The notes: a model not told the origin generated them from the letters alone. A DNA stretch of 64,000 nt from Peribacillus frigoritolerans (GCF_001636405.1 NZ_KV440950.1:3762778-3826777), one strand, 5' to 3'. Counted from the stretch's first letter, positions 1 to 64,000 are shown. Numbers and translations: made by a program.

Positions 1-85
1 AGTTTGACACTCCTTTACTTCATATATTAATCCATCAGCAAGGTCTCAATCTTTGTTTAACTATTCTGCCCCGATAATTCCATAA

Positions 86-110
86 CAAAAAGAGCTGCCA
101 AAGCAACTCT
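86..110 (-). terminator. Hairpin with U-run downstream of the first IS110 relic
   Basis: On the minus strand GAGTTGC and GCAGCTC form a 7-bp stem around a TTTG loop, followed directly by TTTTTG. It lies about 145 bp past the transposase stop and would end leftward transcription. The rest of 1-254 shows no credible gene. Confidence 0.55.
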
Positions 111-254
111 CTTATTGAAGTAAACCAGCTAATAGGATGTCAATATCTTTCTCTAATATTTTCATTTCCCTTATGATATACCATTTTTGGCCATGCCAAA
201 TACCCCTCCAAAACCATTTTGGAAGGATTTTTCTCTGTTTCACAAAACCGTTAA

Positions 255-1433
255 TTAGGCTAAATCTAGGAACGTTTCTTTTCTGCTTAATAAAGCGTAA
301 ATCCATTGAAGCAACTTATTCATACAGGCAACGATTGACACTTTCGCAGGTTTTCCTTCTGATTTTTTCTTATCATAGAAAGCTTTAAGCTTTTTGTTCC
401 TTGAACTTCTTATGCCGCATAGTACGGCAAGATACAGAGAATGACGTAATCTACTTGAACCTCTTTTAGTAATACGGTTAATGGTTGCCGTAAACTTACC
501 CGATGAGTGAACACTTGGATCCACTCCAGCGAAGGCAACCAGTTTTTTCGGATGATTAAACTCATCGATTTCACCAATTTCAGAGATAATCGTGGCTGCG
601 ATTTTTTCTCCTATACCGGGAATCGATTGGATGATCTTATATTCTTCCAGTTCATTTGCCAGGGCCACTATTTGATCTTCCAAATCAGAGGGGTGTCCCT
701 GGTAATGAAAAAGCAACTCAATATACATACGAAGATTGATTACGTGACTTTGATACACGTTTTTTTTGAATGGATTTCGAGATGCGGAGTCCATTATTTT
801 TTTTGCTTTTTCCCATGCCCATTGACCCGATCGGCTAGGACAGAACTCTATAACACTCTCTGCTAGTTTACTTTCCCCGGCTGTTAATACCGCCTCTGAA
901 GTGGGATATTCCTTTAATATCAATAAAGAAACCCTTGTATATAGATCCCCAAAAACCTTCCGGTATTCAGGAAACACTTGATCTAAAATGGTGTGAAACT
1001 GAAGTTTAGCTTCCACATACATATTCGTTACGATTTCCTGTTGTCTGGACAAATTCCGAAGGTCTAATAGCTGAATTCCTCTAATTTTATGAGGTTCTAA
1101 ATCCTCTTTGTAATACAGCACACACAACTGGTACGTATCGATAGCGTCCGTTTTCACCTTCCGTAAGCTGGACTTCTTTGCCTGATAAGAAATAATCGGA
1201 TTTAGTAAGATATATGGAATCCCTTGTTCCTCCAGGTATTGAATAACAGGAGAATGGTAATGCCCTGTAGATTATAAAATGACCATAGGCATTTGCCCTG
1301 TCACCTCTTCAATTTCTTTTAGAAATTCTAAAAAATGATCTAACTCCTCTTTGATATACGGTTTAGATTGATCTAAAAATGCCTGAACTTGGCTCTCTCC
1401 TTTTGCCACATCCAGACCAACAACTGGATTCAT
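255..1433 (-). pseudogene. IS110-family transposase with nonsense codon at the catalytic Glu
   Basis: Read through one stop, this is a 392-residue IS110-type DEDD recombinase. It starts MNPVVGLDVAKG (first catalytic Asp) after a TTTTCCTCCTCT-type strong RBS region, has VKTDAIDTYQ (the paired Asp residues), and ends with the Tnp_20 half (IPGIGEKIAATIISEIGEID, then AFAGVDPSVHSSGKF). A TAA at 1272-1274 interrupts the frame exactly where the family motif E-S-T-G-H-Y needs its Glu (codon 54). The open part after the stop runs from 1157 to 255. Family assignment is firm; the element is presumably inactive unless read through. Confidence 0.9.
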
Positions 1434-1625
1434 TGTTTTTTCCTCCTCTACTTACTAACCAGTACCCCTAGGCCTCCATGTAGTGTCATAGCTTCGCTTG
1501 TTATTCGAGATCTGCGTCCCAACCAGCCTCAAACATGTTTCTACAAGTAGGGGGCGGACAGTTTAGTTCACGGGATCAAGTCCCACGCACCCGTACGTCC
1601 TACCCTGGCTACTGATATAATAGAT
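1434..1625 (-). ncRNA. Candidate IS110 bridge-RNA region upstream of the first transposase
   Basis: About 190 bp of non-coding, GC-richer sequence precedes the transposase start, with several short complementary segments. Members of the IS110 group carry a structured bridge RNA between the left end and the recombinase start. The position and length fit, but I have no second copy of this sequence in the window to check covariation, so this is inference from family architecture. Confidence 0.4.
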
Positions 1626-1697
1626 TCTATTAAAAAAAGGTCAACCAGTAAAAACTGGCTAACCTTATAATACGAACGCACCCGTTAGCCATCCATG

Positions 1698-1865
1698 AAG
1701 CGCAAAAATCAGCGCTTCACCACAGAGAATGAAAATGGTTCAGAACGGTCAATTCTGATTCTACGGCTGGGAGAGGAAGGTCGATGAACTATGGTGCGTT
1801 AGAGCCCATCCGTTAGTCTGACTCCAACGACCAAGGTGCACCACTGACTGTCGCTCCCTTACGGG
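1698..1865 (+). ncRNA. Candidate IS110 bridge-RNA region of the second element
   Basis: This stretch upstream of the second transposase contains nested complementary segments (for example AGCGC/GCGCT near 1699-1715). It is strongly conserved in a second, transposase-less copy at 35485-35650. The two copies agree over blocks such as CACCACAGAGAATGAAAAT, GATGAACTATGGTGC and CGTTAGTCTGACTCCAACG. They disagree at 1737-1757, 1798-1804 and 1828-1835. Conserved scaffold with variable internal loops is what target- and donor-binding loops of a bridge RNA would show. Confidence 0.55.
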
Positions 1866-1947
1866 AAGCACACATGGTAGATTAATCCTATTCTGGTTTT
1901 TGCACCAGCCTCCAATTGTATTGAGAGCCGTAGAAAGGATGTTTTCA

Positions 1948-3169
1948 ATGGAAGTAGTCATTGAAAGAGCATGTGGTATGGATGTCCATAAGGACAATAT
2001 TACTGCATGTATTATGACACCAGAAAGAAAGGAGATTCAAACGTTTTCAACAAAAACTGTTTTTCTAATACAGTTAGTGGATTGGATTAAAAAGAATAAC
2101 TGTACTCATGTTGCCATGGAGAGTACCAGTGTATATTGGAAACCTATTGTTAATTTATTAGAAGCTGAAGAGATTGAGTTTTTAGTTGTGAATGCTCAAC
2201 ATATGAAAGCTGTGCTAGGACGTAAAACAGATGTTAAAGATGCAGAATGGATTGCCAAACTTCTTCGTCATGGACTCCTAAAAGCTAGTTACATACCAGA
2301 TCGAAATCAACGGGAACTACGTGAACTAGTTCGGTACCGTAGAAGTATCATTGAAGAACGTGCTAGACAACATAATCGAATCCAAAAAGTGTTAGAAGGC
2401 GCAAATATTAAGCTAGGCTCTGTCGTTTCAGACGTTATGGGTGTTTCGGCTCGAGACATGCTTAACGCAATTGCCGAAGGTGAAGAAGATCCTGAAAAAC
2501 TAGCAAACTTTGCTCGACGCACAATGAAAAAGAAGAAAGATGAACTAGAACTCGCCCTTAAAGGTTATATCAATTCGCATCAACGCCTCATGTTAAAAAC
2601 CATTTTAAAGCATATTGATTTTTTAACAGAACAAATCGAGATGCTCGACCAAGAGGTCGAGGAAAGAGTAAGCTCCTATCAAGAAGATGTGGAACGATTA
2701 GACTCTATTCCTGGTATAGCTACAAGAATGGCTGAGCAATTTCATCTGAAATTGGGACTGATATTAAGAAACAGTTTCCAAGTGCAGCTCATATGTGTTC
2801 TTGGGCAGGACTAGTTCCTGGGCATAACGAAAGTGCGGGAAAAAGAAAATCAGCTAAAACAAAAAAGGAAACAAGTATTTGAGATCAGCATTAACAGAAG
2901 CAGCTCATTCTGTAAGAGGATCTAAAAACTATCTCGGAGCAATGTATAGGCGTACAGCATCACGAAAAGGTAAGAAACGAGCAGGAATAGTAGTCGCTCA
3001 TGCCATGTTACGTATCTCCTATTATCTCTTAACTCGAAAAGAAATGAATGTAGACTTAGGCGAAGACTACTTTGATAAACAGAGACAACAATCAATTTTT
3101 CGGCATTCACTAAGAAGACTTGAAAGTTTAGGATACACAGTTACATTACAAGAACCTGAAGCATCTTAA
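1948..3169 (+). pseudogene. IS110-family transposase with two -1 frameshifts
   Basis: The start is the ATG at 1948, after GAAAGG at the right spacing; an earlier in-frame ATG lacks an RBS. The N-terminal DEDD domain is intact: GMDVHKDN, AMESTSVYW, then GRKTDVKDAEW. The frame then breaks near 2741, where the family sequence continues one frame over (SSEIGTDIKKQFPSAAHMC), and again near 2865, restoring KKGNKYLRSALTEAAHS to the end LQEPEAS. Each break equals one lost base, so two single-base deletions have killed a roughly 407-residue recombinase. Confidence 0.9.
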
Positions 3170-3430
3170 TCCAGTCCACTTACCTACAATAAATCAGTAA
3201 ATTAGGCGCTCTCCCCTTTTAAAAAAAACAATGAGCTGCGTCTTCTTAAGTATTGCCTTTTCCCCTAAATTCCAGAAGTCTATTTTCATGGTAGTTTAAG
3301 TACATTTCTTCACAATCCTTCGCTATATACTTTAATATAAATATCCAATTTTTTATTAAGTGTTATTCCACAAAATGGCCCCACGTGGATTTGCTTTGCT
3401 ATTTGCTAAAAAAAAGATTTTTGTAAATGT
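3170..3430. other. Non-coding stretch after the second IS110 element
   Basis: No ORF with an RBS is visible. The right boundary of the IS110 element should lie here, but IS110 elements lack clear terminal inverted repeats and I could not place it. Confidence 0.4.
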
Positions 3431-3450
3431 AAAAGCAGCCATACGGCTGC
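3431..3450 (-). terminator. Terminator of the small membrane-protein gene
   Basis: GCAGCC-GTAT-GGCTGC followed by TTTTAC on the minus strand, about 30 bp past the stop of the 137-aa ORF. Its presence argues that the ORF is, or was, a transcription unit. Confidence 0.65.
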
Positions 3451-3481
3451 CCTACTTTTGAACTTTTTTTGGTTTGCCTAT

Positions 3482-3895
3482 TCAGTACAAGCAGATACTA
3501 TAGCTAATTCCAAAGAAACCTAATAAAGCATCTTTTAGATCTGGAGCTACATTAGCTGAAGCTCCTTTAACAACTCTCTCCCATGCAATAGTTCTCTTGT
3601 AACCAAGTTTTCTATAGTTGTTATAGTAGTCAATTGCCTTTGTAACAAATTTCGTTGTGCCGCCAAGGGCTTTTAATGCATCTTTTACTTTTAGAATTTT
3701 AGAAGGAACCCAGGCTAAAGTAACGAGAGCAACACCGACAGCTGAAGCGCAACCAATTACCCCAAAAGTTGTGAATTCTTCACCACTAACAGGTTTTGTT
3801 TCGGCGTCAATAGCTTCTATAATATCTTCGTTAGTAGTATTAGCTTCGAACCATGCGAGAATAGAGTCTGTACCTTCTAGAACCACTGACTCCAA
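3482..3895 (-). CDS. Unrecognised small protein with one or two membrane segments
   Basis: Up to 137 residues. A hydrophobic, glycine-rich segment (FGVIGCASAVGVALVTLAW, about residues 44-62) is followed by a basic region and a second short hydrophobic stretch at the C-terminus (ALLGFFGISYSICLY). The acidic N-terminus resembles a leader, so a bacteriocin- or holin-like peptide is conceivable, but no family motif is recognised. The open frame begins with TTG directly after a TAG stop, and no convincing RBS precedes it; the GTG four codons in is an alternative. It may be truncated at the 5' end. Confidence 0.4.
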   Translation of the reverse strand: MESVVLEGTDSILAWFEANTTNEDIIEAIDAETKPVSGEEFTTFGVIGCASAVGVALVTLAWVPSKILKVKDALKALGGTTKFVTKAIDYYNNYRKLGYKRTIAWERVVKGASANVAPDLKDALLGFFGISYSICLY

Positions 3896-4055
3896 CTATT
3901 AAAGGAATAAATCACCCCATTCAGTTACTTAAGGGGATAACAAAGTTACCTATAAAAATGTTACTTGGTTTTCTTTAATACAAAGTCATTATTAGCCAGA
4001 AGTCTAGTAGACCCCAAAAAATTTGTATAGCAAATGATAATTTTAATCATCGTCC

Positions 4056-4455
4056 TATTTTATCTATAGAATTTCCTTCAGGAAATGGTGTGGGGCAAGT
4101 ATGAGCAATGGCGAAAATTTATGGTGCTTTTGCTAGTGGTGCAAAAACGCTCGGTTTAAAGGAAGAAACAATAAATGAATTAAGGAAAAAAGCTATCCCT
4201 CCCAAAACAGGGTACTATGATCATGTGAATTGTATAAACATAGCCTATTCTCTAGGATTTTGGAAACACTTTACGGATATGAAATTCGGACGAAGTGAAA
4301 GCTCTTTTGGTCACCCAGGCGCAGGAGGATCATTCTGTTTTGCTGATTCAGATGAAAAGTTAGGTTATGCTTATGCGATGATCAAACATGGATTTGGCAT
4401 GGCCAATGAACCAAGAGAACTTGCACTAAGAAAAGCTTTATACAGTTGTCTATGA
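4056..4455 (+). pseudogene. 3' fragment of a serine beta-lactamase/esterase (EstB-like)
   Basis: The readable sequence starts around HRPILSIEFPSGNGVGQV, hits a TGA, then continues AMAKIYGAFASG and ends with FGHPGAGGSFCFADSDEKL and GYAYAMIKHG. These are C-terminal landmarks of class C beta-lactamase-fold esterases (the H-P-G-A-G-G motif replaces KTG). The catalytic S-x-x-K half is absent upstream, and the TGA stands where the family has Arg (CGA to TGA). The gene is therefore truncated and carries a nonsense codon. The family call is confident; no activity is expected. Confidence 0.8.
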
Positions 4456-4545
4456 AAAAATAAAGATACGTGAAAATAGTTATGGATATCTTCATTTTGT
4501 ACAGTTTTTTTGGCTATGAATAGTGGAGTAAATATTATATTAAGC

Positions 4546-4594
4546 ATAAATCGAGCCATCTTTTTTCTTAAAATAAAAAGATGGCTCGATTTAT
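4546..4594. terminator. 15-bp perfect inverted repeat with flanking A/T runs
   Basis: ATAAATCGAGCCATC pairs with GATGGCTCGATTTAT around a T/A-rich loop. It can act in both directions and sits between the beta-lactamase relic and the convergent kinase gene. Confidence 0.6.
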
Positions 4595-4702
4595 ACTTAA
4601 ATTCTCTTAGCGTATATTTTCGTTAAAATGTGGGCGGTACGCCCATTAACATTAATTAGTCCTGTCATGGATGAAACTCGTTTTCAGTATCCCCAAAACG
4701 AA

Positions 4703-4748
4703 AAAAACACTATTCTTTCTGCAAAATATAGGAAAGAATAGTGTTTTA
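4703..4748 (-). terminator. Terminator of the histidine kinase gene
   Basis: CACTATTCTTTC pairs with GAAAGAATAGTG, followed on the minus strand by a run of seven U. It lies about 45 bp past the kinase stop. Confidence 0.8.
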
Positions 4749-4790
4749 TTAGTCTCTCTTTTTGAGGGTCCCTCGCCATGTTGGGCTCTT

Positions 4791-6047
4791 TTATAAAGAA
4801 GGTATAATAATAGAAAAACATGTTCCCTTCCCTTTTTCGCTTTTTATTTCTATATCCCCGTTTAATTCTTTAATAATACCGTATGAAATCATAGTGCCGA
4901 GTCCAGTTCCCTTCTCTTTTATAGAATAAAACGGCATGGCGATTCGCTTTATCTCCTCAGGGGACATACCAATGCCTGAATCAATAATATTAATCACAAC
5001 ATTATTCTTCATCTTTTTTACATTGATTTGCAATATTCCTCCATGAACCATAGCTTCAATACCATTTATAGCAATATTAATTAAACACCGTTTTATTTTA
5101 TTGGCGTTGGCATTTATATAAAGAGGATCTTTATTACTTGTTTTAACTTCAACATTATGTAATAGGGCCATCGGTGATATTGCATTTATTACCTGTTGGA
5201 CGATTTGGCTAATATCTAAAGATTCTTTCAAGCAAATTTTTGGTTTTGCTAATGACATATAATCCTCAATAATGAGTTGTGTTTTTTCTAACTCCATCAG
5301 CATGACTTGCATATATTCATCCTTATATGTTTCTAAGATTTCATTTTTATTAAACAACTGCATAAATCCATATACCGTAGTCAGTGGATTACGAATCTCG
5401 TGGGCAATAGAAGCGGCCATTTCACTTATCGCATAAAATTTTTCTGCCCGTTGAATTTTTTCTTTCATTTTAAACTTTTCAATCATACCTTCAATTAAAT
5501 AAATAGATAACAATCCCGTAAGGATATTGATTACTATATAATTGGATAAAAATTGGATAAAAGAAGTTTCGACTTTATCATTTATCCATATTTGGTTCAT
5601 TATAGCAAAGACAGAAAAGGAACTAGTGCAAATGAAAATAAGCAGTGTGCTGAACAATATTTTTCTTTTCTTTAAATAAGTAGGTAGAAAATAATGAAAC
5701 ATCAAAGTAATGGTAATGGTCATGATATATACAACAACTGATGGGAAAAAGCCATTTCCTCCTAAGTAAAAGCGGTAAGAAAGATATACAAAGGTGATAA
5801 TAATAAAACTTCTAAAACCGCCATAGAGAAAGACTAAAAGGATAGGAATAAGCCTTAAATCATAAATATATCCGGATTGAAAATTAATGGGAAACGTCAT
5901 GCAAAGAATAATAGAAATTGATGAAAGGAGGGAAATATATAGATCATTACGTGTTTCTTTCCCATCTTTATCTAACCAAAATACTTGATAGCAGAGAATA
6001 CAAATTATAATAATGAATGCATTTAATAATAGTGTAGGTATCCCCAT
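4791..6047 (-). CDS. Membrane sensor histidine kinase, sporulation-kinase type
   Basis: A 418-residue kinase. The first ~185 residues hold about five to six hydrophobic segments of the 5TM-LYT kind. A HisKA domain follows with the phosphorylated His at residue 216 (AASIAHEIRNPLTTVYGF), then an HATPase_c domain with N-box (INIAINGIEAM), G1 (DSGIGM) and G2 (GTGLGTMISYGII). This layout resembles Bacillus KinB-like kinases that feed the Spo0 phosphorelay. No response regulator is adjacent, which is typical of such orphan kinases. The start follows GGGGGAGTAGAGC. The signal sensed is unknown. Confidence 0.85.
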   Translation of the reverse strand: MGIPTLLLNAFIIIICILCYQVFWLDKDGKETRNDLYISLLSSISIILCMTFPINFQSGYIYDLRLIPILLVFLYGGFRSFIIITFVYLSYRFYLGGNGFFPSVVVYIMTITITLMFHYFLPTYLKKRKILFSTLLIFICTSSFSVFAIMNQIWINDKVETSFIQFLSNYIVINILTGLLSIYLIEGMIEKFKMKEKIQRAEKFYAISEMAASIAHEIRNPLTTVYGFMQLFNKNEILETYKDEYMQVMLMELEKTQLIIEDYMSLAKPKICLKESLDISQIVQQVINAISPMALLHNVEVKTSNKDPLYINANANKIKRCLINIAINGIEAMVHGGILQINVKKMKNNVVINIIDSGIGMSPEEIKRIAMPFYSIKEKGTGLGTMISYGIIKELNGDIEIKSEKGKGTCFSIIIPSL

Positions 6048-6068
6048 GCTCTACTCCCCCTAATCTTT

Positions 6069-6220
6069 CTATTTAGTTGGAATCCTCACGGATTCATTTC
6101 GGCCCTTGACAAAGCGCTCTTTAAATGTAAAAAACACCTCATTCTTGGCATAGTGAGAATTTTTTATTAAATCAGTGAAAGACAAAATTCTTAAACCATC
6201 AATTTGTTTCTGCCATTCTA
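6069..6220 (-). pseudogene. Short coding relic upstream of the kinase
   Basis: A stretch reading WQKQIDGLRILSFTDLI and ending in ESVRIPTK before a TAG stop is open on the minus strand without a start codon or RBS. Further upstream the frame is full of stops. It looks like the C-terminal remnant of an unrecognised gene. Confidence 0.25.
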
Positions 6221-6326
6221 AATTATAAGGGAGTTTATTTCATAGTAGATAACTATAGATTCCTCTTTAACAATATCCCCACTTGTTCTGCCATCAAACG
6301 AGGTGGACTGTCATTCCATTCTTAAG

Positions 6327-6370
6327 CCACCATTCAACTAACAAGTGCATTAGTGTTAGTTGAATGGTGG
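6327..6370. repeat. Perfect 16-bp inverted repeat (hairpin)
   Basis: CCACCATTCAACTAAC and its exact complement GTTAGTTGAATGGTGG flank a 12-bp spacer, followed by CCTTTTG on the plus strand. No gene lies next to it on that strand. It may be a terminator left behind or part of a small mobile repeat. The rest of 6,230-6,690 shows nothing recognisable. Confidence 0.6.
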
Positions 6371-6691
6371 CCTTTTGAACGTATGGTTCTTACAATGACC
6401 ATACATACATATTCAAAAGAAATTCCCATTATTATATACAAATAGACTCTTCGCTACCAGCATAACAAGATGAGCAGGACAACAGCTTAAAATACTTCAT
6501 GTAAAAGTGTCCTATCTTTTGTACTTTTCAAGTATGTGGTTCCCACCTTTTCAAGTTAGGGGAAACATTAAAAACCTTGCCTCAGCTTCCAGTGAGGATA
6601 CACCGTTTATTTGATAACAAGCTTTATTTCCCTTGTTGTTTTTACTGAATGTCATCTAGGGTATCTAGCCAGACAATTATGTAGTTGTTTG

Positions 6692-6862
6692 TTAATCGAA
6701 ATCTTCCACAACGATGGAAGCACTAATAGGATACGGCAAGCCCAAGACTTTTGTTGACCTGAATTTGAAGGAGACAGCCTTGAATCCCTCTTTTTTTAAA
6801 TATTCGGTAATGGCTTCTTCTACTTCTTTGCTATCCAACTGAATTTCTTTGATTAATTCCAT
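6692..6862 (-). CDS. Small 56-aa protein of unknown function
   Basis: The ORF starts MELIKEIQLDSKEVEEA and ends SASIVVEDFD. It is preceded by GAGGAGGCTACGGAGAT, a strong RBS at correct spacing. It is acidic, soluble and without Cys. Codon composition resembles real genes around it, and the alternating Leu/Ile/Glu pattern suggests one helix plus a beta hairpin. No family recognised. It stands alone between the kinase and the aldehyde dehydrogenase. Confidence 0.6.
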   Translation of the reverse strand: MELIKEIQLDSKEVEEAITEYLKKEGFKAVSFKFRSTKVLGLPYPISASIVVEDFD

Positions 6863-7077
6863 ATCTCCGTAGCCTCCTCAGGCAAATTAAATTAGTCCTA
6901 CACAAAAAACAAATCTAATTTCACTACAGATCGTCTCGGCAACATGAATTATACTTGAAAGCTTCAACCCCCTTGTATCTGTCACTATAATGTCGTTCTC
7001 TTTTTTATAAGGTTTTTTACAAGACTTTCATTTCATTAGAATACTCCTTACCTACCTCAAAGGGAAAAGGGGAAGAT

Positions 7078-7125
7078 GGTCAGCCCCTCACCACTTTAAA
7101 GTGGTAAGGGACTGACCCTTTTTTC
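7078..7125. terminator. Long hairpin between convergent/adjacent units
   Basis: GGTCAG-CCC-TCACCACTTT pairs with AAAGTGGTAAGGGACTGACC and is followed by TTTTTTCTCTTTTT on the plus strand. It lies about 65 bp below the stop of the aldehyde dehydrogenase gene. Confidence 0.7.
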
Positions 7126-7190
7126 TCTTTTTAAATATTGTATTTAAAAAGAGAGTCTTTCCTGCATCTAATATGTAAAACCGTTAAAAA

Positions 7191-8633
7191 TTACATTGGA
7201 TCCATATAAACTGTCTTCACTTCTGTATAAAATTCAATAGCAGTTTTGCCCTGTTCACGACTACCGGTACTAGAATTTTTACAACCGCCAAATGGTAATT
7301 GTGGTTCTGTTCCAGATGTTTCCGAGTTAACATGTACAAGTCCTACTTCTGCATCTTCAACAAAACGGCGAGCCATTGTTAAATTGTTTGTACAGATGGC
7401 TGCACTAAGGCCATATTCTGTATCATTTGCTATTTTCACTGCCTCCTCATAATCTTTGGCTTTAAATAATGCAATAACTGGACCAAAAATTTCTTCACGG
7501 GCAATTTGAGCATTTGTTGGCACGTTTTCAAATATTGTTGGTTTTACATAAAAACCTTTTTTTAATTCATCATCCTCCGGGACCTCCCCACCGCAAAGCA
7601 GTGTTGCTTCTAATTTCCCTGTTTCTATCATTTCAAGCACTCCATCAAGCTGTGTTTTCGATACGGCAGGTCCGATATATGTTTCTTCGTGAAGTGGATT
7701 CCCTATTCTTAATTCCTTCGTACGCGCTACAAGCCGATCACGGAATGATTCGTAAATTCCTTCTTCTACAATCACACGACTAGTAGCTGTACATTTTTGA
7801 CCGGTAGATTTAAATGCACCGTCTACAGCTATTTCAACTGCTTTTTCAAGGTCTGCGTCATTTAGAACAACAAGTGGGTTTTTTCCGCCCATTTCCATCT
7901 GTACCTTTTTCCCGTGTTCTACAGCCTGTTCTTGAATGTGCCGACCTACTTGATTCGAACCGGTAAAAGAAATGGCTTTTATATCTGGATGTTTCACTAA
8001 TTCATTCCCAATTACAGAGCCCCTGCCAAATACACAATTAAGGACTCCTGCTGGTAGACCAGCTTCATCAAAAGCCTTCATGACATGATATACAGATTTT
8101 GGTGTTAAATCAGCAGGCTTAATCACCACCGTATTTCCGTATATAAGTGCTGGTGCCATCTTCCATACTGGGATCGCAATTGGATAATTCCATGGTGTAA
8201 TTAATCCCACAGGGCCTAAGGGTGTACGAGTCGTATACAAAAATGTTTTCTCTTTAGCGGACGGTATTACTTCTCCAAGTGGTTGCCGTGCTTCAGCCGC
8301 AAAATATTCGAGGATACTTACTGCACGATTGGCTTCCCCCATCCCTTCTGATAAACTTTTTCCCTCTTCTCGAATTAGATCCCGTCCTATTTCCTCTATG
8401 TTTTCTTTTAGAATAGCCGCAGCCTTTTGTAAATAAGTTGCTCTTTGGTGAATGGAAAGTATTTTCCAATCTAGAAATGCATCTTTTGCAGCTGCAACCG
8501 CATCGTGTACATCAGTTGCTGCACTGGATGGGAATTCCCCTAGGCTTTCTTTGTTATGTGGACTAAGATTCTCTCTAAATTCCTCTGTAGAGGGTGCTTT
8601 CCATTGTCCATTAATGTAATTTAAATAACGCAT
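7191..8633 (-). CDS. NAD(P)+-dependent aldehyde dehydrogenase (2,5-dioxovalerate DH-like)
   Basis: 480 residues, full length for the ALDH superfamily. Visible landmarks are [10 protein letters not shown], the cofactor loop FTGSNQVG, the general base Glu247 in MEMGGKNPL and the catalytic Cys281 in GQKCTATSR. The GQKCTATSR form is typical of alpha-ketoglutaric semialdehyde (2,5-dioxovalerate) dehydrogenases, but substrate cannot be set by this alone. The start follows AAGGGGG. It lies 58 bp downstream of the SSS symporter on the same strand, so the pair probably imports and oxidises one carbon source. No sigma-54 site was found for this unit. Confidence 0.88.
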
Positions 8634-8691
8634 CCTTCAATATCCCCCTTGAATTTCCTATTATTCTTTTTTCGCTCTCTACTTCATACAA

Positions 8692-10176
8692 TTATCCAAC
8701 TAGATTTTTCGTATTCGTGTCTTCCTCCACTGTGGCACCTTGTTTTCTTGTTATGGCACTGACAACTAACGTTACAACAATATTGATAATTAATATGGCT
8801 AATCCGATATCTAAATCCTTGATTACTTGTGGAAGGGACGGGAATAATGTTTCAAGTGACGTTTCTGTAATAGTTAAATATACGACGATTATAATACTGA
8901 CAATCATTCCGGAAAAAGCCCCCTGAACGGTAACAGGATTCCTTTTCCAAAGACTAAAAATCAGTGCAGGAGATAACTGTACCATAAAACTATAAGACAA
9001 GAGATAAAGCGTAAGAATGTTGTTTCCGCCATTGAATGTAAAGTAAAGTGTCACCAAAGCAATGACAGGCACCAACATTTTGCTCAACTTTACCAACTGT
9101 TGATCAGTTGTGTTTGGTTTCCATACTTTATAGATGTTTTTAGAAAGAATCGTTGCAGTTGCCGTCAATATTAATGAACTTGGGATAAGAGCGGCCATTG
9201 CTCCAGCTGCCCCAATCACACCAACAAACCAAGGATCAAAAGACATTTTAGCCATTTTAAACACGGCTAAATCTGCATCTGTGCCATTTAAATTTGGAAC
9301 TTGAATAATAGCGGAAAAGCCGATAAGCAAGGAAAAAACAATAATAATCTGATAAATGGGCATTACCCCCGCATTCACACGCAGTGATTTAGCACTTTTA
9401 GCCGAGAACACCCCCGCTAGCATATGTGGAAACATGTAAAAGCCTAGTGCCGTCATGATCGTTGCAGAAACAAACCATGATATACTCAACCCTTGTTCAG
9501 GGAATAGTAAAAATTCACTTTTTGCCGTATTGATTGCTTCAAACATCGGACGTATTCCGTCGTAATAATGAAAAGGAAAATAAAATCCCATAAAGACGAT
9601 CACAGCTAGGATCAGAATATCTTTAATAATCGCTGTCCATGCGGCCCCATGCATCCCTGATACCGTTACATAAATTGTGATGGCAATCACCCCTACCACT
9701 ATCGCCATGTTGGGAGAAATCGAACCATAGGATGCTTGGGATACAATAATTCCCAACCCTTTTAACTGCATCACCAAATACGGGATAATGGCAATAACAC
9801 TTATTATTGCTACTAGAACGCCGAGAGCCGGGCTATTATACTTTTTTTCATAGAAGTCTGATTGGGAGAGGACATTATTTTTCTTCGCAAACTTCCAAAT
9901 GGGTGGCAACAACCAGTAAGCGATTACAAAATAGAAACAATTAAAAGCGTATAGGGCTGTGGGCATACCAGATCTATAGACACCACCACTTGCTCCTAGA
10001 AAGGTATAAGTAGTAAACATCTCACCCGCTAGCAAAAAGAACAGCAATATACTTCCAAAACCCCGTCCCCCGACAGACCACTGTTCCATATTCATTTCTT
10101 TCCCTTTACCAGCCTGTAGTCCTAACCATATACACAAAACTAGGAAAAAGAGTATTACTAGAAGGGCTGCATTCAT
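8692..10176 (-). CDS. Sodium:solute symporter (SSS family)
   Basis: 494 residues with about 13 hydrophobic segments. It opens with the SSS signature region around GGRGFGSILLFFLLAGEMFTTYTFLG and ends in a charged cytoplasmic tail. It overlaps the preceding small DUF3311 gene by four bases (ATGA), as in the B. subtilis yhjC-yhjB pair. It is expected to import a small organic solute with Na+. A decayed homologue of its C-terminus is found at 19687-19815, which suggests two such transporters once served this region. Confidence 0.88.
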   Translation of the reverse strand: MNAALLVILFFLVLCIWLGLQAGKGKEMNMEQWSVGGRGFGSILLFFLLAGEMFTTYTFLGASGGVYRSGMPTALYAFNCFYFVIAYWLLPPIWKFAKKNNVLSQSDFYEKKYNSPALGVLVAIISVIAIIPYLVMQLKGLGIIVSQASYGSISPNMAIVVGVIAITIYVTVSGMHGAAWTAIIKDILILAVIVFMGFYFPFHYYDGIRPMFEAINTAKSEFLLFPEQGLSISWFVSATIMTALGFYMFPHMLAGVFSAKSAKSLRVNAGVMPIYQIIIVFSLLIGFSAIIQVPNLNGTDADLAVFKMAKMSFDPWFVGVIGAAGAMAALIPSSLILTATATILSKNIYKVWKPNTTDQQLVKLSKMLVPVIALVTLYFTFNGGNNILTLYLLSYSFMVQLSPALIFSLWKRNPVTVQGAFSGMIVSIIIVVYLTITETSLETLFPSLPQVIKDLDIGLAILIINIVVTLVVSAITRKQGATVEEDTNTKNLVG

Positions 10177-10367
10177 AATTCTTCTTCCTCCTTATTTGAG
10201 GTATCCAGTTTATTAGCAATGATCAAAAACAAAGATGTCAGACAAACCCAGCATATAGCCCAAAAAAGGACAAATGGCAATCCAAGTACATAGGGTTCCA
10301 CTCGATTAATCACAACAAGTGAACCCAAGGCAGGTATGATAGTTAATATAAAAACCTTCTTTTTCAT
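10173..10367 (-). CDS. DUF3311 membrane protein, partner of the SSS symporter
   Basis: About 64 residues with two membrane helices (VFILTIIPALGSLVV and LPFVLFWAICWVCLTSLFLII) and an acidic tail. The ATG at 10367 is chosen because AGGAGATGGAAG precedes it; an ATG five codons earlier has no RBS. DUF3311 proteins are regularly coupled to SSS symporters, and here the stop overlaps the symporter start. It probably assists or stabilises the transporter in the membrane. Confidence 0.85.
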   Translation of the reverse strand: MKKKVFILTIIPALGSLVVINRVEPYVLGLPFVLFWAICWVCLTSLFLIIANKLDTSNKEEEEL

Positions 10368-10601
10368 CTTCCATCTCCTCATTTAGAATACATACATGTA
10401 TATATGGTTGTTGTATCTTACAATTCAAAACAGGCTAGTGGATGGATCCAAAATAGCCTGAATATTCACTTGATACTAAATACAATGATTTAATAGAAAT
10501 ATCACGACCGAGAAGAATTGCGGGAGCAGGCATTAATGTTATGCAACTATTACGTTTCTTTATTTCATTCCCCTAAAAGTTCTGCATATGATCCTAAAAA
10601 T

Positions 10602-12029
10602 CTATTTTACCGTTTTATTGGGTTGCCCATTTGTTAGGATAGTAGCATCGATTTTCTTTCTGGTAAATTTAAAATAGTAAAAGACATAACAAGCTACAAT
10701 GAAGCCGAATCCTATATACAGTGAGGTCCGTTGTGTCGGATCGAAAGCGGTAAACACGACGATACCTACGCACATGATGAGGCAACCAATTGGAACTAGA
10801 GGGAAGAATGGAACCTTAAATTTTAAATCCTCCAACTTTCCACCAGACGCAATATACTGTTTGCGGAATTTATACTGTGCAAACGCAATCGCCATCCACG
10901 TAACCAACCCTCCAACACCACTGATAGCAAGCAGCACTACAAATAATGTTTCTTCAGCCATGACACTAGTAAGCAAGGATAGCAAGGCAAAGACGAGAGT
11001 CACGAGTAAGGCGTTCATAGGTATACCGCGTTTGTTTACCTTTCCGAATGAACGTGGAGCCTGCCCGCTTTGTGAAAGTGAGAAAAGGATTCTCGTACAA
11101 GCAAACAAACCTGTATTTCCCACCGAAAGAATTGCTGTTAAAATAACGAAGTTCATAATATCAGCTGCATAAGGAATACCGATCATATCGAATACAGTTA
11201 CAAACGGGCTTTCGAGTATACCCGCTTTTTTCCACGGAACAATTGCTGATAAGACAAAAGTTGCTAGTACATAGAAAATTAAAATACGGATGACGATACT
11301 CCGGATTGCTCTTGGGATACTCTTTTCGGGATCCTCTGTCTCACCTGCTGCAACACCCATAATTTCCGAACCCATAAACGCATAGACGACTGTCATCATC
11401 GATATAAACACACCAATCAATCCCGTTGGAAATAATCCGTCACCAATAAAGTTTGAAAATAGCGGGGCAGATTGTCCCTTTATAGGAACCAATCCGAACA
11501 CCGCTGCTCCGCCAATCACGATAAAAAAGAGTACAGCAATTACTTTAATTGCAGAGAACCAATATTCCGTCTCCGCAAAGCTTCTTATTGTCAAAGCGTT
11601 TATACCGAATAAAAGCAAGGCGAAAACTGTACACCACACCCATACTGGTACATTTGGAAACCATCTGGCCATCAGTAAACTAGCCGCAATAAACTCTAGC
11701 CCTACGTAAATAGCCCAGCTCAACCAGTAAGTCCAGCCGATCATAAACCCAGAGGCGGGGCCGATAAAGCGCTCTGCATGGGCTTGAAATGAACCGGAGA
11801 CCGGCATCACTACGGATAGTTCTCCAAGACAAACCATGACCATGTACATAAGTAAGCCCCCGACCAAATAGGCAGTAATGGCCCCTACAGGTCCGGCTTC
11901 ACCGATTGCATACCCGGACCCTAGGAAAAGACCAGTTCCAATGACTCCACCTATGGAAAGCATAAATAAATGTCTACTTTCCATCGAACGTTTTAATTCT
12001 TTTGGTTGACTCCCTTGTACCGACTTCAT
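10602..12029 (-). CDS. Amino-acid permease, APC superfamily (AAT type)
   Basis: 475 residues with 12 predicted membrane segments. The N-terminus is classical for the amino-acid transporter family (RHLFMLSIGGVIGTGLFLGSG), with further landmarks GPVGAITAYLVGG and the conserved EFIAASLL region. Homologues move lysine, arginine/ornithine, GABA or aromatic amino acids by proton symport. It follows the dehydrogenase gene by 70 bp on the same strand, so the two are likely cotranscribed, possibly from the weak sigma-54 site at 13635. Substrate is not determinable from sequence. Confidence 0.87.
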   Translation of the reverse strand: MKSVQGSQPKELKRSMESRHLFMLSIGGVIGTGLFLGSGYAIGEAGPVGAITAYLVGGLLMYMVMVCLGELSVVMPVSGSFQAHAERFIGPASGFMIGWTYWLSWAIYVGLEFIAASLLMARWFPNVPVWVWCTVFALLLFGINALTIRSFAETEYWFSAIKVIAVLFFIVIGGAAVFGLVPIKGQSAPLFSNFIGDGLFPTGLIGVFISMMTVVYAFMGSEIMGVAAGETEDPEKSIPRAIRSIVIRILIFYVLATFVLSAIVPWKKAGILESPFVTVFDMIGIPYAADIMNFVILTAILSVGNTGLFACTRILFSLSQSGQAPRSFGKVNKRGIPMNALLVTLVFALLSLLTSVMAEETLFVVLLAISGVGGLVTWMAIAFAQYKFRKQYIASGGKLEDLKFKVPFFPLVPIGCLIMCVGIVVFTAFDPTQRTSLYIGFGFIVACYVFYYFKFTRKKIDATILTNGQPNKTVK

Positions 12030-12098
12030 CCAATCCCCACCGTTTCTTCTATCCGAACGAAATATTTAGGAGAAATTATGATCCGTTTTATTAACTGC

Positions 12099-13274
12099 TT
12101 ATCGAGTAGCTACCTTTTTGGACGGATCCTCAAACTCTAATAAATCGCTGACTTCCGGTTTGAAAATTTCATTAGCAACGTCTCGCTGATACCTGTTTTG
12201 TTTCTTTGCTTCCGAAAATAGTTGATAGGTATTTTTTCGGCATAGCTTTTCAATATCATCAATCACAGCCTGCGGATCCGGTTTGACCAGTCCAAAAATA
12301 ACTGCGTCATAAAATCTTATTGCACCTAGGTTCGCAACAAAATCATTGACGATGTCAATTCCCTTTTGTTTGATGATTTCGTCTCCTTCAGAAGAGATTG
12401 GAATATTAGCAGCTTCAACAATCAAGCTTGCTTTTACGGTACCAGCATTAGAATGGTTAATAACGTCCTCTAATGCACATGGGATGAGAATATCGCAGTC
12501 CACATTAAGCCAGTCCGAGTTTGGCCTTACAGTATAGTTCGGTTCAAAAAAGTCTTGATCCATTTCCCCGTATACATTCTTATGGTCAATGAGCTTTTGA
12601 ACATCTAATCCTTCTTCACATGTGACTAACAAGTTCGCATCCGAAATTCCGACGACTTTATAACCTAATTGAGACAATTTCAATGCGCAACTTGCACCTA
12701 CACAACCGAAGCCTTGGATGACAACCCTCGCACCGTCTTTACCATTTTTAAATTTCCAAGCTTCATCTGCCGAAAATGCACCACCATATCCTGTGACAAC
12801 ATCATTTAAAAGCAATCCGTCAATTCTTGTTTTCATCAGCCCATCAAAATCCTTTATCCCTTGAAGGACAGCAGGATCTTGTTTCATTGACTTCGTCAGA
12901 GGGATATCTATGCCGAATTCGTTAAAGATTTTAAGTACATCTTCATATTTAGTACCTAGATCACTTCCCAAAGATACGCCGATATCAATATAAGGCATCA
13001 TTGCAATTAAAAATCTTCTTAATACGGCATATGCATCCGGAGCTTTGTAATCATAAGAAATACCTGCTTTACATCCGCCAGTCGTTCCGCTGTCACAAGC
13101 TACATACTTATAAGCCATGGCCTCGGCCAATCTTTTAACCTCTTCTTTTGTAACTGACGGATGCATTCTCGTACCGCCGCCTGTATAGCCTTTCATGAAG
13201 TTATGAACAACAAGCCATCCTTGTGCATCTGTTTCCGTATCATTCCACTCTACAACTAAATATGGTTTAGACAT
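12099..13274 (-). CDS. Glu/Leu/Phe/Val dehydrogenase family protein
   Basis: 391 residues. The N-terminal substrate domain has the glycine-rich GYTGGGTRMHPSV and the catalytic-lysine segment DSGTTGGCKAGISYDY, where the family usually has GGGKGGI; Cys replaces a Gly before the Lys. The Rossmann domain shows VVIQGFGCVGASCALKL. The enzyme should deaminate an amino acid oxidatively with NAD(P)+. The altered active-site loop suggests an unusual substrate. A purine-rich RBS (AGGGGG) precedes the start. It stands upstream of the APC permease. Confidence 0.85.
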   Translation of the reverse strand: MSKPYLVVEWNDTETDAQGWLVVHNFMKGYTGGGTRMHPSVTKEEVKRLAEAMAYKYVACDSGTTGGCKAGISYDYKAPDAYAVLRRFLIAMMPYIDIGVSLGSDLGTKYEDVLKIFNEFGIDIPLTKSMKQDPAVLQGIKDFDGLMKTRIDGLLLNDVVTGYGGAFSADEAWKFKNGKDGARVVIQGFGCVGASCALKLSQLGYKVVGISDANLLVTCEEGLDVQKLIDHKNVYGEMDQDFFEPNYTVRPNSDWLNVDCDILIPCALEDVINHSNAGTVKASLIVEAANIPISSEGDEIIKQKGIDIVNDFVANLGAIRFYDAVIFGLVKPDPQAVIDDIEKLCRKNTYQLFSEAKKQNRYQRDVANEIFKPEVSDLLEFEDPSKKVATR

Positions 13275-13634
13275 TCCAATACCCCCTAAAGATTTCTTAT
13301 TTCACTGCTTCAATTACTATCGTAACTTACATGCAAGCCAGCCGAAGTTTGTAATCATAATGATTGTATTTTTTAGAATCCGGGTAGCAAATTCATGTAT
13401 CACCCCCTCTATATGTAAATTCATAGCGGCTCTTCTTTCGCTTCTAAAAAACTTCATGTTTTCATCGAGTGCGACTCCCTCATATTTTTTAGCAAACCAT
13501 GGTCGCGCCCACATTTTCACATAGAGATTCTTCACCCTGACCATTTTAAGCGCTTTCAAAAAGAAGGAGGTCCATCGATTAGTCTTGCCGCCATCTCATT
13601 CCCCCAAAAAACTCCCTCTTATAGTTTAGATACT

Positions 13635-13650
13635 TGCAAAATTCATCCTA
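13635..13650 (-). promoter_or_regulatory. Weak sigma-54-like site (P4) upstream of the dehydrogenase
   Basis: The minus strand reads TAGGATGAATTTTGCA. Aligned with the better sites it keeps TTGCA at -12, but -24 has AGG instead of GGC. It is followed upstream by the same ~50-bp sequence seen beside P2 and P3 (TATATAAAAC..GGAT..GATAAGGTTT), so it is homologous to them even if degenerate. It is about 360 bp from the dehydrogenase start. Confidence 0.45.
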
Positions 13651-13718
13651 ACTTTTTGTATATAAAACCGGATACCGATAAGGTTTATAAAAGTGAAAGT
13701 GAGGCAATTGTGTTCATA

Positions 13719-13734
13719 GAGTGCCTGCAAACTA
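13719..13734. promoter_or_regulatory. Candidate enhancer half-sites near P4
   Basis: GAGT-GCCTGCAA-ACTA lies 69 bp upstream of P4, at the same relative place as the GAGT..ACTC elements near P2 and P3. Weak on its own; supported only by position and repetition. Confidence 0.3.
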
Positions 13735-13934
13735 CCCGCACGTGTTCAATCCAAAAGAAAAGATGAATTACCTGGCCTCGAAAAAAACTATTTCAGTAAT
13801 AATCCTTGGGAGTTCCATAATAACATTGAAACTTCCACAATGACCTCTTCCATTTAATAGTAAGGTGACGTCTCAGCTATTTTTGGGATTATCGATTATT
13901 ATTAGTAAACCCCAACATTAAAGTCTCTTGTATG

Positions 13935-13966
13935 AAAAACTTGCAGAAGATTCCCTGCAAGCTTTT
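13935..13966 (-). terminator. Terminator of the second aldehyde dehydrogenase gene
   Basis: CTTGCAG and CTGCAAG flank an 8-base loop, followed by TTTTTC on the minus strand, just past the stop. The region 13,275-13,930 otherwise holds only the P4 site and a doubtful short frame at 13317-13559. Confidence 0.8.
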
Positions 13967-13976
13967 CGTTAATCTT

Positions 13977-15449
13977 CTATTCAAACCAATGAATCGGCTT
14001 CGGAGATAGATTAATGTTAATCTGTTTCGTTTCCTGGTATTCACCCAATCCATACGTACCAAGGCTTCTGCCGATGCCACTTTGTTTATAGCCACCCCAT
14101 GGGGCTTGAATATTCGTAAGGTGGTAGGCGTTCACCCATGTGATGCCAGCTCGGACTTTTTTGATGACACGCAAGGCTTTGTTTTGATCTGTAGAGAATA
14201 CAGCACCCGCAAGTCCAAATACTGTGTCATTGGCAATCTTGATTGCCTCTTCTTCATTTTTGAATTTCTGAATGGTGACGACAGGACCGAAGATTTCTTC
14301 TCTGACAATCCGCATATCACTTGTTACATGAGTGAAGACGGTAGGTTCAATGAAAAATCCTTTTTCTAAACCGTCTTTCTTGATTCGATTGCCGCCCTGA
14401 GCAAGGTTTGCACCTTCTTCTTTTCCAATCCGAATGTATTCTAGTATGCTCTCGAAGTGCTTTTCGCTGACAATGGCTCCCATCTGGGATTGCTTGTCAT
14501 TTCCGGGACCAACTCTTATCCCTTTTGCTTTTTCTACATATTTTTCCACAAATTCATCATAGATCCCCTCTTGAACAAGAATGCGGCTTCCCGAAGAGCA
14601 AACTTGCCCAGAACCCATGAAAATGCCAAATAAGGAGTAATCGACGGCTGTTTCCAAATCTGCATCATCAAAGATGATGTTCGGAGATTTTCCTCCCAGC
14701 TCAAGGGACACCTTTTTCATATTGCCTGTTGCGGCCTGCATGATATGGCGGCCGACCCCTGTGCTTCCAGTAAAGGAAACAACGTCCACATCATCGCTTT
14801 CGGCAATCGTCTGGCCAACAACCGATCCAGATCCCATAAGGAGGTTGGCTACTCCCTTTGGTAAATCGGACTCATCAATCAGCTCAAACACTTTTACCGC
14901 TGTCATCGGAGTAATTTCTGCCGGTTTTAAAAGAATGCTATTACCTGCTGCCAATGCTGGAGCAATCTTCCATACACTCATCAATAAAGGGAAATTCCAA
15001 GGAACAATCAATCCCGCAACACCTATCGGTTCCTTTACGATCAATGTCTGCATATCCTCGGAGGCTTCATACGCTTGGTCATTAGGTATATTAAGCAGAC
15101 CTGCATAATAACGAAATGTATTAGCGGCCTCTTCAGCATCCGACCGTGCTTCTCTTCTCGTTTTTCCGTTATTTTGTACTTCCAACTCTGTTAACTCATC
15201 AATGTTTTCCTGCAATTTATCAGCAATCTGAACTAAAACCGCCGCTCTTTCTTGCGGAGAACGGTCAGACCAGACACCACTTTCAAATGTTCTCTTCGCT
15301 ATTTTGATTGTTTCTTCTGTTTCTTCTTTTGTTGCTTTCGCGGCTCTGGCAATGACTTCCTGTGTAGCAGGATTAATGATATTAAGTTTTTTCGGGTCAC
15401 TTGATTCTACCCATTGCCCATTTATATATTGTTTCAATTCTTTTGTCAT
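13977..15449 (-). CDS. NAD+-dependent aldehyde dehydrogenase (betaine-aldehyde DH-like)
   Basis: 490 residues from the ATG at 15449, which is preceded by GGGAGGAAACAAAGTT. A longer frame to 15608 has no RBS and lies partly in the leader. Landmarks are VPWNFPLLMSVWKIAPALAAGN, the loop FTGSTGVG, the general base Glu250 in SLELGGKSPN and Cys284 in GQVCSSGSR. Relatives include betaine-aldehyde, phenylacetaldehyde and other semialdehyde dehydrogenases. It has its own sigma-54 promoter (P3) about 260 bp upstream, so it is probably part of the Rieske regulon and could oxidise the aldehyde released by the oxygenase. Confidence 0.9.
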   Translation of the reverse strand: MTKELKQYINGQWVESSDPKKLNIINPATQEVIARAAKATKEETEETIKIAKRTFESGVWSDRSPQERAAVLVQIADKLQENIDELTELEVQNNGKTRREARSDAEEAANTFRYYAGLLNIPNDQAYEASEDMQTLIVKEPIGVAGLIVPWNFPLLMSVWKIAPALAAGNSILLKPAEITPMTAVKVFELIDESDLPKGVANLLMGSGSVVGQTIAESDDVDVVSFTGSTGVGRHIMQAATGNMKKVSLELGGKSPNIIFDDADLETAVDYSLFGIFMGSGQVCSSGSRILVQEGIYDEFVEKYVEKAKGIRVGPGNDKQSQMGAIVSEKHFESILEYIRIGKEEGANLAQGGNRIKKDGLEKGFFIEPTVFTHVTSDMRIVREEIFGPVVTIQKFKNEEEAIKIANDTVFGLAGAVFSTDQNKALRVIKKVRAGITWVNAYHLTNIQAPWGGYKQSGIGRSLGTYGLGEYQETKQININLSPKPIHWFE

Positions 15450-15709
15450 AACTTTGTTTCCTCCCCACTTGTCAGCTTCCAGTCTTGCAAATGCGAAATC
15501 AAGACTGTGTTGCTGATGATGACAGTCATACACCCTTGATTTGCAGCACTTAAATAATTCAATCCTGCGATACCGAACAACAAATTCAATCTGGCCAATT
15601 ATATCCACACTCTACAACTTAGCCGCATTCCGGAAAGTGATCCATTTACAGTGCTTTAACAATTCACACCACTGTATTCTACAGTTTTTTCAATGATAAT
15701 GATAATTTA

Positions 15710-15725
15710 TGCAAATTTCACGCCA
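15710..15725 (-). promoter_or_regulatory. Sigma-54 promoter P3 (aldehyde dehydrogenase)
   Basis: The minus strand reads TGGCGTGAAATTTGCA: the -24 GG and -12 GC are 12 bp apart as required, and 14 of 16 positions fit TGGCACRNNNNTTGCW. The 11 bases GAAATTTGCA plus neighbours are identical to P2. Confidence 0.8.
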
Positions 15726-15774
15726 ACTTTATTCTTCAATAAAAGCTGATAATGATAAGCTTTCATTCATAAGG

Positions 15775-15794
15775 TTGAGTACGCTCGTACTCAA
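15775..15794. promoter_or_regulatory. Perfect palindrome, candidate enhancer (UAS) for the sigma-54 activator
   Basis: TTGAGTACG-CT-CGTACTCAA is a perfect 9+2+9 inverted repeat about 50 bp upstream of P3. Bacterial enhancer-binding proteins bind such palindromes. The half-site GTACTCAA recurs upstream of the reductase promoter at 22726-22733. Confidence 0.6.
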
Positions 15795-15958
15795 AGAGGC
15801 TCTTTTAAAACTCACCTGGAAGTAATCGATGAGCTTGGCTGGCTTATTACAATCAAATGTAAGCGCTCTATTAAAATAATAAACACTACACAATCTTTTG
15901 ATAGGCTTTGAGACTCTGCTGAAGTTAGCTATTCTTATCACGATCAAAAGCGAACAAA

Positions 15959-17128
15959 CTATTTACTCTTTTTAAATTCTTTCTTAATATTTTCCAATAA
16001 GTTTTTATCTGTTAAAACATCGTATCCCGTATAAGCTAATGCTAGTGCACCATTAACAAGTGCTTGACTGCCTTCTTCTGATACTGTTCTATCTGCAAAT
16101 TCCTGGGTATGTAATACTAACTCTGTATCATTCAATCCAATAAATGGATGAATTGCTGGTACGACACGACTTACATTTCCCATATCAATAGATGCATTAC
16201 TATGTTCAGCAGTTAGAATCGGTTGAACGATGATTTCTTGTAAATTCTTAGTGAAAGCTTGGGATAGATATTGATTTGTAACCATATTATCGTAGCTTAT
16301 TTGATAATTTGATATTTCAAGCTCAGAACCCGTCATAAGGGCAGCACCATTTGCGATATTTTTTATTTTTTTTACAATTTCATCTAAAGTGGAACGTTGT
16401 TTTGCTCTAATATAAAATTGAGCGACTGCTAAATATGGAACAATATTCGCGGCTTGACCACCTTCAGAAATAATCCCGTGCACACGAACATCTGTCGGCA
16501 AATGCTCTCGAAGTGCATTTATACCATTAAAAAGTTGGATAACACTATCCAGTGCATTAATTCCATGTTCAGGAGCCGTCGCTGCATGCGATGCTTTTCC
16601 TTTATATTTGAATTGAAGTGCATCTACCGCCAAAGTTGTTCCACTTTCAACGGATACATTATTAGGATGGAGAATCATCGCAACATCTACACTTTCAAAT
16701 ACTCCTTCTTGACTCATCGGAACTTTGGCACCATTCGTTTCCTCTGCCGGAGTACCTAATACGACAACACTTCCTCCTACTTCACTTATCAGCTTGCTAA
16801 GGATAATACCAGCGCCCACACTCATCGTGCCGATCAAATTATGTCCGCACCCATGGCCAATTTCAGGCAAAGCATCATATTCTGCTAAAAAGGCTATTGT
16901 AGGACCAGCTTTTTCACCTTTAAATTCAGCTTTAAAAGAAGTTGGACGGTCAACCAATCCTGTTTCAATCCGAAAATCGTGTTCAGACAATAAGTTTGTC
17001 AGTAATTGCATTGATTCAAATTCCTTGTCACCGAGTTCAGGGTTTCTGTACATCTGATCACTGATTTCCCATAATTTTGACTTTATTTTATCTAATTCAT
17101 GTTTAAGTGTATCTTTCACTATTAACAT
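15959..17128 (-). CDS. M20-family amidohydrolase/peptidase
   Basis: About 390 residues, full length. Metal-site motifs of the family are visible: AEYDALPEIGHGCGHNLIG and PAEETNGAKVPM, with the dimerisation-domain segment GKASHAATAPEHG. Homologues cleave N-acyl or dipeptide-like amide bonds (aminobenzoyl-glutamate, N-acyl amino acids, Xaa-Arg). The start is uncertain: ATG at 17128 sits very close to GGAAGG, and a GTG three codons in has better spacing. It follows the broken YfcC-like transporter, so the transport of its natural substrate may be lost. Confidence 0.85.
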   Translation of the reverse strand: MLIVKDTLKHELDKIKSKLWEISDQMYRNPELGDKEFESMQLLTNLLSEHDFRIETGLVDRPTSFKAEFKGEKAGPTIAFLAEYDALPEIGHGCGHNLIGTMSVGAGIILSKLISEVGGSVVVLGTPAEETNGAKVPMSQEGVFESVDVAMILHPNNVSVESGTTLAVDALQFKYKGKASHAATAPEHGINALDSVIQLFNGINALREHLPTDVRVHGIISEGGQAANIVPYLAVAQFYIRAKQRSTLDEIVKKIKNIANGAALMTGSELEISNYQISYDNMVTNQYLSQAFTKNLQEIIVQPILTAEHSNASIDMGNVSRVVPAIHPFIGLNDTELVLHTQEFADRTVSEEGSQALVNGALALAYTGYDVLTDKNLLENIKKEFKKSK

Positions 17129-17194
17129 CACCTTCCTTATTTTTCAGATTATGTTTTCTAAATATATTGTTTGTTACAAGAATACTCCTGCTTC

Positions 17195-17710
17195 CTAAAA
17201 TGGTCCATAATTGATCAATTGGGCTATTATTAAGAAAATTACTCCGACATTCACTATGAGAAGGAAATAAGGAAAAACCCATCTAACCCATCTTACGTAC
17301 GGAATACCCGCAATAGCTAAGCCACCCAATAGTACTCCTCCTGTAGGGAAGTTCATATTTGACACTCCATCCCCCATTTGGGAAGCAAGTACTGTTGTTT
17401 GTCTCGTTCATCCCATCATATCTATATCTCCCAATGGCCTGACAATTGGCATAGTTAAAGCTGCTTGCCCACTGCCAGAAGGAACTAAAAAGTTAAGAGA
17501 TAACTGAACAAAGAATATCCCGATTGCATTCAACGCTGGTGGGAGGCTTCCAGGTAATCCTATCCCTAGAAAAAGAGGGAGTTCCGCAATTCCTTGAGCA
17601 ACTCCTATATTATATGGGTTGGTATTACCTGTTAGGAACCTGGCCATCGCTCCAAGACATACCATTGCATAACCAGTCATTGCATCGTAACCAAGCGCAA
17701 TTGCCATCGG
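17195..17710 (-). pseudogene. YfcC/AbgT-like transporter remnant with TGA interruption
   Basis: One frame reads IALGYDAMTGYAMVCLGA, NTNPYNIGVAQGIAELPL, LVPSGSGQAALTMPIVRPLG, then MMG-stop-TRQTTVLASQMGDGVSN and continues to LINYGPF. These are C-terminal landmarks of YfcC-type carrier proteins. The N-terminal half is missing, residues appear lost after LFLGIGL, and a TGA at about 17408 replaces a sense codon. The neighbouring amidohydrolase is the kind of enzyme such carriers serve. Confidence 0.8.
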
Positions 17711-17814
17711 AATAATAATTCCAATATGATAAATAGATGGACATATTACTACATATTGCCATCAATTCTATCTAACTTTTAATAGACACATAGGCTCTCT
17801 AAGAGCGAGCGGTC

Positions 17815-19488
17815 TTATCCGTGATTTGGACGGAAAGATGCGATGTATTCGTCCGAATCTTTGTATTCCAATACTCCTACTGCTTCTACATCTACTACAA
17901 CCATATAAGGTTTCTTGCTTGCGATTGCATTCGCTAACCCTTCCTTGAACTCATCGACCGAGCGTACTTTCTCTGATTCGAAGCCCATTGATTTTGCCAT
18001 CATGACGAAGTCTGGGTTTTTCAAGTCTACAGATGTAAGTCTGCCATAAGCTGCTTCTTGGTAGTATCTTAAGATTCCATATCCGCCATCGTCGAATAAT
18101 AGAACGATAATCGGCGTATCTTCTTGAATCGCAGTGATCATCTCACCAGCATTCACCATGAATCCGCCGTCTCCTGCAATAAGAACGACAGGCTTTTCTG
18201 GTTGACCAATTTGGGCACCGATCGCCATTGGCAAGCCTTGTCCGATACCTCCGCCGGTCATGTAGAGGTAATTTCTTGGTTCATAAATGTCGAACAATTT
18301 ATTTCCCCAAGTGTATCCAGGAATGGTTACGTCAGTCACCAAGATCGTATTCTCAGGCAGCTGTTCACGCATGATATCTGCAACTTCTCCGTAAGGCCCA
18401 ATTTGGCTGCGAAGGTCATCACGAACTGCTTGACGGGCAGACTTTACTTCATCTACAAAAGCTGCATCTGGATTGATCTCCTTATTTTTCAAAGCACTGT
18501 TAATCTCGTGTAAAACTGCTTTGGCATCTCCTACCAGTGTATACAATGTATCAAAATTGCGGTTAAATGCATTTGGATTCAAATCGATATTTATGTGATT
18601 TTCAGGTACTGGGAGCGTCCAGCTATACGTTTCACTACCGCGGAAACGGACCCCGATACTAATGAGTAAATCTGATTTTTTCAATAGTTCCTCCATTTGA
18701 GGTGTAACCGCAAAGTTGCCGATGCAAAGAGGATGATTTTCAGGGATAGACCCTTTCCCGGATTCACTTGTAACGACAGCAGGCTGAATTTGATCTACCA
18801 ACGCTTGGAGTTCCTCGGATGCTCCCGAAGCAATAACTCCATTTCCTGCCCAGATGACCGGTCTTTTTGCAGTGGCAATTTTTTCAACCACATCAGCTGG
18901 AATGTTGATTTTTACTTCTGGATTTTGAACCGTTTCCACATCGATCAATTGATTTTGCGGAATAATTTGAGCTTGGAAATTTGTTGGAATGGAAATAGTT
19001 ACTGGCCCTGTAGGAACAGTCAGTGCCTCTTTGATCGCTTTGCGCATAAAGGGTGTGATTTGCTTTGGACGCTTCAACAAATAAGCTGTTTTGTTCGCGC
19101 CCTCCATCATTTTTAACTGGTCTTTAGCTTCGTGGATATAACGTTGATCCGTTCCAATATAATTAGAATCAGCTTCCCCTGTAATGTGCAATAACGGAGT
19201 CCCGGAGTTCCATGTTTCTGTCAATGAACCTGCACCGTTCCCTGCCCCAGCACCAGTACTTGTTAATACAACGCCCAATTTTCCTGTAGCACGCGCATAG
19301 GCATCAGCCATGTTGACCGCTCCACTTTCACCGCGGGAAGTGACCATGCGGATGCTTCCTTCACGCAGCATCGCGTCATAAATCGGCATATTGTGGATAC
19401 TAACGATCCCGAATACTACGTCCACTTCTGCTTGTACAAGCTCTTTTACGATTGCATCTGCAACTGTGAATTCTGTTTGATTGTTCAT
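17815..19488 (-). CDS. Thiamine-diphosphate-dependent enzyme (acetolactate synthase-like)
   Basis: 557 residues with the three domains of the family. The catalytic Glu is in TSRGESGAVNMADAYAR, the central domain follows, and the ThDP/Mg motif is GDGGFMVNAGEMITAIQ.. ending DDGGYG. Homologues are acetolactate synthase, benzoylformate decarboxylase, oxalyl-CoA decarboxylase and carboligases; large-subunit anabolic ALS features are not evident and no small subunit follows. GGGAGG precedes the start. Its place below the Rieske gene suggests it decarboxylates or ligates a 2-keto acid of the same pathway. Substrate unknown. Confidence 0.85.
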   Translation of the reverse strand: MNNQTEFTVADAIVKELVQAEVDVVFGIVSIHNMPIYDAMLREGSIRMVTSRGESGAVNMADAYARATGKLGVVLTSTGAGAGNGAGSLTETWNSGTPLLHITGEADSNYIGTDQRYIHEAKDQLKMMEGANKTAYLLKRPKQITPFMRKAIKEALTVPTGPVTISIPTNFQAQIIPQNQLIDVETVQNPEVKINIPADVVEKIATAKRPVIWAGNGVIASGASEELQALVDQIQPAVVTSESGKGSIPENHPLCIGNFAVTPQMEELLKKSDLLISIGVRFRGSETYSWTLPVPENHINIDLNPNAFNRNFDTLYTLVGDAKAVLHEINSALKNKEINPDAAFVDEVKSARQAVRDDLRSQIGPYGEVADIMREQLPENTILVTDVTIPGYTWGNKLFDIYEPRNYLYMTGGGIGQGLPMAIGAQIGQPEKPVVLIAGDGGFMVNAGEMITAIQEDTPIIVLLFDDGGYGILRYYQEAAYGRLTSVDLKNPDFVMMAKSMGFESEKVRSVDEFKEGLANAIASKKPYMVVVDVEAVGVLEYKDSDEYIASFRPNHG

Positions 19489-19961
19489 GGTAATATCCTC
19501 CCAAAATGTCTAATAGTTTCTAAGAAGCTTACTCCGTTAGTTTAAAGGAAAATCCAATCCGGTTACTCCATCCTGAATTCTCCTGTCTAAATAACAAATC
19601 CCCACTGTCTTACGGAGATTTCCCTTAAAGCCTTCTCCTTCAATTCCTGAAACAAATGGTCCTCTTCCTGACTCCTTCAATTTTTTCATTTTTTTGTAGC
19701 TAAACTTACGTCATATGGAATGACAAAGTTAATGACCAAAATAACTAAACCTGTATCGAAGTCCTTGATTTATGCCGAAAGGTTCTGAATAATGTGACCA
19801 TTGTCGTATCAGTAACGATGAGCACTTAGGAAGGCATTCTTGCCATTCGGAGTGCTTAGCATAAGCTTTGTGCCCCTGGTACCTGAAGACGGATAGTCAC
19901 TTATTCCTGAGATTTTTTGCTTTCTTAAAAAAGAAGGAGTTCCGCTATCTAGTTCCTTCTT
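19489..19961 (-). pseudogene. Gap holding the 3' relic of a second SSS symporter
   Basis: Within 19687-19815 the minus strand reads VTDTTMVTLFRTF, then after one frame change IKDFDTGLVILVINFVI. This matches the tail of the intact symporter at 8692 (TLFPSLPQVIKDLDIG and LAILIINIVV). The remainder of the gap has no open frame. A transporter gene has been largely deleted between the Rieske and ThDP genes. Confidence 0.7.
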
Positions 19962-21011
19962 TCACTCACCATTGATGGCGTTTTCATAAAGGCCGTGGAA
20001 AAATTTGATTGCATACTCAGTCGGAGAATAAACTCCGTATTTGAAGGCATTCGTGTGGAAACCTTTTTGCAATAACTCCACAAGATCGAAATCTTCTTTC
20101 CTGACCTGATCCACGAATCGAATCAGTTCTTTCTGCTCCTCATTAATTTCATCTGATTTAAAGTAGTAGCTATAGATAGCCAGCGATTTATCCGGAGTCA
20201 GCGGCAAAATTTGGCTTGTCGTCATATTTCCGGCTTCTCCAGGATAGATGCTCACCATCAAGTTCGGCCATACCCAATAGAAATTGGCGTGCTCCTCTTG
20301 ATCTTCATTTGTTTTGTTGGTCAGTTTGGAATATTGACATGAAAAATTGTCATGCAAATCAATGTGGTAATTTTTCATATCGAAGGTTTTTGAAAACTCA
20401 GGGTGTGCAATCGTACAATGGTCACACTCCAAATAATTATCAACAACCGCTTTCCAGTTGGCATCAATGACTCTTTGTGTTACGCGAACCTTTTTCAATG
20501 AATCTAAGAACGTGTATTTTTCCAAGTTGGCCATCAATTCTCCATATGTTTCCGCCATTGGCCTTGCCTCTGGGTTCAAATTTATGAAGATCAATGACTG
20601 GAATACTTCAAGCTTCACTTGTGTCATGCAGCTATGGTTGCCTAATTCATTTGTATCAAAGTTTGGTGCCCTATTCAATTTTCCGTTCAATTGAAATGTC
20701 CAGCCGTGATAAGAACACATGAAAACCTTTTTATTCCCTTGTTCGCCTTTTTCCACTTTCGATCCTCTATGAGGACAAATATTGTAAAAGGCATTCAATT
20801 CATTATTTTTATCTCTACTGATGATTAATGGCTGATCTGCTATATCAAAAGTGAAGAAGTCTCCAACCTTTTCCACTTGGCTTGTATGTCCGGCTAAAAT
20901 CCAGTTGTTTTGGAAGATTTTTTTCTTTTCCTCTTCAAATATTTGCGGGTTCACATAATTACCGTATGGAAGAGTGTGTTCCAAGTTCTGATTTGTTTGT
21001 AACTGTTTCAT
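19962..21011 (-). CDS. Rieske non-heme iron oxygenase, alpha subunit (quaternary-amine type)
   Basis: 349 residues from the ATG at 21011, preceded by GAAGGGGGA; an ATG eight codons earlier is less well placed. The Rieske [2Fe-2S] centre is C79-P-H81-R-G and C99-S-Y-H102-G-W. The catalytic domain has NYLECDHCTIAHPEF, giving His198 and His203 as iron ligands, with Glu195 where most relatives carry the bridging Asp. The Glu form is known from the carnitine monooxygenase/glycine-betaine demethylase branch. It is expected to attack a C-N bond of a betaine-like substrate using electrons from the ferredoxin encoded just upstream. It has its own sigma-54 promoter P2. Confidence 0.88.
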   Translation of the reverse strand: MKQLQTNQNLEHTLPYGNYVNPQIFEEEKKKIFQNNWILAGHTSQVEKVGDFFTFDIADQPLIISRDKNNELNAFYNICPHRGSKVEKGEQGNKKVFMCSYHGWTFQLNGKLNRAPNFDTNELGNHSCMTQVKLEVFQSLIFINLNPEARPMAETYGELMANLEKYTFLDSLKKVRVTQRVIDANWKAVVDNYLECDHCTIAHPEFSKTFDMKNYHIDLHDNFSCQYSKLTNKTNEDQEEHANFYWVWPNLMVSIYPGEAGNMTTSQILPLTPDKSLAIYSYYFKSDEINEEQKELIRFVDQVRKEDFDLVELLQKGFHTNAFKYGVYSPTEYAIKFFHGLYENAINGE

Positions 21012-21071
21012 TTTTTCCATTCCCCCTTCTATCATTCAAATCCCTGAAAATGTTTTCTCCTAAAATTCAAT

Positions 21072-21087
21072 TGCAAATTTCATGCCA
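21072..21087 (-). promoter_or_regulatory. Sigma-54 promoter P2 (Rieske oxygenase)
   Basis: The minus strand reads TGGCATGAAATTTGCA, 15 of 16 matches to TGGCACRNNNNTTGCW with correct GG-GC spacing. Expected start of transcription is near 21060, about 50 bases before the ATG. Confidence 0.88.
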
Positions 21088-21156
21088 ACTACTTTTTTAT
21101 ATAAAAGCCGATATTGACGAGGTTTTAAAAAATGAAAGCGAGTTCATTAGCGTTCA

Positions 21157-21174
21157 GAGTGTGTACCTAAACTC
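21157..21174. promoter_or_regulatory. Candidate enhancer element near P2
   Basis: GAGT-GTGTACCTAA-ACTC lies 70 bp upstream of P2 and overlaps the 3' end of the ferredoxin region. It shares GAGT..ACTC half-sites with the perfect palindrome near P3. Confidence 0.35.
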
Positions 21175-21185
21175 ACTCATTGGCA

Positions 21186-21452
<267 letters not shown>

Positions 21453-22490
21453 TTAAAAATTACTTTTAACTAATGATTTTTCTTTCTTCGTTTCTTTTTC
21501 TTCCATTAATGTTGTACTGTGCACCGTATGCAATTTAGCTTTCGGATCCAAATACACTTTTACGTTGCTGACAGCAATTGGTGCTTCGCCAAAACCGGTC
21601 GCTATCAATTTCACTTTTCCTTCATATGTGCAAATGTCACCAACTGCATAAATACCTTCTATGTTCGTTTCCATTTTGGAATTCACTACAATCGAGTTTT
21701 TCTCGAATTCCAATCCCCAATCTTTAATTGGTCCAAGTGAAGAAATAAAGCCGTAATTTACGAGTACATCGTCAACATCCATTTCGATTGTTTCGTCATA
21801 TTTCGCATGTTTGACTATCACTTTTTCTACTTTCTCATCTCCGACAAGTTCAACCGGAACATATGGAGTCAATATCTCCACCTTCGACCGATTTAATAAT
21901 TCTACACTGTGCTCATGAGCACGGAATTGATCTCGGCGATGAACGATGGTTACTTTTTCTGTGATCGGCTCCAACATCAACGCCCAGTCAACTGCCGAAT
22001 CTCCTCCGCCAAACACGGACACTTTTTCACCTTCAAACTGTGCTAAGTTTTGAACGGAATAATGTAGATTCGTTTCTTCGAATTTGTCTTCCCCTTCAAG
22101 CTTCAGCTTGCGTGGTTGGAAAGCACCGTTTCCTGCGGTAATAATGATTGTTTTCGAATAGTGAACTTCCTTATCCGTTTCAATGGTGAAAATGCCTTCT
22201 TTATCTTTTTCCACATGTTCAACCGATTGTCCGAGACAGGTTTGAACTTCGAACTGATTCATTTGTTCAACCAGGTTGCTGATGAGTTCTTGTGCCTTCA
22301 CTTTAGGGAATCCAGCAACATCATATATAAACTTCTCGGGATAAAGAGCCGATAATTGCCCACCTAACTGTGGTAAACTCTCAATAATTTTCACGGATGC
22401 TTGGCGCATGCCTGCATAAAAAGCGGTGTATAATCCCGCCGGTCCTCCGCCAATAATGGTAATATCTACAACCTCACGATGGTCTCCCAT
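21453..22490 (-). CDS. Ferredoxin-NAD(P)+ reductase, thioredoxin-reductase-like (YumC type)
   Basis: 345 residues. FAD-binding [16 protein letters not shown] is at the N-terminus, NAD(P)-binding [15 protein letters not shown] in the middle and the second FAD segment [25 protein letters not shown] near the end. It lacks the CxxC of thioredoxin reductases, as expected for the YumC class. GGAGGG precedes the start. It is the first gene behind the perfect sigma-54 promoter P1, followed by the ferredoxin. Role: pass electrons from NAD(P)H to the ferredoxin for the Rieske oxygenase. Confidence 0.9.
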
Positions 22491-22636
22491 TTAAGTGCCC
22501 TCCTTCATCTATTTACAGTTCAAAATATTTCAACTATTATAAAGTGCAAAGTAATAAGATTTTATCGGCATAACGAATCTTTATATGTAATCGTGTACAC
22601 CAACCTCCCACTCTTATTACTGTACTCTATAATACT

Positions 22637-22652
22637 TGCAATAACCGTGCCA
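22637..22652 (-). promoter_or_regulatory. Sigma-54 promoter P1 (reductase-ferredoxin), perfect consensus
   Basis: The minus strand reads TGGCACGGTTATTGCA, a full match to TGGCACRNNNNTTGCW. The start site would be near 22625, leaving a leader of about 135 bases before the reductase ATG. Confidence 0.93.
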
Positions 22653-22721
22653 ACTTTTAAAGAGCGGCGAAACCACATGTTGATTCACTAAATCGCCCAA
22701 CATTCATTTTTTTTGAACGTT

Positions 22722-22745
22722 TTTGTACTCAACTGAGTTCTCTCA
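22722..22745. promoter_or_regulatory. Candidate enhancer in the divergent region
   Basis: TGTACTCAACTGAGTTC contains the half-site GTACTCAA seen in the palindrome near P3 and an internal ACTCA-AC-TGAGT repeat. It is about 75 bp upstream of P1 and just before the activator gene, so it could serve P1 and autoregulation. Confidence 0.45.
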
Positions 22746-22777
22746 AACTCACATTATGTTTTTCAGGAGGTCACAAC

Positions 22778-24148
22778 ATGATTTTATCTAATTTTTTAAT
22801 CAATTTCGATTTGGATATGGAAACGCTTATTAAAATTTTGGATTATTCTTCTGATGAAATTTTTGTTTTGGATAAGAATATGAAAATTATTTATGTAAAT
22901 GATGCCTGTAAGAAGCATTACGGTTTAAATAAGGAAGAAGTTATAGGGAAATCAAGCTTGGAATTAGTGGATAAAGGCTATTGGTATCCCTCAATTTTTC
23001 CCGATATATTGGAAAGAAAAGAGCCGATTATGATTAAACAAACCACTGTCCTCGGTGCAGAGCTGCTCACTTCTGCTATCCCTATTTTAAATGAAAAGAA
23101 GGAAGTGGAATTGGTTGTAACAACCGCAAGGGAATTACAAAGCTATAAAATGCTGAAGGTAAAAGAAAAGGATTCAGATCAAAGTAAAGAAACGGAAGAC
23201 CCATTCGCCAGCATCATCACCAATAATGAAAAAATGAAATATGTACTGAAGTTTGCCAAGAAGGTAGCGGCTGCAAACTCTACTATATTAATTCTTGGTG
23301 AGTCCGGAACAGGTAAAAGCGTTTTGGCCCAATATGTCCACGAAAACAGCAGCAGAAAGAACGGTCCCTTTTTAACAATCAATTGTGCAGCTATTCCTGC
23401 TGAATTAATGGAGTCCGAGCTTTTTGGCTATACACCAGGAGCTTTTACAAATGCAAACCGTTCCGGAAAAAAAGGGCTGCTGGATAGTGTTAATGGAGGT
23501 ACAGTGTTTCTTGATGAAATCGGGGACATGCCTTTGCCTCTTCAGGCCAAAATGCTTCAAGTCATTCAGGAGAAAAAATTCATTCCTATTGGTGGAAATA
23601 AAGAAAAGAAGGTGGATATCCGTATTATTGCCGCGACCAATAAAGACTTGAACGAAATGGTGAAAAATAAAACGTTTCGGGAAGATTTATATTACAGGCT
23701 GAACGTAGTGGATATCAAAATGCTTCCCCTTCGAGAAAGAAAGGAAGATATCAGCCCGCTCACTTATTATTTCTTATATAAATTTAATCGAAACTATGAA
23801 ATGAATAAATTAATTTCGGAAGATTGTCTCAAATGGCTGACCCATTATTCCTGGCCCGGAAACGTAAGGCAATTAGAAAACCTCATTGAAAGGCTTGTCA
23901 TTACAAGCGATGATGTCATCGGTATCGATGACCTACCCGAAGGAATTTATAACCATAGCCAGCTGAAGATTGGAAAAAATGCCCCTACCTCCCTCAATGA
24001 GGCGATAGAATTGGCAAAAAAGGAGATGGTTCTTACATCTTACAAACTGAATCGAAGCTCTAGGCGTGTCGCCAAGGATTTACAAATCAGCCAAACACAT
24101 GCAGCCAAATTGATCAGAGAGTATTGTCAGGACTTGAAGGAGGATTGA
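22778..24148 (+). CDS. Sigma-54-dependent transcriptional activator (PAS - AAA+ - Fis HTH)
   Basis: 456 residues. A PAS sensor domain covers about residues 14-120. The AAA+ domain has Walker A GESGTGKS (174-181), the sigma-54 contact loop GAFTNA (221-226) where the family norm is GAFTGA, and Walker B VFLDE (243-247). A Fis-type helix-turn-helix closes the protein (RRVAKDLQISQTHAAKLIREY). AGGAGG precedes the ATG. It is transcribed away from the reductase operon, whose promoter P1 is a perfect sigma-54 site. It almost certainly activates that operon and the other -24/-12 promoters to the left. Confidence 0.92.
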   Translation: MILSNFLINFDLDMETLIKILDYSSDEIFVLDKNMKIIYVNDACKKHYGLNKEEVIGKSSLELVDKGYWYPSIFPDILERKEPIMIKQTTVLGAELLTSAIPILNEKKEVELVVTTARELQSYKMLKVKEKDSDQSKETEDPFASIITNNEKMKYVLKFAKKVAAANSTILILGESGTGKSVLAQYVHENSSRKNGPFLTINCAAIPAELMESELFGYTPGAFTNANRSGKKGLLDSVNGGTVFLDEIGDMPLPLQAKMLQVIQEKKFIPIGGNKEKKVDIRIIAATNKDLNEMVKNKTFREDLYYRLNVVDIKMLPLRERKEDISPLTYYFLYKFNRNYEMNKLISEDCLKWLTHYSWPGNVRQLENLIERLVITSDDVIGIDDLPEGIYNHSQLKIGKNAPTSLNEAIELAKKEMVLTSYKLNRSSRRVAKDLQISQTHAAKLIREYCQDLKED

Positions 24149-24389
24149 ACATCCAGGCGGATGTTGCGAAGCTTAGCTTGTTGTCTGGGGTAATGAAATA
24201 TAAGCCGTTTTTGTACGGATACGATTCAAAAGCACTCGGCTTCCTTAACTTCGAGGAGATTTAATTTCTAAAACATTTTTATTTATTGGATTTAGTTTCG
24301 ATGATCCAAATTAAAGACGTCGCAGAAAAATGGGGTTTATCTCGAACAACGATTTATCGGTATTTAGAAAAACATTAAAATGAAGAAAT
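24149..24389 (+). other. Intergenic region with a small HTH-like fragment
   Basis: From 24301 a 25-codon frame reads IQIKDVAEKWGLSRTTIYRY and stops. It looks like an orphan helix-turn-helix fragment, perhaps the N-terminus of a gene cut off by the IS6-family insertion that follows. Nothing else is recognisable. Confidence 0.3.
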
Positions 24390-25218
24390 CCGGTTCTGGT
24401 GCAAAAAACAATAGAGACATAGAACCTACATGGCTTGTTTAATGCCAGATTATGATGCAATTCCAAACAACTTCACCCGTTGGTGAAGTTGTCCTTTTTT
24501 CATCATATGCATCGCTTCAATGCCACTCAATATAGAAATGGCTGTTTCATACGACTTGAATCCCAACATAGAACGCACACGTTTCTTAATGAAACGATGA
24601 TCTTGTTCCACTATATTGTTAAGGTACCGTATTCGTCTGATTTTAACGCCTTCAGGCATCATCTTTTCCTCTTTTAACTGCTCAATGGCTAAAGGATACG
24701 CTGGGTTTTTATCAACCGTAACGACACGTGGTGTTGTAGAATGACAAACAGCCAAGGCTTTTTTGAAAAAGCACTTGGCTGCTTTGGTATCTCTTGATTT
24801 ACTTAAATAAAAGTCAATTGTATTTCCTTCAGAATCCACAGCACGATATAGATACATCCATTGGCCTTTGACTTTGATATACGTTTCATCGACTCTCCAG
24901 GAGTCATTTGTTGGCTTAAGATGACGCCGTACTCTTTCATCTAATTCAGGCCCGTATTGATGAACCCAACGCATAATGGTTGTGTGAGCTATGGATAAGC
25001 CGCGTTCCTCCATCATTTCCACCAAATCACGAAAACTAAGGCTGTACCGTAGGTACCATCTAACCGTTAACAAAATAATATCAGGCTGATAATGCTTCCA
25101 TTTGAACAAAATTTGTTTTTCCATATCGATCACACACCTTTTTTAGGGTAATAGTATCAGTATGTCCAAGATTTAGAGATTCATTGCAATTATTTTGAAG
25201 TTTTTGCACAAGAACCGG
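24390..25218 (-). mobile_element. IS6-family insertion sequence, complete
   Basis: Near-perfect terminal inverted repeats bound the element: left CCGGTTCTGGTGCAAAAA and, at the right end in reverse complement, CCGGTTCTTGTGCAAAAA, one mismatch in 18. Between them lies one intact transposase gene. The 8-bp flanks are not direct repeats of each other, so this copy may have arisen by recombination or adjacent deletion rather than a simple insertion. Confidence 0.88.
24450..25133 (-). CDS. IS6-family DDE transposase
   Basis: 227 residues, normal length. An N-terminal HTH is followed by the DDE core: first Asp in WRVDETYIKVKG, second Asp in VVTVDKNPAYPLA, Glu in YLNNIVEQDHRFIKKR. All three residues are present and there is no frameshift, so it looks functional. 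The start is either the first codon of MIDMEKQ or its second Met. Confidence 0.93.
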   Translation of the reverse strand: MIDMEKQILFKWKHYQPDIILLTVRWYLRYSLSFRDLVEMMEERGLSIAHTTIMRWVHQYGPELDERVRRHLKPTNDSWRVDETYIKVKGQWMYLYRAVDSEGNTIDFYLSKSRDTKAAKCFFKKALAVCHSTTPRVVTVDKNPAYPLAIEQLKEEKMMPEGVKIRRIRYLNNIVEQDHRFIKKRVRSMLGFKSYETAISILSGIEAMHMMKKGQLHQRVKLFGIAS

Positions 25219-25275
25219 TATTTCTTTTCGGTATGCAATTGTATATCAGTTTCGAATTTAGAGAAATAAAAAAAG

Positions 25276-25325
25276 AAAGATAAATTCTCGTTCCAAACCA
25301 AAAGGCAGGAAAAGAATTTATCTTT
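25276..25325 (-). terminator. Terminator of glaH
   Basis: AAAGATAAATTC pairs with GAATTTATCTTT, and a U-rich tract (CTTTTTTTATTTC) follows on the minus strand, 50 bp below the glaH stop. Confidence 0.8.
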
Positions 25326-25373
25326 AAAAGGTTTTTGGGGATGGAAATAAACGATAGGGTTTACAGGTAAAAC

Positions 25374-26312
25374 TTATTGGTTAAAACGTCCTCGCTGACG
25401 AAGTAATTCACGGTTCAAGTTTGGATCCTTTTCAAATGCAGCACGTCCGTGAAGCCAAAAAATATTATTGACGACAACCAAATCACCAACAGGAAGTTCT
25501 AGTTCAATTACACTTTCATCAGCTTCCAATGAATCAGAGAAATCACGTAGGTATTTTGCCTGTTCAATGGATTCAGGATAAACAAATTGATCGATAAAAC
25601 AAACACCGGGCTTGTTATTATGATTGAAGAAAGTTAAACGTTCAATCTCTTGATCAATATTTTTACTTTTTGGAGCCTTATACGTAAATTTTTGATTTGA
25701 TAATGGATGTTTGATGTACTTATCAAGTTCCTTCCAATCATCAAGGTGTAATAAACGTGATTCGCCTCCGCGGGCATTTTTTTCGATCGTTTTCATCATT
25801 AGCAACCAGTCTGTCGGCTCATCTACAAACGTACCGTCTGTATGAAGTGTAAATAAACGATACGCCTGACGTAGATATGAATCGCTGCTATCTGTATCTT
25901 GTACACTAAAACGTGCATAGTATTTTCCAGACATTGCATCATGATTTGGAGTTCCAAGTAAGTAAGAAATCGCTGTTGCGAAAATAACATATTCATCAGT
26001 ATTTTCAGTGACGCCTTCTAAACCAAGAGTAAATCCGCCGGACTCTCGATCATGAACGATACTCCGAAGTACTTCGCCAAACTCTTCTCCTACTTGATTC
26101 AATAGGTAAGAAGCGACAATGTGACGTGCGTATGGTGTATATTCCAAATGTTGTACTGATTGATTATCCTTTAATAATACTTCCAAAAAACTTCCAATTG
26201 CCTCTTTTGAGATTTCAATATGATACAAACGATCTGTTTGCGAGTGAACTTTAACCTCATATTTTTCAGTTTTCTTTTCAAACTTAGCTTTCCTTTTTTC
26301 TGCAATACTCAT
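25374..26312 (-). CDS. glaH: Glutarate 2-hydroxylase (CsiD/GlaH family)
   Basis: 312 residues matching E. coli CsiD in length and landmarks: DAMSGKYYARFSVQ, DSSDSYLRQAYR, the iron facial triad starting in LHTDGTFV (His and Asp), LLMMKTIEKNARGG, SRLLHLDDWKELD, and the distal His in NNIFWLHGRAAFEKDP with the 2-oxoglutarate-binding Arg in RELLRQRGRF. The family hydroxylates glutarate to L-2-hydroxyglutarate in lysine catabolism, using Fe(II), O2 and 2-oxoglutarate. RBS AGGAGG precedes the start. The next enzyme, LhgO, is only a fragment upstream, so the product may not be reoxidised locally. Confidence 0.9.
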   Translation of the reverse strand: MSIAEKRKAKFEKKTEKYEVKVHSQTDRLYHIEISKEAIGSFLEVLLKDNQSVQHLEYTPYARHIVASYLLNQVGEEFGEVLRSIVHDRESGGFTLGLEGVTENTDEYVIFATAISYLLGTPNHDAMSGKYYARFSVQDTDSSDSYLRQAYRLFTLHTDGTFVDEPTDWLLMMKTIEKNARGGESRLLHLDDWKELDKYIKHPLSNQKFTYKAPKSKNIDQEIERLTFFNHNNKPGVCFIDQFVYPESIEQAKYLRDFSDSLEADESVIELELPVGDLVVVNNIFWLHGRAAFEKDPNLNRELLRQRGRFNQ

Positions 26313-26368
26313 GAATAATTCCTCCTGTTATTTGTAGAATAGGTTAATGAGTTAACGGGAAATATAAA

Positions 26369-26423
26369 AAGCCAGTCGCACAAGTTCCCTATTAAAATAG
26401 GATTCTACTTGTACAACTGGCTT
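26369..26423 (-). promoter_or_regulatory. Strong terminator-like hairpin in the glaH leader
   Basis: On the minus strand AAGCCAGT..ACAAGT pairs with ACTTGT..ACTGGCTT, with an inner TCCTATT/AATAGGGA stem, followed by TTTTTATA. It ends about 55 bases before the glaH ATG. It is either the terminator of the DUF3870 gene or an attenuator controlling glaH; there is little room for a promoter between it and glaH. The rest of 26,430-26,640 is AT-rich and may hold the glaH promoter (TTGACA on the minus strand near 26600). Confidence 0.6.
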
Positions 26424-26643
26424 ATATTCACTTCACTGCTCTATACAATAGAGTCACAGCGAATATGCAGTTTATGTATTATTTATGTTTCCTGTTTCCA
26501 ATTATTATAATCTATTCACGATTTTGAAAAGGTATTTTACAAAAGGTGATAATGTCATAACAATGGCTTCATTCAATTGAAACACTTTCGCATTCTAATG
26601 TCAATTCTTTTTACTTATTATTCAGATAAATTAAATTATAACT

Positions 26644-26985
26644 CTAGTTTGGTTGTTTTGGTTTTTCCCCGGACTTAATTTGCTGAAAATGGAGGTCTAC
26701 GTCTTTTAATGCAGCGATCAAGGCATTTGTTGCCTTTCCCCTATAATATAATTGAATAGATTCTATCGCATGATCAACACCATCATTTAAACTAGTCCCT
26801 TTTAACACTCGTCCAATAAATTCACGTCCATGTTCTGTTGCCAATGTACAAGAAGCTTCTAGTATAACCCCATATTTTGCATCGACTTCTGCAGTAATGG
26901 TTAACGTTTCAAAGACACTTTTTGCTGCCATTCCCTGGGGTAAACGTGCGTGACCTGCAATAAATATAGTTTTACCATTAAACAT
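26644..26985 (-). CDS. DUF3870 domain protein
   Basis: 113 residues; the domain fills the protein (GHARLPQGMAAKSVFETL, VILEASCTLATEHGREFIG, YYRGKATNALIAALKDVDLH). The conserved Cys in SCTLATE is present. Biochemical function unknown; DUF3870 proteins accompany catabolic enzymes. RBS AGAGGAAG precedes the ATG. It begins 30 bp after the end of the lhgO remnant and lies upstream of glaH, so all three were probably one glutarate operon. Confidence 0.82.
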   Translation of the reverse strand: MFNGKTIFIAGHARLPQGMAAKSVFETLTITAEVDAKYGVILEASCTLATEHGREFIGRVLKGTSLNDGVDHAIESIQLYYRGKATNALIAALKDVDLHFQQIKSGEKPKQPN

Positions 26986-27015
26986 GAGTCTTCTTCCTCT
27001 CTAAAAATGATTTAT

Positions 27016-27210
27016 TTATTTTGTTAATGTAGCTTCCAATAAGTGCGATTGTTCTGGGATACGGTTAACAACCTCTTTTCCAATTTCAATGGAAGCTGTA
27101 GCTGCAGGAGACGGAGCGTTACATACATGAATAGTACGTTTCCCCATAATAATATGAAAGTCATCTACCATATTCCCATCCTTCCCATCCTTCTGGATAA
27201 TCCATTCCTG
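27016..27210 (-). pseudogene. lhgO: 3' remnant of L-2-hydroxyglutarate oxidase gene
   Basis: The frame DGKDGNMVDDFHIIMGKRT followed by IHVCNAPSPAATASIEIGKE is the C-terminal FAD-site region of LhgO (in E. coli the same place reads HTCNAPSPAATSAIPIG). Nothing of the first ~300 codons is present. LhgO oxidises L-2-hydroxyglutarate to 2-oxoglutarate and would be the partner of GlaH, so its loss is biologically meaningful unless another copy exists elsewhere. Confidence 0.8.
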
Positions 27211-27400
27211 TTATTGGAACATCCCGTTGGTTCCCATTCGTCAATTCCTCATGATACAAGACTGCTTCCGCCTGGCCAAATTTCAAACGATATTGGAGAC
27301 GTGGGTGTTCGATCACTTCCAAAATCACGCCTTCTTTTTTTTCAAATTGTTTAAAGAATGGCGCGTTCTTAAATGATCCAGTTTCGAAAAGGGTTTAAAG
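27211..27400 (-). pseudogene. Unidentified coding relic next to the lhgO remnant
   Basis: An open minus-strand stretch reads NAPFFKQFEKKEGVILEVIE and EHPRLQYRLKFGQAEAVLYH before ending in EGWEYG. It has no start codon and partly overlaps the lhgO frame. It appears protein-like but I do not recognise the family. Confidence 0.35.
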
Positions 27401-27453
27401 ATTAAAGAATATGAAAAAAAGTCCAGATTAATAAAAGATACTTCCACACCTAC
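27366..27453 (+). repeat. Diverged direct repeat, left copy
   Basis: The sequence around GGTTTAAAGATTAAAGA and AGTCCAGATTAATA..CTTCCACA recurs at 29608-29684. The two copies flank the DHA2 transporter gene. In both, one frame reads like a protein relic (WFKIKDMKSSPD in the right copy). Confidence 0.5.
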
Positions 27454-27499
27454 ATCTAATTCATGTATGTTTACTTCTTTTTATAAAGAAAGGAAAAGA

Positions 27500-27548
27500 T
27501 AAAAGAGGGAGAACAAATCACCTGGATGACTTGTTCCCCCTCTTTTTT
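27500..27548. terminator. Long bidirectional terminator
   Basis: AAAAGAGGG-GAACAA pairs with TTGTTC-CCCTCTTTT around an 18-base loop, with T-runs on both sides. Confidence 0.8.
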
Positions 27549-27684
27549 AGAATCCCTTAGGTAGGCACGACAAAGGAATGATAGGGCCTGGGAGGGAAAG
27601 CTACCAGGGGCGGCGTTGGAAAATGTTCATAACAAGTTAAAATATGGAGTTCTAATATTTAGCTTAAAAAATCAATTCAAATAT

Positions 27685-29097
27685 TTAATTCTTCTCCCCG
27701 AACTCTTTTGCTGCTGATTTTTGATCCTTTATTTTAAAAGAAATGAGGAAGCTAATTAACGAAAGTACAGCGATGACAATAAATGAGATTTGCGCGCCAT
27801 ACATATCAGGATGGACTATCTCGGGACGCTGCTGTGCATTTTCGGTAGCTGATGTCATCACAGTAACAAGTATTGCCGTACCTACAGATGCGGCAATCAT
27901 TTTCATCGTATTATCCATTGCTGCACCATGGGCGATTAACCGTTTAGGCAGCTGGTTTAAGGCGGCCGTTGAAACAGGCATCATAACCATGGCTAATCCG
28001 AACATCCGAATACTGTACATGACCATAATGAATGTAAAACTTGTCGAAGGACCAACATCGATAAAAGTGAAGGAGGAAGCGGTTATAAGGAGTAATCCGC
28101 CAATAACCAGCCACCTGGCCCCAATCCGGTCAAAAATACGTCCAATGAACGGTGACATTATTCCTGTAATAAGTGCTCCAGGGAGTATGGCCAATCCAGC
28201 TTCAAACGCAGTAAACCCTCGCATGTTTTGCATAAATAGCGGGATGAGCGTTTCGGCACCTATCAGACCCATAAAGGTAATGGCTCCAATAATGATAGCA
28301 ATCGGGAATAATGAATACGTGAACACACGGAACTCCAGCATTGGATGTTTCAGTCGCAATTGCCTGTTGATGAACCAAACAAGTGATATTGTCCCAATGC
28401 CTAGGGAGATGATGGTACTCTCGTCTGTCCAGCCATAATTACCAGCCGCTGTAAAACCATACAATAATCCACCGAAACCTACGGAAGATAAAACAATCGA
28501 AAGCACATCCACTTTTGGCCGTGTAACTTCTGTTACATTTTTTAAAGCGAAGAACGCAACTATGATATCAATAATAGCAATTGGAAGTATGATAAAGAAT
28601 AACACCCTCCATGAGTAGGTCTCCGTAACCCAGCCAGATAAAGCGGGACCAATAGCCGGCGCGAAGGAAATGACCAGCCCGACCAGTCCCATCGCTGCAC
28701 CCCGTTTATGAACAGGGAAAATCATTAGGAAGACTGTTTGCATTAACGGGAGCATGATTCCTGCTCCGCTCGACTGGATCATCCTTCCTAGTAGCAGCAT
28801 TCCAAAATTAGGAGCTAGCCCAGCAACCAATGTACCAATTGCAAATATCCCCATCGCGGAAAGGAAAAGCTGTCTGGTGGTAAAGCGCTCCAGTAAAAAC
28901 GCGCTAACAGGGATCATGATCCCATTAACCAGCATAAAAACGGTTGTTAGCCACTGTGCACTATTTGCCGTAACATTCATCTCCTCCATTACAGGAGGAA
29001 TGGCGGTAATCATTAATGTTTGATTCAAGATCGCAATGAATGTACCCGCAAGCAAAAGAGCAACAATTGTTGTCTGTTTACGATTTGTTGAACTCAA
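27685..29097 (-). CDS. Drug:H+ antiporter, DHA2 (14-TM) MFS family
   Basis: 470 residues with 14 predicted helices. The MFS loop motif is LLERFTTRQLFL, and antiporter motif C is seen in GLVISFAPAIGPALSGWV. Closest in type to EmrB/QacA/Mdr pumps. It starts with TTG after AAGGGGG. The plus strand shows no regulator next to it; the ArsR gene at 30953 is separated by an unrelated ORF. It is flanked by the diverged direct repeats at 27366 and 29608. Substrate unknown. Confidence 0.87.
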   Translation of the reverse strand: MSSTNRKQTTIVALLLAGTFIAILNQTLMITAIPPVMEEMNVTANSAQWLTTVFMLVNGIMIPVSAFLLERFTTRQLFLSAMGIFAIGTLVAGLAPNFGMLLLGRMIQSSGAGIMLPLMQTVFLMIFPVHKRGAAMGLVGLVISFAPAIGPALSGWVTETYSWRVLFFIILPIAIIDIIVAFFALKNVTEVTRPKVDVLSIVLSSVGFGGLLYGFTAAGNYGWTDESTIISLGIGTISLVWFINRQLRLKHPMLEFRVFTYSLFPIAIIIGAITFMGLIGAETLIPLFMQNMRGFTAFEAGLAILPGALITGIMSPFIGRIFDRIGARWLVIGGLLLITASSFTFIDVGPSTSFTFIMVMYSIRMFGLAMVMMPVSTAALNQLPKRLIAHGAAMDNTMKMIAASVGTAILVTVMTSATENAQQRPEIVHPDMYGAQISFIVIAVLSLISFLISFKIKDQKSAAKEFGEKN

Positions 29098-29607
29098 TAA
29101 TGGTCCCCCTTTACGATTTGGAAAAAAACATACTTTTGTAGATTACACGAATTCACATCAGATTTCCAGTAATTTGCTGTTAAAAATAAAAGCAATAAAG
29201 TCGGTAGTAAATCATTACTACAGCAAAACTACCCTGAATATAACGACTTTCTTCTATAGTTATTTATAAAAAACAAAAAAGTATCATTCGCTTTTAGATC
29301 ATAGGGACCATGGTATCAAAACGCGGAAATATACTAAGCAAATATCGGCAACTTAATTACAATGGTGATTATTTGTTATAGCCAGTTAAGAGTGCTTTTT
29401 ATGCAATAAAGGTCTTTCACTTGAAGATTGTTTTGATGTCTGCTGCGGCAATTTGATCCGCTCTTATAGGGAGTGACTTTTGAAGGTGCCTCCGTGTTTG
29501 GTTCAAAAGCAACCCTTTGACTAGGCTAATACAGCATCAATTACAAACTGTTCTTCAAACGAAATCTCCTTTTAGTTGTAGGGGTTTGGATTCTATTGAA
29601 TGGCGGT

Positions 29608-29684
29608 CACTTAAAAGATCCATAAATGGTTTAAAATTAAAGATATGAAAAGTAGTCCAGATTTATAGATATTTCCACAGCTAA
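29608..29684 (+). repeat. Diverged direct repeat, right copy
   Basis: Partner of 27366-27453: GGTTTAAAATTAAAGATATG and AGTCCAGATTTATAG..TTCCACAGCTA. The stretch 29,100-29,607 shows no gene. Confidence 0.5.
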
Positions 29685-29710
29685 TCCTGCAAATATAAAA
29701 AGCACCCCAT

Positions 29711-30484
29711 TTAATGGATGCTTAGATTTCCTTTCTTTCGTAATCTTATTTCAAATTTATCACTGAAAAACTCATTTGCATTAAAAATCGTACTAATGTC
29801 TGAAATATCACCTATGTTCACAATTATTGCTTCATCAACTTCTTGATCTGTGAGAACTATGCGATATTCATATTGATTTTCAAAGTATCTATCTTTCCAA
29901 AAATAAATATCAGTCCCTTGATTTTTATAAGAGCTCATCCTTGCTGAGGAATTGATGTTATAATCATCGTATTTTACCAAGCCCCCTCTGTAAGCATAAC
30001 CTTTTTCATTGAGTGTTCTAGTAATTCTGTCAATAAATTGCGAAGGGGTAACAAAAATCAAGCTGTCTCCGAACTCCCTGATCATTTTATCGATTTGTTC
30101 ATTAGGTAAATCAAATTTGGTATAGTAATATTTTTCATCCTCGTTAACCACTTTTAACATATCGCCAATAATTGCAAACATACAATATAATGGTCTTTTT
30201 TCATTTATATTTTTTCTGAAATTCAATTTTTTAGTTCGCCCCGACATTATTAATTCATTGGTATCTTGAGTAAAGAAATTCATGGTTAATTCCGTAAAAA
30301 CATGTGCTGCTTCAAATTTGTCTCCTACACCTTTTTCTCCTGAAGCACTTTCTATATCAATATACTTTTTGAAATTATTCATATATAAATCTCCAGACAA
30401 AAAACTTTCCACAAAAGGTGTGAACTTTATAAATCCAAAAACTTGACCTTTAAATCCAACGTCTGACATTTTCATACGCTTCAT
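29711..30484 (-). CDS. Protein of unknown function, possible defence/phage-type orphan
   Basis: 257 residues, complete frame. Features: GQVFGFIKFTPFVESFLSG, then DLYMNNFKKYIDIE, a central YYYTKFDLP region, and a C-terminal segment with FWKDRYFENQYEYRIVL. The order small basic N-terminus, 'YMNNFKKY', 'YEYRI' recalls DUF2971-like proteins found near phage and defence genes, but I cannot assign it. No signal peptide or membrane segment. Transcribed alone; the upstream 400 bp hold no gene on this strand. GGAGGGAATG precedes the first Met. Confidence 0.55.
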   Translation of the reverse strand: MKRMKMSDVGFKGQVFGFIKFTPFVESFLSGDLYMNNFKKYIDIESASGEKGVGDKFEAAHVFTELTMNFFTQDTNELIMSGRTKKLNFRKNINEKRPLYCMFAIIGDMLKVVNEDEKYYYTKFDLPNEQIDKMIREFGDSLIFVTPSQFIDRITRTLNEKGYAYRGGLVKYDDYNINSSARMSSYKNQGTDIYFWKDRYFENQYEYRIVLTDQEVDEAIIVNIGDISDISTIFNANEFFSDKFEIRLRKKGNLSIH

Positions 30485-30952
30485 TCCCTCCTATTTAACT
30501 ACTAAATTCACAAAAGGGACTATTTACCGGTATTTATTCCAAGACTATTATGAACGTTTACTGTTAGTGAACATGTAAAAATGTATGCCTAGTTTACAAA
30601 GAATATACTTCAGTAAAAAACGCTTATCCAATGGTATACAGTCTTTCTTCTTTACAGTCTTCTCTTTAGCCTCTCCTGAATTAATCTCTCCCCAAAAAAG
30701 CAACCAATTTATCACGTGCATTTTATCAAAAAAATCCTTGTAGAGACGAATCAAAATTAATGTTTAGAAATAAAGCTTTCCATTTTATTGTTGGGTCCAA
30801 TATTCTTTTTTTAAAGCAGGAATCGTGAATATACCGAATATCCTAGGACAGCGGTACTGTATAATGGAAGTATAAGTTTAGTTATTTTTAATGCTGATTA
30901 ATTGGCGTTCAGCTTATTAACTAATCTATCGGCAGAAAGGTTGGTAACTATT

Positions 30953-31639
30953 TTGAGTATAAATCCAAATATGGTGGAGATAGCCTCCCTCCTTGGGGAA
31001 ACGTCACGTGCAACAATACTTGCAAGTCTCCTGGATGGGCGTTTTCATACGGCAGGTGAATTAGCGTTGATGGCTGCAATAACACCTCAAACCGCCAGCT
31101 TTCACCTTTCTAAGTTAGTGGAAGGAAACCTTGTTATAGTTGAAAAACACGGACGACATCGCTATTATCAGCTAGCAAATGGAGAAATTGCGCACATTTT
31201 GGAATCGTTTCTTGCCATTTCCCCACCTCCTGAAGTTCGGTCATTAAAACAATCAAGTCAGGTCAAAATGCTTCAGGAAGCCAGAACTTGCTATGATCAT
31301 TTGGCAGGAAAACTAGGCGTCCAATTAACTGAATCGATGTTGAAAGCCGGATATTTGAAAAAAGAAGAGAGAGAGTTTACAGTTACACCCAAAGGAGATC
31401 ATTTTTTTTCAGAATTCGGCGTCGATTTACTTGATTTAAGAAGAAAACGCCGTTCATTTTCCCACTCATGTTTAGACTGGAGTGAACGTCACCATCATCT
31501 TGGCGGAGCTTTAGGAAATGGGCTTCTTACACATTTATTTGATTTAGGCTGGATAGTCCGTGTTCCATCAATACGAGCAGTAAAGGTCACACCTAAAGGG
31601 AAAGAAGGATTTAAAGAAGTTTTTTGCATAGAGGTATAA
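30953..31639 (+). CDS. ArsR-family winged-helix regulator
   Basis: About 228 residues from a TTG at 30953 (AGAAAGG 12 bases upstream); an in-frame earlier TTG has no RBS. The N-terminal winged helix reads EIASLLGETSRATILASLL, HTAGELALMAAITPQTASFH, then YYQLANGEI. The C-terminal ~130 residues form an extra domain with two Cys (EARTCYDHLAG, HSCLDWSERHHHLGGALG), which resembles larger ArsR/DUF proteins that sense organic ligands or metals. No target gene is adjacent on the same strand. Confidence 0.85.
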   Translation: MSINPNMVEIASLLGETSRATILASLLDGRFHTAGELALMAAITPQTASFHLSKLVEGNLVIVEKHGRHRYYQLANGEIAHILESFLAISPPPEVRSLKQSSQVKMLQEARTCYDHLAGKLGVQLTESMLKAGYLKKEEREFTVTPKGDHFFSEFGVDLLDLRRKRRSFSHSCLDWSERHHHLGGALGNGLLTHLFDLGWIVRVPSIRAVKVTPKGKEGFKEVFCIEV

Positions 31640-31728
31640 TTTTAAAATCCCTCATGATAAAAAGAAAGGTTCTTTTTCATCATGAGGGACTTTCTGTCTT
31701 TAGCGGCAAGAATCAATCCATACGATTA

Positions 31729-32613
31729 CTATAAAGCTCTTTTAACGAATATATTTTCCTTTTGGAAATTGCTATTTACAAGATAGATGCCAATGATGAT
31801 AAACAGTCCGCCAATTAAGAGTGAAGTGTATATCTGTTCACCTAATAGTGCCCACCCTGATAATACACCGAAGAAAGGTGCCAAAAATAAAAAGGCACTT
31901 GTTTTTCCGGGATCACTCTTTTGTAAAAGGTAATACCAAACAGCAAATTGCACGATCGATGACATGATACTTAACCATAATAAAATGAACAACGAATTGC
32001 CATTCAGTATGAAAAATGGTTTTTCAAGAATAAAGCTGCCAAGTAAAAGCAGTAAACCGCCAAAAAGCATCTGATAGGCAGATAATACCCATGTATCGGA
32101 AATCGCCCCCCATTTTTTCGCCAATAAAGTGGAAATCGCCCAGAAAACAGCAGAAAGAATGCCGAAAAGAATACCAACCTTGAATTCAAGTTGCGCGCCC
32201 ATCGTTATAATTACTCCGACTAATCCTAATAAAACACCAATCCATTGATATAGTTTATAGCGTGTTTGTGAAAAGATCGTACCGAAAACAACAACAAGCA
32301 ACGGGTTCGTGAATGTAAGAATGGAGGATTCACTTGCTGTAATCGTGCGTAAACTCAGGAAAATGCACCCCATTACTCCGGCAGTTTGAAAAGTGCCGAT
32401 AATGAGAATTTTTATCCAATCCCCTTTAGAGTTTGGGTGCGGTCTTTTTAAAAAGATTACGATTATCGCCATTATGAGTCCGGCAAGTGTGAAGCGTAAT
32501 GCTGCTAATAATAATGGGGATGAATAAGGTAGACCAATTTTAACTACTGCAAAAGAAGAACCCATCAAAAATGTCGTTAAAAGTATCAACACTGTAAATT
32601 TGTAAACATTCAT
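31729..32613 (-). CDS. EamA/DMT-family transporter
   Basis: About 294 residues with ten membrane helices in two EamA repeats. ATG at 32613 is chosen because CAGGAG precedes it; a further ATG six codons upstream lacks an RBS. Landmarks: SSFAVVKIGLPYSSPLLLAALRF and the second-repeat GVLLGLVGVIITMGA. Members export amino acids or metabolites. It converges on the ArsR gene and shares the short hairpin region between them. Confidence 0.85.
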   Translation of the reverse strand: MNVYKFTVLILLTTFLMGSSFAVVKIGLPYSSPLLLAALRFTLAGLIMAIIVIFLKRPHPNSKGDWIKILIIGTFQTAGVMGCIFLSLRTITASESSILTFTNPLLVVVFGTIFSQTRYKLYQWIGVLLGLVGVIITMGAQLEFKVGILFGILSAVFWAISTLLAKKWGAISDTWVLSAYQMLFGGLLLLLGSFILEKPFFILNGNSLFILLWLSIMSSIVQFAVWYYLLQKSDPGKTSAFLFLAPFFGVLSGWALLGEQIYTSLLIGGLFIIIGIYLVNSNFQKENIFVKRAL

Positions 32614-32824
32614 TTTTTTATCTCCTGACATATTTAAATGACCAATCTACAGATAGTATAGCCGGTGATTATTTCAGCTCTCATCGAAATATGGAATACA
32701 AGTGGATCAAACTTAATGGTATCGACATATCAAAGGGAATCTTCATAGTTTAATTGATATAAGTAACCTCTTTATCATCGTATTCATCTTTGAAATCAAC
32801 TTAAGAAATAGAGGTAACCTCATC

Positions 32825-33211
32825 CTATTTTTCATATATTTCAAGAGGCAAATCATCCGGATCACTAAAAAAAGTGAACCTTTTTCCTGTTAACTCATCA
32901 ACACGGATTGGTTCGACTGGAATGTTTTCTTTTTCTAAATCTTCAATCGCTTGATTAATATCTTCCACTTCAAAAGCAAGATGTCTAAGCCCCCTAGCTT
33001 CAGGATAACTAGGACGATGCGGGGGATCAGGAAATGAGAACAATTCCAGCTGATATTCCCCTCCGACGATTAAGTCCAATTTATAAGATTTCCTTTCTGA
33101 CCGATATGTTTCCTTCTCGATATCACACCCTAAAATATTTACATAGAAGTTCTTTGACTTTTCATAATCGGAACAAATTATTGCTACATGATGTATTTTA
33201 TTTAATTTCAT
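32825..33211 (-). CDS. VOC-superfamily (glyoxalase-like) protein
   Basis: 128 residues from the ATG at 33211 (AGGAGG upstream); seven extra N-terminal codons lack an RBS. Two beta-alpha-beta-beta-beta modules are evident: HHVAIICSDYEKSKNFYVNIL and LRHLAFEVEDINQAIEDLE, with metal-ligand candidates His in HHVAI, Glu in YQLELF, His in LRHLAF and Glu in DLPLEIYE. It belongs to the SMU1112c/GloA2-like group. Natural substrate unknown. Confidence 0.85.
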   Translation of the reverse strand: MKLNKIHHVAIICSDYEKSKNFYVNILGCDIEKETYRSERKSYKLDLIVGGEYQLELFSFPDPPHRPSYPEARGLRHLAFEVEDINQAIEDLEKENIPVEPIRVDELTGKRFTFFSDPDDLPLEIYEK

Positions 33212-33289
33212 TTGCTTCCTCCTTAAAAACATTGGTTATTTTCATGTGATTTTACCAAAGTTATACATATGCTTCCCTCGGACTCTACT

Positions 33290-33432
33290 GCACGATATGG
33301 TATATTCATTTCCCTTTGACAGGTCCACCACTTAGATTAATTGCAGACATTAGAAAAGTTATATATTCATCATGGAAAATGCCAGGGCCATACTGTTTGA
33401 TTAATATTATTGCTAATGGCGTATAAAAAAAT
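33290..33432 (-). pseudogene. Short unidentified coding relic
   Basis: The minus strand is open for about 35 codons (LAIILIKQYGPGIFHDEY, then MSAINLSGGPVKGK and a stop) without a start codon. Function not recognised. Confidence 0.2.
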
Positions 33433-33472
33433 AAAAAGCCCTGTTAGCTGAAATTCAGTAACATCAGGCTTT
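33433..33472 (-). terminator. Terminator hairpin
   Basis: AAAGCCTGATGTTA and TAACAGGGCTTTTT pair with a few mismatches; the U-run lies on the minus strand. Confidence 0.6.
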
Positions 33473-33566
33473 CAAGATCTAACCGGTTGAGTTTTTGCAC
33501 TATCTATATATGATTTCGAACAAACTTTTATAAATCATACCCACTTTTTCCTGCATTGATTTTAAA

Positions 33567-33765
33567 CTATTTTACAGCAGGAATTGTTTGTGGATGTTCA
33601 GTTATGAAATTTTCCTTACCCGATTTCAAGGTCATGAAAGCGATAAAACAAACGACTCCGAATGAAACCAATAACCAAACAGCTCCATTAAACGATCCAT
33701 TGAAAGCGTCTATGACAAAACCAATCGTTAAAGGAGCGATGAAGCCAGCCAGCCAATTGCATCTC
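33567..33765 (-). pseudogene. C-terminal remnant of an MFS transporter
   Basis: An open frame reads AGFIAPLTIGFVIDAFNG, then AVWLLVSFGVVCFIAFMTL, ending ..PQTIPAVK. This is the last two helices of an anion/sugar-acid:H+ symporter-type MFS protein. The rest of the gene is absent upstream. Confidence 0.7.
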
Positions 33766-33776
33766 TAAATTGACCA

Positions 33777-33800
33777 CCCCCAATGCAACCTCCATTGGGG
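33777..33800. terminator. Small hairpin
   Basis: CCCCAATG and CATTGGGG flank an 8-base loop; no clear T-run. It lies between the 40-aa ORF and the MFS remnant. Confidence 0.4.
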
Positions 33801-33827
33801 TACAGTTCACTTCACGTATGCTTTTCT

Positions 33828-33950
33828 TTACCAGTTATTCGTTTTATCTAATAATTGATCAATATCAAATGCATCGAGATGAAATGGAATTGACTCTTCG
33901 GCAAGTTCTTCAGTAGCAAAAAGCAATTGGTCAATATCTATTATAGTCAA
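33828..33950 (-). CDS. Small 40-aa acidic peptide ORF
   Basis: A TTG start is preceded by AAGGAGGGG, one of the strongest RBSs in the window. The peptide reads IDIDQLLFATEELAEE in the first half and FDIDQLLDKTNNW at the end, with the DIDQLL motif twice. It is very acidic and without Cys or a signal peptide. I know no family. Could be a regulatory or antitoxin-like peptide, or the start of a lost gene. The 400 bp upstream (33,951-34,349) hold no gene. Confidence 0.45.
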   Translation of the reverse strand: MTIIDIDQLLFATEELAEESIPFHLDAFDIDQLLDKTNNW

Positions 33951-34382
33951 AAACAATTCCCCTCCTTTTTAATCACTTTACCCTCAAACTTTACTTTAGT
34001 AGTTAATTCTTTTGAGGGCATCTTTATTCAGGAATTTTTAGGATCCTTTTTAATTCTAGAATTTGAAGAATGAATAGCTCTCTTTATGTAAATATTTATA
34101 CACCAGAATACTTTTCTAATAATTTCCATTATACCGCAAATGAAACTGTATAATTTTACAATTGTATAACAATTATCGTGAAAACCTCATGGGACTTTTT
34201 ATTTTTGTTAGAATGCTAATAATATAATTCTATAAGTAAAGCGATTCTTAATAAAAGATCGCTCCCTATTGCGGAACATTAACCGGTTGAAATAAAGCTA
34301 ATTTCAGGAAATTCAAACCATATTCTTTTTCGGTATTTACTGGTATAATATGGATGATTTTGTTAGTGAGAGGGGAGAAAAC

Positions 34383-34859
34383 ATGAATCAACTTGTATTT
34401 AAGCAATTTGAGATGACGAGAGAATACTTCATCAAGAATGTAGAGTCCATTTCTAAGGAACTAAACGATGTGCAGCCAGATGGCTTTAATAACACAATTC
34501 ATTGGCATACTGGTCACGTTTTGACAATTACAGAACAAACTATGTTTGGTTTCCCGAATGCAACAACCCATCTTCCCACGAATTATATAAAGTTATTTGG
34601 GAATGGCACAAAACCAGCCGATTGGACAGGGAATATACCTGCTATGGATCAGCTGGTTGTACAGTTGAAAGATCAAATAACTCGTTTAAAGCAAATTCCT
34701 CCTGAACAGCTAGATCAAGATTTGGATACACCATTCCTAGGATGTAAGACTGTTGGAGAACTTGCAGGTTTAACATTAATGCATGAAGCGACTCATATGG
34801 GGCAAATTCAGGCAATGAAGCGTATCATTGAGCATGTAAGTCTCAAAAACCGAATTTAA
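34383..34859 (+). CDS. DinB/YfiT-family putative metalloenzyme
   Basis: 158 residues from the ATG at 34383, behind GAGAGGGGAG. A four-helix-bundle protein with the three-His metal site typical of DinB: His in NTIHWHTGHV and HExxHxGQ-type segment MHEATHMGQIQAMKR. DinB-like proteins act as metal-dependent thiol transferases or have unknown roles. Monocistronic, with its own terminator. A second, distinct DinB protein lies at 62364. Confidence 0.87.
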   Translation: MNQLVFKQFEMTREYFIKNVESISKELNDVQPDGFNNTIHWHTGHVLTITEQTMFGFPNATTHLPTNYIKLFGNGTKPADWTGNIPAMDQLVVQLKDQITRLKQIPPEQLDQDLDTPFLGCKTVGELAGLTLMHEATHMGQIQAMKRIIEHVSLKNRI

Positions 34860-34883
34860 CAAAGTGTTATATTAAGATGAAAA

Positions 34884-34912
34884 AGCCAGTCTAATAAAAC
34901 TGGTTTTTTCTT
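34884..34912 (+). terminator. Terminator of the first DinB gene
   Basis: AGCCAGT and ACTGGTT flank an 8-base loop followed by TTTTTTC. Confidence 0.8.
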
Positions 34913-35066
34913 TTGTTTGTTATATTTTATACATCATTATTCTACATAACACTCTCTATTTTCATTACTCCACAAACTATTCCTTCTTGAACACACTTAA
35001 TCTACCTATTTTTATTAAGCTATTCTGCCCTTAGCCATAATTTATCTAAATAAGGTTTTCTATTAT

Positions 35067-35352
35067 GTCAAAAAACAATCAACAGCAAAAAAAATGGACA
35101 CTCAACTATCTGTAGCAACCTTTACTGGTATTGAATTAGGACAAGAGCTTGCAAATATTCATCAAGAAGTTTCTCAATTAATTTAATTCGTATCTCCATT
35201 TCAAAATTCCCCACAAGGTGGCCCAGCAAATCTAGCTTCAAACTCATAAAAAAAACAGATAGTATCATATAGTTCTCAAGCTTAACAACAAATGAAGAAA
35301 GCAGATCAACAAGAAGAAACTCCAGGAAAAACACAATATATGAGATTATGTA
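35067..35352 (+). pseudogene. Decayed gene of unknown function
   Basis: After one frame change near the start, the plus strand reads ATFTGIELGQELANIHQE, VSQLI, stop, VSPFQNSPQGGPANLASNS, stop and then QQMKKADQQEETPGKTQ. Several stop codons in an otherwise protein-like sequence indicate a dead gene. The family is not recognised. Confidence 0.4.
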
Positions 35353-35484
35353 GGACATGGGAAGATGACCGTCTTTAATAAAGTGCATTTTCCTTTAATT
35401 CTTTTTACTCTTTTCCTTTCACTAAAAAGGAGATGCCGATCAGCTCCTGATAATGAAGTAAAGCACCTGTCAGCCATATCCATT

Positions 35485-35650
35485 AAGCGCAAAAATGAGC
35501 GCTCCACCACAGAGAATGAAAATCGTGGAAAATCATCCATACTCATTCTATGGCTGGGTGAGTAAGGCGATGAACTATGGTGCCAATAGCCCATTCGTTA
35601 GTCTGACTCCAACGGCCTCGGTGCATCACAGACTGTCGCTCCCTTAAGGG
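35485..35650 (+). ncRNA. Solitary IS110 non-coding end / candidate bridge-RNA gene without transposase
   Basis: This region aligns over its whole length with 1698-1865, the leader of the second IS110 element, and shares blocks such as CACCACAGAGAATGAAAAT, GATGAACTATGGTGC, CGTTAGTCTGACTCCAACG and GACTGTCGCTCCCTTA. The bases at 35524-35543, 35585-35588 and 35614-35619 differ, at exactly the places where the other copy differs. No transposase frame follows. It is either a deletion relic or a stand-alone RNA gene with different binding loops. Confidence 0.6.
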
Positions 35651-35814
35651 GGTGACAATAAATAATGGATGATAACAATACCACCAGGCTCGGACCTTTT
35701 TTGGTGGATCTCATTAACTAGCTCACCTCGACAATAAACCCATGAGCTAGCCTGTTTTGTCCCTGATGATGTAGATGTACAAGAGTTCCCTGATTATCCT
35801 CTTAAGGTTATTGT

Positions 35815-36237
35815 TTACTTTAAGGTATCCAATCCAACTTTAAAGAATGAGTTTAATCCATAAGCCACTGATTGAACCGTATTCGCATTATCCAATAGTG
35901 ACTGTTTATTCTCCCCAGTTGGATTCTCTTTTGCTCGTATGAAGGAGGCTTCCAGAGCTGACAACTTTTGTTTCAACTCATTGATTTGCTCTTGGACTGA
36001 ACCCTTAATTGCAGTAGCTTCCCTGAAGCACTGTTTACCTTTTGGACTAATCGTTGCTCTGCTTATCTTCCCAGTTGTACTCTTTTTGATAGCTATGAGC
36101 TTCTTGTTCGCAAGTATCACTAACTCAGCCCTTACCACTTCAAGATTTTTATCGTACTTTTCAGCAATTTTACTTACACATCTTTCTCTATTGCATTCCT
36201 CAAGGAAAGAAAGTATTTGCTTTTGTAGATGATTCAT
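35815..36237 (-). CDS. Small winged-helix-like protein, unknown function
   Basis: 140 residues from the ATG at 36237 (GGAGAAACCAAT upstream; a longer frame lacks an RBS). The first ~80 residues look like a winged helix (LQKQILSFLEECNRERCVSKIAEKY, VVRAELVILANKKLIAI, RATISPKGKQCF). A coiled-coil follows (VQEQINELKQKLSALEASFIRAKEN), then a short helix. Likely a DNA-binding regulator or phage-derived protein. Stands alone. Confidence 0.55.
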   Translation of the reverse strand: MNHLQKQILSFLEECNRERCVSKIAEKYDKNLEVVRAELVILANKKLIAIKKSTTGKISRATISPKGKQCFREATAIKGSVQEQINELKQKLSALEASFIRAKENPTGENKQSLLDNANTVQSVAYGLNSFFKVGLDTLK

Positions 36238-36273
36238 ATTGGTTTCTCCTCTTAAGTTTGTTTCCATTTGCAA

Positions 36274-36765
36274 GAATTATAAAGTTTCTTTCTACCGTTT
36301 CTTTAAAGTTTGCATACCATAAAACCCCAAAACACATATATTGTTTTTTTCGTATTTTCTCTTACAAAAACACCTTTAATTTATCACAGGAACCACAGAA
36401 TCTAATATAAAACTACAGAAACTAACAAATGTTTTTTAAATATTCAATTAATCGCACAAAAATTGGAAGTATACGCATTCATAACGTAAGGGAAAGAACG
36501 AGACAAGCATTGTTTAAGGATATAGGGACAAGAGGATCAAAGCCATTCGATTGCGGGAAGTTTTAGGCTCAACAACTCGAAGAGTAAGAAAAACAGCTGC
36601 TATGTTAACCGAAATCGATGAATATAATAAAAGGATCTAAGATCATCTCACCAAGAAAAGCTGGTGGCAGCAATTATGAAAGTAAATAAAAATATCCATA
36701 TGGATTATACCAAGATAAAATTCTCTGGCACCCGTTAAGAAAACAGGTTTTTTCTGGAGTATATA
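36274..36765. other. Gene-free stretch
   Basis: Only short frames broken by stops are present (for example ERTRQALFKDIGTRGSKPF on the plus strand near 36500). No RBS-linked ORF and no clear hairpin apart from weak ones. Confidence 0.3.
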
Positions 36766-37035
36766 TCAATTAGGGTTTTCCATCCTTTTCCCAATAGTTA
36801 GCTCGGATTTTGAAGATATATCTTCTATAAATACTTCATCACGATTTCTATATCCCTTTTCTCCGTCTAAAGTAAAAAAAGTCATTCTACCTTGTGAAAT
36901 CATATTTCCACTCAAATGCTTTACTATTACCGCAACAGACTCGATATTATGAGTCCCATGTATTTTCCTTTCGGATAATAGATTTACCGCTTTATCTCCA
37001 AGGCTTTTTACACTTTTAAATCTTTCGAATAATCT
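36766..37035 (-). pseudogene. C-terminal remnant of an unrecognised gene
   Basis: An open frame of 90 codons without any plausible start reads SLGDKAVNLLSERKIHGTHN, then VAVIVKHLSGNMISQGRMTF and ends IGKRMENPN. It is protein-like but truncated at the 5' side. No family assigned. Confidence 0.4.
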
Positions 37036-37136
37036 TTAAATATTCGTTTTCAATATCACAGTCAGCCCCTTCCAAAAAATAGCATTTTCTTAAAATTAAC
37101 TTGAAATTTTTACCACAACCATTATAATAAAGTTTT

Positions 37137-37170
37137 CTTAATGAACTAACTGCCCAATTAGTTCATTAAG
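37137..37170. repeat. Perfect 13-bp inverted repeat
   Basis: CTTAATGAACTAA and TTAGTTCATTAAG flank an 8-base loop, directly abutting the next hairpin. Tandem hairpins like this may form a double terminator. Confidence 0.6.
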
Positions 37171-37206
37171 AAAAACCGAAATCAGGTCATTTCGGTTTTT
37201 CTTTTT
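37171..37206. terminator. Bidirectional terminator
   Basis: AAAAACCGAAAT and ATTTCGGTTTTT flank a six-base loop followed by CTTTTTT. Confidence 0.85.
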
Positions 37207-37460
37207 TATAAACAGTACAACTTTTTTTCTAATCCACAATTTCGATTCTTTCCGCAGTTAAAACATTAACCGATAAAACTTAGCAACTTTCATTCTCTTT
37301 TCATTGGTATATTCCTCAAAACCTTTGCCCTTTTTAAGACATTAAAAACCCCTCAAGATAGTAGTTGTAACATCGTTTGTTCGTGATCTTGTTACACTGC
37401 CTACCTTAAGGGGATAATATGACTAGAAAATCCAAGTAGTCTAACTCTCTCGTGTCTATC

Positions 37461-38660
37461 TTAGTCCATATTGATTTGAACTTGCCCAAAACTTTCGAAC
37501 TTCTTATTAAAATCACTTGAAGTAAGGTCAGATATATGAACACCAGTATTCTTTGTTGTATGAATAAAGCGACCATCCCCTAGATAAATACCGACGTGGG
37601 TTATCTCTTGACTTAAGTCTGTATCTCTAAAAAATACTAAGTCGCCTGCCTTTGGATCTTTGAGTTTCGGCAGCAAGGAATAGTAGTCCGCTGCCGAACC
37701 CCGTTTAAGGGAAATGCCCTGCTCCTTCATGGCCCAATAGATAAAACCGCTGCAATCCATTCCAATCATCGGATCATATTCTCCGAAAACATAGGTAAAT
37801 CCACGTAAAGTATAAGCATACTTTATGACATCATAAGCTTTATCATAGGAAGCCTCTTGATTTGCATAAAATGGATACAAGGGACTGCTGTATATTTGAA
37901 GATACTGTCCCTGCATCAAGCTATCAGTCGGTAACGCGTTACGTTTTTTGATTGTATCCACCGATACACCGTAATTATCCGAGATACTTTTAAGTGTTTC
38001 ATTATTTTGAACGACATGCTCTCCTTTTGGTGTATACGTTTTATACTCGGCTTGGTATTGTGCAAAATATTTTTCCATGGTAGATCTCACCTGAACTGTC
38101 TCCGCTCCGTATCCAGAATTAACGAACTGATTTCCCCCCAGATAGATCCCTGCGGTCACGACTTTTGAACTCCCCTTTTCCAGAAAAAATATAACATCTC
38201 CAGCCTTAGGAGTATTTGTATCCATTCCTTGCTTATAATAGCCTTCAACTGACAAACGGTCGATAGGCACCTTTTGCCGGGAGAGTACCCAATGAATCAA
38301 TCCGCTAGAATCAAACCCTTTGGTAGGTGTCTCTTGTCCAGCCGTTTTTTTAAATCCTGTAAAGGTTTTCGCGTAATTCCCAATTTGTTTCCCTCTCTCT
38401 GACCACTGATAGTTCGAAGGAGTATAAGCAGTCTGTATGGTTAACTTCTGGCCAATATATAACTTACCATCCGGTAAACCATTCATATCCATTAATTGCT
38501 CTGTCGATATATCATAGATCGCTGCAATCGATTCTACCGTTTCTTGAGAGGATACAGTATGCACTGGATCTGCTGCTTCAACTTTTAAGCCAGATAAAAA
38601 AGTAAAACTAGCCATGCCTAGTAATAAAAACAACATACTACCTAATATTCTTTTCGCCAT
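37461..38660 (-). CDS. Secreted cell-wall hydrolase: (LysM-NlpC/P60)x2, first catalytic domain degenerate
   Basis: 399 residues. A signal peptide ends around VEAADP (residue 31). LysM at ~33-77, an NlpC/P60-like domain at ~85-205, a second LysM at ~214-257 and a second NlpC/P60 domain at ~268-395. The second domain has the full triad: Cys303 (MDCSGFIYW), His355 (THVGIYLG) and His367 (FIHT). In the first, the matching residues are Ser118 (FDSSGLIHW), Thr169 and Asn181, so it should be catalytically dead. Expected role: gamma-D-Glu-diaminoacyl endopeptidase. Start follows AAGGAAGG. Confidence 0.9.
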   Translation of the reverse strand: MAKRILGSMLFLLLGMASFTFLSGLKVEAADPVHTVSSQETVESIAAIYDISTEQLMDMNGLPDGKLYIGQKLTIQTAYTPSNYQWSERGKQIGNYAKTFTGFKKTAGQETPTKGFDSSGLIHWVLSRQKVPIDRLSVEGYYKQGMDTNTPKAGDVIFFLEKGSSKVVTAGIYLGGNQFVNSGYGAETVQVRSTMEKYFAQYQAEYKTYTPKGEHVVQNNETLKSISDNYGVSVDTIKKRNALPTDSLMQGQYLQIYSSPLYPFYANQEASYDKAYDVIKYAYTLRGFTYVFGEYDPMIGMDCSGFIYWAMKEQGISLKRGSAADYYSLLPKLKDPKAGDLVFFRDTDLSQEITHVGIYLGDGRFIHTTKNTGVHISDLTSSDFNKKFESFGQVQINMD

Positions 38661-38937
38661 ATAACCCTTCCTTTATCATACAGATTTTGTTCCTTCCTAT
38701 TGAAATTATGTAATAAAATATCAACTGTATAACTTTAACATAAAAATACTATTAATTGGATTAACTTCCACTTTCATCATTGAACTAACCTTCTCTTTTG
38801 TTTCTCTTTTGCGATATTAATATAAGGCCATTTTGTAAAAAAATGCCCCTTCGTAAAAGTGTCTTTTACGAATACGCTATTAAGCTAATTATAGGATCAT
38901 CAATAAAAATGATATGACGCAAAATACAAAAAACTCA
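38661..38937. other. Upstream region of the hydrolase
   Basis: AT-rich, no ORF with RBS. Probably contains the promoter for the minus-strand hydrolase; no convincing -35/-10 pair stands out. Confidence 0.25.
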
Positions 38938-38961
38938 GTTCCAAAGTAAGAAAGAACTGAG

Positions 38962-39197
38962 TTCAGACTGTAGACGAACTCGCTGAAGAACAAGTTTGTC
39001 TCATTTTATTTAGGTGTATAAAACCTTGAACGTCGCTTGGAACATAGGGCACTCGTTTTTCGCGGGCGGGCCGCCCTCGGTGCTTTCGCGCCTATGGGGT
39101 CTCCCCTCGACGTGCTTTTCCCGCAGGAGTCTCCCACACACGCTCCAATCAACTCTGTTTTGAATTTTAGATACCCCCCTTTTTTCTACAAACTCCT
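38962..39197. mobile_element. MITE-like GC-rich repeat with IS1182-type ends (copy A)
   Basis: Ends TTCAGACTGTAGACGAACTCG and, at the right, TTTTTTCTACAAACTC, match the termini of the IS1182-like relic at 50514-51544. Inside is a ~120-bp GC-rich palindromic segment (CGGGCGGGCCGCCCTCGG, TTTTCCCGCAGGAG) also found in copies B, D and E. It interrupts a hairpin: AACTCAGTTC..GAACTGAGTT on the left and CTGAGTTTTT on the right. Confidence 0.7.
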
Positions 39198-39259
39198 GAG
39201 TTTTTAATTATTTTCTTCACTCTTATATTTTGTAAAGTTATGAGTGAATAACTTTATCT

Positions 39260-39769
39260 CTAACTGTGCATAGTTACTTCTTTTTCCTTTTTTCTAAATA
39301 TTTGTTTTCTTAGGAATGGGATTATCCAATGATCTAAACCTATTCTCGCTGCATTAAAGCCTGCAACAAGGATAAATATTTCAATTAAAACCATCTGTGG
39401 GTTTGTACTCGTTGCTCCAGAGAACATGTAGGAAAAGTTCATTAGCACTCCCATTAATACAGCAAAAGTTGTAAAAGTTCCTAAAAGTAATCCAAGTCCG
39501 ACTAAAAATTCACCCCATGGAACTAGAATATTGAATATCCCTACATTTGGTAATGCAAAGTCACCTAAAAAGTCAGCCCACCAAGATTGAACAGATGGAT
39601 GTTCACCAGTTACTTTTCCTATTGCACCTGTAATGAATCCAGATGCATCAAATTTCCCACTAGTTATTTTACTCCACCCTGCATTCAACCACTGCCACCC
39701 TATAAATATACGAAGTATTGTCAGCATAAATGACGCGTAAACATTTTCTCTTATAAACTTAACAAACAT
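39260..39769 (-). CDS. DoxX-family membrane protein
   Basis: 169 residues with four membrane segments: SFMLTILRIFIGWQWLNAGW, then a loop, VPWGEFLVGLGLLLGTFTTF, the third around VLMGVLMNFSYMFSG, and EIFILVAGFNAARIG. The charge/Gly pattern (RIFIGWQWLNAGWSKI, GEFLVGLGLL) is that of DoxX. Members are linked to redox or thiosulfate processes, but the function here is unknown. AAGGAGG precedes the start. Its terminator region has been invaded by the repeat element at 38962-39197. Confidence 0.85.
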   Translation of the reverse strand: MFVKFIRENVYASFMLTILRIFIGWQWLNAGWSKITSGKFDASGFITGAIGKVTGEHPSVQSWWADFLGDFALPNVGIFNILVPWGEFLVGLGLLLGTFTTFAVLMGVLMNFSYMFSGATSTNPQMVLIEIFILVAGFNAARIGLDHWIIPFLRKQIFRKKEKEVTMHS

Positions 39770-40049
39770 TATTAAATCCTCCTTAAAAATAAGTAGTTAT
39801 ACTGGCTAACAACAATTTTCACAAGGCTATTAAATTATCTTAGTCGTATCTGTTCAAAAAGATAATCCGTAAAAATTTTTTCAGTATTTTTGTAAGCTCC
39901 ATTGCTAAAAAATACCCTTGTTTTTTATCTCTTGAAATTTCTCCAACTACCCCATTTGCAAACCTTTAAATGCTCATTCTTTTTCTTTTTTTTAAATAAA
40001 CCTAGATGGGGGTACGTTCCGAGAAATACAGATCCAAAACAGTAATTAG

Positions 40050-40315
40050 AAAACCTCATTCAATATTGCTTCTTGCGGGACATATGGAACAGATTTTCTG
40101 AGCTCGTTAATACTTTTTCCGGATATTTGAATATTGACTTATCCTTCGGGATTAAGTTTAACAAAACTATTAATAATGTTTATTTCCCTTCCCCATTTGG
40201 ACCGATAACCCCAACCAATTCACCTTGGTTTACCGCTTCATTACCATGTTAGGATACAAACAAACTCTTAGCGGGAAGTGCGGAATTCATTGCAAACATC
40301 TCCTTCGTAAATAAT
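40050..40315 (-). pseudogene. N-terminal remnant of an ABC transporter ATPase
   Basis: From about 40315 the minus strand reads MNSALPAKSLFVS, stop, HGNEAVNQGELVGVIGPNGEGK (Walker A region), then after frame changes ELRKS and VPYVPQEAILNE (Q-loop). The rest is gone. It resembles metal-type ABC ATPases. Several stops and frameshifts. Confidence 0.65.
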
Positions 40316-40800
40316 TTTTCGATAAACTAATAATGTTTACCAAAGGCAACATCGATCCAAAAAAATAAAGTGGTTATCTACCACACTTCACTTTAACGGC
40401 ATTATATGCACTAAGGTAAAAAAGTTTCCCTAAGGAAAATTTTAATCTGAAGGTAAAACCTTGTCAATCAAAATGGAGCCATTACTAGCCTTATCTTCGG
40501 GATGGCTGGGTGTACGTTAGCTTAAGAAAAACGTTTAAATATGAACGCTCCATTTCTGCTTCTTATATATAACAGGTTTTTCACTTGGTAACGTGACAGT
40601 TATTCACTTTATTAATTCTAACAATAGTAAAGTAGTGAACTTGCCCTAATTTCGAGGCTTTGCTCATAAGAAACAAAAATACCTAATAATGTGACTAAAT
40701 AAAATTAATCTAATCTAGTTTAATTTATTCTTTTTTCTCAAAACCAGGCTAATCTAAACTAGTAAAGATATTAGCATACGTCCATATACTATTTTAAATG
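40316..40800. other. Gene-free stretch
   Basis: No RBS-linked ORF; AT-rich with short imperfect repeats (AGTGAACTTG, CTAATCTAAACTAG). Nothing that I can name. Confidence 0.25.
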
Positions 40801-40809
40801 GGTAGGAAA

Positions 40810-40947
40810 ATGGTGTATAGAGCTACTGTAAGATACCCGGACGTATATAAAAAATTATATAGAGAATATCTATAAAGCGACCAATCTAGATCGTAATCAA
40901 ATTATCCGTTTGGCCTTATTTATCGCTGCACATTCAAAAATGTAGAA
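40810..40947 (+). pseudogene. Small frameshifted gene, possibly a ribbon-helix-helix-like protein
   Basis: The plus strand reads MVYRATVRYPDVYKKLYREY, hits TAA, and continues one frame over as KATNLDRNQIIRLALFIAAH and a stop. The second part looks like a short DNA-binding repeat (RNQIIRLALFIAA). RBS GGTAGGAAA is present. One-base change suspected. Confidence 0.3.
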
Positions 40948-41198
40948 AAGTATCCTCCTTAATCATAAAAATTACTGAATTCCCTCTCCCCTGCAACTGC
41001 TTGTATCGTTTCTTCTTCCAAGGAAATGTTTTTAGCATTCCCCGGTATTTTTTTATAATATGCAAAAAAAAGAGCCCTCCAGCAGAGTTGAGTAATATAA
41101 CACCACTCATCTTACGGAAGAAGCTCAATTTCATATGCAATTATCACATCTAACGATTTGCCTGATTGATAGAACCAGCTATTAACCCTTACACGGTT

Positions 41199-41942
41199 TT
41201 ATACGGCCGTATAACCGCCGTCGACAATTAGGCTAGTGCCAGTAACAAATGATGCATCTTCACTTGCAAGGAAGAGAACGGCTTTAGCCACTTCTTCCGC
41301 TCTGCCTAAACGGCCGATTGGATGTAAATCGATCAAACCTTGTCTAATTTCACCTTGTGCTTCGGCAATAAGTGGTGTATCTATATATCCAGGGCAAACT
41401 GCATTGACACGAATGCCATCTTTCGCATAAGTCGCACCTAATGTTTGTGTCAATAGTTTGACACCGCCCTTTGCAGCAGAATAGGCTGTTACCCCCGGTT
41501 TCCCTGCATGGCTATGGATGGAGCCTGTATTGACAATGGCGCCGCCAGTAGATTGTTTTTGCATTTGCGCTATCGCATATTTATCGGATAGGAAGACACC
41601 GGATAAATTAATATCAATCGTTTTTTGCCATTGCTCGTAGCTTAACTCATGAATGTTTCCGTCTCTTGCAATTCCTGCGTTTGCGAACATGATATCCAGT
41701 TTTCCATATTTGTTAACCGTCTCTTCGATCATATTCTTTACGTCATTTTCATTCGTCACGTCAGTTTTAACAAAAAAGGTATCATACCCGTTTCCATTTA
41801 ACTCTTCTGACACCGCTTGTCCATGATCAGCAAAATCGGCAATGACCACTTTTGCTCCTTCTTCTGCAAATAATTTAGCCGTACTTGCTCCAATCCCGCT
41901 TGCTCCCCCTGTTACGATTGCCACTTTATTTTCTAATCTCAT
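41199..41942 (-). CDS. SDR-family NAD(P)-dependent oxidoreductase
   Basis: 247 residues, classical SDR. Cofactor motif TGGASGIG at the N-terminus, NAG in FANAGIARDG, catalytic Ser in NTGSIHSHAG, Tyr-x-x-x-Lys in YSAAKGGVK, and PGYIDTPL. Asp at the end of beta-2 (IADFADHG) favours NAD+. AAGGAG precedes the start. A decayed paralogue follows immediately upstream (41995-42386), so this may be the survivor of a duplicated pair. Substrate unknown. Confidence 0.9.
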   Translation of the reverse strand: MRLENKVAIVTGGASGIGASTAKLFAEEGAKVVIADFADHGQAVSEELNGNGYDTFFVKTDVTNENDVKNMIEETVNKYGKLDIMFANAGIARDGNIHELSYEQWQKTIDINLSGVFLSDKYAIAQMQKQSTGGAIVNTGSIHSHAGKPGVTAYSAAKGGVKLLTQTLGATYAKDGIRVNAVCPGYIDTPLIAEAQGEIRQGLIDLHPIGRLGRAEEVAKAVLFLASEDASFVTGTSLIVDGGYTAV

Positions 41943-41994
41943 ATCTAAACACTCCTTAGTTTTTAGTTTCTACTACCCGCTAGAAAGTCAGGTT

Positions 41995-42390
41995 TTAGCG
42001 AGCAGTCGCTCCGCCGTCCATCACAAATTCAGTACCCGTCGTATAGGAAGATTCGTCCGAGGCAATGAAAAGCACTGTATTTCGCCACATGATTGACGCT
42101 GCCCAGATGTCCCAATGGGAATTCTTTACCCAATTCGTCTTTTGAACTGCCCGTTTGTTCAGAAGCATAGTCCGCCATCCCGGTATCGATATATCCTGGA
42201 TGAATCGAGCTTACACGTACCCCTTTTGAAGCATACTCGGGTGGCAGCATCTTTAGTCATTGTCCGGACCGCTCCCTTGCTTGCACCGTATAGTACATGA
42301 CCAGGGGCGCCAATCAAGCCTGCAATGGAGGAAGCGTTTATGACCGAACCTTTATTTTGTTTCGCCATCAGTTTAATGTGTTTCATTCAA
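41995..42390 (-). pseudogene. SDR-family oxidoreductase remnant with frameshifts
   Basis: The C-terminal two thirds of an SDR are readable in pieces: KQNKGSVINASSIAGLIGA, YGASKGAVRTMTKDAA (catalytic Tyr/Lys), then a frameshift, VRVSSIHPGYIDTGM, another break, and DESSYTTGTEFVMDGGATAR before the TAA at 41995. The N-terminal cofactor half is missing, replaced by an unrelated gene fragment beginning near 42390. Confidence 0.85.
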
Positions 42391-42950
42391 ACATTACTGG
42401 AATCATTTTTACTATTTTTTTCCGCTCCAAATATCGAGGACGTAAAAGACACATACGAAGAGCATTTGGATACTTGGCTACAATCACATTTACCCCTTTT
42501 AAATGAAAAGCATTTCAGCATGTTCCGATTGATCTTTGAAAAGTCCATCGTTACCTCATTGGTAAACCGAAACATGCCAAACCCTTTCCATCCTTATGTT
42601 CTTATTATCCAGTTTCTCTCATCTCATCCATAGCTATAACAAGTGGACAGGCGACGAACCGGAGCAACACCACAAATCCAAACAAGAGCATGCAGAACTT
42701 AAAAGACTGCAGCTACTGAACCAATTGGATGAACTTTTAATTATCTCAACTGGATTTAAGGATTTTGCTTTTATCCTAAAAAAATGTAAATTTGCTGGCT
42801 GAGGGTTATAACAATAAAACAATGGCCGAATTGCTGCAATTAAGCGAGCATACCGTTAGAGATTATGTAAGAAGTTTAATGACAAAGTTTAAAGCCAAGA
42901 ACCGTACACAGGCAGTGGTTTATGGTTTTCGGTTAGGCCTGTTGAAGTAA
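42391..42950 (+). pseudogene. LuxR/GerE-type regulator remnant with frameshifts
   Basis: The plus strand reads VKDTYEEHLDTWLQSHLPL, NPFHPYVLIIQF, then one frame over SYNKWTGDEPEQHHKSK and GFKDFAFILKK, and after another shift LQLSEHTVRDYVRSLMTKFK, AKNRTQAVVYGFRLGLLK. The last part is a GerE/LuxR helix-turn-helix. The 5' part is missing at the same junction where the SDR remnant ends, so a single deletion seems to have fused two divergent gene ends. Confidence 0.7.
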
Positions 42951-42978
42951 AATTATTACCTAATCTATAAAGAACCAT

Positions 42979-43012
42979 AAAAAGACCGAAAAATTTTATT
43001 CGGTCTTTTTAA
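42979..43012. terminator. Bidirectional terminator
   Basis: AAAAAGACCGAA and TTCGGTCTTTTT flank a short A/T loop; shared by terC-like gene and the regulator remnant. Confidence 0.85.
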
Positions 43013-43033
43013 AATTTTCAAAGAATATATACT

Positions 43034-43780
43034 TTATTTACCTTCACTTTTTTTCTCTGTTTTTCCAGATAAAAACCATCCGCCTATAGCGATAAGAAGC
43101 ATGACTGACCAAAAGATTATATTCCAAACCGGTCCTTCAACAAAATCGTGAGAGATAATGTGCACGGCTGGATGTGCAAGGGTATGCATTAGTAACTTAA
43201 CCCCTACCCAACCAACGATTAACATGGCTGCCGTTTCGAGGCTAGGTCGCTCCGTCAGTACCTTAACGAAGTATCCTGCCGCAAACCGGATGACGATTAA
43301 ACCTGCAATGGCCCCTAATAAAATAACAATGAATTTTGCCCCATCCATTCCTCCTATATCCCCCATTGGCGTATCTGGCAAGGCAATGACTAGAGCGACT
43401 GCAGCTAAAATGGAATCAATAGCAAAAGCAATATCAGCCAATGCAATTTGCGCAACGGTCATCCGGTAGCTTTTCCCTTTTTTTTCTTTTTCTCCGTGAT
43501 CCCTTTTTAATAAATGCTTTAATGAAATGAAAATCAGATATGCAGCCCCAATTGCTTGAACTTGCCAAACATGGAAAAGGTACGAAATGATGAAGATTGC
43601 ACCAATCCTAAATATAAAAGCCAAAAGCAACCCAATATTAATCGCTTTTTTTTGCTGTTCTTTTGGTAAATGCTTTGACATTATAGCTAAAACCAATGCA
43701 TTATCAGCAGATAATAAACCTTCTAAAAAAATTAGAATAATTAACACCCAGCCATATTCCAATAATAACGATAGTTCCAT
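43034..43780 (-). CDS. TerC-family membrane protein
   Basis: 248 residues with seven to eight membrane segments. Family signatures: LEGLLSADNALVLAIM (acidic residues in the membrane), AIGAAYLIFISLKHLL and DIAFAIDSILAAVAL. TerC proteins are implicated in manganese export to secreted metalloenzymes and in tellurite resistance. RBS GGGGGGTATC precedes the start. I looked for a yybP-ykoY riboswitch upstream and saw none. Confidence 0.9.
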   Translation of the reverse strand: MELSLLLEYGWVLIILIFLEGLLSADNALVLAIMSKHLPKEQQKKAINIGLLLAFIFRIGAIFIISYLFHVWQVQAIGAAYLIFISLKHLLKRDHGEKEKKGKSYRMTVAQIALADIAFAIDSILAAVALVIALPDTPMGDIGGMDGAKFIVILLGAIAGLIVIRFAAGYFVKVLTERPSLETAAMLIVGWVGVKLLMHTLAHPAVHIISHDFVEGPVWNIIFWSVMLLIAIGGWFLSGKTEKKSEGK

Positions 43781-43794
43781 GATACCCCCCTAAA

Positions 43795-44318
43795 AGCATG
43801 TAAAAGAATGCGTATATAACTTAAAACCCAACAACACTTTCTTCTCCAATATTGTCCCATCTTCTCTTCTTCCTTATTCAATCCTTCCGTCCAATTAGCT
43901 TACTCCCTATTTAAAGTAAAGCATCCATCAGCGCTATAATATTCTTTTATGCTTAGACTTCATTCCAATTGGGAAAAGTTAGGATTTATATCTTCGCACT
44001 CCAAAAAGCTCCAACTCAATTCCTATTCTGCCATTAAATGATATTTCTGTAAAATGTTTTTATGTTGTTCCTGCGTCTGTAATTGTACGGAGTATTCGTA
44101 ATAAAAACATAGTCACTTTCATTTGACTCAATATTTAAAATGTTAATAATCCCCATCTCTACATACAAGCTTAATTAAAAAGAGAGCTACCGCGGCGGAT
44201 AATATGGAAAGGTAAACATCATTGTTCCTTATATGATTTAGTTGCAATATTAATCAAATGAATAAAATCAAGGATTTCCCTAAATAATAGGAAGACTAAT
44301 TAACAGGGAGGGATTTAT
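43795..44318. other. Gene-free region between the TerC gene and sspH
   Basis: No ORF with an RBS. It should hold the leftward promoter for the TerC gene and the rightward forespore-type promoter for sspH; neither is clear enough to place. Confidence 0.3.
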
Positions 44319-44498
44319 ATGGATGCTAAGCGTGTAAAGCAGATTCTTTCGTCTTCATCTGACATTGAGGTTAGATATAATGGCACTTCAGTTTGGATTG
44401 ATAATTTAAATGAAGATGGAAGAACAGCTACAGTACATCTAAGAGGACCATTAGAGGAAAGATCAGACGTAGCAATAGACGAACTTAAAGAAATATAA
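44319..44498 (+). CDS. sspH: Small acid-soluble spore protein, H type
   Basis: 59 residues: MDAKRVKQILSSSSDIEV, then YNGTSVWIDNLNED, TATVHLRG and ending DELKEI. This is the compact SspH family, made in the forespore. AGGGAGG precedes the ATG. Monocistronic: a hairpin CTCCTCTT..AAGAAGAG follows at 44513-44535 and directly abuts repeat copy B. Its presence is the clearest sign that the host forms endospores. Confidence 0.93.
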   Translation: MDAKRVKQILSSSSDIEVRYNGTSVWIDNLNEDGRTATVHLRGPLEERSDVAIDELKEI

Positions 44499-44535
44499 TA
44501 TCCATTAAAATAAGCTCCTCTTTAATAAGAAGAGC

Positions 44536-44715
44536 AGTTTGTCTACAGTAAATTAAGGATTTGTCCAAATTGTACGTTGATCTACTCTCCAGGCATTCGC
44601 TTTCCGCGGGCGTTCCGGGAAGCCTCCTCGGCGCCTTTGCGCCTGTGGGGTCTCCCCCTGGACTTGCTTTTCCCGCAGGAGCCTCACACACCCGCTCCCC
44701 TTACTTGTTTTGACC
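44536..44715. mobile_element. GC-rich repeat with IS1182-type end (copy B)
   Basis: Starts AGTTTGTCTACAGTAAATT right after the sspH terminator stem and contains the GC-rich core (TTTCCGCGGGCGTTCCGGG, GTGGGGTCTCCCCCTGG, TTTTCCCGCAGGAGCC, CCCGCTCC). The right end is less well defined. Confidence 0.65.
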
Positions 44716-44744
44716 TTACCCCTCGTATTAAAAAGTTCCTTTGC

Positions 44745-45515
44745 TCATTTCAACCTTAATTTTTGACCGATATAAATTTTGTCTGGGTCTTTAATTCCGT
44801 TTAGACTGACAAGCGATTTTACGGTTGTTTTATGTTTTTTTGCAATGAAGCTAAGTGTGTCGCCTTTTGTTACAGTATAAGTTGAGGTTGTTTCAGTTTT
44901 AAATGCACGTGGTTCGTCAGTCCTAAAAGTATTTATGGTATTTGTAAAATCCCTATAGGCTATATTCAAATCCACCTTTGTGCTGATCCCACTTACCTTA
45001 CCTGAATCGGAATGCTGCCAAATGTCCGTGCTGCGTCCCAACGTCCTGTTGTATCTTGCAATCCAAAAAGCGTAATTCTTCAACCTTGATTCCTCTAAAT
45101 CATTTTCGAGAAAATATTTACCAGTATACAGCATAGCCGTGTAGCCAGCTTTTTCAATAGCTGCTAAAAAAGCGATTGCGGCATCGGTGAGCTTTTTTTT
45201 ATTTGCCTTTTTTTTATTTTCCTCAAGATCAAGAACAACAGGGTAATTTAAAGCAAACGAGCTGATTGAATCTAAAAAATAAGCAGCCTCAGCCTTTGCT
45301 TCTGCAGCAGTTGCAAACTTTGCATAATGATAGGCCCCGACTTTCAATCCCGCTGCCAATGCTAGTGGTGCATTTTCTTTGAAATAGCATAACTTAGAAT
45401 AACTCGTTCCCTCTGTTGCTTTAATGAATACGAACTTCACGCCTGCCTTTGCAACTTCCCCCCAATTTATAGTACCTTGCCAATGTGAAACATCGATTCC
45501 CTTGATATATTCCAT
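44745..45515 (-). CDS. GH25 lysozyme with C-terminal LysM
   Basis: 256 residues. The GH25 domain covers ~1-200: [16 protein letters not shown] (first catalytic Asp), [21 protein letters not shown] (catalytic Asp/Glu) and [19 protein letters not shown] LysM ([16 protein letters not shown]) ends the protein. No signal peptide is visible, as in phage or spore/mother-cell lysozymes. AAGGAGG precedes the ATG. Expected action: cleavage of the MurNAc-GlcNAc bond. Confidence 0.92.
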
Positions 45516-45681
45516 ATTAAAGTCCTCCTTAAGGAAATAACCCTATGGGGGTAAATGCTTTATGATCTTAACATATCCCTTATAAAAACATCATATAGTG
45601 AAAACTGCAGTCTGGTTGCCCACTGCCCACCTTATAATAAGATATTTGATTGGGTTAAAACAATTTTAAATCTTTAAATTT

Positions 45682-45815
45682 GGCTCTTTTCGTAAAGATT
45701 GTTGTTTTTAAAACGAAACTATTTAAGGTTGATTGGAGCGGAAGCGAGCATCTGGAGGGGAAATTAACCACACCTCACTACTTGGTAAATAGCAACAAAG
45801 TATGTTAAAACAGCC
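45682..45815 (+). mobile_element. GC-rich repeat, internally deleted (copy C), upstream of vmlR
   Basis: Begins GGCTCTTTTCGTAAAG and ends GTTAAAACAGCC, like copy D at 47839-48056, and in the same orientation. About 84 bp of the GC-rich core are missing between GAGCGGAAG and CGAGCATCTGG. In copy D the same junction sequences, GCGGAAgtGCGAG and GCGGAAaGCGAG, flank the core, so the deletion fits recombination between short repeats. Confidence 0.75.
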
Positions 45816-45855
45816 TTAAATTCAGATTGAAAGCAAAGTAATATGCTGTTTCCTT

Positions 45856-45885
45856 TTGTTTTCAAAGATTATTTTATGCTATACT
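45856..45885 (+). promoter_or_regulatory. SigA-type promoter of vmlR
   Basis: TTGTTT (-35) and TATACT (-10) separated by 18 bp; transcription would begin near 45892, just before the leader ORF. Confidence 0.6.
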
Positions 45886-45907
45886 GATTTTATTAATATC
45901 AGAAGGG

Positions 45908-45925
45908 ATGATGGGTGGCCGATGA
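45908..45925 (+). CDS. Leader peptide ORF (5 codons) of vmlR
   Basis: ATG ATG GGT GGC CGA TGA, giving M-M-G-G-R. AGAAGGG overlaps closely and would best serve the second ATG. Leader peptides of this size precede antibiotic-inducible ABC-F genes, where drug-stalled ribosomes change folding of the following RNA. Its assignment rests on position, RBS and context. Confidence 0.5.
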   Translation: MMGGR

Positions 45926-45930
45926 TTAAC

Positions 45931-46089
45931 TAATCTTATTTTTAAAATTTGAAATCGCATATTTCAAATCATACAAAATAGGATTAGTCTGCCCATTTTC
46001 TATAAATTTTAGAGCTATCGTGAAAATAGCTCTTATTTGATAATGCACAGGTACGACTAATCCTTCCATATGAACTGGGAGGATTTTTT
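45931..46089 (+). promoter_or_regulatory. Transcription attenuator of vmlR
   Basis: Three hairpins can form: ACTAATCTTATTTT..AAAATAGGATTAGT (45929-45988), AGAGCTAT..ATAGCTCT (46011-46033) and the terminator AATCCTTCC..GGGAGGATT followed by TTTTC (46059-46089). TAATCCT of the first and GACTAATCCTTCC of the third share sequence (GACTAATCC, TAATCCTATT), so alternative pairings are possible. Drug-dependent antitermination ahead of vmlR is the likely logic. Confidence 0.7.
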
Positions 46090-46119
46090 CATTCTCCCTT
46101 AAAGAGAGGGATGGATTAT

Positions 46120-47757
46120 ATGAAAGAACTTTTAAAATTAACCAATATTAGTTATGAAGTATTGGACCAGAACATTTTTGAAAAAGTTAATGCTACAGTT
46201 CAACAAGGCGAGATCATCGGTATCATTGGTAAAAATGGTGCCGGAAAATCTACGTTGTTGCAATTAATCAATAATGATTTAGAGCCTGCACATGGACAAA
46301 TCCAATGGCTGCAGCAAGACGTGAACGTTTTTATGGTTGAACAAGAAGTCGAGTCCCATTCTTCAGAAGATAAGACGCCTTCAGAAGTTAAATTACTTGA
46401 TAAAATGCATGTACCAAGCCATGACTTCCCACAATTAAGCGGGGGAGAAAAACTGAAAGCCCGGTTAGCAAAAGGACTTTCTAAAGATGCTGACCTTTTA
46501 CTATTAGATGAACCGACGAACCACCTTGATGAGGAAAGTTTAGAATTCCTCAAAGGACAAATTAAAAATTATGGAGGTACCATCATTTTTGTTTCGCACG
46601 ATCGTTATTTTTTGGATGCTGTAGCAACGAAAATTTGGTCGATTGAAGATAAAAAGCTAATTGAGCACAGAGGGAATTATTCCAGTTATATGGAGGTTCG
46701 CAAACAGAAAAGACTTACACAACAACGTGAATATGAAAAACAGCAAAAAATGGTTGAACGGATTGAGGGACAAATGAAAGAAATCACTTCTTGGTCAAAA
46801 AAAGCCCATTCCCAATCGACCAAAAAGGAAGGAATTAAGGAATACTATCGCGTAAAAGCAAAGCGCATGGATGCACAGGTAAAGTCTAAACAAAAGCGTC
46901 TTGAAAAAGAGCTTGAAAAAGCAAAAACTGAACCTGTTGAATCAGAATACACTGTACGCTTTTCAATTAACGCAAAAAACAAGATGGGAAAACGTTTTTT
47001 GGAAGTTAGGAATTTAACTAAGTCTTTTAACGGTCGAACACTATTTAAAAACGTCAATTTCACGATTCAACATGGTGAGAAGGTTTCCATAATGGGTCCC
47101 AATGGCAGCGGAAAGACTACATTATTAAAAATAATCCTTGGACATGAAACTTATGCGGGCGATGTATGGATTTCACCATCTGCAAAAACAGGCTATTTGA
47201 CGCAGGAAGTGTTTGATTTACCACTTGAACTAACACCCGCCCAGCTATTTCATAAAGAAACTTTCGAGTCTAGAGGGCAGGTTCAAACTTTAATGAAGCA
47301 TTTAGGCTTCACGGTATCTCATTGGACAGAACCCATTAAGAATATGAGTATGGGTGAGCGAGTGAAATGTAAGTTAATGGAATATATATTAGAGGAAAAA
47401 GATGTGCTCATTTTGGATGAACCGACAAATCACCTGGACTTAGCTTCACGGGAACAACTTGAGGATACCTTAGCACAGTACACCGGAACGCTACTTGTCG
47501 TTTCGCATGATCGATATTTTCTCGAAAAAACGACAAGCAGCAAACTCGTCATTTCAAATAATCGCATACAAAAGCAATTATATGAATCACCCTTAAAAAG
47601 AGATGATCTGGAAGAACTGCGATTAACGCTTGAAACAGAAAGACAAGAAGTTTTAGGAAAGCTTAGCTTTATGACTCCAAACGATAAAGCGTACACAGAA
47701 CTCGACCAAAAGTTTAATGAGCTTACGAAAAAAATAAATGAACTTGCTGACAAATGA
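46120..47757 (+). CDS. vmlR: VmlR-type ABC-F ribosomal protection protein
   Basis: 545 residues from the ATG at 46120 (GAGAGGG eight bases upstream; an ATG three codons earlier touches the RBS). Two ABC domains: first Walker A GIIGKNGAGKSTLL with LSGGEKLKARLAKGL and LLLDEPTNHLDEE; second MGPNGSGKTTLL with MSMGERVKCKLM and LILDEPTNHLD. Between them is the basic interdomain linker that enters the ribosome. Length and sequence agree closely with B. subtilis VmlR, which protects against lincosamides, streptogramin A and pleuromutilins. Regulated by the leader/attenuator upstream; bracketed by repeat copies C and D. Confidence 0.93.
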   Translation: MKELLKLTNISYEVLDQNIFEKVNATVQQGEIIGIIGKNGAGKSTLLQLINNDLEPAHGQIQWLQQDVNVFMVEQEVESHSSEDKTPSEVKLLDKMHVPSHDFPQLSGGEKLKARLAKGLSKDADLLLLDEPTNHLDEESLEFLKGQIKNYGGTIIFVSHDRYFLDAVATKIWSIEDKKLIEHRGNYSSYMEVRKQKRLTQQREYEKQQKMVERIEGQMKEITSWSKKAHSQSTKKEGIKEYYRVKAKRMDAQVKSKQKRLEKELEKAKTEPVESEYTVRFSINAKNKMGKRFLEVRNLTKSFNGRTLFKNVNFTIQHGEKVSIMGPNGSGKTTLLKIILGHETYAGDVWISPSAKTGYLTQEVFDLPLELTPAQLFHKETFESRGQVQTLMKHLGFTVSHWTEPIKNMSMGERVKCKLMEYILEEKDVLILDEPTNHLDLASREQLEDTLAQYTGTLLVVSHDRYFLEKTTSSKLVISNNRIQKQLYESPLKRDDLEELRLTLETERQEVLGKLSFMTPNDKAYTELDQKFNELTKKINELADK

Positions 47758-47797
47758 CTATCTTTTGTAACTTATTGAAACTGATAAATTAAATGTA

Positions 47798-47833
47798 AAA
47801 ACCCTTAGAATGATTTAAGTCTAAGGGTTTTTT
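47798..47833 (+). terminator. Terminator of vmlR
   Basis: AAACCCTTAGA and TCTAAGGGTTT with a short loop and TTTT following. Confidence 0.9.
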
Positions 47834-47838
47834 AGATA

Positions 47839-48056
47839 GGCTCTTTTCGTAAAGATTGTTGTTTTTAAACGAAACTATTTAAGGTTGATTGGAGCGGAAG
47901 TGCGAGACTCCTGCGGGAGCAGCGGGACAGATGAGACCCCACAGGCATTTACGCCGAGGAGGCTCACCGCCCGCCCTGCGGAAAGCGAGCATCTGGAGGG
48001 GAAATAAACCACAACTCACTACCTGGTAAATAGCAACAAAGTATGTGAAAACAGCC
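47839..48056 (+). mobile_element. GC-rich repeat, full length (copy D), downstream of vmlR
   Basis: 218 bp. Imperfect terminal inverted repeats GGCTCTTTTCGTAAAG and, in reverse complement at the right, GGCTGTTTTCACATAC. The core has CGAGACTCCTGCGGGAGC, GAGACCCCACAGGC, GCCGAGGAGGCTCACC and GCGGAAAGCGAGC. It begins six bases after the vmlR terminator. Similar GC-rich palindromic repeats are common in Bacillaceae genomes; function unknown. Confidence 0.75.
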
Positions 48057-48312
48057 TTTAGATAAGACTCAAATCGTCCAGGATTTTTGTACACCCCTCA
48101 GTTCGAAATCCATTTCCCTTCCTTTATACTCGCTTACTTTTCTTCAAGAACATGGATGAATCACGGTATTTTTCCTAGAAAACAAAAAAACTCATTGGTT
48201 TGAGATGTTAAAAGGATATCGGTAATGATAGGATTTGCAATTCGAGCAGAATAATAATGCCCCCTCGTTAATATGCTTTTAATGATGGATTTGTTAAAAG
48301 GGGGCATAAGTT

Positions 48313-49149
48313 ATGAGCGAGAATACACAGGAAGCCAATATGAGGAAAAACTCGGGAATGTTTGTTGCACGCTCTTTAGATGAGATTCGTTTTTGGTCAA
48401 GAATAATGAAGGAACACTCGTTATTTCTAAGACTGGGTTTTAGATGTGAAGATACACAGTTAATTGAGGAAGCTAATCAGTTTTATCATTTGTTTGAACG
48501 GATAGAACAGCAATCCCATTCATTAACAAATCAAGCTGATCCCGAACAGATCAGGAGATTTAACTCGGAGGTGCAGCAAGCTGCTACAGGAATATTTTTA
48601 TTTAAAAGAAAAATATTGGGATTAATACTCACGTGTAAATTGCCTGGTGCGAACAATTTCCCGCTATTAGTTGACCATACAAGCAGGGAAGCCAATTATT
48701 TTAGAAAACGATTAAAAGAATTAAATGAGGGTAAATTGAAACCTCTCGCAGATGCGATCATCAAAGAAAATGTTTTCTTTTTAAGAATCATGGCGGATCA
48801 TGCAAAATTCATCGGACATCTCCTTGATCCATCAGAAAGAAAGCTGGTGGATATGGCGCGAAACTTCAGTAATGATTTTGATCAATTAGTCTTTCAAGCT
48901 GTTGACTTAGAGTCCATGAAACCGCAATCACAAACCGCCCCTCTTTTGGATCAATTTCTAGATCAGAACCGTGTTTCCGTCGTATCACTTCGAGACTTTA
49001 AGAAAACGGCCAGGGATTTAATCGAAGAATGCAAAATCAAGAGCATTATCCATCCACTTTTGGCTGATCACGTTTTCCGTGAGGCCGAACGATTCCTTGA
49101 AATTATCGATATGTTTGAATCTCACCTTACAGGTGAAACATACAATTAA
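48313..49149 (+). CDS. DUF2935 protein (ferritin-like helical bundle)
   Basis: 278 residues, all helical, with two homologous halves: ARSLDEIRFWSRIMKEHSLFL and ADAIIKENVFFLRIMADHAKF. Each half places E..E/H residues (FWSRIMKEH, DHTSREANYF; MADHAKF, DHVFREAERF) as in DUF2935 proteins with a putative di-metal site. AGGGGGCATAAGTT precedes the ATG. Function unknown; monocistronic. A terminator follows at 49203. Confidence 0.85.
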   Translation: MSENTQEANMRKNSGMFVARSLDEIRFWSRIMKEHSLFLRLGFRCEDTQLIEEANQFYHLFERIEQQSHSLTNQADPEQIRRFNSEVQQAATGIFLFKRKILGLILTCKLPGANNFPLLVDHTSREANYFRKRLKELNEGKLKPLADAIIKENVFFLRIMADHAKFIGHLLDPSERKLVDMARNFSNDFDQLVFQAVDLESMKPQSQTAPLLDQFLDQNRVSVVSLRDFKKTARDLIEECKIKSIIHPLLADHVFREAERFLEIIDMFESHLTGETYN

Positions 49150-49202
49150 TTAGAGTTGTTTATAAAATTGCTATTTTGGATTCATATATTCAAATAAAAT
49201 TG

Positions 49203-49232
49203 GCCCTTCTCGATATAGAGAAGGGCTTTTAT
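49203..49232. terminator. Terminator between DUF2935 gene and the convergent small ORF
   Basis: GCCCTTCTC and GAGAAGGGC with a six-base loop and TTTTA. Confidence 0.85.
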
Positions 49233-49242
49233 ATTTGAAAAG

Positions 49243-49587
49243 TTAAGAATGGGAGTTCACCATTGCTTTAAGTTTCTCTTTATCAGATACAGAAATCCAA
49301 GGTAATTCCTGATTAACTTCATTAATACCAGGTTGGATAACGCGGCTATTTAAAAGGTCACAAATACAATCATTTATTAATTGGATATCCTGGTCTGATA
49401 TTTTTCGGTTATATGTAGCGGCTCCTGTTTGTTTGGTTATCCCCCCTATCAAGCCTCTTTGATTTAAAGAACTTCTGATCACTTCTCTTATAGCCTCTAT
49501 ACTAGTCAACGGAAATACATCAAGGTGCTTAACAATCATCCTAAAAATATCCTCTTTAGATAAATCCTGTTCAATATGTTGTCGCAA
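49243..49587 (-). CDS. Hypothetical protein, 114 aa
   Basis: Starts with TTG after GGGGTGG. The sequence HIEQDLSKEDIFRMIVKHLD, IREVIRSSLNQRG, DQDIQLINDCICDLLNSRVI and the Trp-containing ELPWISVSDKEKLK indicate a helical, soluble protein. The last third resembles 'small C-terminal helical' proteins in Bacillus genomes, but no family is assigned. Convergent with the DUF2935 gene. Confidence 0.55.
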   Translation of the reverse strand: MRQHIEQDLSKEDIFRMIVKHLDVFPLTSIEAIREVIRSSLNQRGLIGGITKQTGAATYNRKISDQDIQLINDCICDLLNSRVIQPGINEVNQELPWISVSDKEKLKAMVNSHS

Positions 49588-49599
49588 TTATTCCACCCC

Positions 49600-50034
49600 C
49601 ATTTTTCAAAACATTCTCCAAATGAAACGTAAAATCCTCCTCCTATTAACAAAAATCATTTAACAAATCCCAAAACAAAAAACCCCTCTCAATTAAGAGA
49701 AGGGCTTTTAACAATGGAGGAGTACCACTTAGGGGGTAGTACAATAATACAATTATCGCCAAACGAATACATTTATATTCACCCCCTTCCTCAAGTTGGT
49801 GAAAACGGCCTTGCGTGACATTGAAAAATGACGCCATAGTCGTTCCCGTTCTGCCCTTCCAACGTCTTATCTCCTTTGATCGGAGTGTCGTGATTGGCAT
49901 CATATTAACGGATTCAAATGATTAAACGGTTGGATGGCCCTATCTTTGGTATTGAGGATGCCTCTTACACTATTTAATTTTCACCATATTTCTGATATGC
50001 TTTTATCAATTGACAAAAGAAAGGTGTAGTTACG
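49600..50034. other. Gene-free region upstream of mscL
   Basis: Contains a hairpin CCCCTCTC..GAGAAGGGCTTTT near 49685-49712 and probably the mscL promoter. A minus-strand open frame at 49646-49903 has an unlikely composition and no RBS, and is not called. Confidence 0.3.
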
Positions 50035-50433
50035 ATGATAAAGGAATTCAGGGAGTTTATTACCAAAGGAAATGTTCTCGATCTTGCGATAGCTGTAGTA
50101 ATGGGTGCTGCTTTTGGGAAGATCGTTTCATCACTAGTCGATAATATTATCATACCGCTAATAGAAATTTTATTAGGTGGGCTAAATTTTTCTTCGTTAT
50201 CTTTCCCAGTTGGAAAAGCAGTTATTCAATATGGTATATTTGTCCAAGCTGTGATTGATTTCTTGATCATTTCATTTGCGATTTTCATGTTTATGAAGGT
50301 AGCGAATTCTCTTATTAGAAAAAAACAAGCTAACGAGGAAGAAGTATTGGAAGCGGTACCCGCATCCGAGCAATATTTAAAGGAAATCCGTGATCTTTTA
50401 CAAAAAAATGCACGGCAGGATGAAACATCGTAA
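50035..50433 (+). CDS. mscL: Large-conductance mechanosensitive channel
   Basis: 132 residues, full length. TM1 [30 protein letters not shown] contains the conserved pore-lining pattern, the loop is [18 protein letters not shown]2 [19 protein letters not shown], and a charged C-terminal helix follows. Opens at high membrane tension to release solutes on hypo-osmotic shock. GAAAGGTG precedes the ATG. Its terminator hairpin is where the IS1182-like element has inserted. Confidence 0.95.
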
Positions 50434-50486
50434 GTATATACTGAATCAATGAAAAAGTTCAGAAATAGTCAAAAATCAGAATAAGA

Positions 50487-50516
50487 AAAAGCCCCTCTCT
50501 TTAATGGGAGGGGCTT
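50487..50516 (+). terminator. Terminator of mscL (left of the IS1182-like insertion)
   Basis: AAAAAGCCCCTC..GGGAGGGGC. On the right side of the mobile element a near copy (GCCCCTCTC..GAGAGGGGC plus TTTTT) is found, so the hairpin seems duplicated by the insertion. Confidence 0.75.
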
Positions 50517-51544
50517 CAGACTGTAGACAAACTCGATGAAAATCGAGTTTGTCTATTTTTATGGCTTGTACAATTTGGACGTTGATTGGAACGTAGGGCA
50601 CTCGCTTTCCGCGGGCGGTCGGCCCTCGGCTTTCGCCTGCGGGGTCTCCCCTAGACGCGCTTTTCCCGCAGGGGTCTCGAACACCCGCTCCAATCAACTT
50701 TGTCTTACCTTGATAGAACACTTTTGCCTGGAGTCATTTTTGTTTTAAAATAGAAGTATTAAAACTTGAGGTGATGAGGATGCTTTCTAAACATGATTCT
50801 ATTCAGCGAGATCAACTTGAAATGATTACTTTAGATCAACTGGTGCCACCGAACCATTTGGTTCGTAAAATGGAGGCTACCATTGACTTCACTTTCATTT
50901 ATGACTTGGTGAAAGATATGTATTCAGAGTTAGGACGCCCAAGTATTGATCCAGTTATTTTAGTACCTTATACACGTCCTCGCACCAAAGAAGGATTTTT
51001 CCGCAAACAGGACTATGTATACGATGAACATTTTGATTGTTACCTTTGCCCTTCGGGCGAAACTTTAAAGTACTCAACAACAAATAAAGAGGGCTATCGC
51101 GAGTACAAATTGCCAAAACAAATTTGTACAACATGCTCATTTTTATCTCGGTGTACAGAAAGCAAAGACTGTCAAAAAGTGGTGACACGGCATATCTGGC
51201 AAACACATGTGGAAGAAGCAGATCATCTGCGTCATCATCAAGATGTAAAACCTATATATGCAAAGTGTAAAGATACGATTGAGCGTGTATTCGCAGATGC
51301 AAAAGAAAAGCATGGTATACGTTGGACTATTTAAGGGGACTTAAAAAATTGTCAATGCAGGCGATGCTTACTTTCGCTGCCATTAATTTAACGAAGATGG
51401 CCAATTGGACATGGCGAGGTCCAAAAATGGCCTAACTTGTGGGCCCGTAGAGCCGAATCTCTTAACTTTAGGCTAAAATTCAAAGGGAATTTCAAAAGGG
51501 GTTCAGAATTTTAATTCCCAACCCCTTTTGTCTACAAACTGAAG
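50514..51544 (+). mobile_element. IS1182-like element, internally deleted, carrying GC-rich repeat copy E
   Basis: Ends CTTCAGACTGTAGACAAAC and, at the right, GTCTACAAACTGAAG form inverted repeats. The left 190 bp hold the GC-rich repeat core (copy E, about 50580-50700); the rest is a deleted transposase gene. The element is flanked by two near-identical terminator hairpins. Confidence 0.75.
50780..51434 (+). pseudogene. IS1182-family transposase, internal deletion and frameshift
   Basis: The first ~65 codons (DSIQRDQLEMITLDQLVPPN, LVRKMEATIDFTFIYDLV) match the N-terminus of IS1182 transposases. The frame then jumps without a break into the C-terminal half (KEGFFRKQDYVYDEHFDCYL, CPSGETLKYSTTNKEGYREY, CTTCSFLSRCTESKDCQKVV). 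The central DDE part is missing. Near 51330 a one-base loss cuts the end (HGIRWT..); the other frame continues LKKLSMQAMLTFAAINL, MANWTWRGPKMA. Confidence 0.88.
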
Positions 51545-51573
51545 CCCCTCTCTTAAATGAGAGGGGCTTTTTC
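51543..51573 (+). terminator. Second copy of the mscL-type terminator hairpin
   Basis: AAGCCCCTCTC..GAGAGGGGCTTTTTC directly at the right end of the element. Confidence 0.8.
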
Positions 51574-51785
51574 TTGTCATAATGAACTACGTATCCGTTC
51601 CTATAACTGGACAGGCGACACTTATTAAAGAACTTGTGTGTTGGAATTCGTAAAGCAAATTGACAGTAATGTTGGCAATCAAAAGAGGCTCTCTATCAAC
51701 TCAATAGCAAGTATCAGCTGGAACTGCTGCAATAATTTTTATTATATGAGCAAAATTATACAACAACCCTGCTTCTACATATTAT

Positions 51786-52736
51786 TTATCGGCAATATTT
51801 ATCGCGTAAAGCAAGGGTATACTTAACCGATTGCTCTGTACCTTTTTCTTGATCTTCAATCATTTGTTCTAAAAGTTCTTTTGGAGGATAATAGTAATCC
51901 AATGGTTTAATGACACTTAAATCATAAGGAGGTTGTTCAACTTTGAAAGCTCCTTCTCCAACCGCAAAGACTCCGCCAGCACCATGCTCTCTCTTAAAAT
52001 TGATGGCATATGGAAAACACATTTCAACGTTGATTCTAGTTAGGGTAGATTTCTCAACAAGTATTTTAAAACATTCTTCTGTATCAATATTGCCTGTCCC
52101 TACTGGTACACCACATACCCTATAATCCTCGCCATCATGAATGATAATATGATCTTTAAAATGGGTTGTGAATGCATATGGTGCTAATTTCCTTACAGCT
52201 TCAACCGGATCCTCCCATGCCATCATTCCGTTGCCCACATCACAATGAGCGCTAACCCAAGGGCTGTTGACTTCTTTTATAATTTGAATAACCTCATCTG
52301 TTAACTCTTCCTCATGATTTTCCACAGCTAGTTTTATCCTGTATTTCTCTAATAATGGTACAATTTGTTTGATATCTTCTGGTGCTTTTTTCAATCTTTC
52401 CGGATCATACTCTCCCAAGCATGTATACGTGCGAATCACATCCGCTCCGATTCTATGTGATGCTTTAATGACTTCTTTTAGATGTTCCGGATCGCTTCCA
52501 TTTGTGTCTATTTCAGCGAAAAATCCATACTTTTGAATTTCTTTTCTTACTCTCTCTAAATATTCCGGTTCAAATGATTCTAAAGTGCCCCATCCTGACA
52601 ACCCTGGCCATGGAACAATATTGATCATGACTCCGTCTAATCCCAATTCAGCTGTTTTTCTGATAAAACCGAAAATATCCATTCGCCCTGTAATAAATTG
52701 CAAGTGATAGCTTTCTGTTTCTAATCCAATTTTCAT
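51786..52736 (-). CDS. Sugar-phosphate isomerase/epimerase-like TIM-barrel protein
   Basis: 316 residues of the AP-endonuclease-2/xylose-isomerase-like fold. Metal-site residues are visible in LAVENHEEELTDEVIQII (Glu), SAHCDVGNGMM (His, Asp) and THFKDHII (His). Members isomerise or dehydrate sugars, inosose or keto acids. GGTGGGG precedes the start. A decayed MFS transporter directly upstream suggests the pair once imported and converted a sugar-like compound. Confidence 0.85.
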   Translation of the reverse strand: MKIGLETESYHLQFITGRMDIFGFIRKTAELGLDGVMINIVPWPGLSGWGTLESFEPEYLERVRKEIQKYGFFAEIDTNGSDPEHLKEVIKASHRIGADVIRTYTCLGEYDPERLKKAPEDIKQIVPLLEKYRIKLAVENHEEELTDEVIQIIKEVNSPWVSAHCDVGNGMMAWEDPVEAVRKLAPYAFTTHFKDHIIIHDGEDYRVCGVPVGTGNIDTEECFKILVEKSTLTRINVEMCFPYAINFKREHGAGGVFAVGEGAFKVEQPPYDLSVIKPLDYYYPPKELLEQMIEDQEKGTEQSVKYTLALRDKYCR

Positions 52737-52804
52737 TTTTTCCCCACCTTTTATTAAGTATTTAGTTTTTTTGTTGATTTTCTTTTATTTGTTTACGATT
52801 TTAA

Positions 52805-53110
52805 CTAGCTGTTTATAATAAAACCTTTGACTCCCAACGCAATCATTGTCAAAAAGACAAGTCTTTTGCCTTCTATTCCTGGTGATCGATCGAACATGCT
52901 TCCGTGAGAATAAATCCAAACATAGAAGGGGCATATCCAACTAAGCAGGCTATAGAAACTGCTGCGCCACTTTTTTCTACAGGTCCGCTTAACATACCAT
53001 TTTGAATAATTTTGATGAGTTACACTAATTAATTGAATAATATATAGAAGAATACAATAGTTACCAATGAAGCCTAAATAGAATGACTCCCGCACCATAC
53101 GGGAATCATC
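52805..53110 (-). pseudogene. MFS transporter remnant, frameshifted
   Basis: Two frames together read LSGPVEKSGAAVSIACLVG, YAPSMFGFILTEACSID and PGIEGKRLVFLTMIALGVKG, FIINS-stop. This is the C-terminal end of a sugar/organic-acid MFS carrier. Frame changes and stops show it is dead. Confidence 0.65.
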
Positions 53111-53142
53111 AATTAGCTCCATAAATTAGAAGTCTTTTTCGA

Positions 53143-53463
53143 TTAATGTCCAGAAGTCATTTTAATACCTATAGCGCCTACAATGATACAAATAATGAAT
53201 AGGTTTAATCTTAAACTTCTAGGTTCATTAAAGAAGATCATTCCTGCTAAAACACTTCCAACTGAGCCGATACTGGTCCATATTGCATAGGCAGTACCCA
53301 CTGGAAGTGAAGTTAATGACAAGGAAAGAAAATAAAAGCTTAAACTACCCAAAAAAAGACACGCTACAGAGGGGAGCAATTTTTTAAAGCCGTCTGCACG
53401 CTTCAAGCTAATAACACTACCAATCTCGGCAAATCCGGCAATAATAAGAAAAAACCAAGCCAT
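53143..53463 (-). CDS. SMR-family transporter subunit (second of a pair)
   Basis: 106 residues from the ATG at 53463 (AGGGGATG upstream). Four membrane segments; the conserved Glu is in WFFLIIAGFAEIGSVISLKR, followed by SLPVGTAYAIWTSIGSVG and the tail PRSLRLNLFIICIIVGAIGIK. Together with the gene just upstream (38 bp gap) it forms a heterodimeric SMR pair, as in YkkCD, EbrAB or Gdx systems. Substrates may be quaternary cations or guanidinium; no guanidine riboswitch is visible upstream. Confidence 0.88.
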   Translation of the reverse strand: MAWFFLIIAGFAEIGSVISLKRADGFKKLLPSVACLFLGSLSFYFLSLSLTSLPVGTAYAIWTSIGSVGSVLAGMIFFNEPRSLRLNLFIICIIVGAIGIKMTSGH

Positions 53464-53501
53464 TGAATCATCCCCTAACCTTGTATATCCGTTCATTTCC
53501 T

Positions 53502-53831
53502 TTAATGTTTAGGCTCTGCAGGATTGACTTTTATTCCAATTATCCCTAATATCATTAAAGCCATAAAAAACACTTTCAGTGGATCAATGGTCTCACCCCA
53601 AAAAAGCATCCCAATTACTACAGTTCCAACCGTTCCCAATCCAGTGAAAATGGCGTAACCAGTTCCTAATGGTATTGAATGTAAAGCTTTTGAAAGTAAA
53701 AAGAAACTAAAGATTATAATAACTACCGTAAATATACTAGGTATAATTTTGGTGAATCCGTATGAATGTTTAAGACCAATCACCCAGACAATTTCCAAAA
53801 GTCCTGCCATTATGATATATATCCATGCCAT
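53502..53831 (-). CDS. SMR-family transporter subunit (first of a pair)
   Basis: 109 residues, four membrane segments. Conserved Glu in YIIMAGLLEIVWVIGLKHSYG, then SIPLGTGYAIFTGLGTVGTV and the terminal helix FFMALMILGIIGIKV. GGAGAGAG precedes the start. It begins 29 bp after the HAD gene, so the two SMR genes, the HAD phosphatase and perhaps the import cluster above are one transcription unit. Confidence 0.88.
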   Translation of the reverse strand: MAWIYIIMAGLLEIVWVIGLKHSYGFTKIIPSIFTVVIIIFSFFLLSKALHSIPLGTGYAIFTGLGTVGTVVIGMLFWGETIDPLKVFFMALMILGIIGIKVNPAEPKH

Positions 53832-53860
53832 TTTATCGCTCTCTCCTTTGGCATTGACAC

Positions 53861-54733
53861 TTATTTTTGAACCACGAAGTTCTCCATATATCGATAAATC
53901 GCATAAGCTACCCCATTTTCATCATTATTAAGGGTTGTCGTTGTACAAACAGTTTTTATGACATCTTTTGCATTTCCCATCGCTACGCTGTATCCAACTT
54001 TCTGGAACATGGATAAATCATTGTTGCTGTCCCCGATTGCCATAGCCTTATCTAATGAGCCATTCATCAAGAAAGCCAATTTTTCAAGGGCTATTCCTTT
54101 TGAAGCTCTTTTACTGGTAATCTCAATGTTATGATCAGCAGATGAAACGACCATCAACTCATCAAACTTTTTGAATTGGTTCCAGGCTTCCTCTAATTTA
54201 TTTTCATCAAAAGAACATGCTAAAATGTTATGGAATTCTTCCTCCTGTTTTAAGATATCATGATAGTTTTCAACTAAAACATATCCAAACTGGTCAAATT
54301 GCCTTTCCGCTATTTCAACTAATTCTTTCATATCTGGATTCAAATCTGCGCTTTTCAAACTTTTAATCTCGTTATGGAAATGTTCTCTTCCTTTTTTAAG
54401 AGTATAGATGGCTTTATCAGTGAACACTTCGTAATAATAATTCCGTTCATCTAACCATTGGAGAATGGATTCAACACGATCTTTAGTTATCGTAATAGAA
54501 GAAATGCACTTTGCGCTTTTTGAATGAATGGTTGCTCCATTTGTCCCGATTACAAATGGGGATATCCCGGCTTTTTCACATATTGTTTGAACGTCAAAAT
54601 AAGCCCGTCCTGTTGAAATAACTACTTCAAAGCCTCTATTTTGGGCATATTGAATCGCCTTTATATTTTCTTCACTAATTTCATTCTGGTCGTTTAATAA
54701 TGTTCCGTCTAAGTCTATCGCAATGAAACTCAT
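53861..54733 (-). CDS. Cof-type HAD-IIB phosphatase
   Basis: 290 residues. HAD motif I IAIDLDGTLLND at the N-terminus, motif II VISTGRAYFD, motif III Lys in the ASKGIALEKLA segment, motif IV MAIGDSNNDLSMF and GYSVAMGNAKDVIK. The Cof-type cap lies between. These enzymes dephosphorylate sugar phosphates or nucleotides. AAAGGAG precedes the ATG. It sits 100 bp downstream of the DeoR regulator, consistent with a role in sugar-phosphate turnover linked to the import cluster. Confidence 0.88.
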   Translation of the reverse strand: MSFIAIDLDGTLLNDQNEISEENIKAIQYAQNRGFEVVISTGRAYFDVQTICEKAGISPFVIGTNGATIHSKSAKCISSITITKDRVESILQWLDERNYYYEVFTDKAIYTLKKGREHFHNEIKSLKSADLNPDMKELVEIAERQFDQFGYVLVENYHDILKQEEEFHNILACSFDENKLEEAWNQFKKFDELMVVSSADHNIEITSKRASKGIALEKLAFLMNGSLDKAMAIGDSNNDLSMFQKVGYSVAMGNAKDVIKTVCTTTTLNNDENGVAYAIYRYMENFVVQK

Positions 54734-54833
54734 GCTATATAGCTCCTTTTCATTCTATCTATTAAATTTTCTTTCTAGCTTTTTTTTGCTGCTATCAAAA
54801 AAAGAGAGTACTCCCTCTTCCATCTCTTTTATA

Positions 54834-55616
54834 CTATGCTTGAATCCAATTGACTTCCTCTAATTTTGAATCATTTCTCCATTCCTCTGGAAATGGCTGC
54901 TCGCAGACAATCACATCTACTTTTTCTAGAGGACAAACTTTACAAAAGGTGTCAACACCAATTTTAGAGTAATCCGTTAGCAATATGACTTGCTTTGATA
55001 CCTCGACCATTTTGCGTGAAACTAATGTTTCACGTAAATGATAATTACTAACACCACTTTGAATGGAAACACCACCAGCTGAAATGAACGCTTTATCGAT
55101 ATTAAATTGATTTAACATTTGTTCAGTGAGACCCCCGCATATGGATTGATGCTTTGGATCAATTTGTCCTCCCAGTAATAGAATTTGTCCTGTAAACTTA
55201 TTTTGATTGAGCAATTCGGTCAACACAGACGACACAGGAAGAGAATTGGTTAAAATCGTAATGTCTTTTTTATTTTCAATACACTGGGCAAATTCAAGCA
55301 TGGTTGTACCTACATCAATGGCAATCACATCTCCGTTGGAAACGAGTTCCACCGCTTTTTTCCCAACCTTGATTTTCGCTTCTTGATTCACCGTTGTACG
55401 CTGTGTAAATGGAGGCTCCTCAAATTCAAAGACTGTTTTAATCGCTCCACCGTAAACCCTCTTTAACAGTCCTTTTTCCTCTAATATCATCAAATCGCGT
55501 CGAATCGTTTCCTCTGAAACATTAAATTGATCAACTAATTCTATAACTTTTACTTTTCCCATTTTGTTAAGTTCTTTTAAAATTTCATTCTTTCTTTCTT
55601 CAGGCAAAACAGACAT
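54834..55616 (-). CDS. DeoR/GlpR-family transcriptional regulator
   Basis: 260 residues. N-terminal DeoR helix-turn-helix (RKNEILKELNKMGKVKVIEL, SEETIRRDLMILEEKGLL, RVYGGA), then the phospho-sugar-binding DeoRC domain (VAIDVGTTMLEFAQ, NSLPVSSVL, LLGGQIDP, AFISAGGVS). Members usually repress sugar-catabolism genes and release DNA on binding a phosphorylated sugar. GAGGGGG precedes the ATG. Located 27 bp after the ABC ATPase gene, so probably the local regulator of the cluster. Confidence 0.9.
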   Translation of the reverse strand: MSVLPEERKNEILKELNKMGKVKVIELVDQFNVSEETIRRDLMILEEKGLLKRVYGGAIKTVFEFEEPPFTQRTTVNQEAKIKVGKKAVELVSNGDVIAIDVGTTMLEFAQCIENKKDITILTNSLPVSSVLTELLNQNKFTGQILLLGGQIDPKHQSICGGLTEQMLNQFNIDKAFISAGGVSIQSGVSNYHLRETLVSRKMVEVSKQVILLTDYSKIGVDTFCKVCPLEKVDVIVCEQPFPEEWRNDSKLEEVNWIQA

Positions 55617-55642
55617 ATTTCTCCCCCTCGATCATCAATACT

Positions 55643-56656
55643 TTATAACATAATGCATTCTTTCTTCGGTACAAGAATTTGAACGCGTGCTCCTTGCTCA
55701 AACATTTCCCCACGGTGGTGAAGATAGTCTACATGAAAAGCGCACTCCTCTGTTTCTACTTCATATCTTAAAACATTCCCTGCCATGGAAACATCTTTAA
55801 CAAATCCTTTAATTTCCCAGTTTCCTTGTAAGTCCAAGCTGTCCTCACCAACAGAAACTAATTGTAAAACTTCTGGACGAATGGCAACTTCATTCCCTTT
55901 TAATTCTGTGGTGCGAACAAGTTTACGGAAAACTTCCATATTACAGACATTATAATTCCCGATAAATTTTGCAACAAATGTATTGACTGGAGAAGTATAA
56001 ATTTCTGATGGAGAACCGGATTGTACAACTTGTCCTTTATTCATGACAAAAATTCGATCAGACATCGTCATTGCTTCTTCCTGATCATGTGTAACAAAAA
56101 TAGTTGTAATATCTAATTCTTTCTGTATTCTCTTTAATTCTTTTTGCAGACTTTTTCTGATTTTAGCATCCAATGCGCTTAACGGCTCATCCAGAAGCAG
56201 TACTTTTGGCTCCATGACAAGCGCACGGGCAAGAGCAACCCTCTGCTGTTGTCCACCAGATAATTGATGAGGATAAGACTCTTCTTTTCCTATTAAATCA
56301 ACCATATCAATCATATTATTCACTTTTGACTTAAGATTTTTCACCTTTTTCATTTTAAGGCCGTAAGCGATATTATCAAAAACATTCATATTCGGGAAAA
56401 GCGCATAAGACTGAAACACCATACCGACTTCACGCTGACGCGGTGATAAATCAGTAATATCTTTTCCATCAATTAAGATTCTTCCTACATCAACGTCTTC
56501 AAGTCCCGCAATGGAACGTAATAATGTACTTTTTCCGCACCCGCTTTGCCCAAGAAGTGTAGCAAATTCACCTTTTTTTAATGTTAAAGAAATATTATTT
56601 AAAACTAATTGATTGTCATATCCCTTAGTCACTTGTTCGATGGTTACATAGCTCAT
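55643..56656 (-). CDS. ABC importer ATPase (PotA/FbpC/PhnT-like)
   Basis: 337 residues. Walker A LLGQSGCGKSTLL, Q-loop MVFQSYALFPNMNV, signature LSGGQQQRVALARAL, Walker B LLLDEPLSALD, switch His TIFVTHDQEEAM; a C-terminal TOBE-like regulatory domain follows (NEVAIRPEVLQL). Energises the two permeases upstream. Such CUT1/FbpC/PotA-type ATPases serve spermidine, iron, thiamine, aminoethylphosphonate or sugar-phosphate importers. GAAGGTG precedes the ATG. Confidence 0.92.
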   Translation of the reverse strand: MSYVTIEQVTKGYDNQLVLNNISLTLKKGEFATLLGQSGCGKSTLLRSIAGLEDVDVGRILIDGKDITDLSPRQREVGMVFQSYALFPNMNVFDNIAYGLKMKKVKNLKSKVNNMIDMVDLIGKEESYPHQLSGGQQQRVALARALVMEPKVLLLDEPLSALDAKIRKSLQKELKRIQKELDITTIFVTHDQEEAMTMSDRIFVMNKGQVVQSGSPSEIYTSPVNTFVAKFIGNYNVCNMEVFRKLVRTTELKGNEVAIRPEVLQLVSVGEDSLDLQGNWEIKGFVKDVSMAGNVLRYEVETEECAFHVDYLHHRGEMFEQGARVQILVPKKECIML

Positions 56657-56724
56657 TAGTTTTCACCTTCTAAAGTAGTATTTTATGACGGTATTTTTCT
56701 TAAAAAAATGAAGGAATTCGCTTC

Positions 56725-57528
56725 TTATTTTGACCCGACAGGATTTCTTTTGTTTCTAAACGTAAGCTTTAATACAGTCCCCGTTAAAAGTAAAATCATT
56801 GAATAATAGGTTATAACAATTGCACTTGTTAAGTGACCACTGCTATTTAGTTTGTCGGATAGATAAATTTGAAGGGTTTCGAATCGGCCCCCGACAAGCA
56901 AATTGGCAAAAGCAAACTCACTAAATAAAAGAGAGACAGATAATAAGGTAGACACTAAAATTCCAGATATAATATTTGGAAACACCACCGTACGAAAGGC
57001 TTGGAATTTTGTGGCACCGAGTAATTCAGCTGCATCAACAAGTTGTACAGCATTAAGCGTACGAAGGCTGTTACGAATTCCTTGATACATAAATGGTAGA
57101 ATGGTTATGAAATAAGCACCAATTAAAATCCAAGGTGTTCCGGCAATTTGAATCGGTCCAGCAGAATAAAGCTTGATTAAACCAACAGCTCCAACAATGG
57201 GAGGAACTCCATAAGGAAGCATGGCTGCGGCTTGGAGTAATCCTTCCCATTTACTGAAATATACCGTGATAATAAAAATTGTCGGAAGCATAATAACAAC
57301 ACTAAGACCTACAGAAATGACAATTAAAAACAGTGTTCGTCGGAAAGCATCATAAAACCGTTCATCTTGAAACAATTCAATATACCATTTCAGCGTATAA
57401 CTCTCAGGTAAAATCGTATGATCCCATTTACCAGCAATCGAGAATAAAAGTGTTCCTACAAGCGGAATTAATAAATATATAACTAGTAATCCAACAAACA
57501 ATTTATGAAATGTCAATGAAGACTTCAT
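56725..57528 (-). CDS. ABC importer permease
   Basis: 267 residues with six membrane segments. The EAA loop is seen as VDAAELLGATKFQAFRTVVFP, which docks with the ATPase. The start codon overlaps the stop of the upstream permease (ATGA), so translation is coupled. Belongs to the PotC/FbpB-like group. Confidence 0.92.
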   Translation of the reverse strand: MKSSLTFHKLFVGLLVIYLLIPLVGTLLFSIAGKWDHTILPESYTLKWYIELFQDERFYDAFRRTLFLIVISVGLSVVIMLPTIFIITVYFSKWEGLLQAAAMLPYGVPPIVGAVGLIKLYSAGPIQIAGTPWILIGAYFITILPFMYQGIRNSLRTLNAVQLVDAAELLGATKFQAFRTVVFPNIISGILVSTLLSVSLLFSEFAFANLLVGGRFETLQIYLSDKLNSSGHLTSAIVITYYSMILLLTGTVLKLTFRNKRNPVGSK

Positions 57529-58379
57529 CGTAAATCCCTCCTAACTCTACGCATCATTCGTTCATTGAACCACATCGCCCCTATCATGGTCGTTGCTAGA
57601 AGGACTCCCAATGCACTACCTAGCTGCGGCTTTAATGCAACATCACTAGCAACTAGAGAAGCAATTTGCAATGACAATATGTTATAGTTGCTGCCGACCA
57701 ATGCATAGGCTGTTGCGTAGGCTCCCATCGCATTAGCAAACAAAATACTGAATGTACCTACAATACTAGGTAAAAGAACTGGAACCCCTATCCGAAGCCA
57801 AAATGAAAATGTTGACCCTCCTAATAATGAAGATGCTTCTTTCCATTGTTGCCTAATTCCTTGATAAGACGGGTAAATGAGCATAACGGCAAGCGGAATT
57901 TGAAAATAAATATAAACAAGAATGAGGCCTGTCCAGGAATATAAATTAAAATCTGCAAACAGGTCCCAACCAATCTTGGCAAATAGCAACGTAAACAACC
58001 CATTGTTTCCAAGTAAGATAATATATGAAAATGAAAGGGGAATCCCTTCAAAGTTCGACGTCATATTGGTAACCATCAGTAGTCGGTTTTGTATTTTTTG
58101 AGAGAACTTTGTAAACGAATAGGCTGCAATGACTGCTACAATCACAGAAGTTATAGCAGAAAACACGGAAATGACCAGGCTATTTTTAATGGCTTGTAAG
58201 TAAAATTCACTTTTGAATATGGTTAAGTATTGATCAATCGTAACTTGAATTCCATCATCTGCATAAAAACTATTTTTAATCATTGCCACTAATGGTCCTA
58301 TCTCAAATCCAATCACAAACATAATAAATGGCAGTAAAAGAGCTAATAAGTAAATTTTTTGTTTTTTTATTTTTCGCAA
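57525..58379 (-). CDS. ABC importer permease
   Basis: About 284 residues with six to seven membrane segments and the EAA loop KEASSLLGGSTFSFWLRIGVPV. I prefer the TTG at 58379 because GAGGAGCG precedes it. A TTG ten codons earlier (58409) has no RBS. PotB-like partner of the next permease. Confidence 0.88.
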   Translation of the reverse strand: MRKIKKQKIYLLALLLPFIMFVIGFEIGPLVAMIKNSFYADDGIQVTIDQYLTIFKSEFYLQAIKNSLVISVFSAITSVIVAVIAAYSFTKFSQKIQNRLLMVTNMTSNFEGIPLSFSYIILLGNNGLFTLLFAKIGWDLFADFNLYSWTGLILVYIYFQIPLAVMLIYPSYQGIRQQWKEASSLLGGSTFSFWLRIGVPVLLPSIVGTFSILFANAMGAYATAYALVGSNYNILSLQIASLVASDVALKPQLGSALGVLLATTMIGAMWFNERMMRRVRRDLR

Positions 58380-58479
58380 GACTTCTCGCTCCTCTATGTT
58401 CTCTAACAATTTTGGAATTGGTCTAACAGTACATTCGTTAAGCCAATTCCAGTCAATCTTGAATCATCATTTAATGTTT

Positions 58480-59313
58480 TTACAGGGTGACTTTTCCTTT
58501 CAGACCTGGAAATTGATATGAAATCATTTTATCGGACGGCTCAATATTTAATAGTTCACAAACGAGCGGTGCAAAAGCTAATTGCGGAACCACTTCACCA
58601 TAAATACCAGGCTCAACTTTTGGACTAATGATAAAGAGCGGTACATCACGTTCACCATCAGTTATGCCGCCATGGTTGCCATATTCACTCATGCCATGAT
58701 CCGATGTAATTAATATGTGGTAACCTTCTTTGATCCAAATTGGCAATAGTTGTGCCAACACGCTTCCCATTTTTAGGATTTGCTCACGATATTCTTTTGA
58801 TTCCGAGCCAAAAATTTCTCCTTTTACATCTACACCGAGCGGATGAATATATAAAAATTGAGGGTCATACTTTCTACGTAAAGCTTCTGCATCCATTAAC
58901 ACATGGCTATCTGGATAGTCATCGTCCCAATAAAATTTTCCGTATTGAATTGGATTAGATTCATCTTCTTGCTCACGGTCTTCAATAAAATGGAATGGCG
59001 CACGATTATAAAGTTCGCTTACCCAGTAATAGGACACTGTTCCGTTTCTTAACCCGTTTTCTTTCGTAAGATGAAAGAGACTTTTCTCAGTAGATAAACG
59101 AACGGCTTGATTGGACGTAATCCCATTCATTGAAGCCGGCGTACCTGTTAACAACACTTCATATAATGGACGGGAAAGACTTGGAAGCTCCGACTTAACT
59201 TTGTAAAGTGACGCTTGATTCGTTTCGACTAAATGCTGAATAAATCCCAGCGCTTCGCATGCTTTATCGTATCTCATACCATCAACAACAATTGCTATTA
59301 CTTTATTTGACAT
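58480..59313 (-). CDS. Alkaline-phosphatase-superfamily phosphodiesterase
   Basis: 277 residues. Metal-site and nucleophile region: IAIVVDGMRYD at the start, SELPSLSRPLYEVLLTGTPAS (nucleophile in the Ser/Thr-rich loop), YIHPLGVDVKGE and ITSDHGMSEYGNHGG with the metal-binding Asp-His. This is the nucleotide pyrophosphatase/phosphodiesterase or phosphonoacetate-hydrolase-like branch. No signal peptide, so it acts inside the cell. It overlaps the binding-protein gene by 11 bp and precedes the permeases: the imported compound is probably a phospho(di)ester or phosphonate that this enzyme cleaves. Confidence 0.88.
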   Translation of the reverse strand: MSNKVIAIVVDGMRYDKACEALGFIQHLVETNQASLYKVKSELPSLSRPLYEVLLTGTPASMNGITSNQAVRLSTEKSLFHLTKENGLRNGTVSYYWVSELYNRAPFHFIEDREQEDESNPIQYGKFYWDDDYPDSHVLMDAEALRRKYDPQFLYIHPLGVDVKGEIFGSESKEYREQILKMGSVLAQLLPIWIKEGYHILITSDHGMSEYGNHGGITDGERDVPLFIISPKVEPGIYGEVVPQLAFAPLVCELLNIEPSDKMISYQFPGLKGKVTL

Positions 59314-60415
59314 GGACTAACACCTCTTCTTGCCAAATCTGAGGTAAATTTTTAGCCGTTTCTTCCCAAGCTTTGTAATCTTCAATTGGTTTTGCATTTT
59401 TGTACTGTTCTTCTGGAACCATTTTTTCAGCTACTTCTTTCGGAAGTTCTACATCGCGAATTGGACGGGCAAATCCTTTAGCTAAATTAATTTGTCCTTC
59501 ATCGCTTAAGATATATTCTCTAGTTGCCATCGCAGCATGCGGATGCTTTGCAAATTTGTTAATAATGGTTGCGTAGCCGCTTACGACTGAACCTTCACTT
59601 GGAATGGTCACTTCAAATTGATCGCGGTCAATTTGGTCAGCGTAACCAAGAGCATTGAAATCCCAAACAAGGGCAACTTCCACTTCCCCTTTTTCGATGT
59701 TAGCCGGCTTGGCATCAGTTAAACTAAGGCGGCCTTGCTTGGCAAGCTTAGCAAAAAAGTCAATTCCTGGTTGGAGATTTGTTTCATCACCGCCGTTAGC
59801 GATAGCGGCAGCAAGTACGGCCATTTGATTCTGTGTACCACGCTGAACATCTCCAACTGTTACTTTATAATCCCCTTTTAATATGTCATCCCAAGATTTA
59901 GGCGGGTTATCTACTAATTCTTTATTAGTAAAGAATGCAATCGTTCCTTGGTAGCCAACAACCCAATCTCCATTGTCATCTTTTGCCCACTCAGGTACCT
60001 CGTCCCAATAGGAAGTTTTATATGGCATCGTTAATTCTTTTTGTTCCGCGATTGGCCCAAAGGAAATCCCTACATCGCCGATATCGGCTGTTGCATTCTC
60101 TCCTTCAGATTCCATTTTGGCAATCTCTTCGGCACTGGACAAATCTGTATCATTGTGTTCCAATTTATATTTTTTCATCACTTCATTCCAAGTTTCTCCC
60201 CAGTTAGCCCATGAATCAGGCATACCGACACTATTAATGGTCCCCTCTTCTTTTGCCTTTGTTTCAATTTCTTTCAAGGTTAACGAACTTGGATCCTTAA
60301 CCACTGGAGCAGCCTCCTCATTAGTAGCTCCACAAGCAGCTAATCCCAGTACACTCACCCCTAACATCAAAGCTTGAATAGACTTGTAACAATTCTTCTT
60401 GAATGTGTGATTCAT
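59303..60415 (-). CDS. Extracellular solute-binding lipoprotein
   Basis: 370 residues from the ATG at 60415 (GGAGGC upstream; an ATG five codons earlier is less likely). Lipoprotein signal peptide with lipobox LGLAAC (Cys at ~28). The mature part is a type-2 periplasmic-binding fold (GYQGTIAFFTNKELVDNPPK, SWDDILKGDYKVTVGDV, VALVWDFNALGYADQ, FARPIRDVELP), similar to iron/spermidine/aminoethylphosphonate binding proteins. First gene of the import operon. Confidence 0.9.
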   Translation of the reverse strand: MNHTFKKNCYKSIQALMLGVSVLGLAACGATNEEAAPVVKDPSSLTLKEIETKAKEEGTINSVGMPDSWANWGETWNEVMKKYKLEHNDTDLSSAEEIAKMESEGENATADIGDVGISFGPIAEQKELTMPYKTSYWDEVPEWAKDDNGDWVVGYQGTIAFFTNKELVDNPPKSWDDILKGDYKVTVGDVQRGTQNQMAVLAAAIANGGDETNLQPGIDFFAKLAKQGRLSLTDAKPANIEKGEVEVALVWDFNALGYADQIDRDQFEVTIPSEGSVVSGYATIINKFAKHPHAAMATREYILSDEGQINLAKGFARPIRDVELPKEVAEKMVPEEQYKNAKPIEDYKAWEETAKNLPQIWQEEVLVHVK

Positions 60416-61189
60416 AAAAAGTGCCTCCATTTAGTGTGGAATCTTTAATGTTCATTACTGTTTATTACGGTTTTATCATAATCAGTAAACATTAATTCCA
60501 CATAAACCAAATGTTAAGATTTTGTAAATTAGCTCTTATTTTTCCTTATCATCAGCTTTTATCTTCATAAGCATTAACAACAATCCGCAAACAGGACCAA
60601 GTAAAATCAAGTCTATAAAAGAGAATGTGAAAAACTTTTATTTAAAACATATCACCCTTTTCCCCCTCTTTTTAGCTCGCCGTTAACAAAAATCCATACT
60701 AGCTAAATAAATTTTCATGAAAAAAAACTCTCTTGATACAAGAGAGTTTTACATAGATCTTATTAAACAGATAGAATTATCAATGTGGATATATAATAAT
60801 TGTTCTTGGCGGAGTTTTTATGCCTCATCCATTCCCCAATTATAGCGCACACTACTAAACTGACAATTACAACTATAAAAGTCTTTAATCTTCAAAGCCA
60901 TGTCGAGACTATGAATTATAACAGCCACAACAATTACAACCATCACCGTTTATTTCAAATGATCTGGAATTCTTCTTTCAAAAGCACAATTACTGTTCCG
61001 AGCACTATACCTAGTGCATTAGCAGAGGAAGCACTTTTTTTCCCATTATTGTAAAAATTCAAGAGAGGAAGAAATAAATATGCGTCATATTTTCGTCAAT
61101 TCCACTCCCCTTAGCGCTTTTCTTTTTCCACTTATTTAACTAAAGGGAAGCTTCTCCCGCTCAATGAAAAGCTCCTTCCCCCCTGCCTA
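60416..61189. other. Gene-free region upstream of the import operon
   Basis: It holds the operon promoter (unplaced) and a clear hairpin AACTCTCTTG..CAAGAGAGTT with T-run at 60725-60751. A plus-strand stretch near 60822-60960 (MPHPFPNYSAHY, then Asn/Tyr-rich codons) reads like a decayed coat-like peptide and is not called. Confidence 0.3.
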
Positions 61190-61315
61190 GACTAAACCAG
61201 TTCATTCATTTCAGACTGGGTTAAATCACCAGCGGCTTTCACACGAATACGGGATTTCCCAGGCATATACGCTAAAGGTACTTCTTCTAATTTTCGAGTG
61301 ATTTTTTATTATGCC
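61190..61315 (-). pseudogene. C-terminal remnant of an unidentified gene
   Basis: An open minus-strand frame without a start reads ITRKLEEVPLAYMPGKSRI, RVKAAGDLTQSEMNELV and a stop. Protein-like; family not recognised. Confidence 0.35.
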
Positions 61316-61445
61316 TCAAGAAATTCGTCACTGGTCAAAACAAACTAATCCTTTTGCAGCATCGGCATTAGTATGTACTTTTTGTTGGATCCAGATAGCC
61401 GATTCACGGTTCAAAAATCATTTTGTTTATATTTCCAAAAAAACA

Positions 61446-61483
61446 AAAAATCCATTTATCATTAAATAATGAAAAATGGATTT
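61446..61483. terminator. Hairpin
   Basis: AAAATCCATTT..AAATGGATTTT with A/T loop; acts in either direction. Confidence 0.6.
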
Positions 61484-61605
61484 TAATAAACTTTTATAAG
61501 ATTCTAGTTAAACACCCAGGTAATCCGTTTTAAAGACTCTTCCGACGGCGCATAGAAATCTACTGATAAAGGTTAGAAAAATTGAAAAATCACGGAGGTT
61601 CTGCA

Positions 61606-61743
61606 ATGAAGACAAAGGTTTTGCTTATTTATACCCATTTTTCACCTAATAAATATGTGCATGATCATAAATCTCCTCTCTCCTTATATTTTTACATTTA
61701 TTATTATAAGGAGGAGGATCATTTAGCAAGCTACAGGTTATAA
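61606..61743 (+). CDS. Possible 45-aa ORF
   Basis: ATG is preceded by CACGGAGGTTCTGCA, a good RBS. The peptide (MKTKVLLIYTHFSPNKYVHD, then a Tyr-rich tail) starts like a flavodoxin-fold quinone reductase but ends early. Perhaps a truncated gene rather than a functional peptide. Confidence 0.3.
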   Translation: MKTKVLLIYTHFSPNKYVHDHKSPLSLYFYIYYYKEEDHLASYRL

Positions 61744-61844
61744 ACGGTTCTCTTATTTACACTTTTAAACGTTAAGAATTTCGTTGTAATGAAGGAGAAT
61801 AAATTCAAAAACGAAATAATCATTTCCCTCCAGAGGGGATGCAA

Positions 61845-62051
61845 TTACATTGTTTCATAGTTTTTTATTTCAAATTCATTTAAAGGCCGATTAATCGACT
61901 TACTCAATTTTTTACTAAGCTCTTGGTAATCCTTAGTATCATTGGGATCTATACCTTCCCTGACGTTTAGTATCTCGTATCGGTCATACTGTTCTGGAAT
62001 AAGTTTTCCGTCTACATGGATATAAAGCCTATATTTGATCCTCAGATTCAT
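61845..62051 (-). CDS. Hypothetical protein, 68 aa
   Basis: ATG at 62051 is chosen because AAGGAGATGGTAAT precedes it; a longer frame to 62102 has no RBS. Sequence NLRIKYRLYIHVDGKLIPEQ, then EGIDPNDTKDYQELSKKLSK: a beta-hairpin start with a helical, charged tail. No family recognised. Confidence 0.55.
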   Translation of the reverse strand: MNLRIKYRLYIHVDGKLIPEQYDRYEILNVREGIDPNDTKDYQELSKKLSKSINRPLNEFEIKNYETM

Positions 62052-62363
62052 ATTACCATCTCCTTTACTATCAGTTCGATATTGGGTGCTATTTTCCTGC
62101 AAGAAAAAAAGCCTATATGTGATGCTCCACTATCTATTCATTTATAACCCGAATGTTCGTAGCTCGGATTATCTCAAAACCTCTTATTTATATATATATT
62201 ACATTTGAGGAGCACATATACCCGAAGAATCTTAAGGAGGAATTGTTATATAAATTATAGAACAGCATATTAATGAATATGCTGCATTGAATAAACCTGA
62301 ATACTTTGTTCTTACTGCATAAATTGTCCAATACGAAAAAACTAGTGTTTATGGAGGTTTTTT

Positions 62364-62870
62364 ATGAATCACCCCGAGCCAGTATTAGAAATGTATAACT
62401 ATCACGCATGGGCAAATGGAGTCATCATCGATCGGTTAAATGAACTTCCAGAACACATTTACCATAAGGAAATCCAAAGTGGTTTTTCGTCGGTATCAAA
62501 AGTGTTGTCTCACATTTATCTGACAGATTACACGTGGTTTGATATTATCTCTGGTATAAGTATGGATGAAGCAATGGCATCTTCTAGTGAATTAAAAAAA
62601 GAGGTGGAAAAGAAAAGTATTGAGGAAATGAAAAAAATATTTATAGACTTGTACGAAAGAAACAAAGCACTTCTGAGTACAGAGGATATGGAAAAGATAA
62701 TGGTTGTGGATAATCCATATGCTGCGTCGCTTGAAACTACCATTTCTGAATCGGTATTACACATTGTCACTCACGGATCATATCATCGTGGCAATATAGC
62801 TACCATGTTACGGCAAATGGGGCACACTTCCGTTATGCAAGATTTTGGTCTTTACCTTTATACAAAATAG
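62364..62870 (+). CDS. DinB-family protein
   Basis: 168 residues. Three-His metal pattern: YNYHAWANGVIIDRLNELP, LSHIYLTDYTWFDII and IVTHGSYHRGNIATMLRQMG (HxxxHRG, typical of the DinB 'H-G-S-Y-H-R-G' end). GGAGG precedes the ATG. Distinct from the DinB protein at 34383. Likely cotranscribed with the small Cys-rich ORF 43 bp downstream. Confidence 0.9.
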   Translation: MNHPEPVLEMYNYHAWANGVIIDRLNELPEHIYHKEIQSGFSSVSKVLSHIYLTDYTWFDIISGISMDEAMASSSELKKEVEKKSIEEMKKIFIDLYERNKALLSTEDMEKIMVVDNPYAASLETTISESVLHIVTHGSYHRGNIATMLRQMGHTSVMQDFGLYLYTK

Positions 62871-62913
62871 AACACCAAACTATATACCATTTCCTGAATA
62901 GGGGGATGTATCG

Positions 62914-63084
62914 ATGGATGAACTAGTTGGCTCTTGTGTTCGCTGTGCACATGATGTGTATTGTACGGCTGGTTTTCTGAACGGTATTCTTTTAGATAAC
63001 AAGAATATCTTATGTTTTAATTGTAAGGATATTTTAAATGCGATGATCAAAGAAGAAAGTTTGGAGGAGGAAAATCAAAACTAG
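62914..63084 (+). CDS. Small Cys-rich (zinc-ribbon-like) protein, 56 aa
   Basis: MDELVGSCVRCAHDVYC and LCFNCKDILNAM give two Cys pairs (CxxC...CxxC) plus one extra Cys, compatible with a zinc ribbon. AGGGGGATG precedes the start. Acidic tail. It follows the DinB gene and ends before the convergent terminator. Function unknown. Confidence 0.6.
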   Translation: MDELVGSCVRCAHDVYCTAGFLNGILLDNKNILCFNCKDILNAMIKEESLEEENQN

Positions 63085-63091
63085 ATGTTTA

Positions 63092-63122
63092 AATAGGTCA
63101 TGCCAAATTAATGGCATGACCT
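63092..63122. terminator. Convergent terminator palindrome
   Basis: TAGGTCATGCCA and TGGCATGACCTA with a short loop; overlaps the stop of the GntR gene. Confidence 0.75.
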
Positions 63123-63849
63123 ACTTTGCCCGATGAACAGTCAGATTGACCTTGTTGGTTTCACACATGAACGTTGAGAGGTGCACAGGCTGGTCGTTTG
63201 CATCGAAAGCAATCTTCACTATTCTAAATAAATTTGCGCCAATATCGCATTCTAAATATTTAGCATGGATTTTTGTAGCACCAATCACGTCTATAATTTT
63301 ATCGTTACTGACTATTTCGGTATGGTAATCTTCCAATAGGATCTTATAAGTTGATTCATCCCTTGCAATCTTCTTTTCCAAATCCGGAAAACGAAGTAAC
63401 GAATAATGAGCGGTATCGTAGAAAAGCGGACGCTCATCTACATACATGAGCCGCTCTAGTTCAAGAACGGGGCTTCCTTCTTCAATGAGGAGATGACCTG
63501 CAACATCTTTTGGTGCTGCTATGACCTCACTTTTTAAAATCCGGGAATTCGGTATCTTCCCAAGCTGATGACTAAACTCTGAGAATCCACTTATGGATAA
63601 CAACTCATTATGAAACTTATTAGATGCAACAAAGGTACCCCTGCGCGGAATACGTGTCAGTGTTCCTTCCTTCACCAATTCCTCGATTGCTTTTCGAATG
63701 GTGATGCGGCTAACGTTATAAGTTTCACAAAGCTCTGCTTCGGTTGGGATTTGTTCATCTGGTTTGTATTTACCGTTCTGAATATCATTCTTCAACATTT
63801 GCCTTATTTGCATATATAGTGGCTGGGGGGTTGAAGGATTTAAATTCAT
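63121..63849 (-). CDS. GntR-family regulator with UTRA domain (HutC subfamily)
   Basis: 242 residues from the ATG at 63849, behind AAGGATG; a TTG eight codons earlier is possible. Winged helix: PLYMQIRQMLKNDIQNGKY, PTEAELCETYNVSRITIRKA, IEELVKEGTLTRIPRRGTFV. The UTRA effector domain follows (LELERLMYVDERPLFYDTAH, then IHAKYLECDIGANLFRI). Typically represses sugar or amine catabolism. It lies 68 bp downstream of the kinase end at the window border, so may control that gene. Confidence 0.9.
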   Translation of the reverse strand: MNLNPSTPQPLYMQIRQMLKNDIQNGKYKPDEQIPTEAELCETYNVSRITIRKAIEELVKEGTLTRIPRRGTFVASNKFHNELLSISGFSEFSHQLGKIPNSRILKSEVIAAPKDVAGHLLIEEGSPVLELERLMYVDERPLFYDTAHYSLLRFPDLEKKIARDESTYKILLEDYHTEIVSNDKIIDVIGATKIHAKYLECDIGANLFRIVKIAFDANDQPVHLSTFMCETNKVNLTVHRAK

Positions 63850-63916
63850 ATTAGATTCATCCTTATCCGTCAAAATTTATTATTTATTACCTATTATACA
63901 TGATTTACAGTCCCAG

Positions 63917-64000
63917 TCACCACGCACCGAAGTAGCTAATGGTTTTCGCAGCAGACTCTGTACCCAATTCTAAGCAATTTTCGATAGATTGCCCTTTCAA
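63917..64000 (-). CDS. Carbohydrate kinase, PfkB type (C-terminal end only)
   Basis: The last 27 codons before the TGA read SIENCLELGTESAAKTISYF and GAW. This is the terminal helix of PfkB/ribokinase-like proteins (G-x-x-x-A-A-x-T-I/V). The gene is cut by the window edge. Confidence 0.45.
   Translation of the reverse strand: MKGQSIENCLELGTESAAKTISYFGAW

Follow-up and report, generated by a model that had tools for sequence, protein, structure and literature searches.

The window, a stretch of 64,000 nucleotides from Peribacillus frigoritolerans, carries a set of catabolic genes around a three-component Rieske oxygenase, with the gene for a sigma-54 activator divergent from them (Table 1). 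The open reading frames named in a preliminary description of this DNA are found where it placed them and belong to the families it expected. Gene content, families and key residues given below are direct results of the computation.

Table 1. Genes, remnants and predicted regulatory sites of the window
Feature	Position	Strand	Basis or remark
ALDH2, predicted glutarate-semialdehyde dehydrogenase	7191..8633	-	nearest dicarboxylate-semialdehyde dehydrogenase models
Sodium:solute symporter (SSF)	8692..10176	-	nearest model MctP, 218 bits, far under cut-off 625
Amino-acid permease	10602..12029	-	nearest model S-methylmethionine permease, 533.8 bits, under cut-off 716
Glu/Leu/Phe/Val-type amino-acid dehydrogenase (ELFVdh), predicted trimethyllysine dehydrogenase	12099..13274	-	ELFV Pfam
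P4, -24/-12 site ahead of ELFVdh, probably decayed	13635..13651	-	TTAGGATGAATTTTGCA; AG for GG
Dyad above P4	13719..13734	-	1 mismatch
ALDH1, betaine-aldehyde-type, predicted 5-trimethylaminopentanal dehydrogenase	13977..15449	-	betaine aldehyde dehydrogenase best in PDB
P3, -24/-12 promoter before aldehyde dehydrogenase	15710..15726	-	TTGGCGTGAAATTTGCA; GG-N10-GC kept
Dyad above P3	15777..15792	-	exact, GAGTACGAGCGTACTC
M20 amidohydrolase, optional member	15959..17131	-	TIGR01891, 224 bits, cut-off 153.75
DcuC-family transporter remnant	17213..17713	-	DcuC 1.1e-17 for piece 17408-17707; two tblastn pieces
ThDP enzyme, predicted 2-oxo-acid decarboxylase	17815..19488	-	TPP_enzyme N/M/C; NF005470, 609.7 bits, cut-off 495
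SSF transporter C-terminus remnant	19632..19793	-	43% over 60 aa to SSF of L041
Rieske oxygenase, CntA-like group Va, predicted delta-valerobetaine monooxygenase	19962..21035	-	CntA best PDB match; DNYLECDHC motif
P2, -24/-12 promoter of Rieske gene	21072..21088	-	TTGGCATGAAATTTGCA; counterpart at 16/16 ortholog genes
Dyad above P2	21159..21174	-	1 mismatch
Single-cluster [4Fe-4S] ferredoxin	21186..21437	-	Fer4_13, 1e-16
Thioredoxin-reductase-like ferredoxin-NAD(P)H reductase	21453..22490	-	Pfam/NCBIfam; ferredoxin gene next in several relatives
P1, -24/-12 promoter of reductase/ferredoxin genes	22637..22653	-	perfect TTGGCACGGTTATTGCA
GAGT-N8-ACTC dyad above P1, probable activator site	22735..22750	-	exact match
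Sigma-54 activator, PAS + AAA+ domains	22778..24148	+	Pfam PAS; Sigma54_activat 1.8e-69; divergent from catabolic genes
IS240/IS6-type transposase, between activator and CsiD	24450..25133	-	DDE_Tnp_IS240, 1.4e-47
CsiD/GlaH glutarate 2-hydroxylase	25374..26312	-	PF08943, 6.8e-121
DUF3870 protein	26644..26985	-	76-81% to ORF between LhgO and CsiD in L034/L036
LhgO (L-2-hydroxyglutarate oxidase) C-terminal remnant	27025..27183	-	53 aa, 87%

In PDB searches the Rieske protein matches CntA at 1e-56, with the next enzyme at 8e-32. The marks of Rieske oxygenases, namely the Rieske CxH...CxxH pattern (CPH...CSYH here), a bridging carboxylate and a 2-His-1-Asp iron site (E205, H208, H213 and the Asp of RKED), align with CntA, and Tyr203, Cys206 and Cys209 of CntA are kept along with Glu205, His208 and His213. 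The Cys-X-X-Cys beside the mononuclear iron, described in the available part of the literature for some group V members, reads ECDHC here and is present in all 42 rows of an alignment made up of YeaW and of sequences picked for their resemblance to the window protein. Position 203 (CntA numbering) is Tyr in 41 of these rows, including the window protein, and Phe in L019. In the available text of PMC7948474, group Va enzymes, with carnitine, choline and benzalkonium as known substrates, have Tyr or Phe at this position, and the group Vb demethylases of glycine betaine and stachydrine have Asn. Since it has Tyr and not Asn, the window enzyme is, by its sequence, a member of group Va (C-N cleavage) rather than Vb, nearest to the carnitine monooxygenase CntA. 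The CntA pocket residues F258, N270, Y315 and F319 differ in the window protein; they differ in carnitine-type rows as well, so they give no sign of a C5 substrate. Judged by the domain make-up of CntB, the cluster has no reductase of that type: a separate Fer4_13 ferredoxin and the thioredoxin-reductase-like protein take its place. CntB has a [2Fe-2S] cluster in the part of its description available.

In glutamate dehydrogenase, the Lys of the KGGIR motif binds the side-chain carboxylate of the substrate. The motif reads GGGTR in ELFVdh, with Gly for this Lys in all 20 aligned sequences, and glutamate dehydrogenase models score far under their cut-offs (at best 132.7 against 750); on both grounds, ELFVdh was rejected as a glutamate dehydrogenase. 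The ThDP enzyme falls into NF005470, a family that carries no named function. ALDH1, whose start is probably the ATG at 15449, judged by eye, matches betaine aldehyde dehydrogenases in the PDB down to 9e-157, the next kind appearing at 1e-131; with 589.7 bits against the curated 668.6 of the equivalog model TIGR01804, it is a relative but not a member of that family. ALDH2 scores 667 bits on NF042993 (cut-off 770) and matches E. coli GabD at 38%.

When relatives were searched for the same gene set, as the preliminary description had proposed, the Rieske, ThDP, ALDH, ELFVdh and permease genes turned up together, as a five-gene module, in 9 of 15 loci (full clusters). The cluster also occurs in named Neobacillus and Siminovitchia genomes. 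In L033-L041 the genes of the amino-acid module lie downstream of a Rieske gene on the same strand; the M20 gene is found in two full clusters (L035 and L040). In the remaining six loci, the Rieske gene stands without this module beside a gene of 524 to 545 codons, which encodes a BCCT carrier in both of the two loci scanned. Of the 15 named loci (L033-L047), 14 have a relative of the activator (67 to 83%) close to the Rieske gene; L041 starts too late to show it. A related Rieske/reductase/activator set, in L029-L032, is accompanied by an ALDH gene and a gene for a protein of about 360 residues, an isocitrate/isopropylmalate-type dehydrogenase in L029, the one scanned of the four; a dehydrogenase of this type is likewise part of the Acinetobacter baumannii carnitine pathway in the available text of PMC11353897. 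The paralogous cluster L013 shares the permease, ELFVdh, SSF and ALDH2 (77 to 84%) and has no -24/-12 site with one mismatch or fewer inside it. In the scheme proposed below, no firm role can be given to the M20 protein, to SSF or to the D-2-hydroxyacid dehydrogenase that L013 encodes.

A glutarate arm, consisting of CsiD and the LhgO remnant, was absent from the preliminary description. CsiD scores 403.4 bits on PF08943 (cut-off 27) and keeps H160, D162, G163, H292 and R311 of the aligned E. coli enzyme (H292 and R311 placed by counting along the alignment), the iron and glutarate residues according to the available text of PMC6265302. An intact second LhgO gene lies with CsiD elsewhere in the genome (G000:C1:3.039-3.042 Mb); the LhgO of L034 matches the E. 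coli enzyme at 47%. CsiD over the cut-off is found in all 15 genomes with a Rieske ortholog, compared with 24 of the 61 genomes that make up the set of relatives, and, within the genus, in all 12 genomes with the paralogous Rieske2 versus 8 of 24 others, figures that ignore kinship. Linkage is partial: CsiD lies inside or directly after the cluster in five of the nine full clusters (L034, L036, L037, L038, and L040), and L035 cannot be judged. The CsiD/LhgO arm fixes the carbon count and points to trimethyllysine and delta-valerobetaine.

Promoters of the -24/-12 type have a consensus with an invariant GG, the one also used in the preliminary description. The genome has two sigma-54 genes, the cluster has an AAA+ activator, and the GG-N10-GC core is intact in P1, P2, and P3. 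The perfect site reported before the reductase/ferredoxin genes is confirmed, as are the near-perfect ones before the Rieske and aldehyde dehydrogenase genes. P4, a weaker site in the preliminary description and not supported as a working promoter, has AG at the GG position and is probably a decayed site of Rieske-promoter descent. Taken alone, the number of sites in the window proves nothing about promoters, as 23 with two or fewer mismatches are found versus 25 expected from shuffles; the strict motif has 23 matches in the whole genome versus none for the reversed pattern. In relatives, a site precedes 34 of the 196 genes examined (reversed control, 3 of 196). The conservation that had been suggested as a check is limited to the Rieske genes (16 of 16, in the 15 named loci) and the reductase genes; it fails for ALDH (0 of 9) and ELFVdh (1 of 22, with two mismatches). 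The stretch said to be shared by P2, P3 and P4 beyond the core is clear for P2 and P4 (z = 16, in the 100 bp upstream of the box) and weak by itself for P2 and P3 (z = 4.4; score 16.5, the best of 300 shuffles reaching 18.5). Among stretches from six relatives, P4 is nearest to the Siminovitchia Rieske promoters (z = 18 and 17); for P3, the closest is the promoter of the second S. terrae Rieske gene (z = 14.7), so that both sites look like promoters left from lost Rieske copies, an origin that the preliminary description did not mention.

Nor did it mention the GAGT-N8-ACTC dyad, which is conserved and probably represents the binding site of the divergent PAS-AAA+ activator. Dyad and -24/-12 box occur together at just two places in 5.46 Mb, P1 and P3, which also bears on whether the sites are due to chance. 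The DNA-binding part at the C terminus of the activator is assumed, Pfam having given none. Sigma-54 systems, earlier described as few, are numerous here, with 20 strong activator matches and 25 in all.

Trimethyllysine is set free from methylated proteins. The notion of a sigma-54 regulon that has its own divergent activator and a three-component, quaternary-amine-type Rieske oxygenase at its center is supported; its assignment to betaine-like or other quaternary amines is supported for the type of oxygenase but not for glycine betaine or stachydrine as substrate. From the gene set we infer substrates, order of steps, inducer, dyad binding and the function of each promoter and, with moderate confidence, regard the region as a putative regulon for growth on N6-trimethyllysine and its breakdown product delta-valerobetaine. 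After import by the permease, trimethyllysine would be deaminated by ELFVdh; the ThDP enzyme would decarboxylate the resulting 2-oxo acid to 5-trimethylaminopentanal, and ALDH1 would oxidize the aldehyde to delta-valerobetaine (5-trimethylaminovalerate). With electrons from its dedicated ferredoxin and reductase, the Rieske oxygenase would then hydroxylate the carbon adjoining the quaternary nitrogen, releasing trimethylamine and glutarate semialdehyde. ALDH2 would yield glutarate, CsiD L-2-hydroxyglutarate, and the intact LhgO 2-oxoglutarate; the cluster names each of the candidate enzymes. The activator probably binds the dyads and opens P1, P2, and P3. Several observations speak against the trimethyllysine reading. 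CsiD is unlinked in three of the nine full clusters (L033, L039, and L041) and in all six loci without the amino-acid module, and G058 has a related Rieske protein (53%) yet no CsiD over the cut-off. L013, despite its shared genes, has an unrelated ThDP enzyme (26%), no ALDH1 and, as noted, no -24/-12 site with one mismatch or fewer. The best PDB matches of ALDH2 are also betaine aldehyde dehydrogenases (2e-103). Finally, the genome to which the window belongs encodes no carnitine-type Rieske protein, a need that the window enzyme could fill.

This last point equally favors a simple oxygenase cluster for carnitine or gamma-butyrobetaine, with the dehydrogenase, ThDP and CsiD genes serving other purposes, as do CntA being the nearest solved enzyme, the active-site marks in common with it, and the BCCT carriers beside two orthologs. 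This is unlikely, if far from negligible, given that the genus has a separate carnitine-type set (L029-L032), with both this and the window type present in four of the 15 named genomes (L089-L092), that profile matches reveal no isocitrate-type dehydrogenase gene among the cluster's proteins, that the five module genes co-occur in the full clusters, and that CsiD and LhgO act on C5, not C4, compounds. Identical genes would yield identical products if the Rieske enzyme came first, converting trimethyllysine to trimethylamine and allysine, followed by an ALDH (to 2-aminoadipate), ELFVdh (to 2-oxoadipate), the ThDP enzyme (to glutarate semialdehyde), the other ALDH (to glutarate), and CsiD. This order is improbable: ELFVdh has no lysine to hold a side-chain carboxylate, ALDH1 is of the betaine-aldehyde type, and the Rieske ortholog also occurs apart from the amino-acid genes, with a BCCT carrier for betaines as its neighbor in both scanned loci. 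It appears quite improbable that the same chain of reactions leads to glutarate from a different omega-cationic C6 amino acid, for instance homoarginine or dimethyllysine. The glutarate end suits cleavage at C-epsilon whichever C6 amino acid is used, and the 5-guanidino-2-oxopentanoate decarboxylase model likewise gives the ThDP enzyme a score (325.4 bits, under the cut-off of 500); however, the group Va signature and ALDH1 favor a quaternary ammonium, and CntA takes neither dimethylamino nor methylamino analogues in the available text of PMC7948474. There is very little likelihood that the genes do not form one regulon, with P3 and P4 as relics, the activator controlling only the reductase/ferredoxin and Rieske genes, and the rest being ordinary amino-acid catabolism nearby. 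The resemblance of P3 and P4 to Rieske promoters, the near absence of sites before ALDH and ELFVdh in relatives, and the broken P4 fit this view, whereas P3 keeps both box and exact dyad, and in L033-L041 one promoter could serve all the genes. That glycine betaine, stachydrine or another such betaine is N-demethylated, a version of the earlier betaine-like reading, is hardly credible: GbcA is the best NCBIfam match of the Rieske protein (163.7 bits, cut-off 670), but position 203 is Tyr, not Asn, and no glutarate would be produced.

In the AruH/AruI-type 2-oxo-acid route of arginine catabolism, an omega-cationic amino acid is deaminated, decarboxylated by a ThDP enzyme and passed to an aldehyde dehydrogenase; a transaminase acts there in place of the dehydrogenase, and here a Rieske oxygenase is predicted to remove the quaternary nitrogen. 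The carnitine monooxygenase CntA/CntB (YeaW/YeaX) and the A. baumannii carnitine pathway share with the window the group Va residues Tyr203, Glu205 and Cys206/Cys209 and the predicted C-N cleavage to trimethylamine and a semialdehyde, followed by an aldehyde dehydrogenase. The similarity is partial, however, a C5 substrate is predicted for the window enzyme, the electron chain differs, and the A. baumannii pathway ends in malic semialdehyde and D-malate rather than in glutarate and CsiD under sigma-54 control. CsiD/LhgO lysine catabolism of E. coli and Pseudomonas putida relies on a CsiD of the family present here, with identical iron and glutarate residues, but it is fed by 5-aminovalerate transamination instead of the Rieske C-N cleavage that would operate here; in addition, a DUF3870 gene lies between LhgO and CsiD, and LhgO is broken in the window. 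The gut DavB/DavA pathway, in the available text of PMC11773067, has the same substrate, trimethyllysine, and product, delta-valerobetaine, as predicted here; it uses an oxygenase/amidase route, unlike the predicted dehydrogenase, ThDP decarboxylase and aldehyde dehydrogenase of the window, for which further degradation of delta-valerobetaine is also predicted. It is the only bacterial route to delta-valerobetaine in the literature found, and no bacterial enzyme degrading this compound is described among the matches listed, mostly outside subscription journals. The same source describes delta-valerobetaine, the gut product of trimethyllysine, as an obesogen and as an analogue, with 5 carbons, of the carnitine precursor.

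The chances are about even that the cluster represents complete bacterial mineralization of N6-trimethyllysine via delta-valerobetaine, with a new Rieske activity (a delta-valerobetaine monooxygenase that liberates trimethylamine), a new dehydrogenase/ThDP-decarboxylase route to delta-valerobetaine, and a dedicated sigma-54 activator with its GAGT-N8-ACTC site. If so, it would be a means by which bacteria remove a gut metabolite that acts on the host and a further source of trimethylamine, would extend the carnitine-type Rieske systems by a C5 member, and would explain the company that CsiD keeps with oxygenases of the window type. S-methylmethionine, the substrate of the nearest permease model, is another onium amino acid.

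The reading frames named in the preliminary description are all found in the window. By Pfam and NCBIfam models, the minus strand encodes, from 22490 down, a reductase, ferredoxin, Rieske oxygenase, ThDP enzyme, M20 amidohydrolase, aldehyde dehydrogenase (ALDH1), ELFV dehydrogenase, amino-acid permease, SSF symporter, and second aldehyde dehydrogenase (ALDH2), with a PAS-AAA+ activator at 22778 divergent from these catabolic genes. The M20 gene adjoins a broken gene for a DcuC-family transporter; the two may once have served to take up an acylated substrate and hydrolyse it. A 64-aa ORF just upstream of the SSF gene (73% to an ORF beside the SSF gene of locus L020) is perhaps a small transporter subunit. 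IS110-type transposase ORFs occupy the window start.

Coordinates of features in the window and elsewhere in the same genome (G000)
Feature	Position	Remark
IS110-type transposase ORFs	255-2814	window start
64-aa ORF	10179-10370	upstream of SSF gene
P4	13635	minus-strand -24/-12 site before ELFV dehydrogenase gene
P3	15710	minus-strand site before ALDH1 gene
DcuC-family transporter, broken	17213-17713	adjoins M20 gene
P2	21072	minus-strand site before Rieske gene
P1	22637	minus-strand site before reductase/ferredoxin genes
CsiD	25374-26312	outside the range of the preliminary description
DUF3870	26644-26985	between LhgO remnant and CsiD
LhgO remnant, 53 residues	27025-27183	beyond DUF3870
Sigma-54 genes	G000:C1:581737 and 5112127	
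L013, second cluster	G000:C1:2427000-2446900	
LhgO and CsiD, intact	3.039-3.042 Mb	second copy
Third Rieske oxygenase	G000:C1:3292072-3292683	

The best PDB match of the window Rieske protein is the carnitine monooxygenase CntA (1e-56; next enzyme, 8e-32), and the aligned motif reads DNYLECDHC...H in the window and DNYMECYHC...H in CntA. According to PMC7948474 and PMC10952381, group V Rieske oxygenases act on quaternary amines, some members have a Cys-X-X-Cys pair, and position 203 is aromatic in group Va and Asn in group Vb. The Cys pair is kept in all 42 rows of our alignment, from which the length limit removed no Rieske row, and position 203 is Tyr in 41 and Phe in 1. Because of Tyr instead of Asn at this position, demethylation of glycine betaine or stachydrine was rejected as a reading. 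The idea that a roomier active-site pocket points to a C5 substrate was abandoned: where the window protein departs from E. coli YeaW, the carnitine-type rows depart from it too, in part by different residues. The protein tree separates the window protein from the carnitine-type group and places it among orthologs that include those of Neobacillus and Siminovitchia; the branch of E. coli YeaW is very long and its placement unsure. A third, more distant Rieske oxygenase of the same genome (36%, in a 472-aa frame) is possibly of the aromatic type.

The Rieske, ThDP, ALDH, ELFV dehydrogenase, and permease genes occur together in 9 of the 15 named loci with an orthologous Rieske gene (L033-L041, the full clusters) and in none of the other six (L042-L047). 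Neobacillus niacini NBRC 15566 and N. mesonae FJAT-13985 are among the strains whose genomes carry the cluster. In the latter, the Rieske gene adjoins a 524- to 545-aa gene, which is a BCCT betaine carrier in the two scanned (L042 and L045) and likewise in L015. In glutamate dehydrogenase, the Lys of the KGGIR motif binds the glutamate side chain; it is replaced by Gly, with two other lysines kept, in all 20 ELFV dehydrogenases aligned (ORFs of ≤370 aa, three L022 fragments, were excluded). Betaine aldehyde dehydrogenases are the closest matches of ALDH1, and the S-methylmethionine model is the closest for the permease, both below the respective cut-offs.

For a set of permease, dehydrogenase, decarboxylase, ALDHs, oxygenase, and glutarate hydroxylase, a six-carbon amino acid with a terminal quaternary amine, N6-trimethyllysine, appears to fit best as the substrate. 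After uptake by the permease, it would be acted on by the amino-acid dehydrogenase, then by the ThDP enzyme as a likely 2-oxo-acid decarboxylase, and then by the betaine-type aldehyde dehydrogenase, giving delta-valerobetaine. A C-N-cleaving quaternary-amine oxygenase would release trimethylamine and glutarate semialdehyde, to be followed by a semialdehyde dehydrogenase and a glutarate hydroxylase. We infer the order of steps and every activity in this pathway. Bacterial DavB/DavA are given as the source of delta-valerobetaine from trimethyllysine in PMC11773067. Among the literature matches listed, no title or abstract opening describes a dehydrogenase/decarboxylase route for trimethyllysine or an oxygenase acting on delta-valerobetaine.

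The CsiD/DUF3870/LhgO group is separated from the activator by an IS240-type element. CsiD of the window conserves the iron and glutarate residues, and the genome encodes an intact second LhgO and CsiD, after a 228-aa ORF that by eye looks like a GntR regulator, so the glutarate arm can work despite the broken local LhgO. The DUF3870 protein may assist the glutarate pathway as a small partner. A 113-aa ORF, matched by place, occupies the DUF3870 position in the second operon copy, and ORFs of similar size are found in relatives.

In L034 and L036, LhgO, a DUF3870-type gene, and CsiD come after the second ALDH; in L037, L038, and L040, CsiD falls just past the fetched stretch, judging by contig coordinates and lengths. 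CsiD is linked in 5 of the 9 full clusters and unlinked in 3, with L035, near a contig end, not assignable; linkage is found in 0/6 loci lacking the amino-acid module. CsiD is present in 15/15 genomes with the Rieske ortholog, versus 24/61 relatives in which it exceeds the cut-off, counting the genome of the window. Within the genus, it is found in 12/12 genomes with the paralog Rieske2 versus 8/24 others (P = 1.7e-4, ignoring kinship), where broken copies in G013 and G024 are scored as present and identity is the sole basis for placing G028 with the Rieske2 genomes. Genome G058 is a counter-example to this co-occurrence.

The window cluster is classed as a variant of carnitine-type Rieske systems. 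L029-L032, a probable carnitine cluster of the same genus, encode an activator, reductase, Rieske protein, and ALDH (each 4/4), a ferredoxin ORF (3/4), an SSF protein, and a ~360-aa protein, which in L029, the one scanned, is an isocitrate/isopropylmalate-type dehydrogenase. Their presumed use of carnitine is inferred. This set runs parallel to the A. baumannii carnitine pathway (PMC11353897) and, by annotation rather than sequence comparison, to dmlA-yeaV-yeaW-yeaX of E. coli, which suggests that the downstream genes follow the substrate. Carnitine and window types are found together in 4 of the 15 named genomes (L089-L092); a carnitine-type Rieske gene is absent from the genome of the window itself.

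The second cluster of this genome, L013, encodes a D-2-hydroxyacid dehydrogenase, SSF protein, unrelated ThDP enzyme, ELFV dehydrogenase, permease, ALDH2, Rieske2 (55%), and an activator that differs from the window's. In the genus, 11 such loci were fetched, and a twelfth genome (G028) was added by identity; neither L013 nor the fetched loci contain a -24/-12 site at ≤1 mismatch. Fifteen of 30 loci (L048-L062), similar at 28-34% over a part and without the gene set, were kept out of the counts; L054, L055, and L060 have isolated ALDH- or permease-like neighbours only.

Of the four sites described in the window, P1, P2, and P3 keep the GG-N10-GC core, and P4 reads AG for GG. A window scan at ≤2 mismatches is uninformative, with 23 sites versus 25 expected by chance. 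The strict form occurs at 23 places in the genome versus 0 for the reversed pattern, and so is not a chance pattern. Two genes for sigma-54 and 20 strong matches to activators are found in the same genome.

Conservation was scanned from 500 bp upstream of each ORF to 60 bp inside it (≤2 mismatches, GG and GC fixed), excluding ORFs of <75 aa or with <33% identity to the window protein (including ThDP enzymes of L013-type clusters) and entering L022 fragments as separate genes. Sites precede 34 of 196 genes versus 3 in the reversed control. They are found before 21/36 Rieske ORFs: 16/16 in L033-L047 (14 perfect, one with 1 mismatch, one with 2), 4/4 in L014-L017, 1/1 in L019, and 0/11 in L013-type clusters. 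L029-L032 have none before the Rieske gene (0/4) and one before the reductase gene instead (4/4); 8/9 reductase genes overall have a site. ELFV dehydrogenase (1/22), ThDP (1/9), and SSF (3/24) genes show sites with 2 mismatches each, and none precedes ALDH (0/9), permease (0/21), second ALDH (0/24), activator (0/30), ferredoxin (0/8), M20 (0/2), or CsiD (0/2) genes. The conservation anticipated for homologous clusters thus extends to the promoters of the Rieske and reductase genes and not to P3 and P4.

A candidate activator dyad, GAGT-N8-ACTC, was spotted by eye within 230 bp above the boxes. It is exact in 19 of 33 such stretches (0.06 expected from shuffles) and present with ≤1 mismatch in 31 (1.9 expected), counts flattered by derivation of the motif from the same 33 sequences. 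At ≤1 mismatch, L031 and L044 have none, and in L033, L035, L037, L038, and L040 the sole match lies >200 bp above the box. Above the reductase box of L029-L032, the dyad is exact in 3/4. Exact copies in the 64-kb window are confined to P1 and P3; with 1 mismatch allowed, the dyad is no commoner there than in shuffles (11 versus 14). Across 5.46 Mb, the combination of dyad and box at 35-95 bp is found at two places, P1 and P3, and 0 times in the reversed control. Its absence elsewhere is the independent part of this evidence and suggests that the putative regulon is confined to this cluster.

The stretch beyond the promoter core, previously described as common to P2, P3, and P4, is confirmed for P2 and P4 (z = 16 for the 100 bp above the boxes) and not for P2 and P3 (z = 4.4, not above the best of 300 shuffles). 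The P4 upstream region aligns with Rieske promoters from Siminovitchia terrae (z = 18) and S. fordii (z = 17). The region above P3 aligns with the promoter of the second Rieske gene in S. terrae (z = 14.7), a species in which the gene order is Rieske-ELFVdh-permease-Rieske-ThDP-ALDH. On the simplest reading of these alignments, the window would descend from a similar order, Rieske copies having been lost and their promoters left before the ELFV dehydrogenase and ALDH genes. When the gaps were searched by tblastn with L013-L047 proteins, no Rieske remnant appeared 3' of P3 or P4, so that the evidence for lost copies consists of the homologous promoters and the gene order seen in Siminovitchia. 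The gaps do hold SSF and DcuC remnants, which fit a reshuffled cluster.
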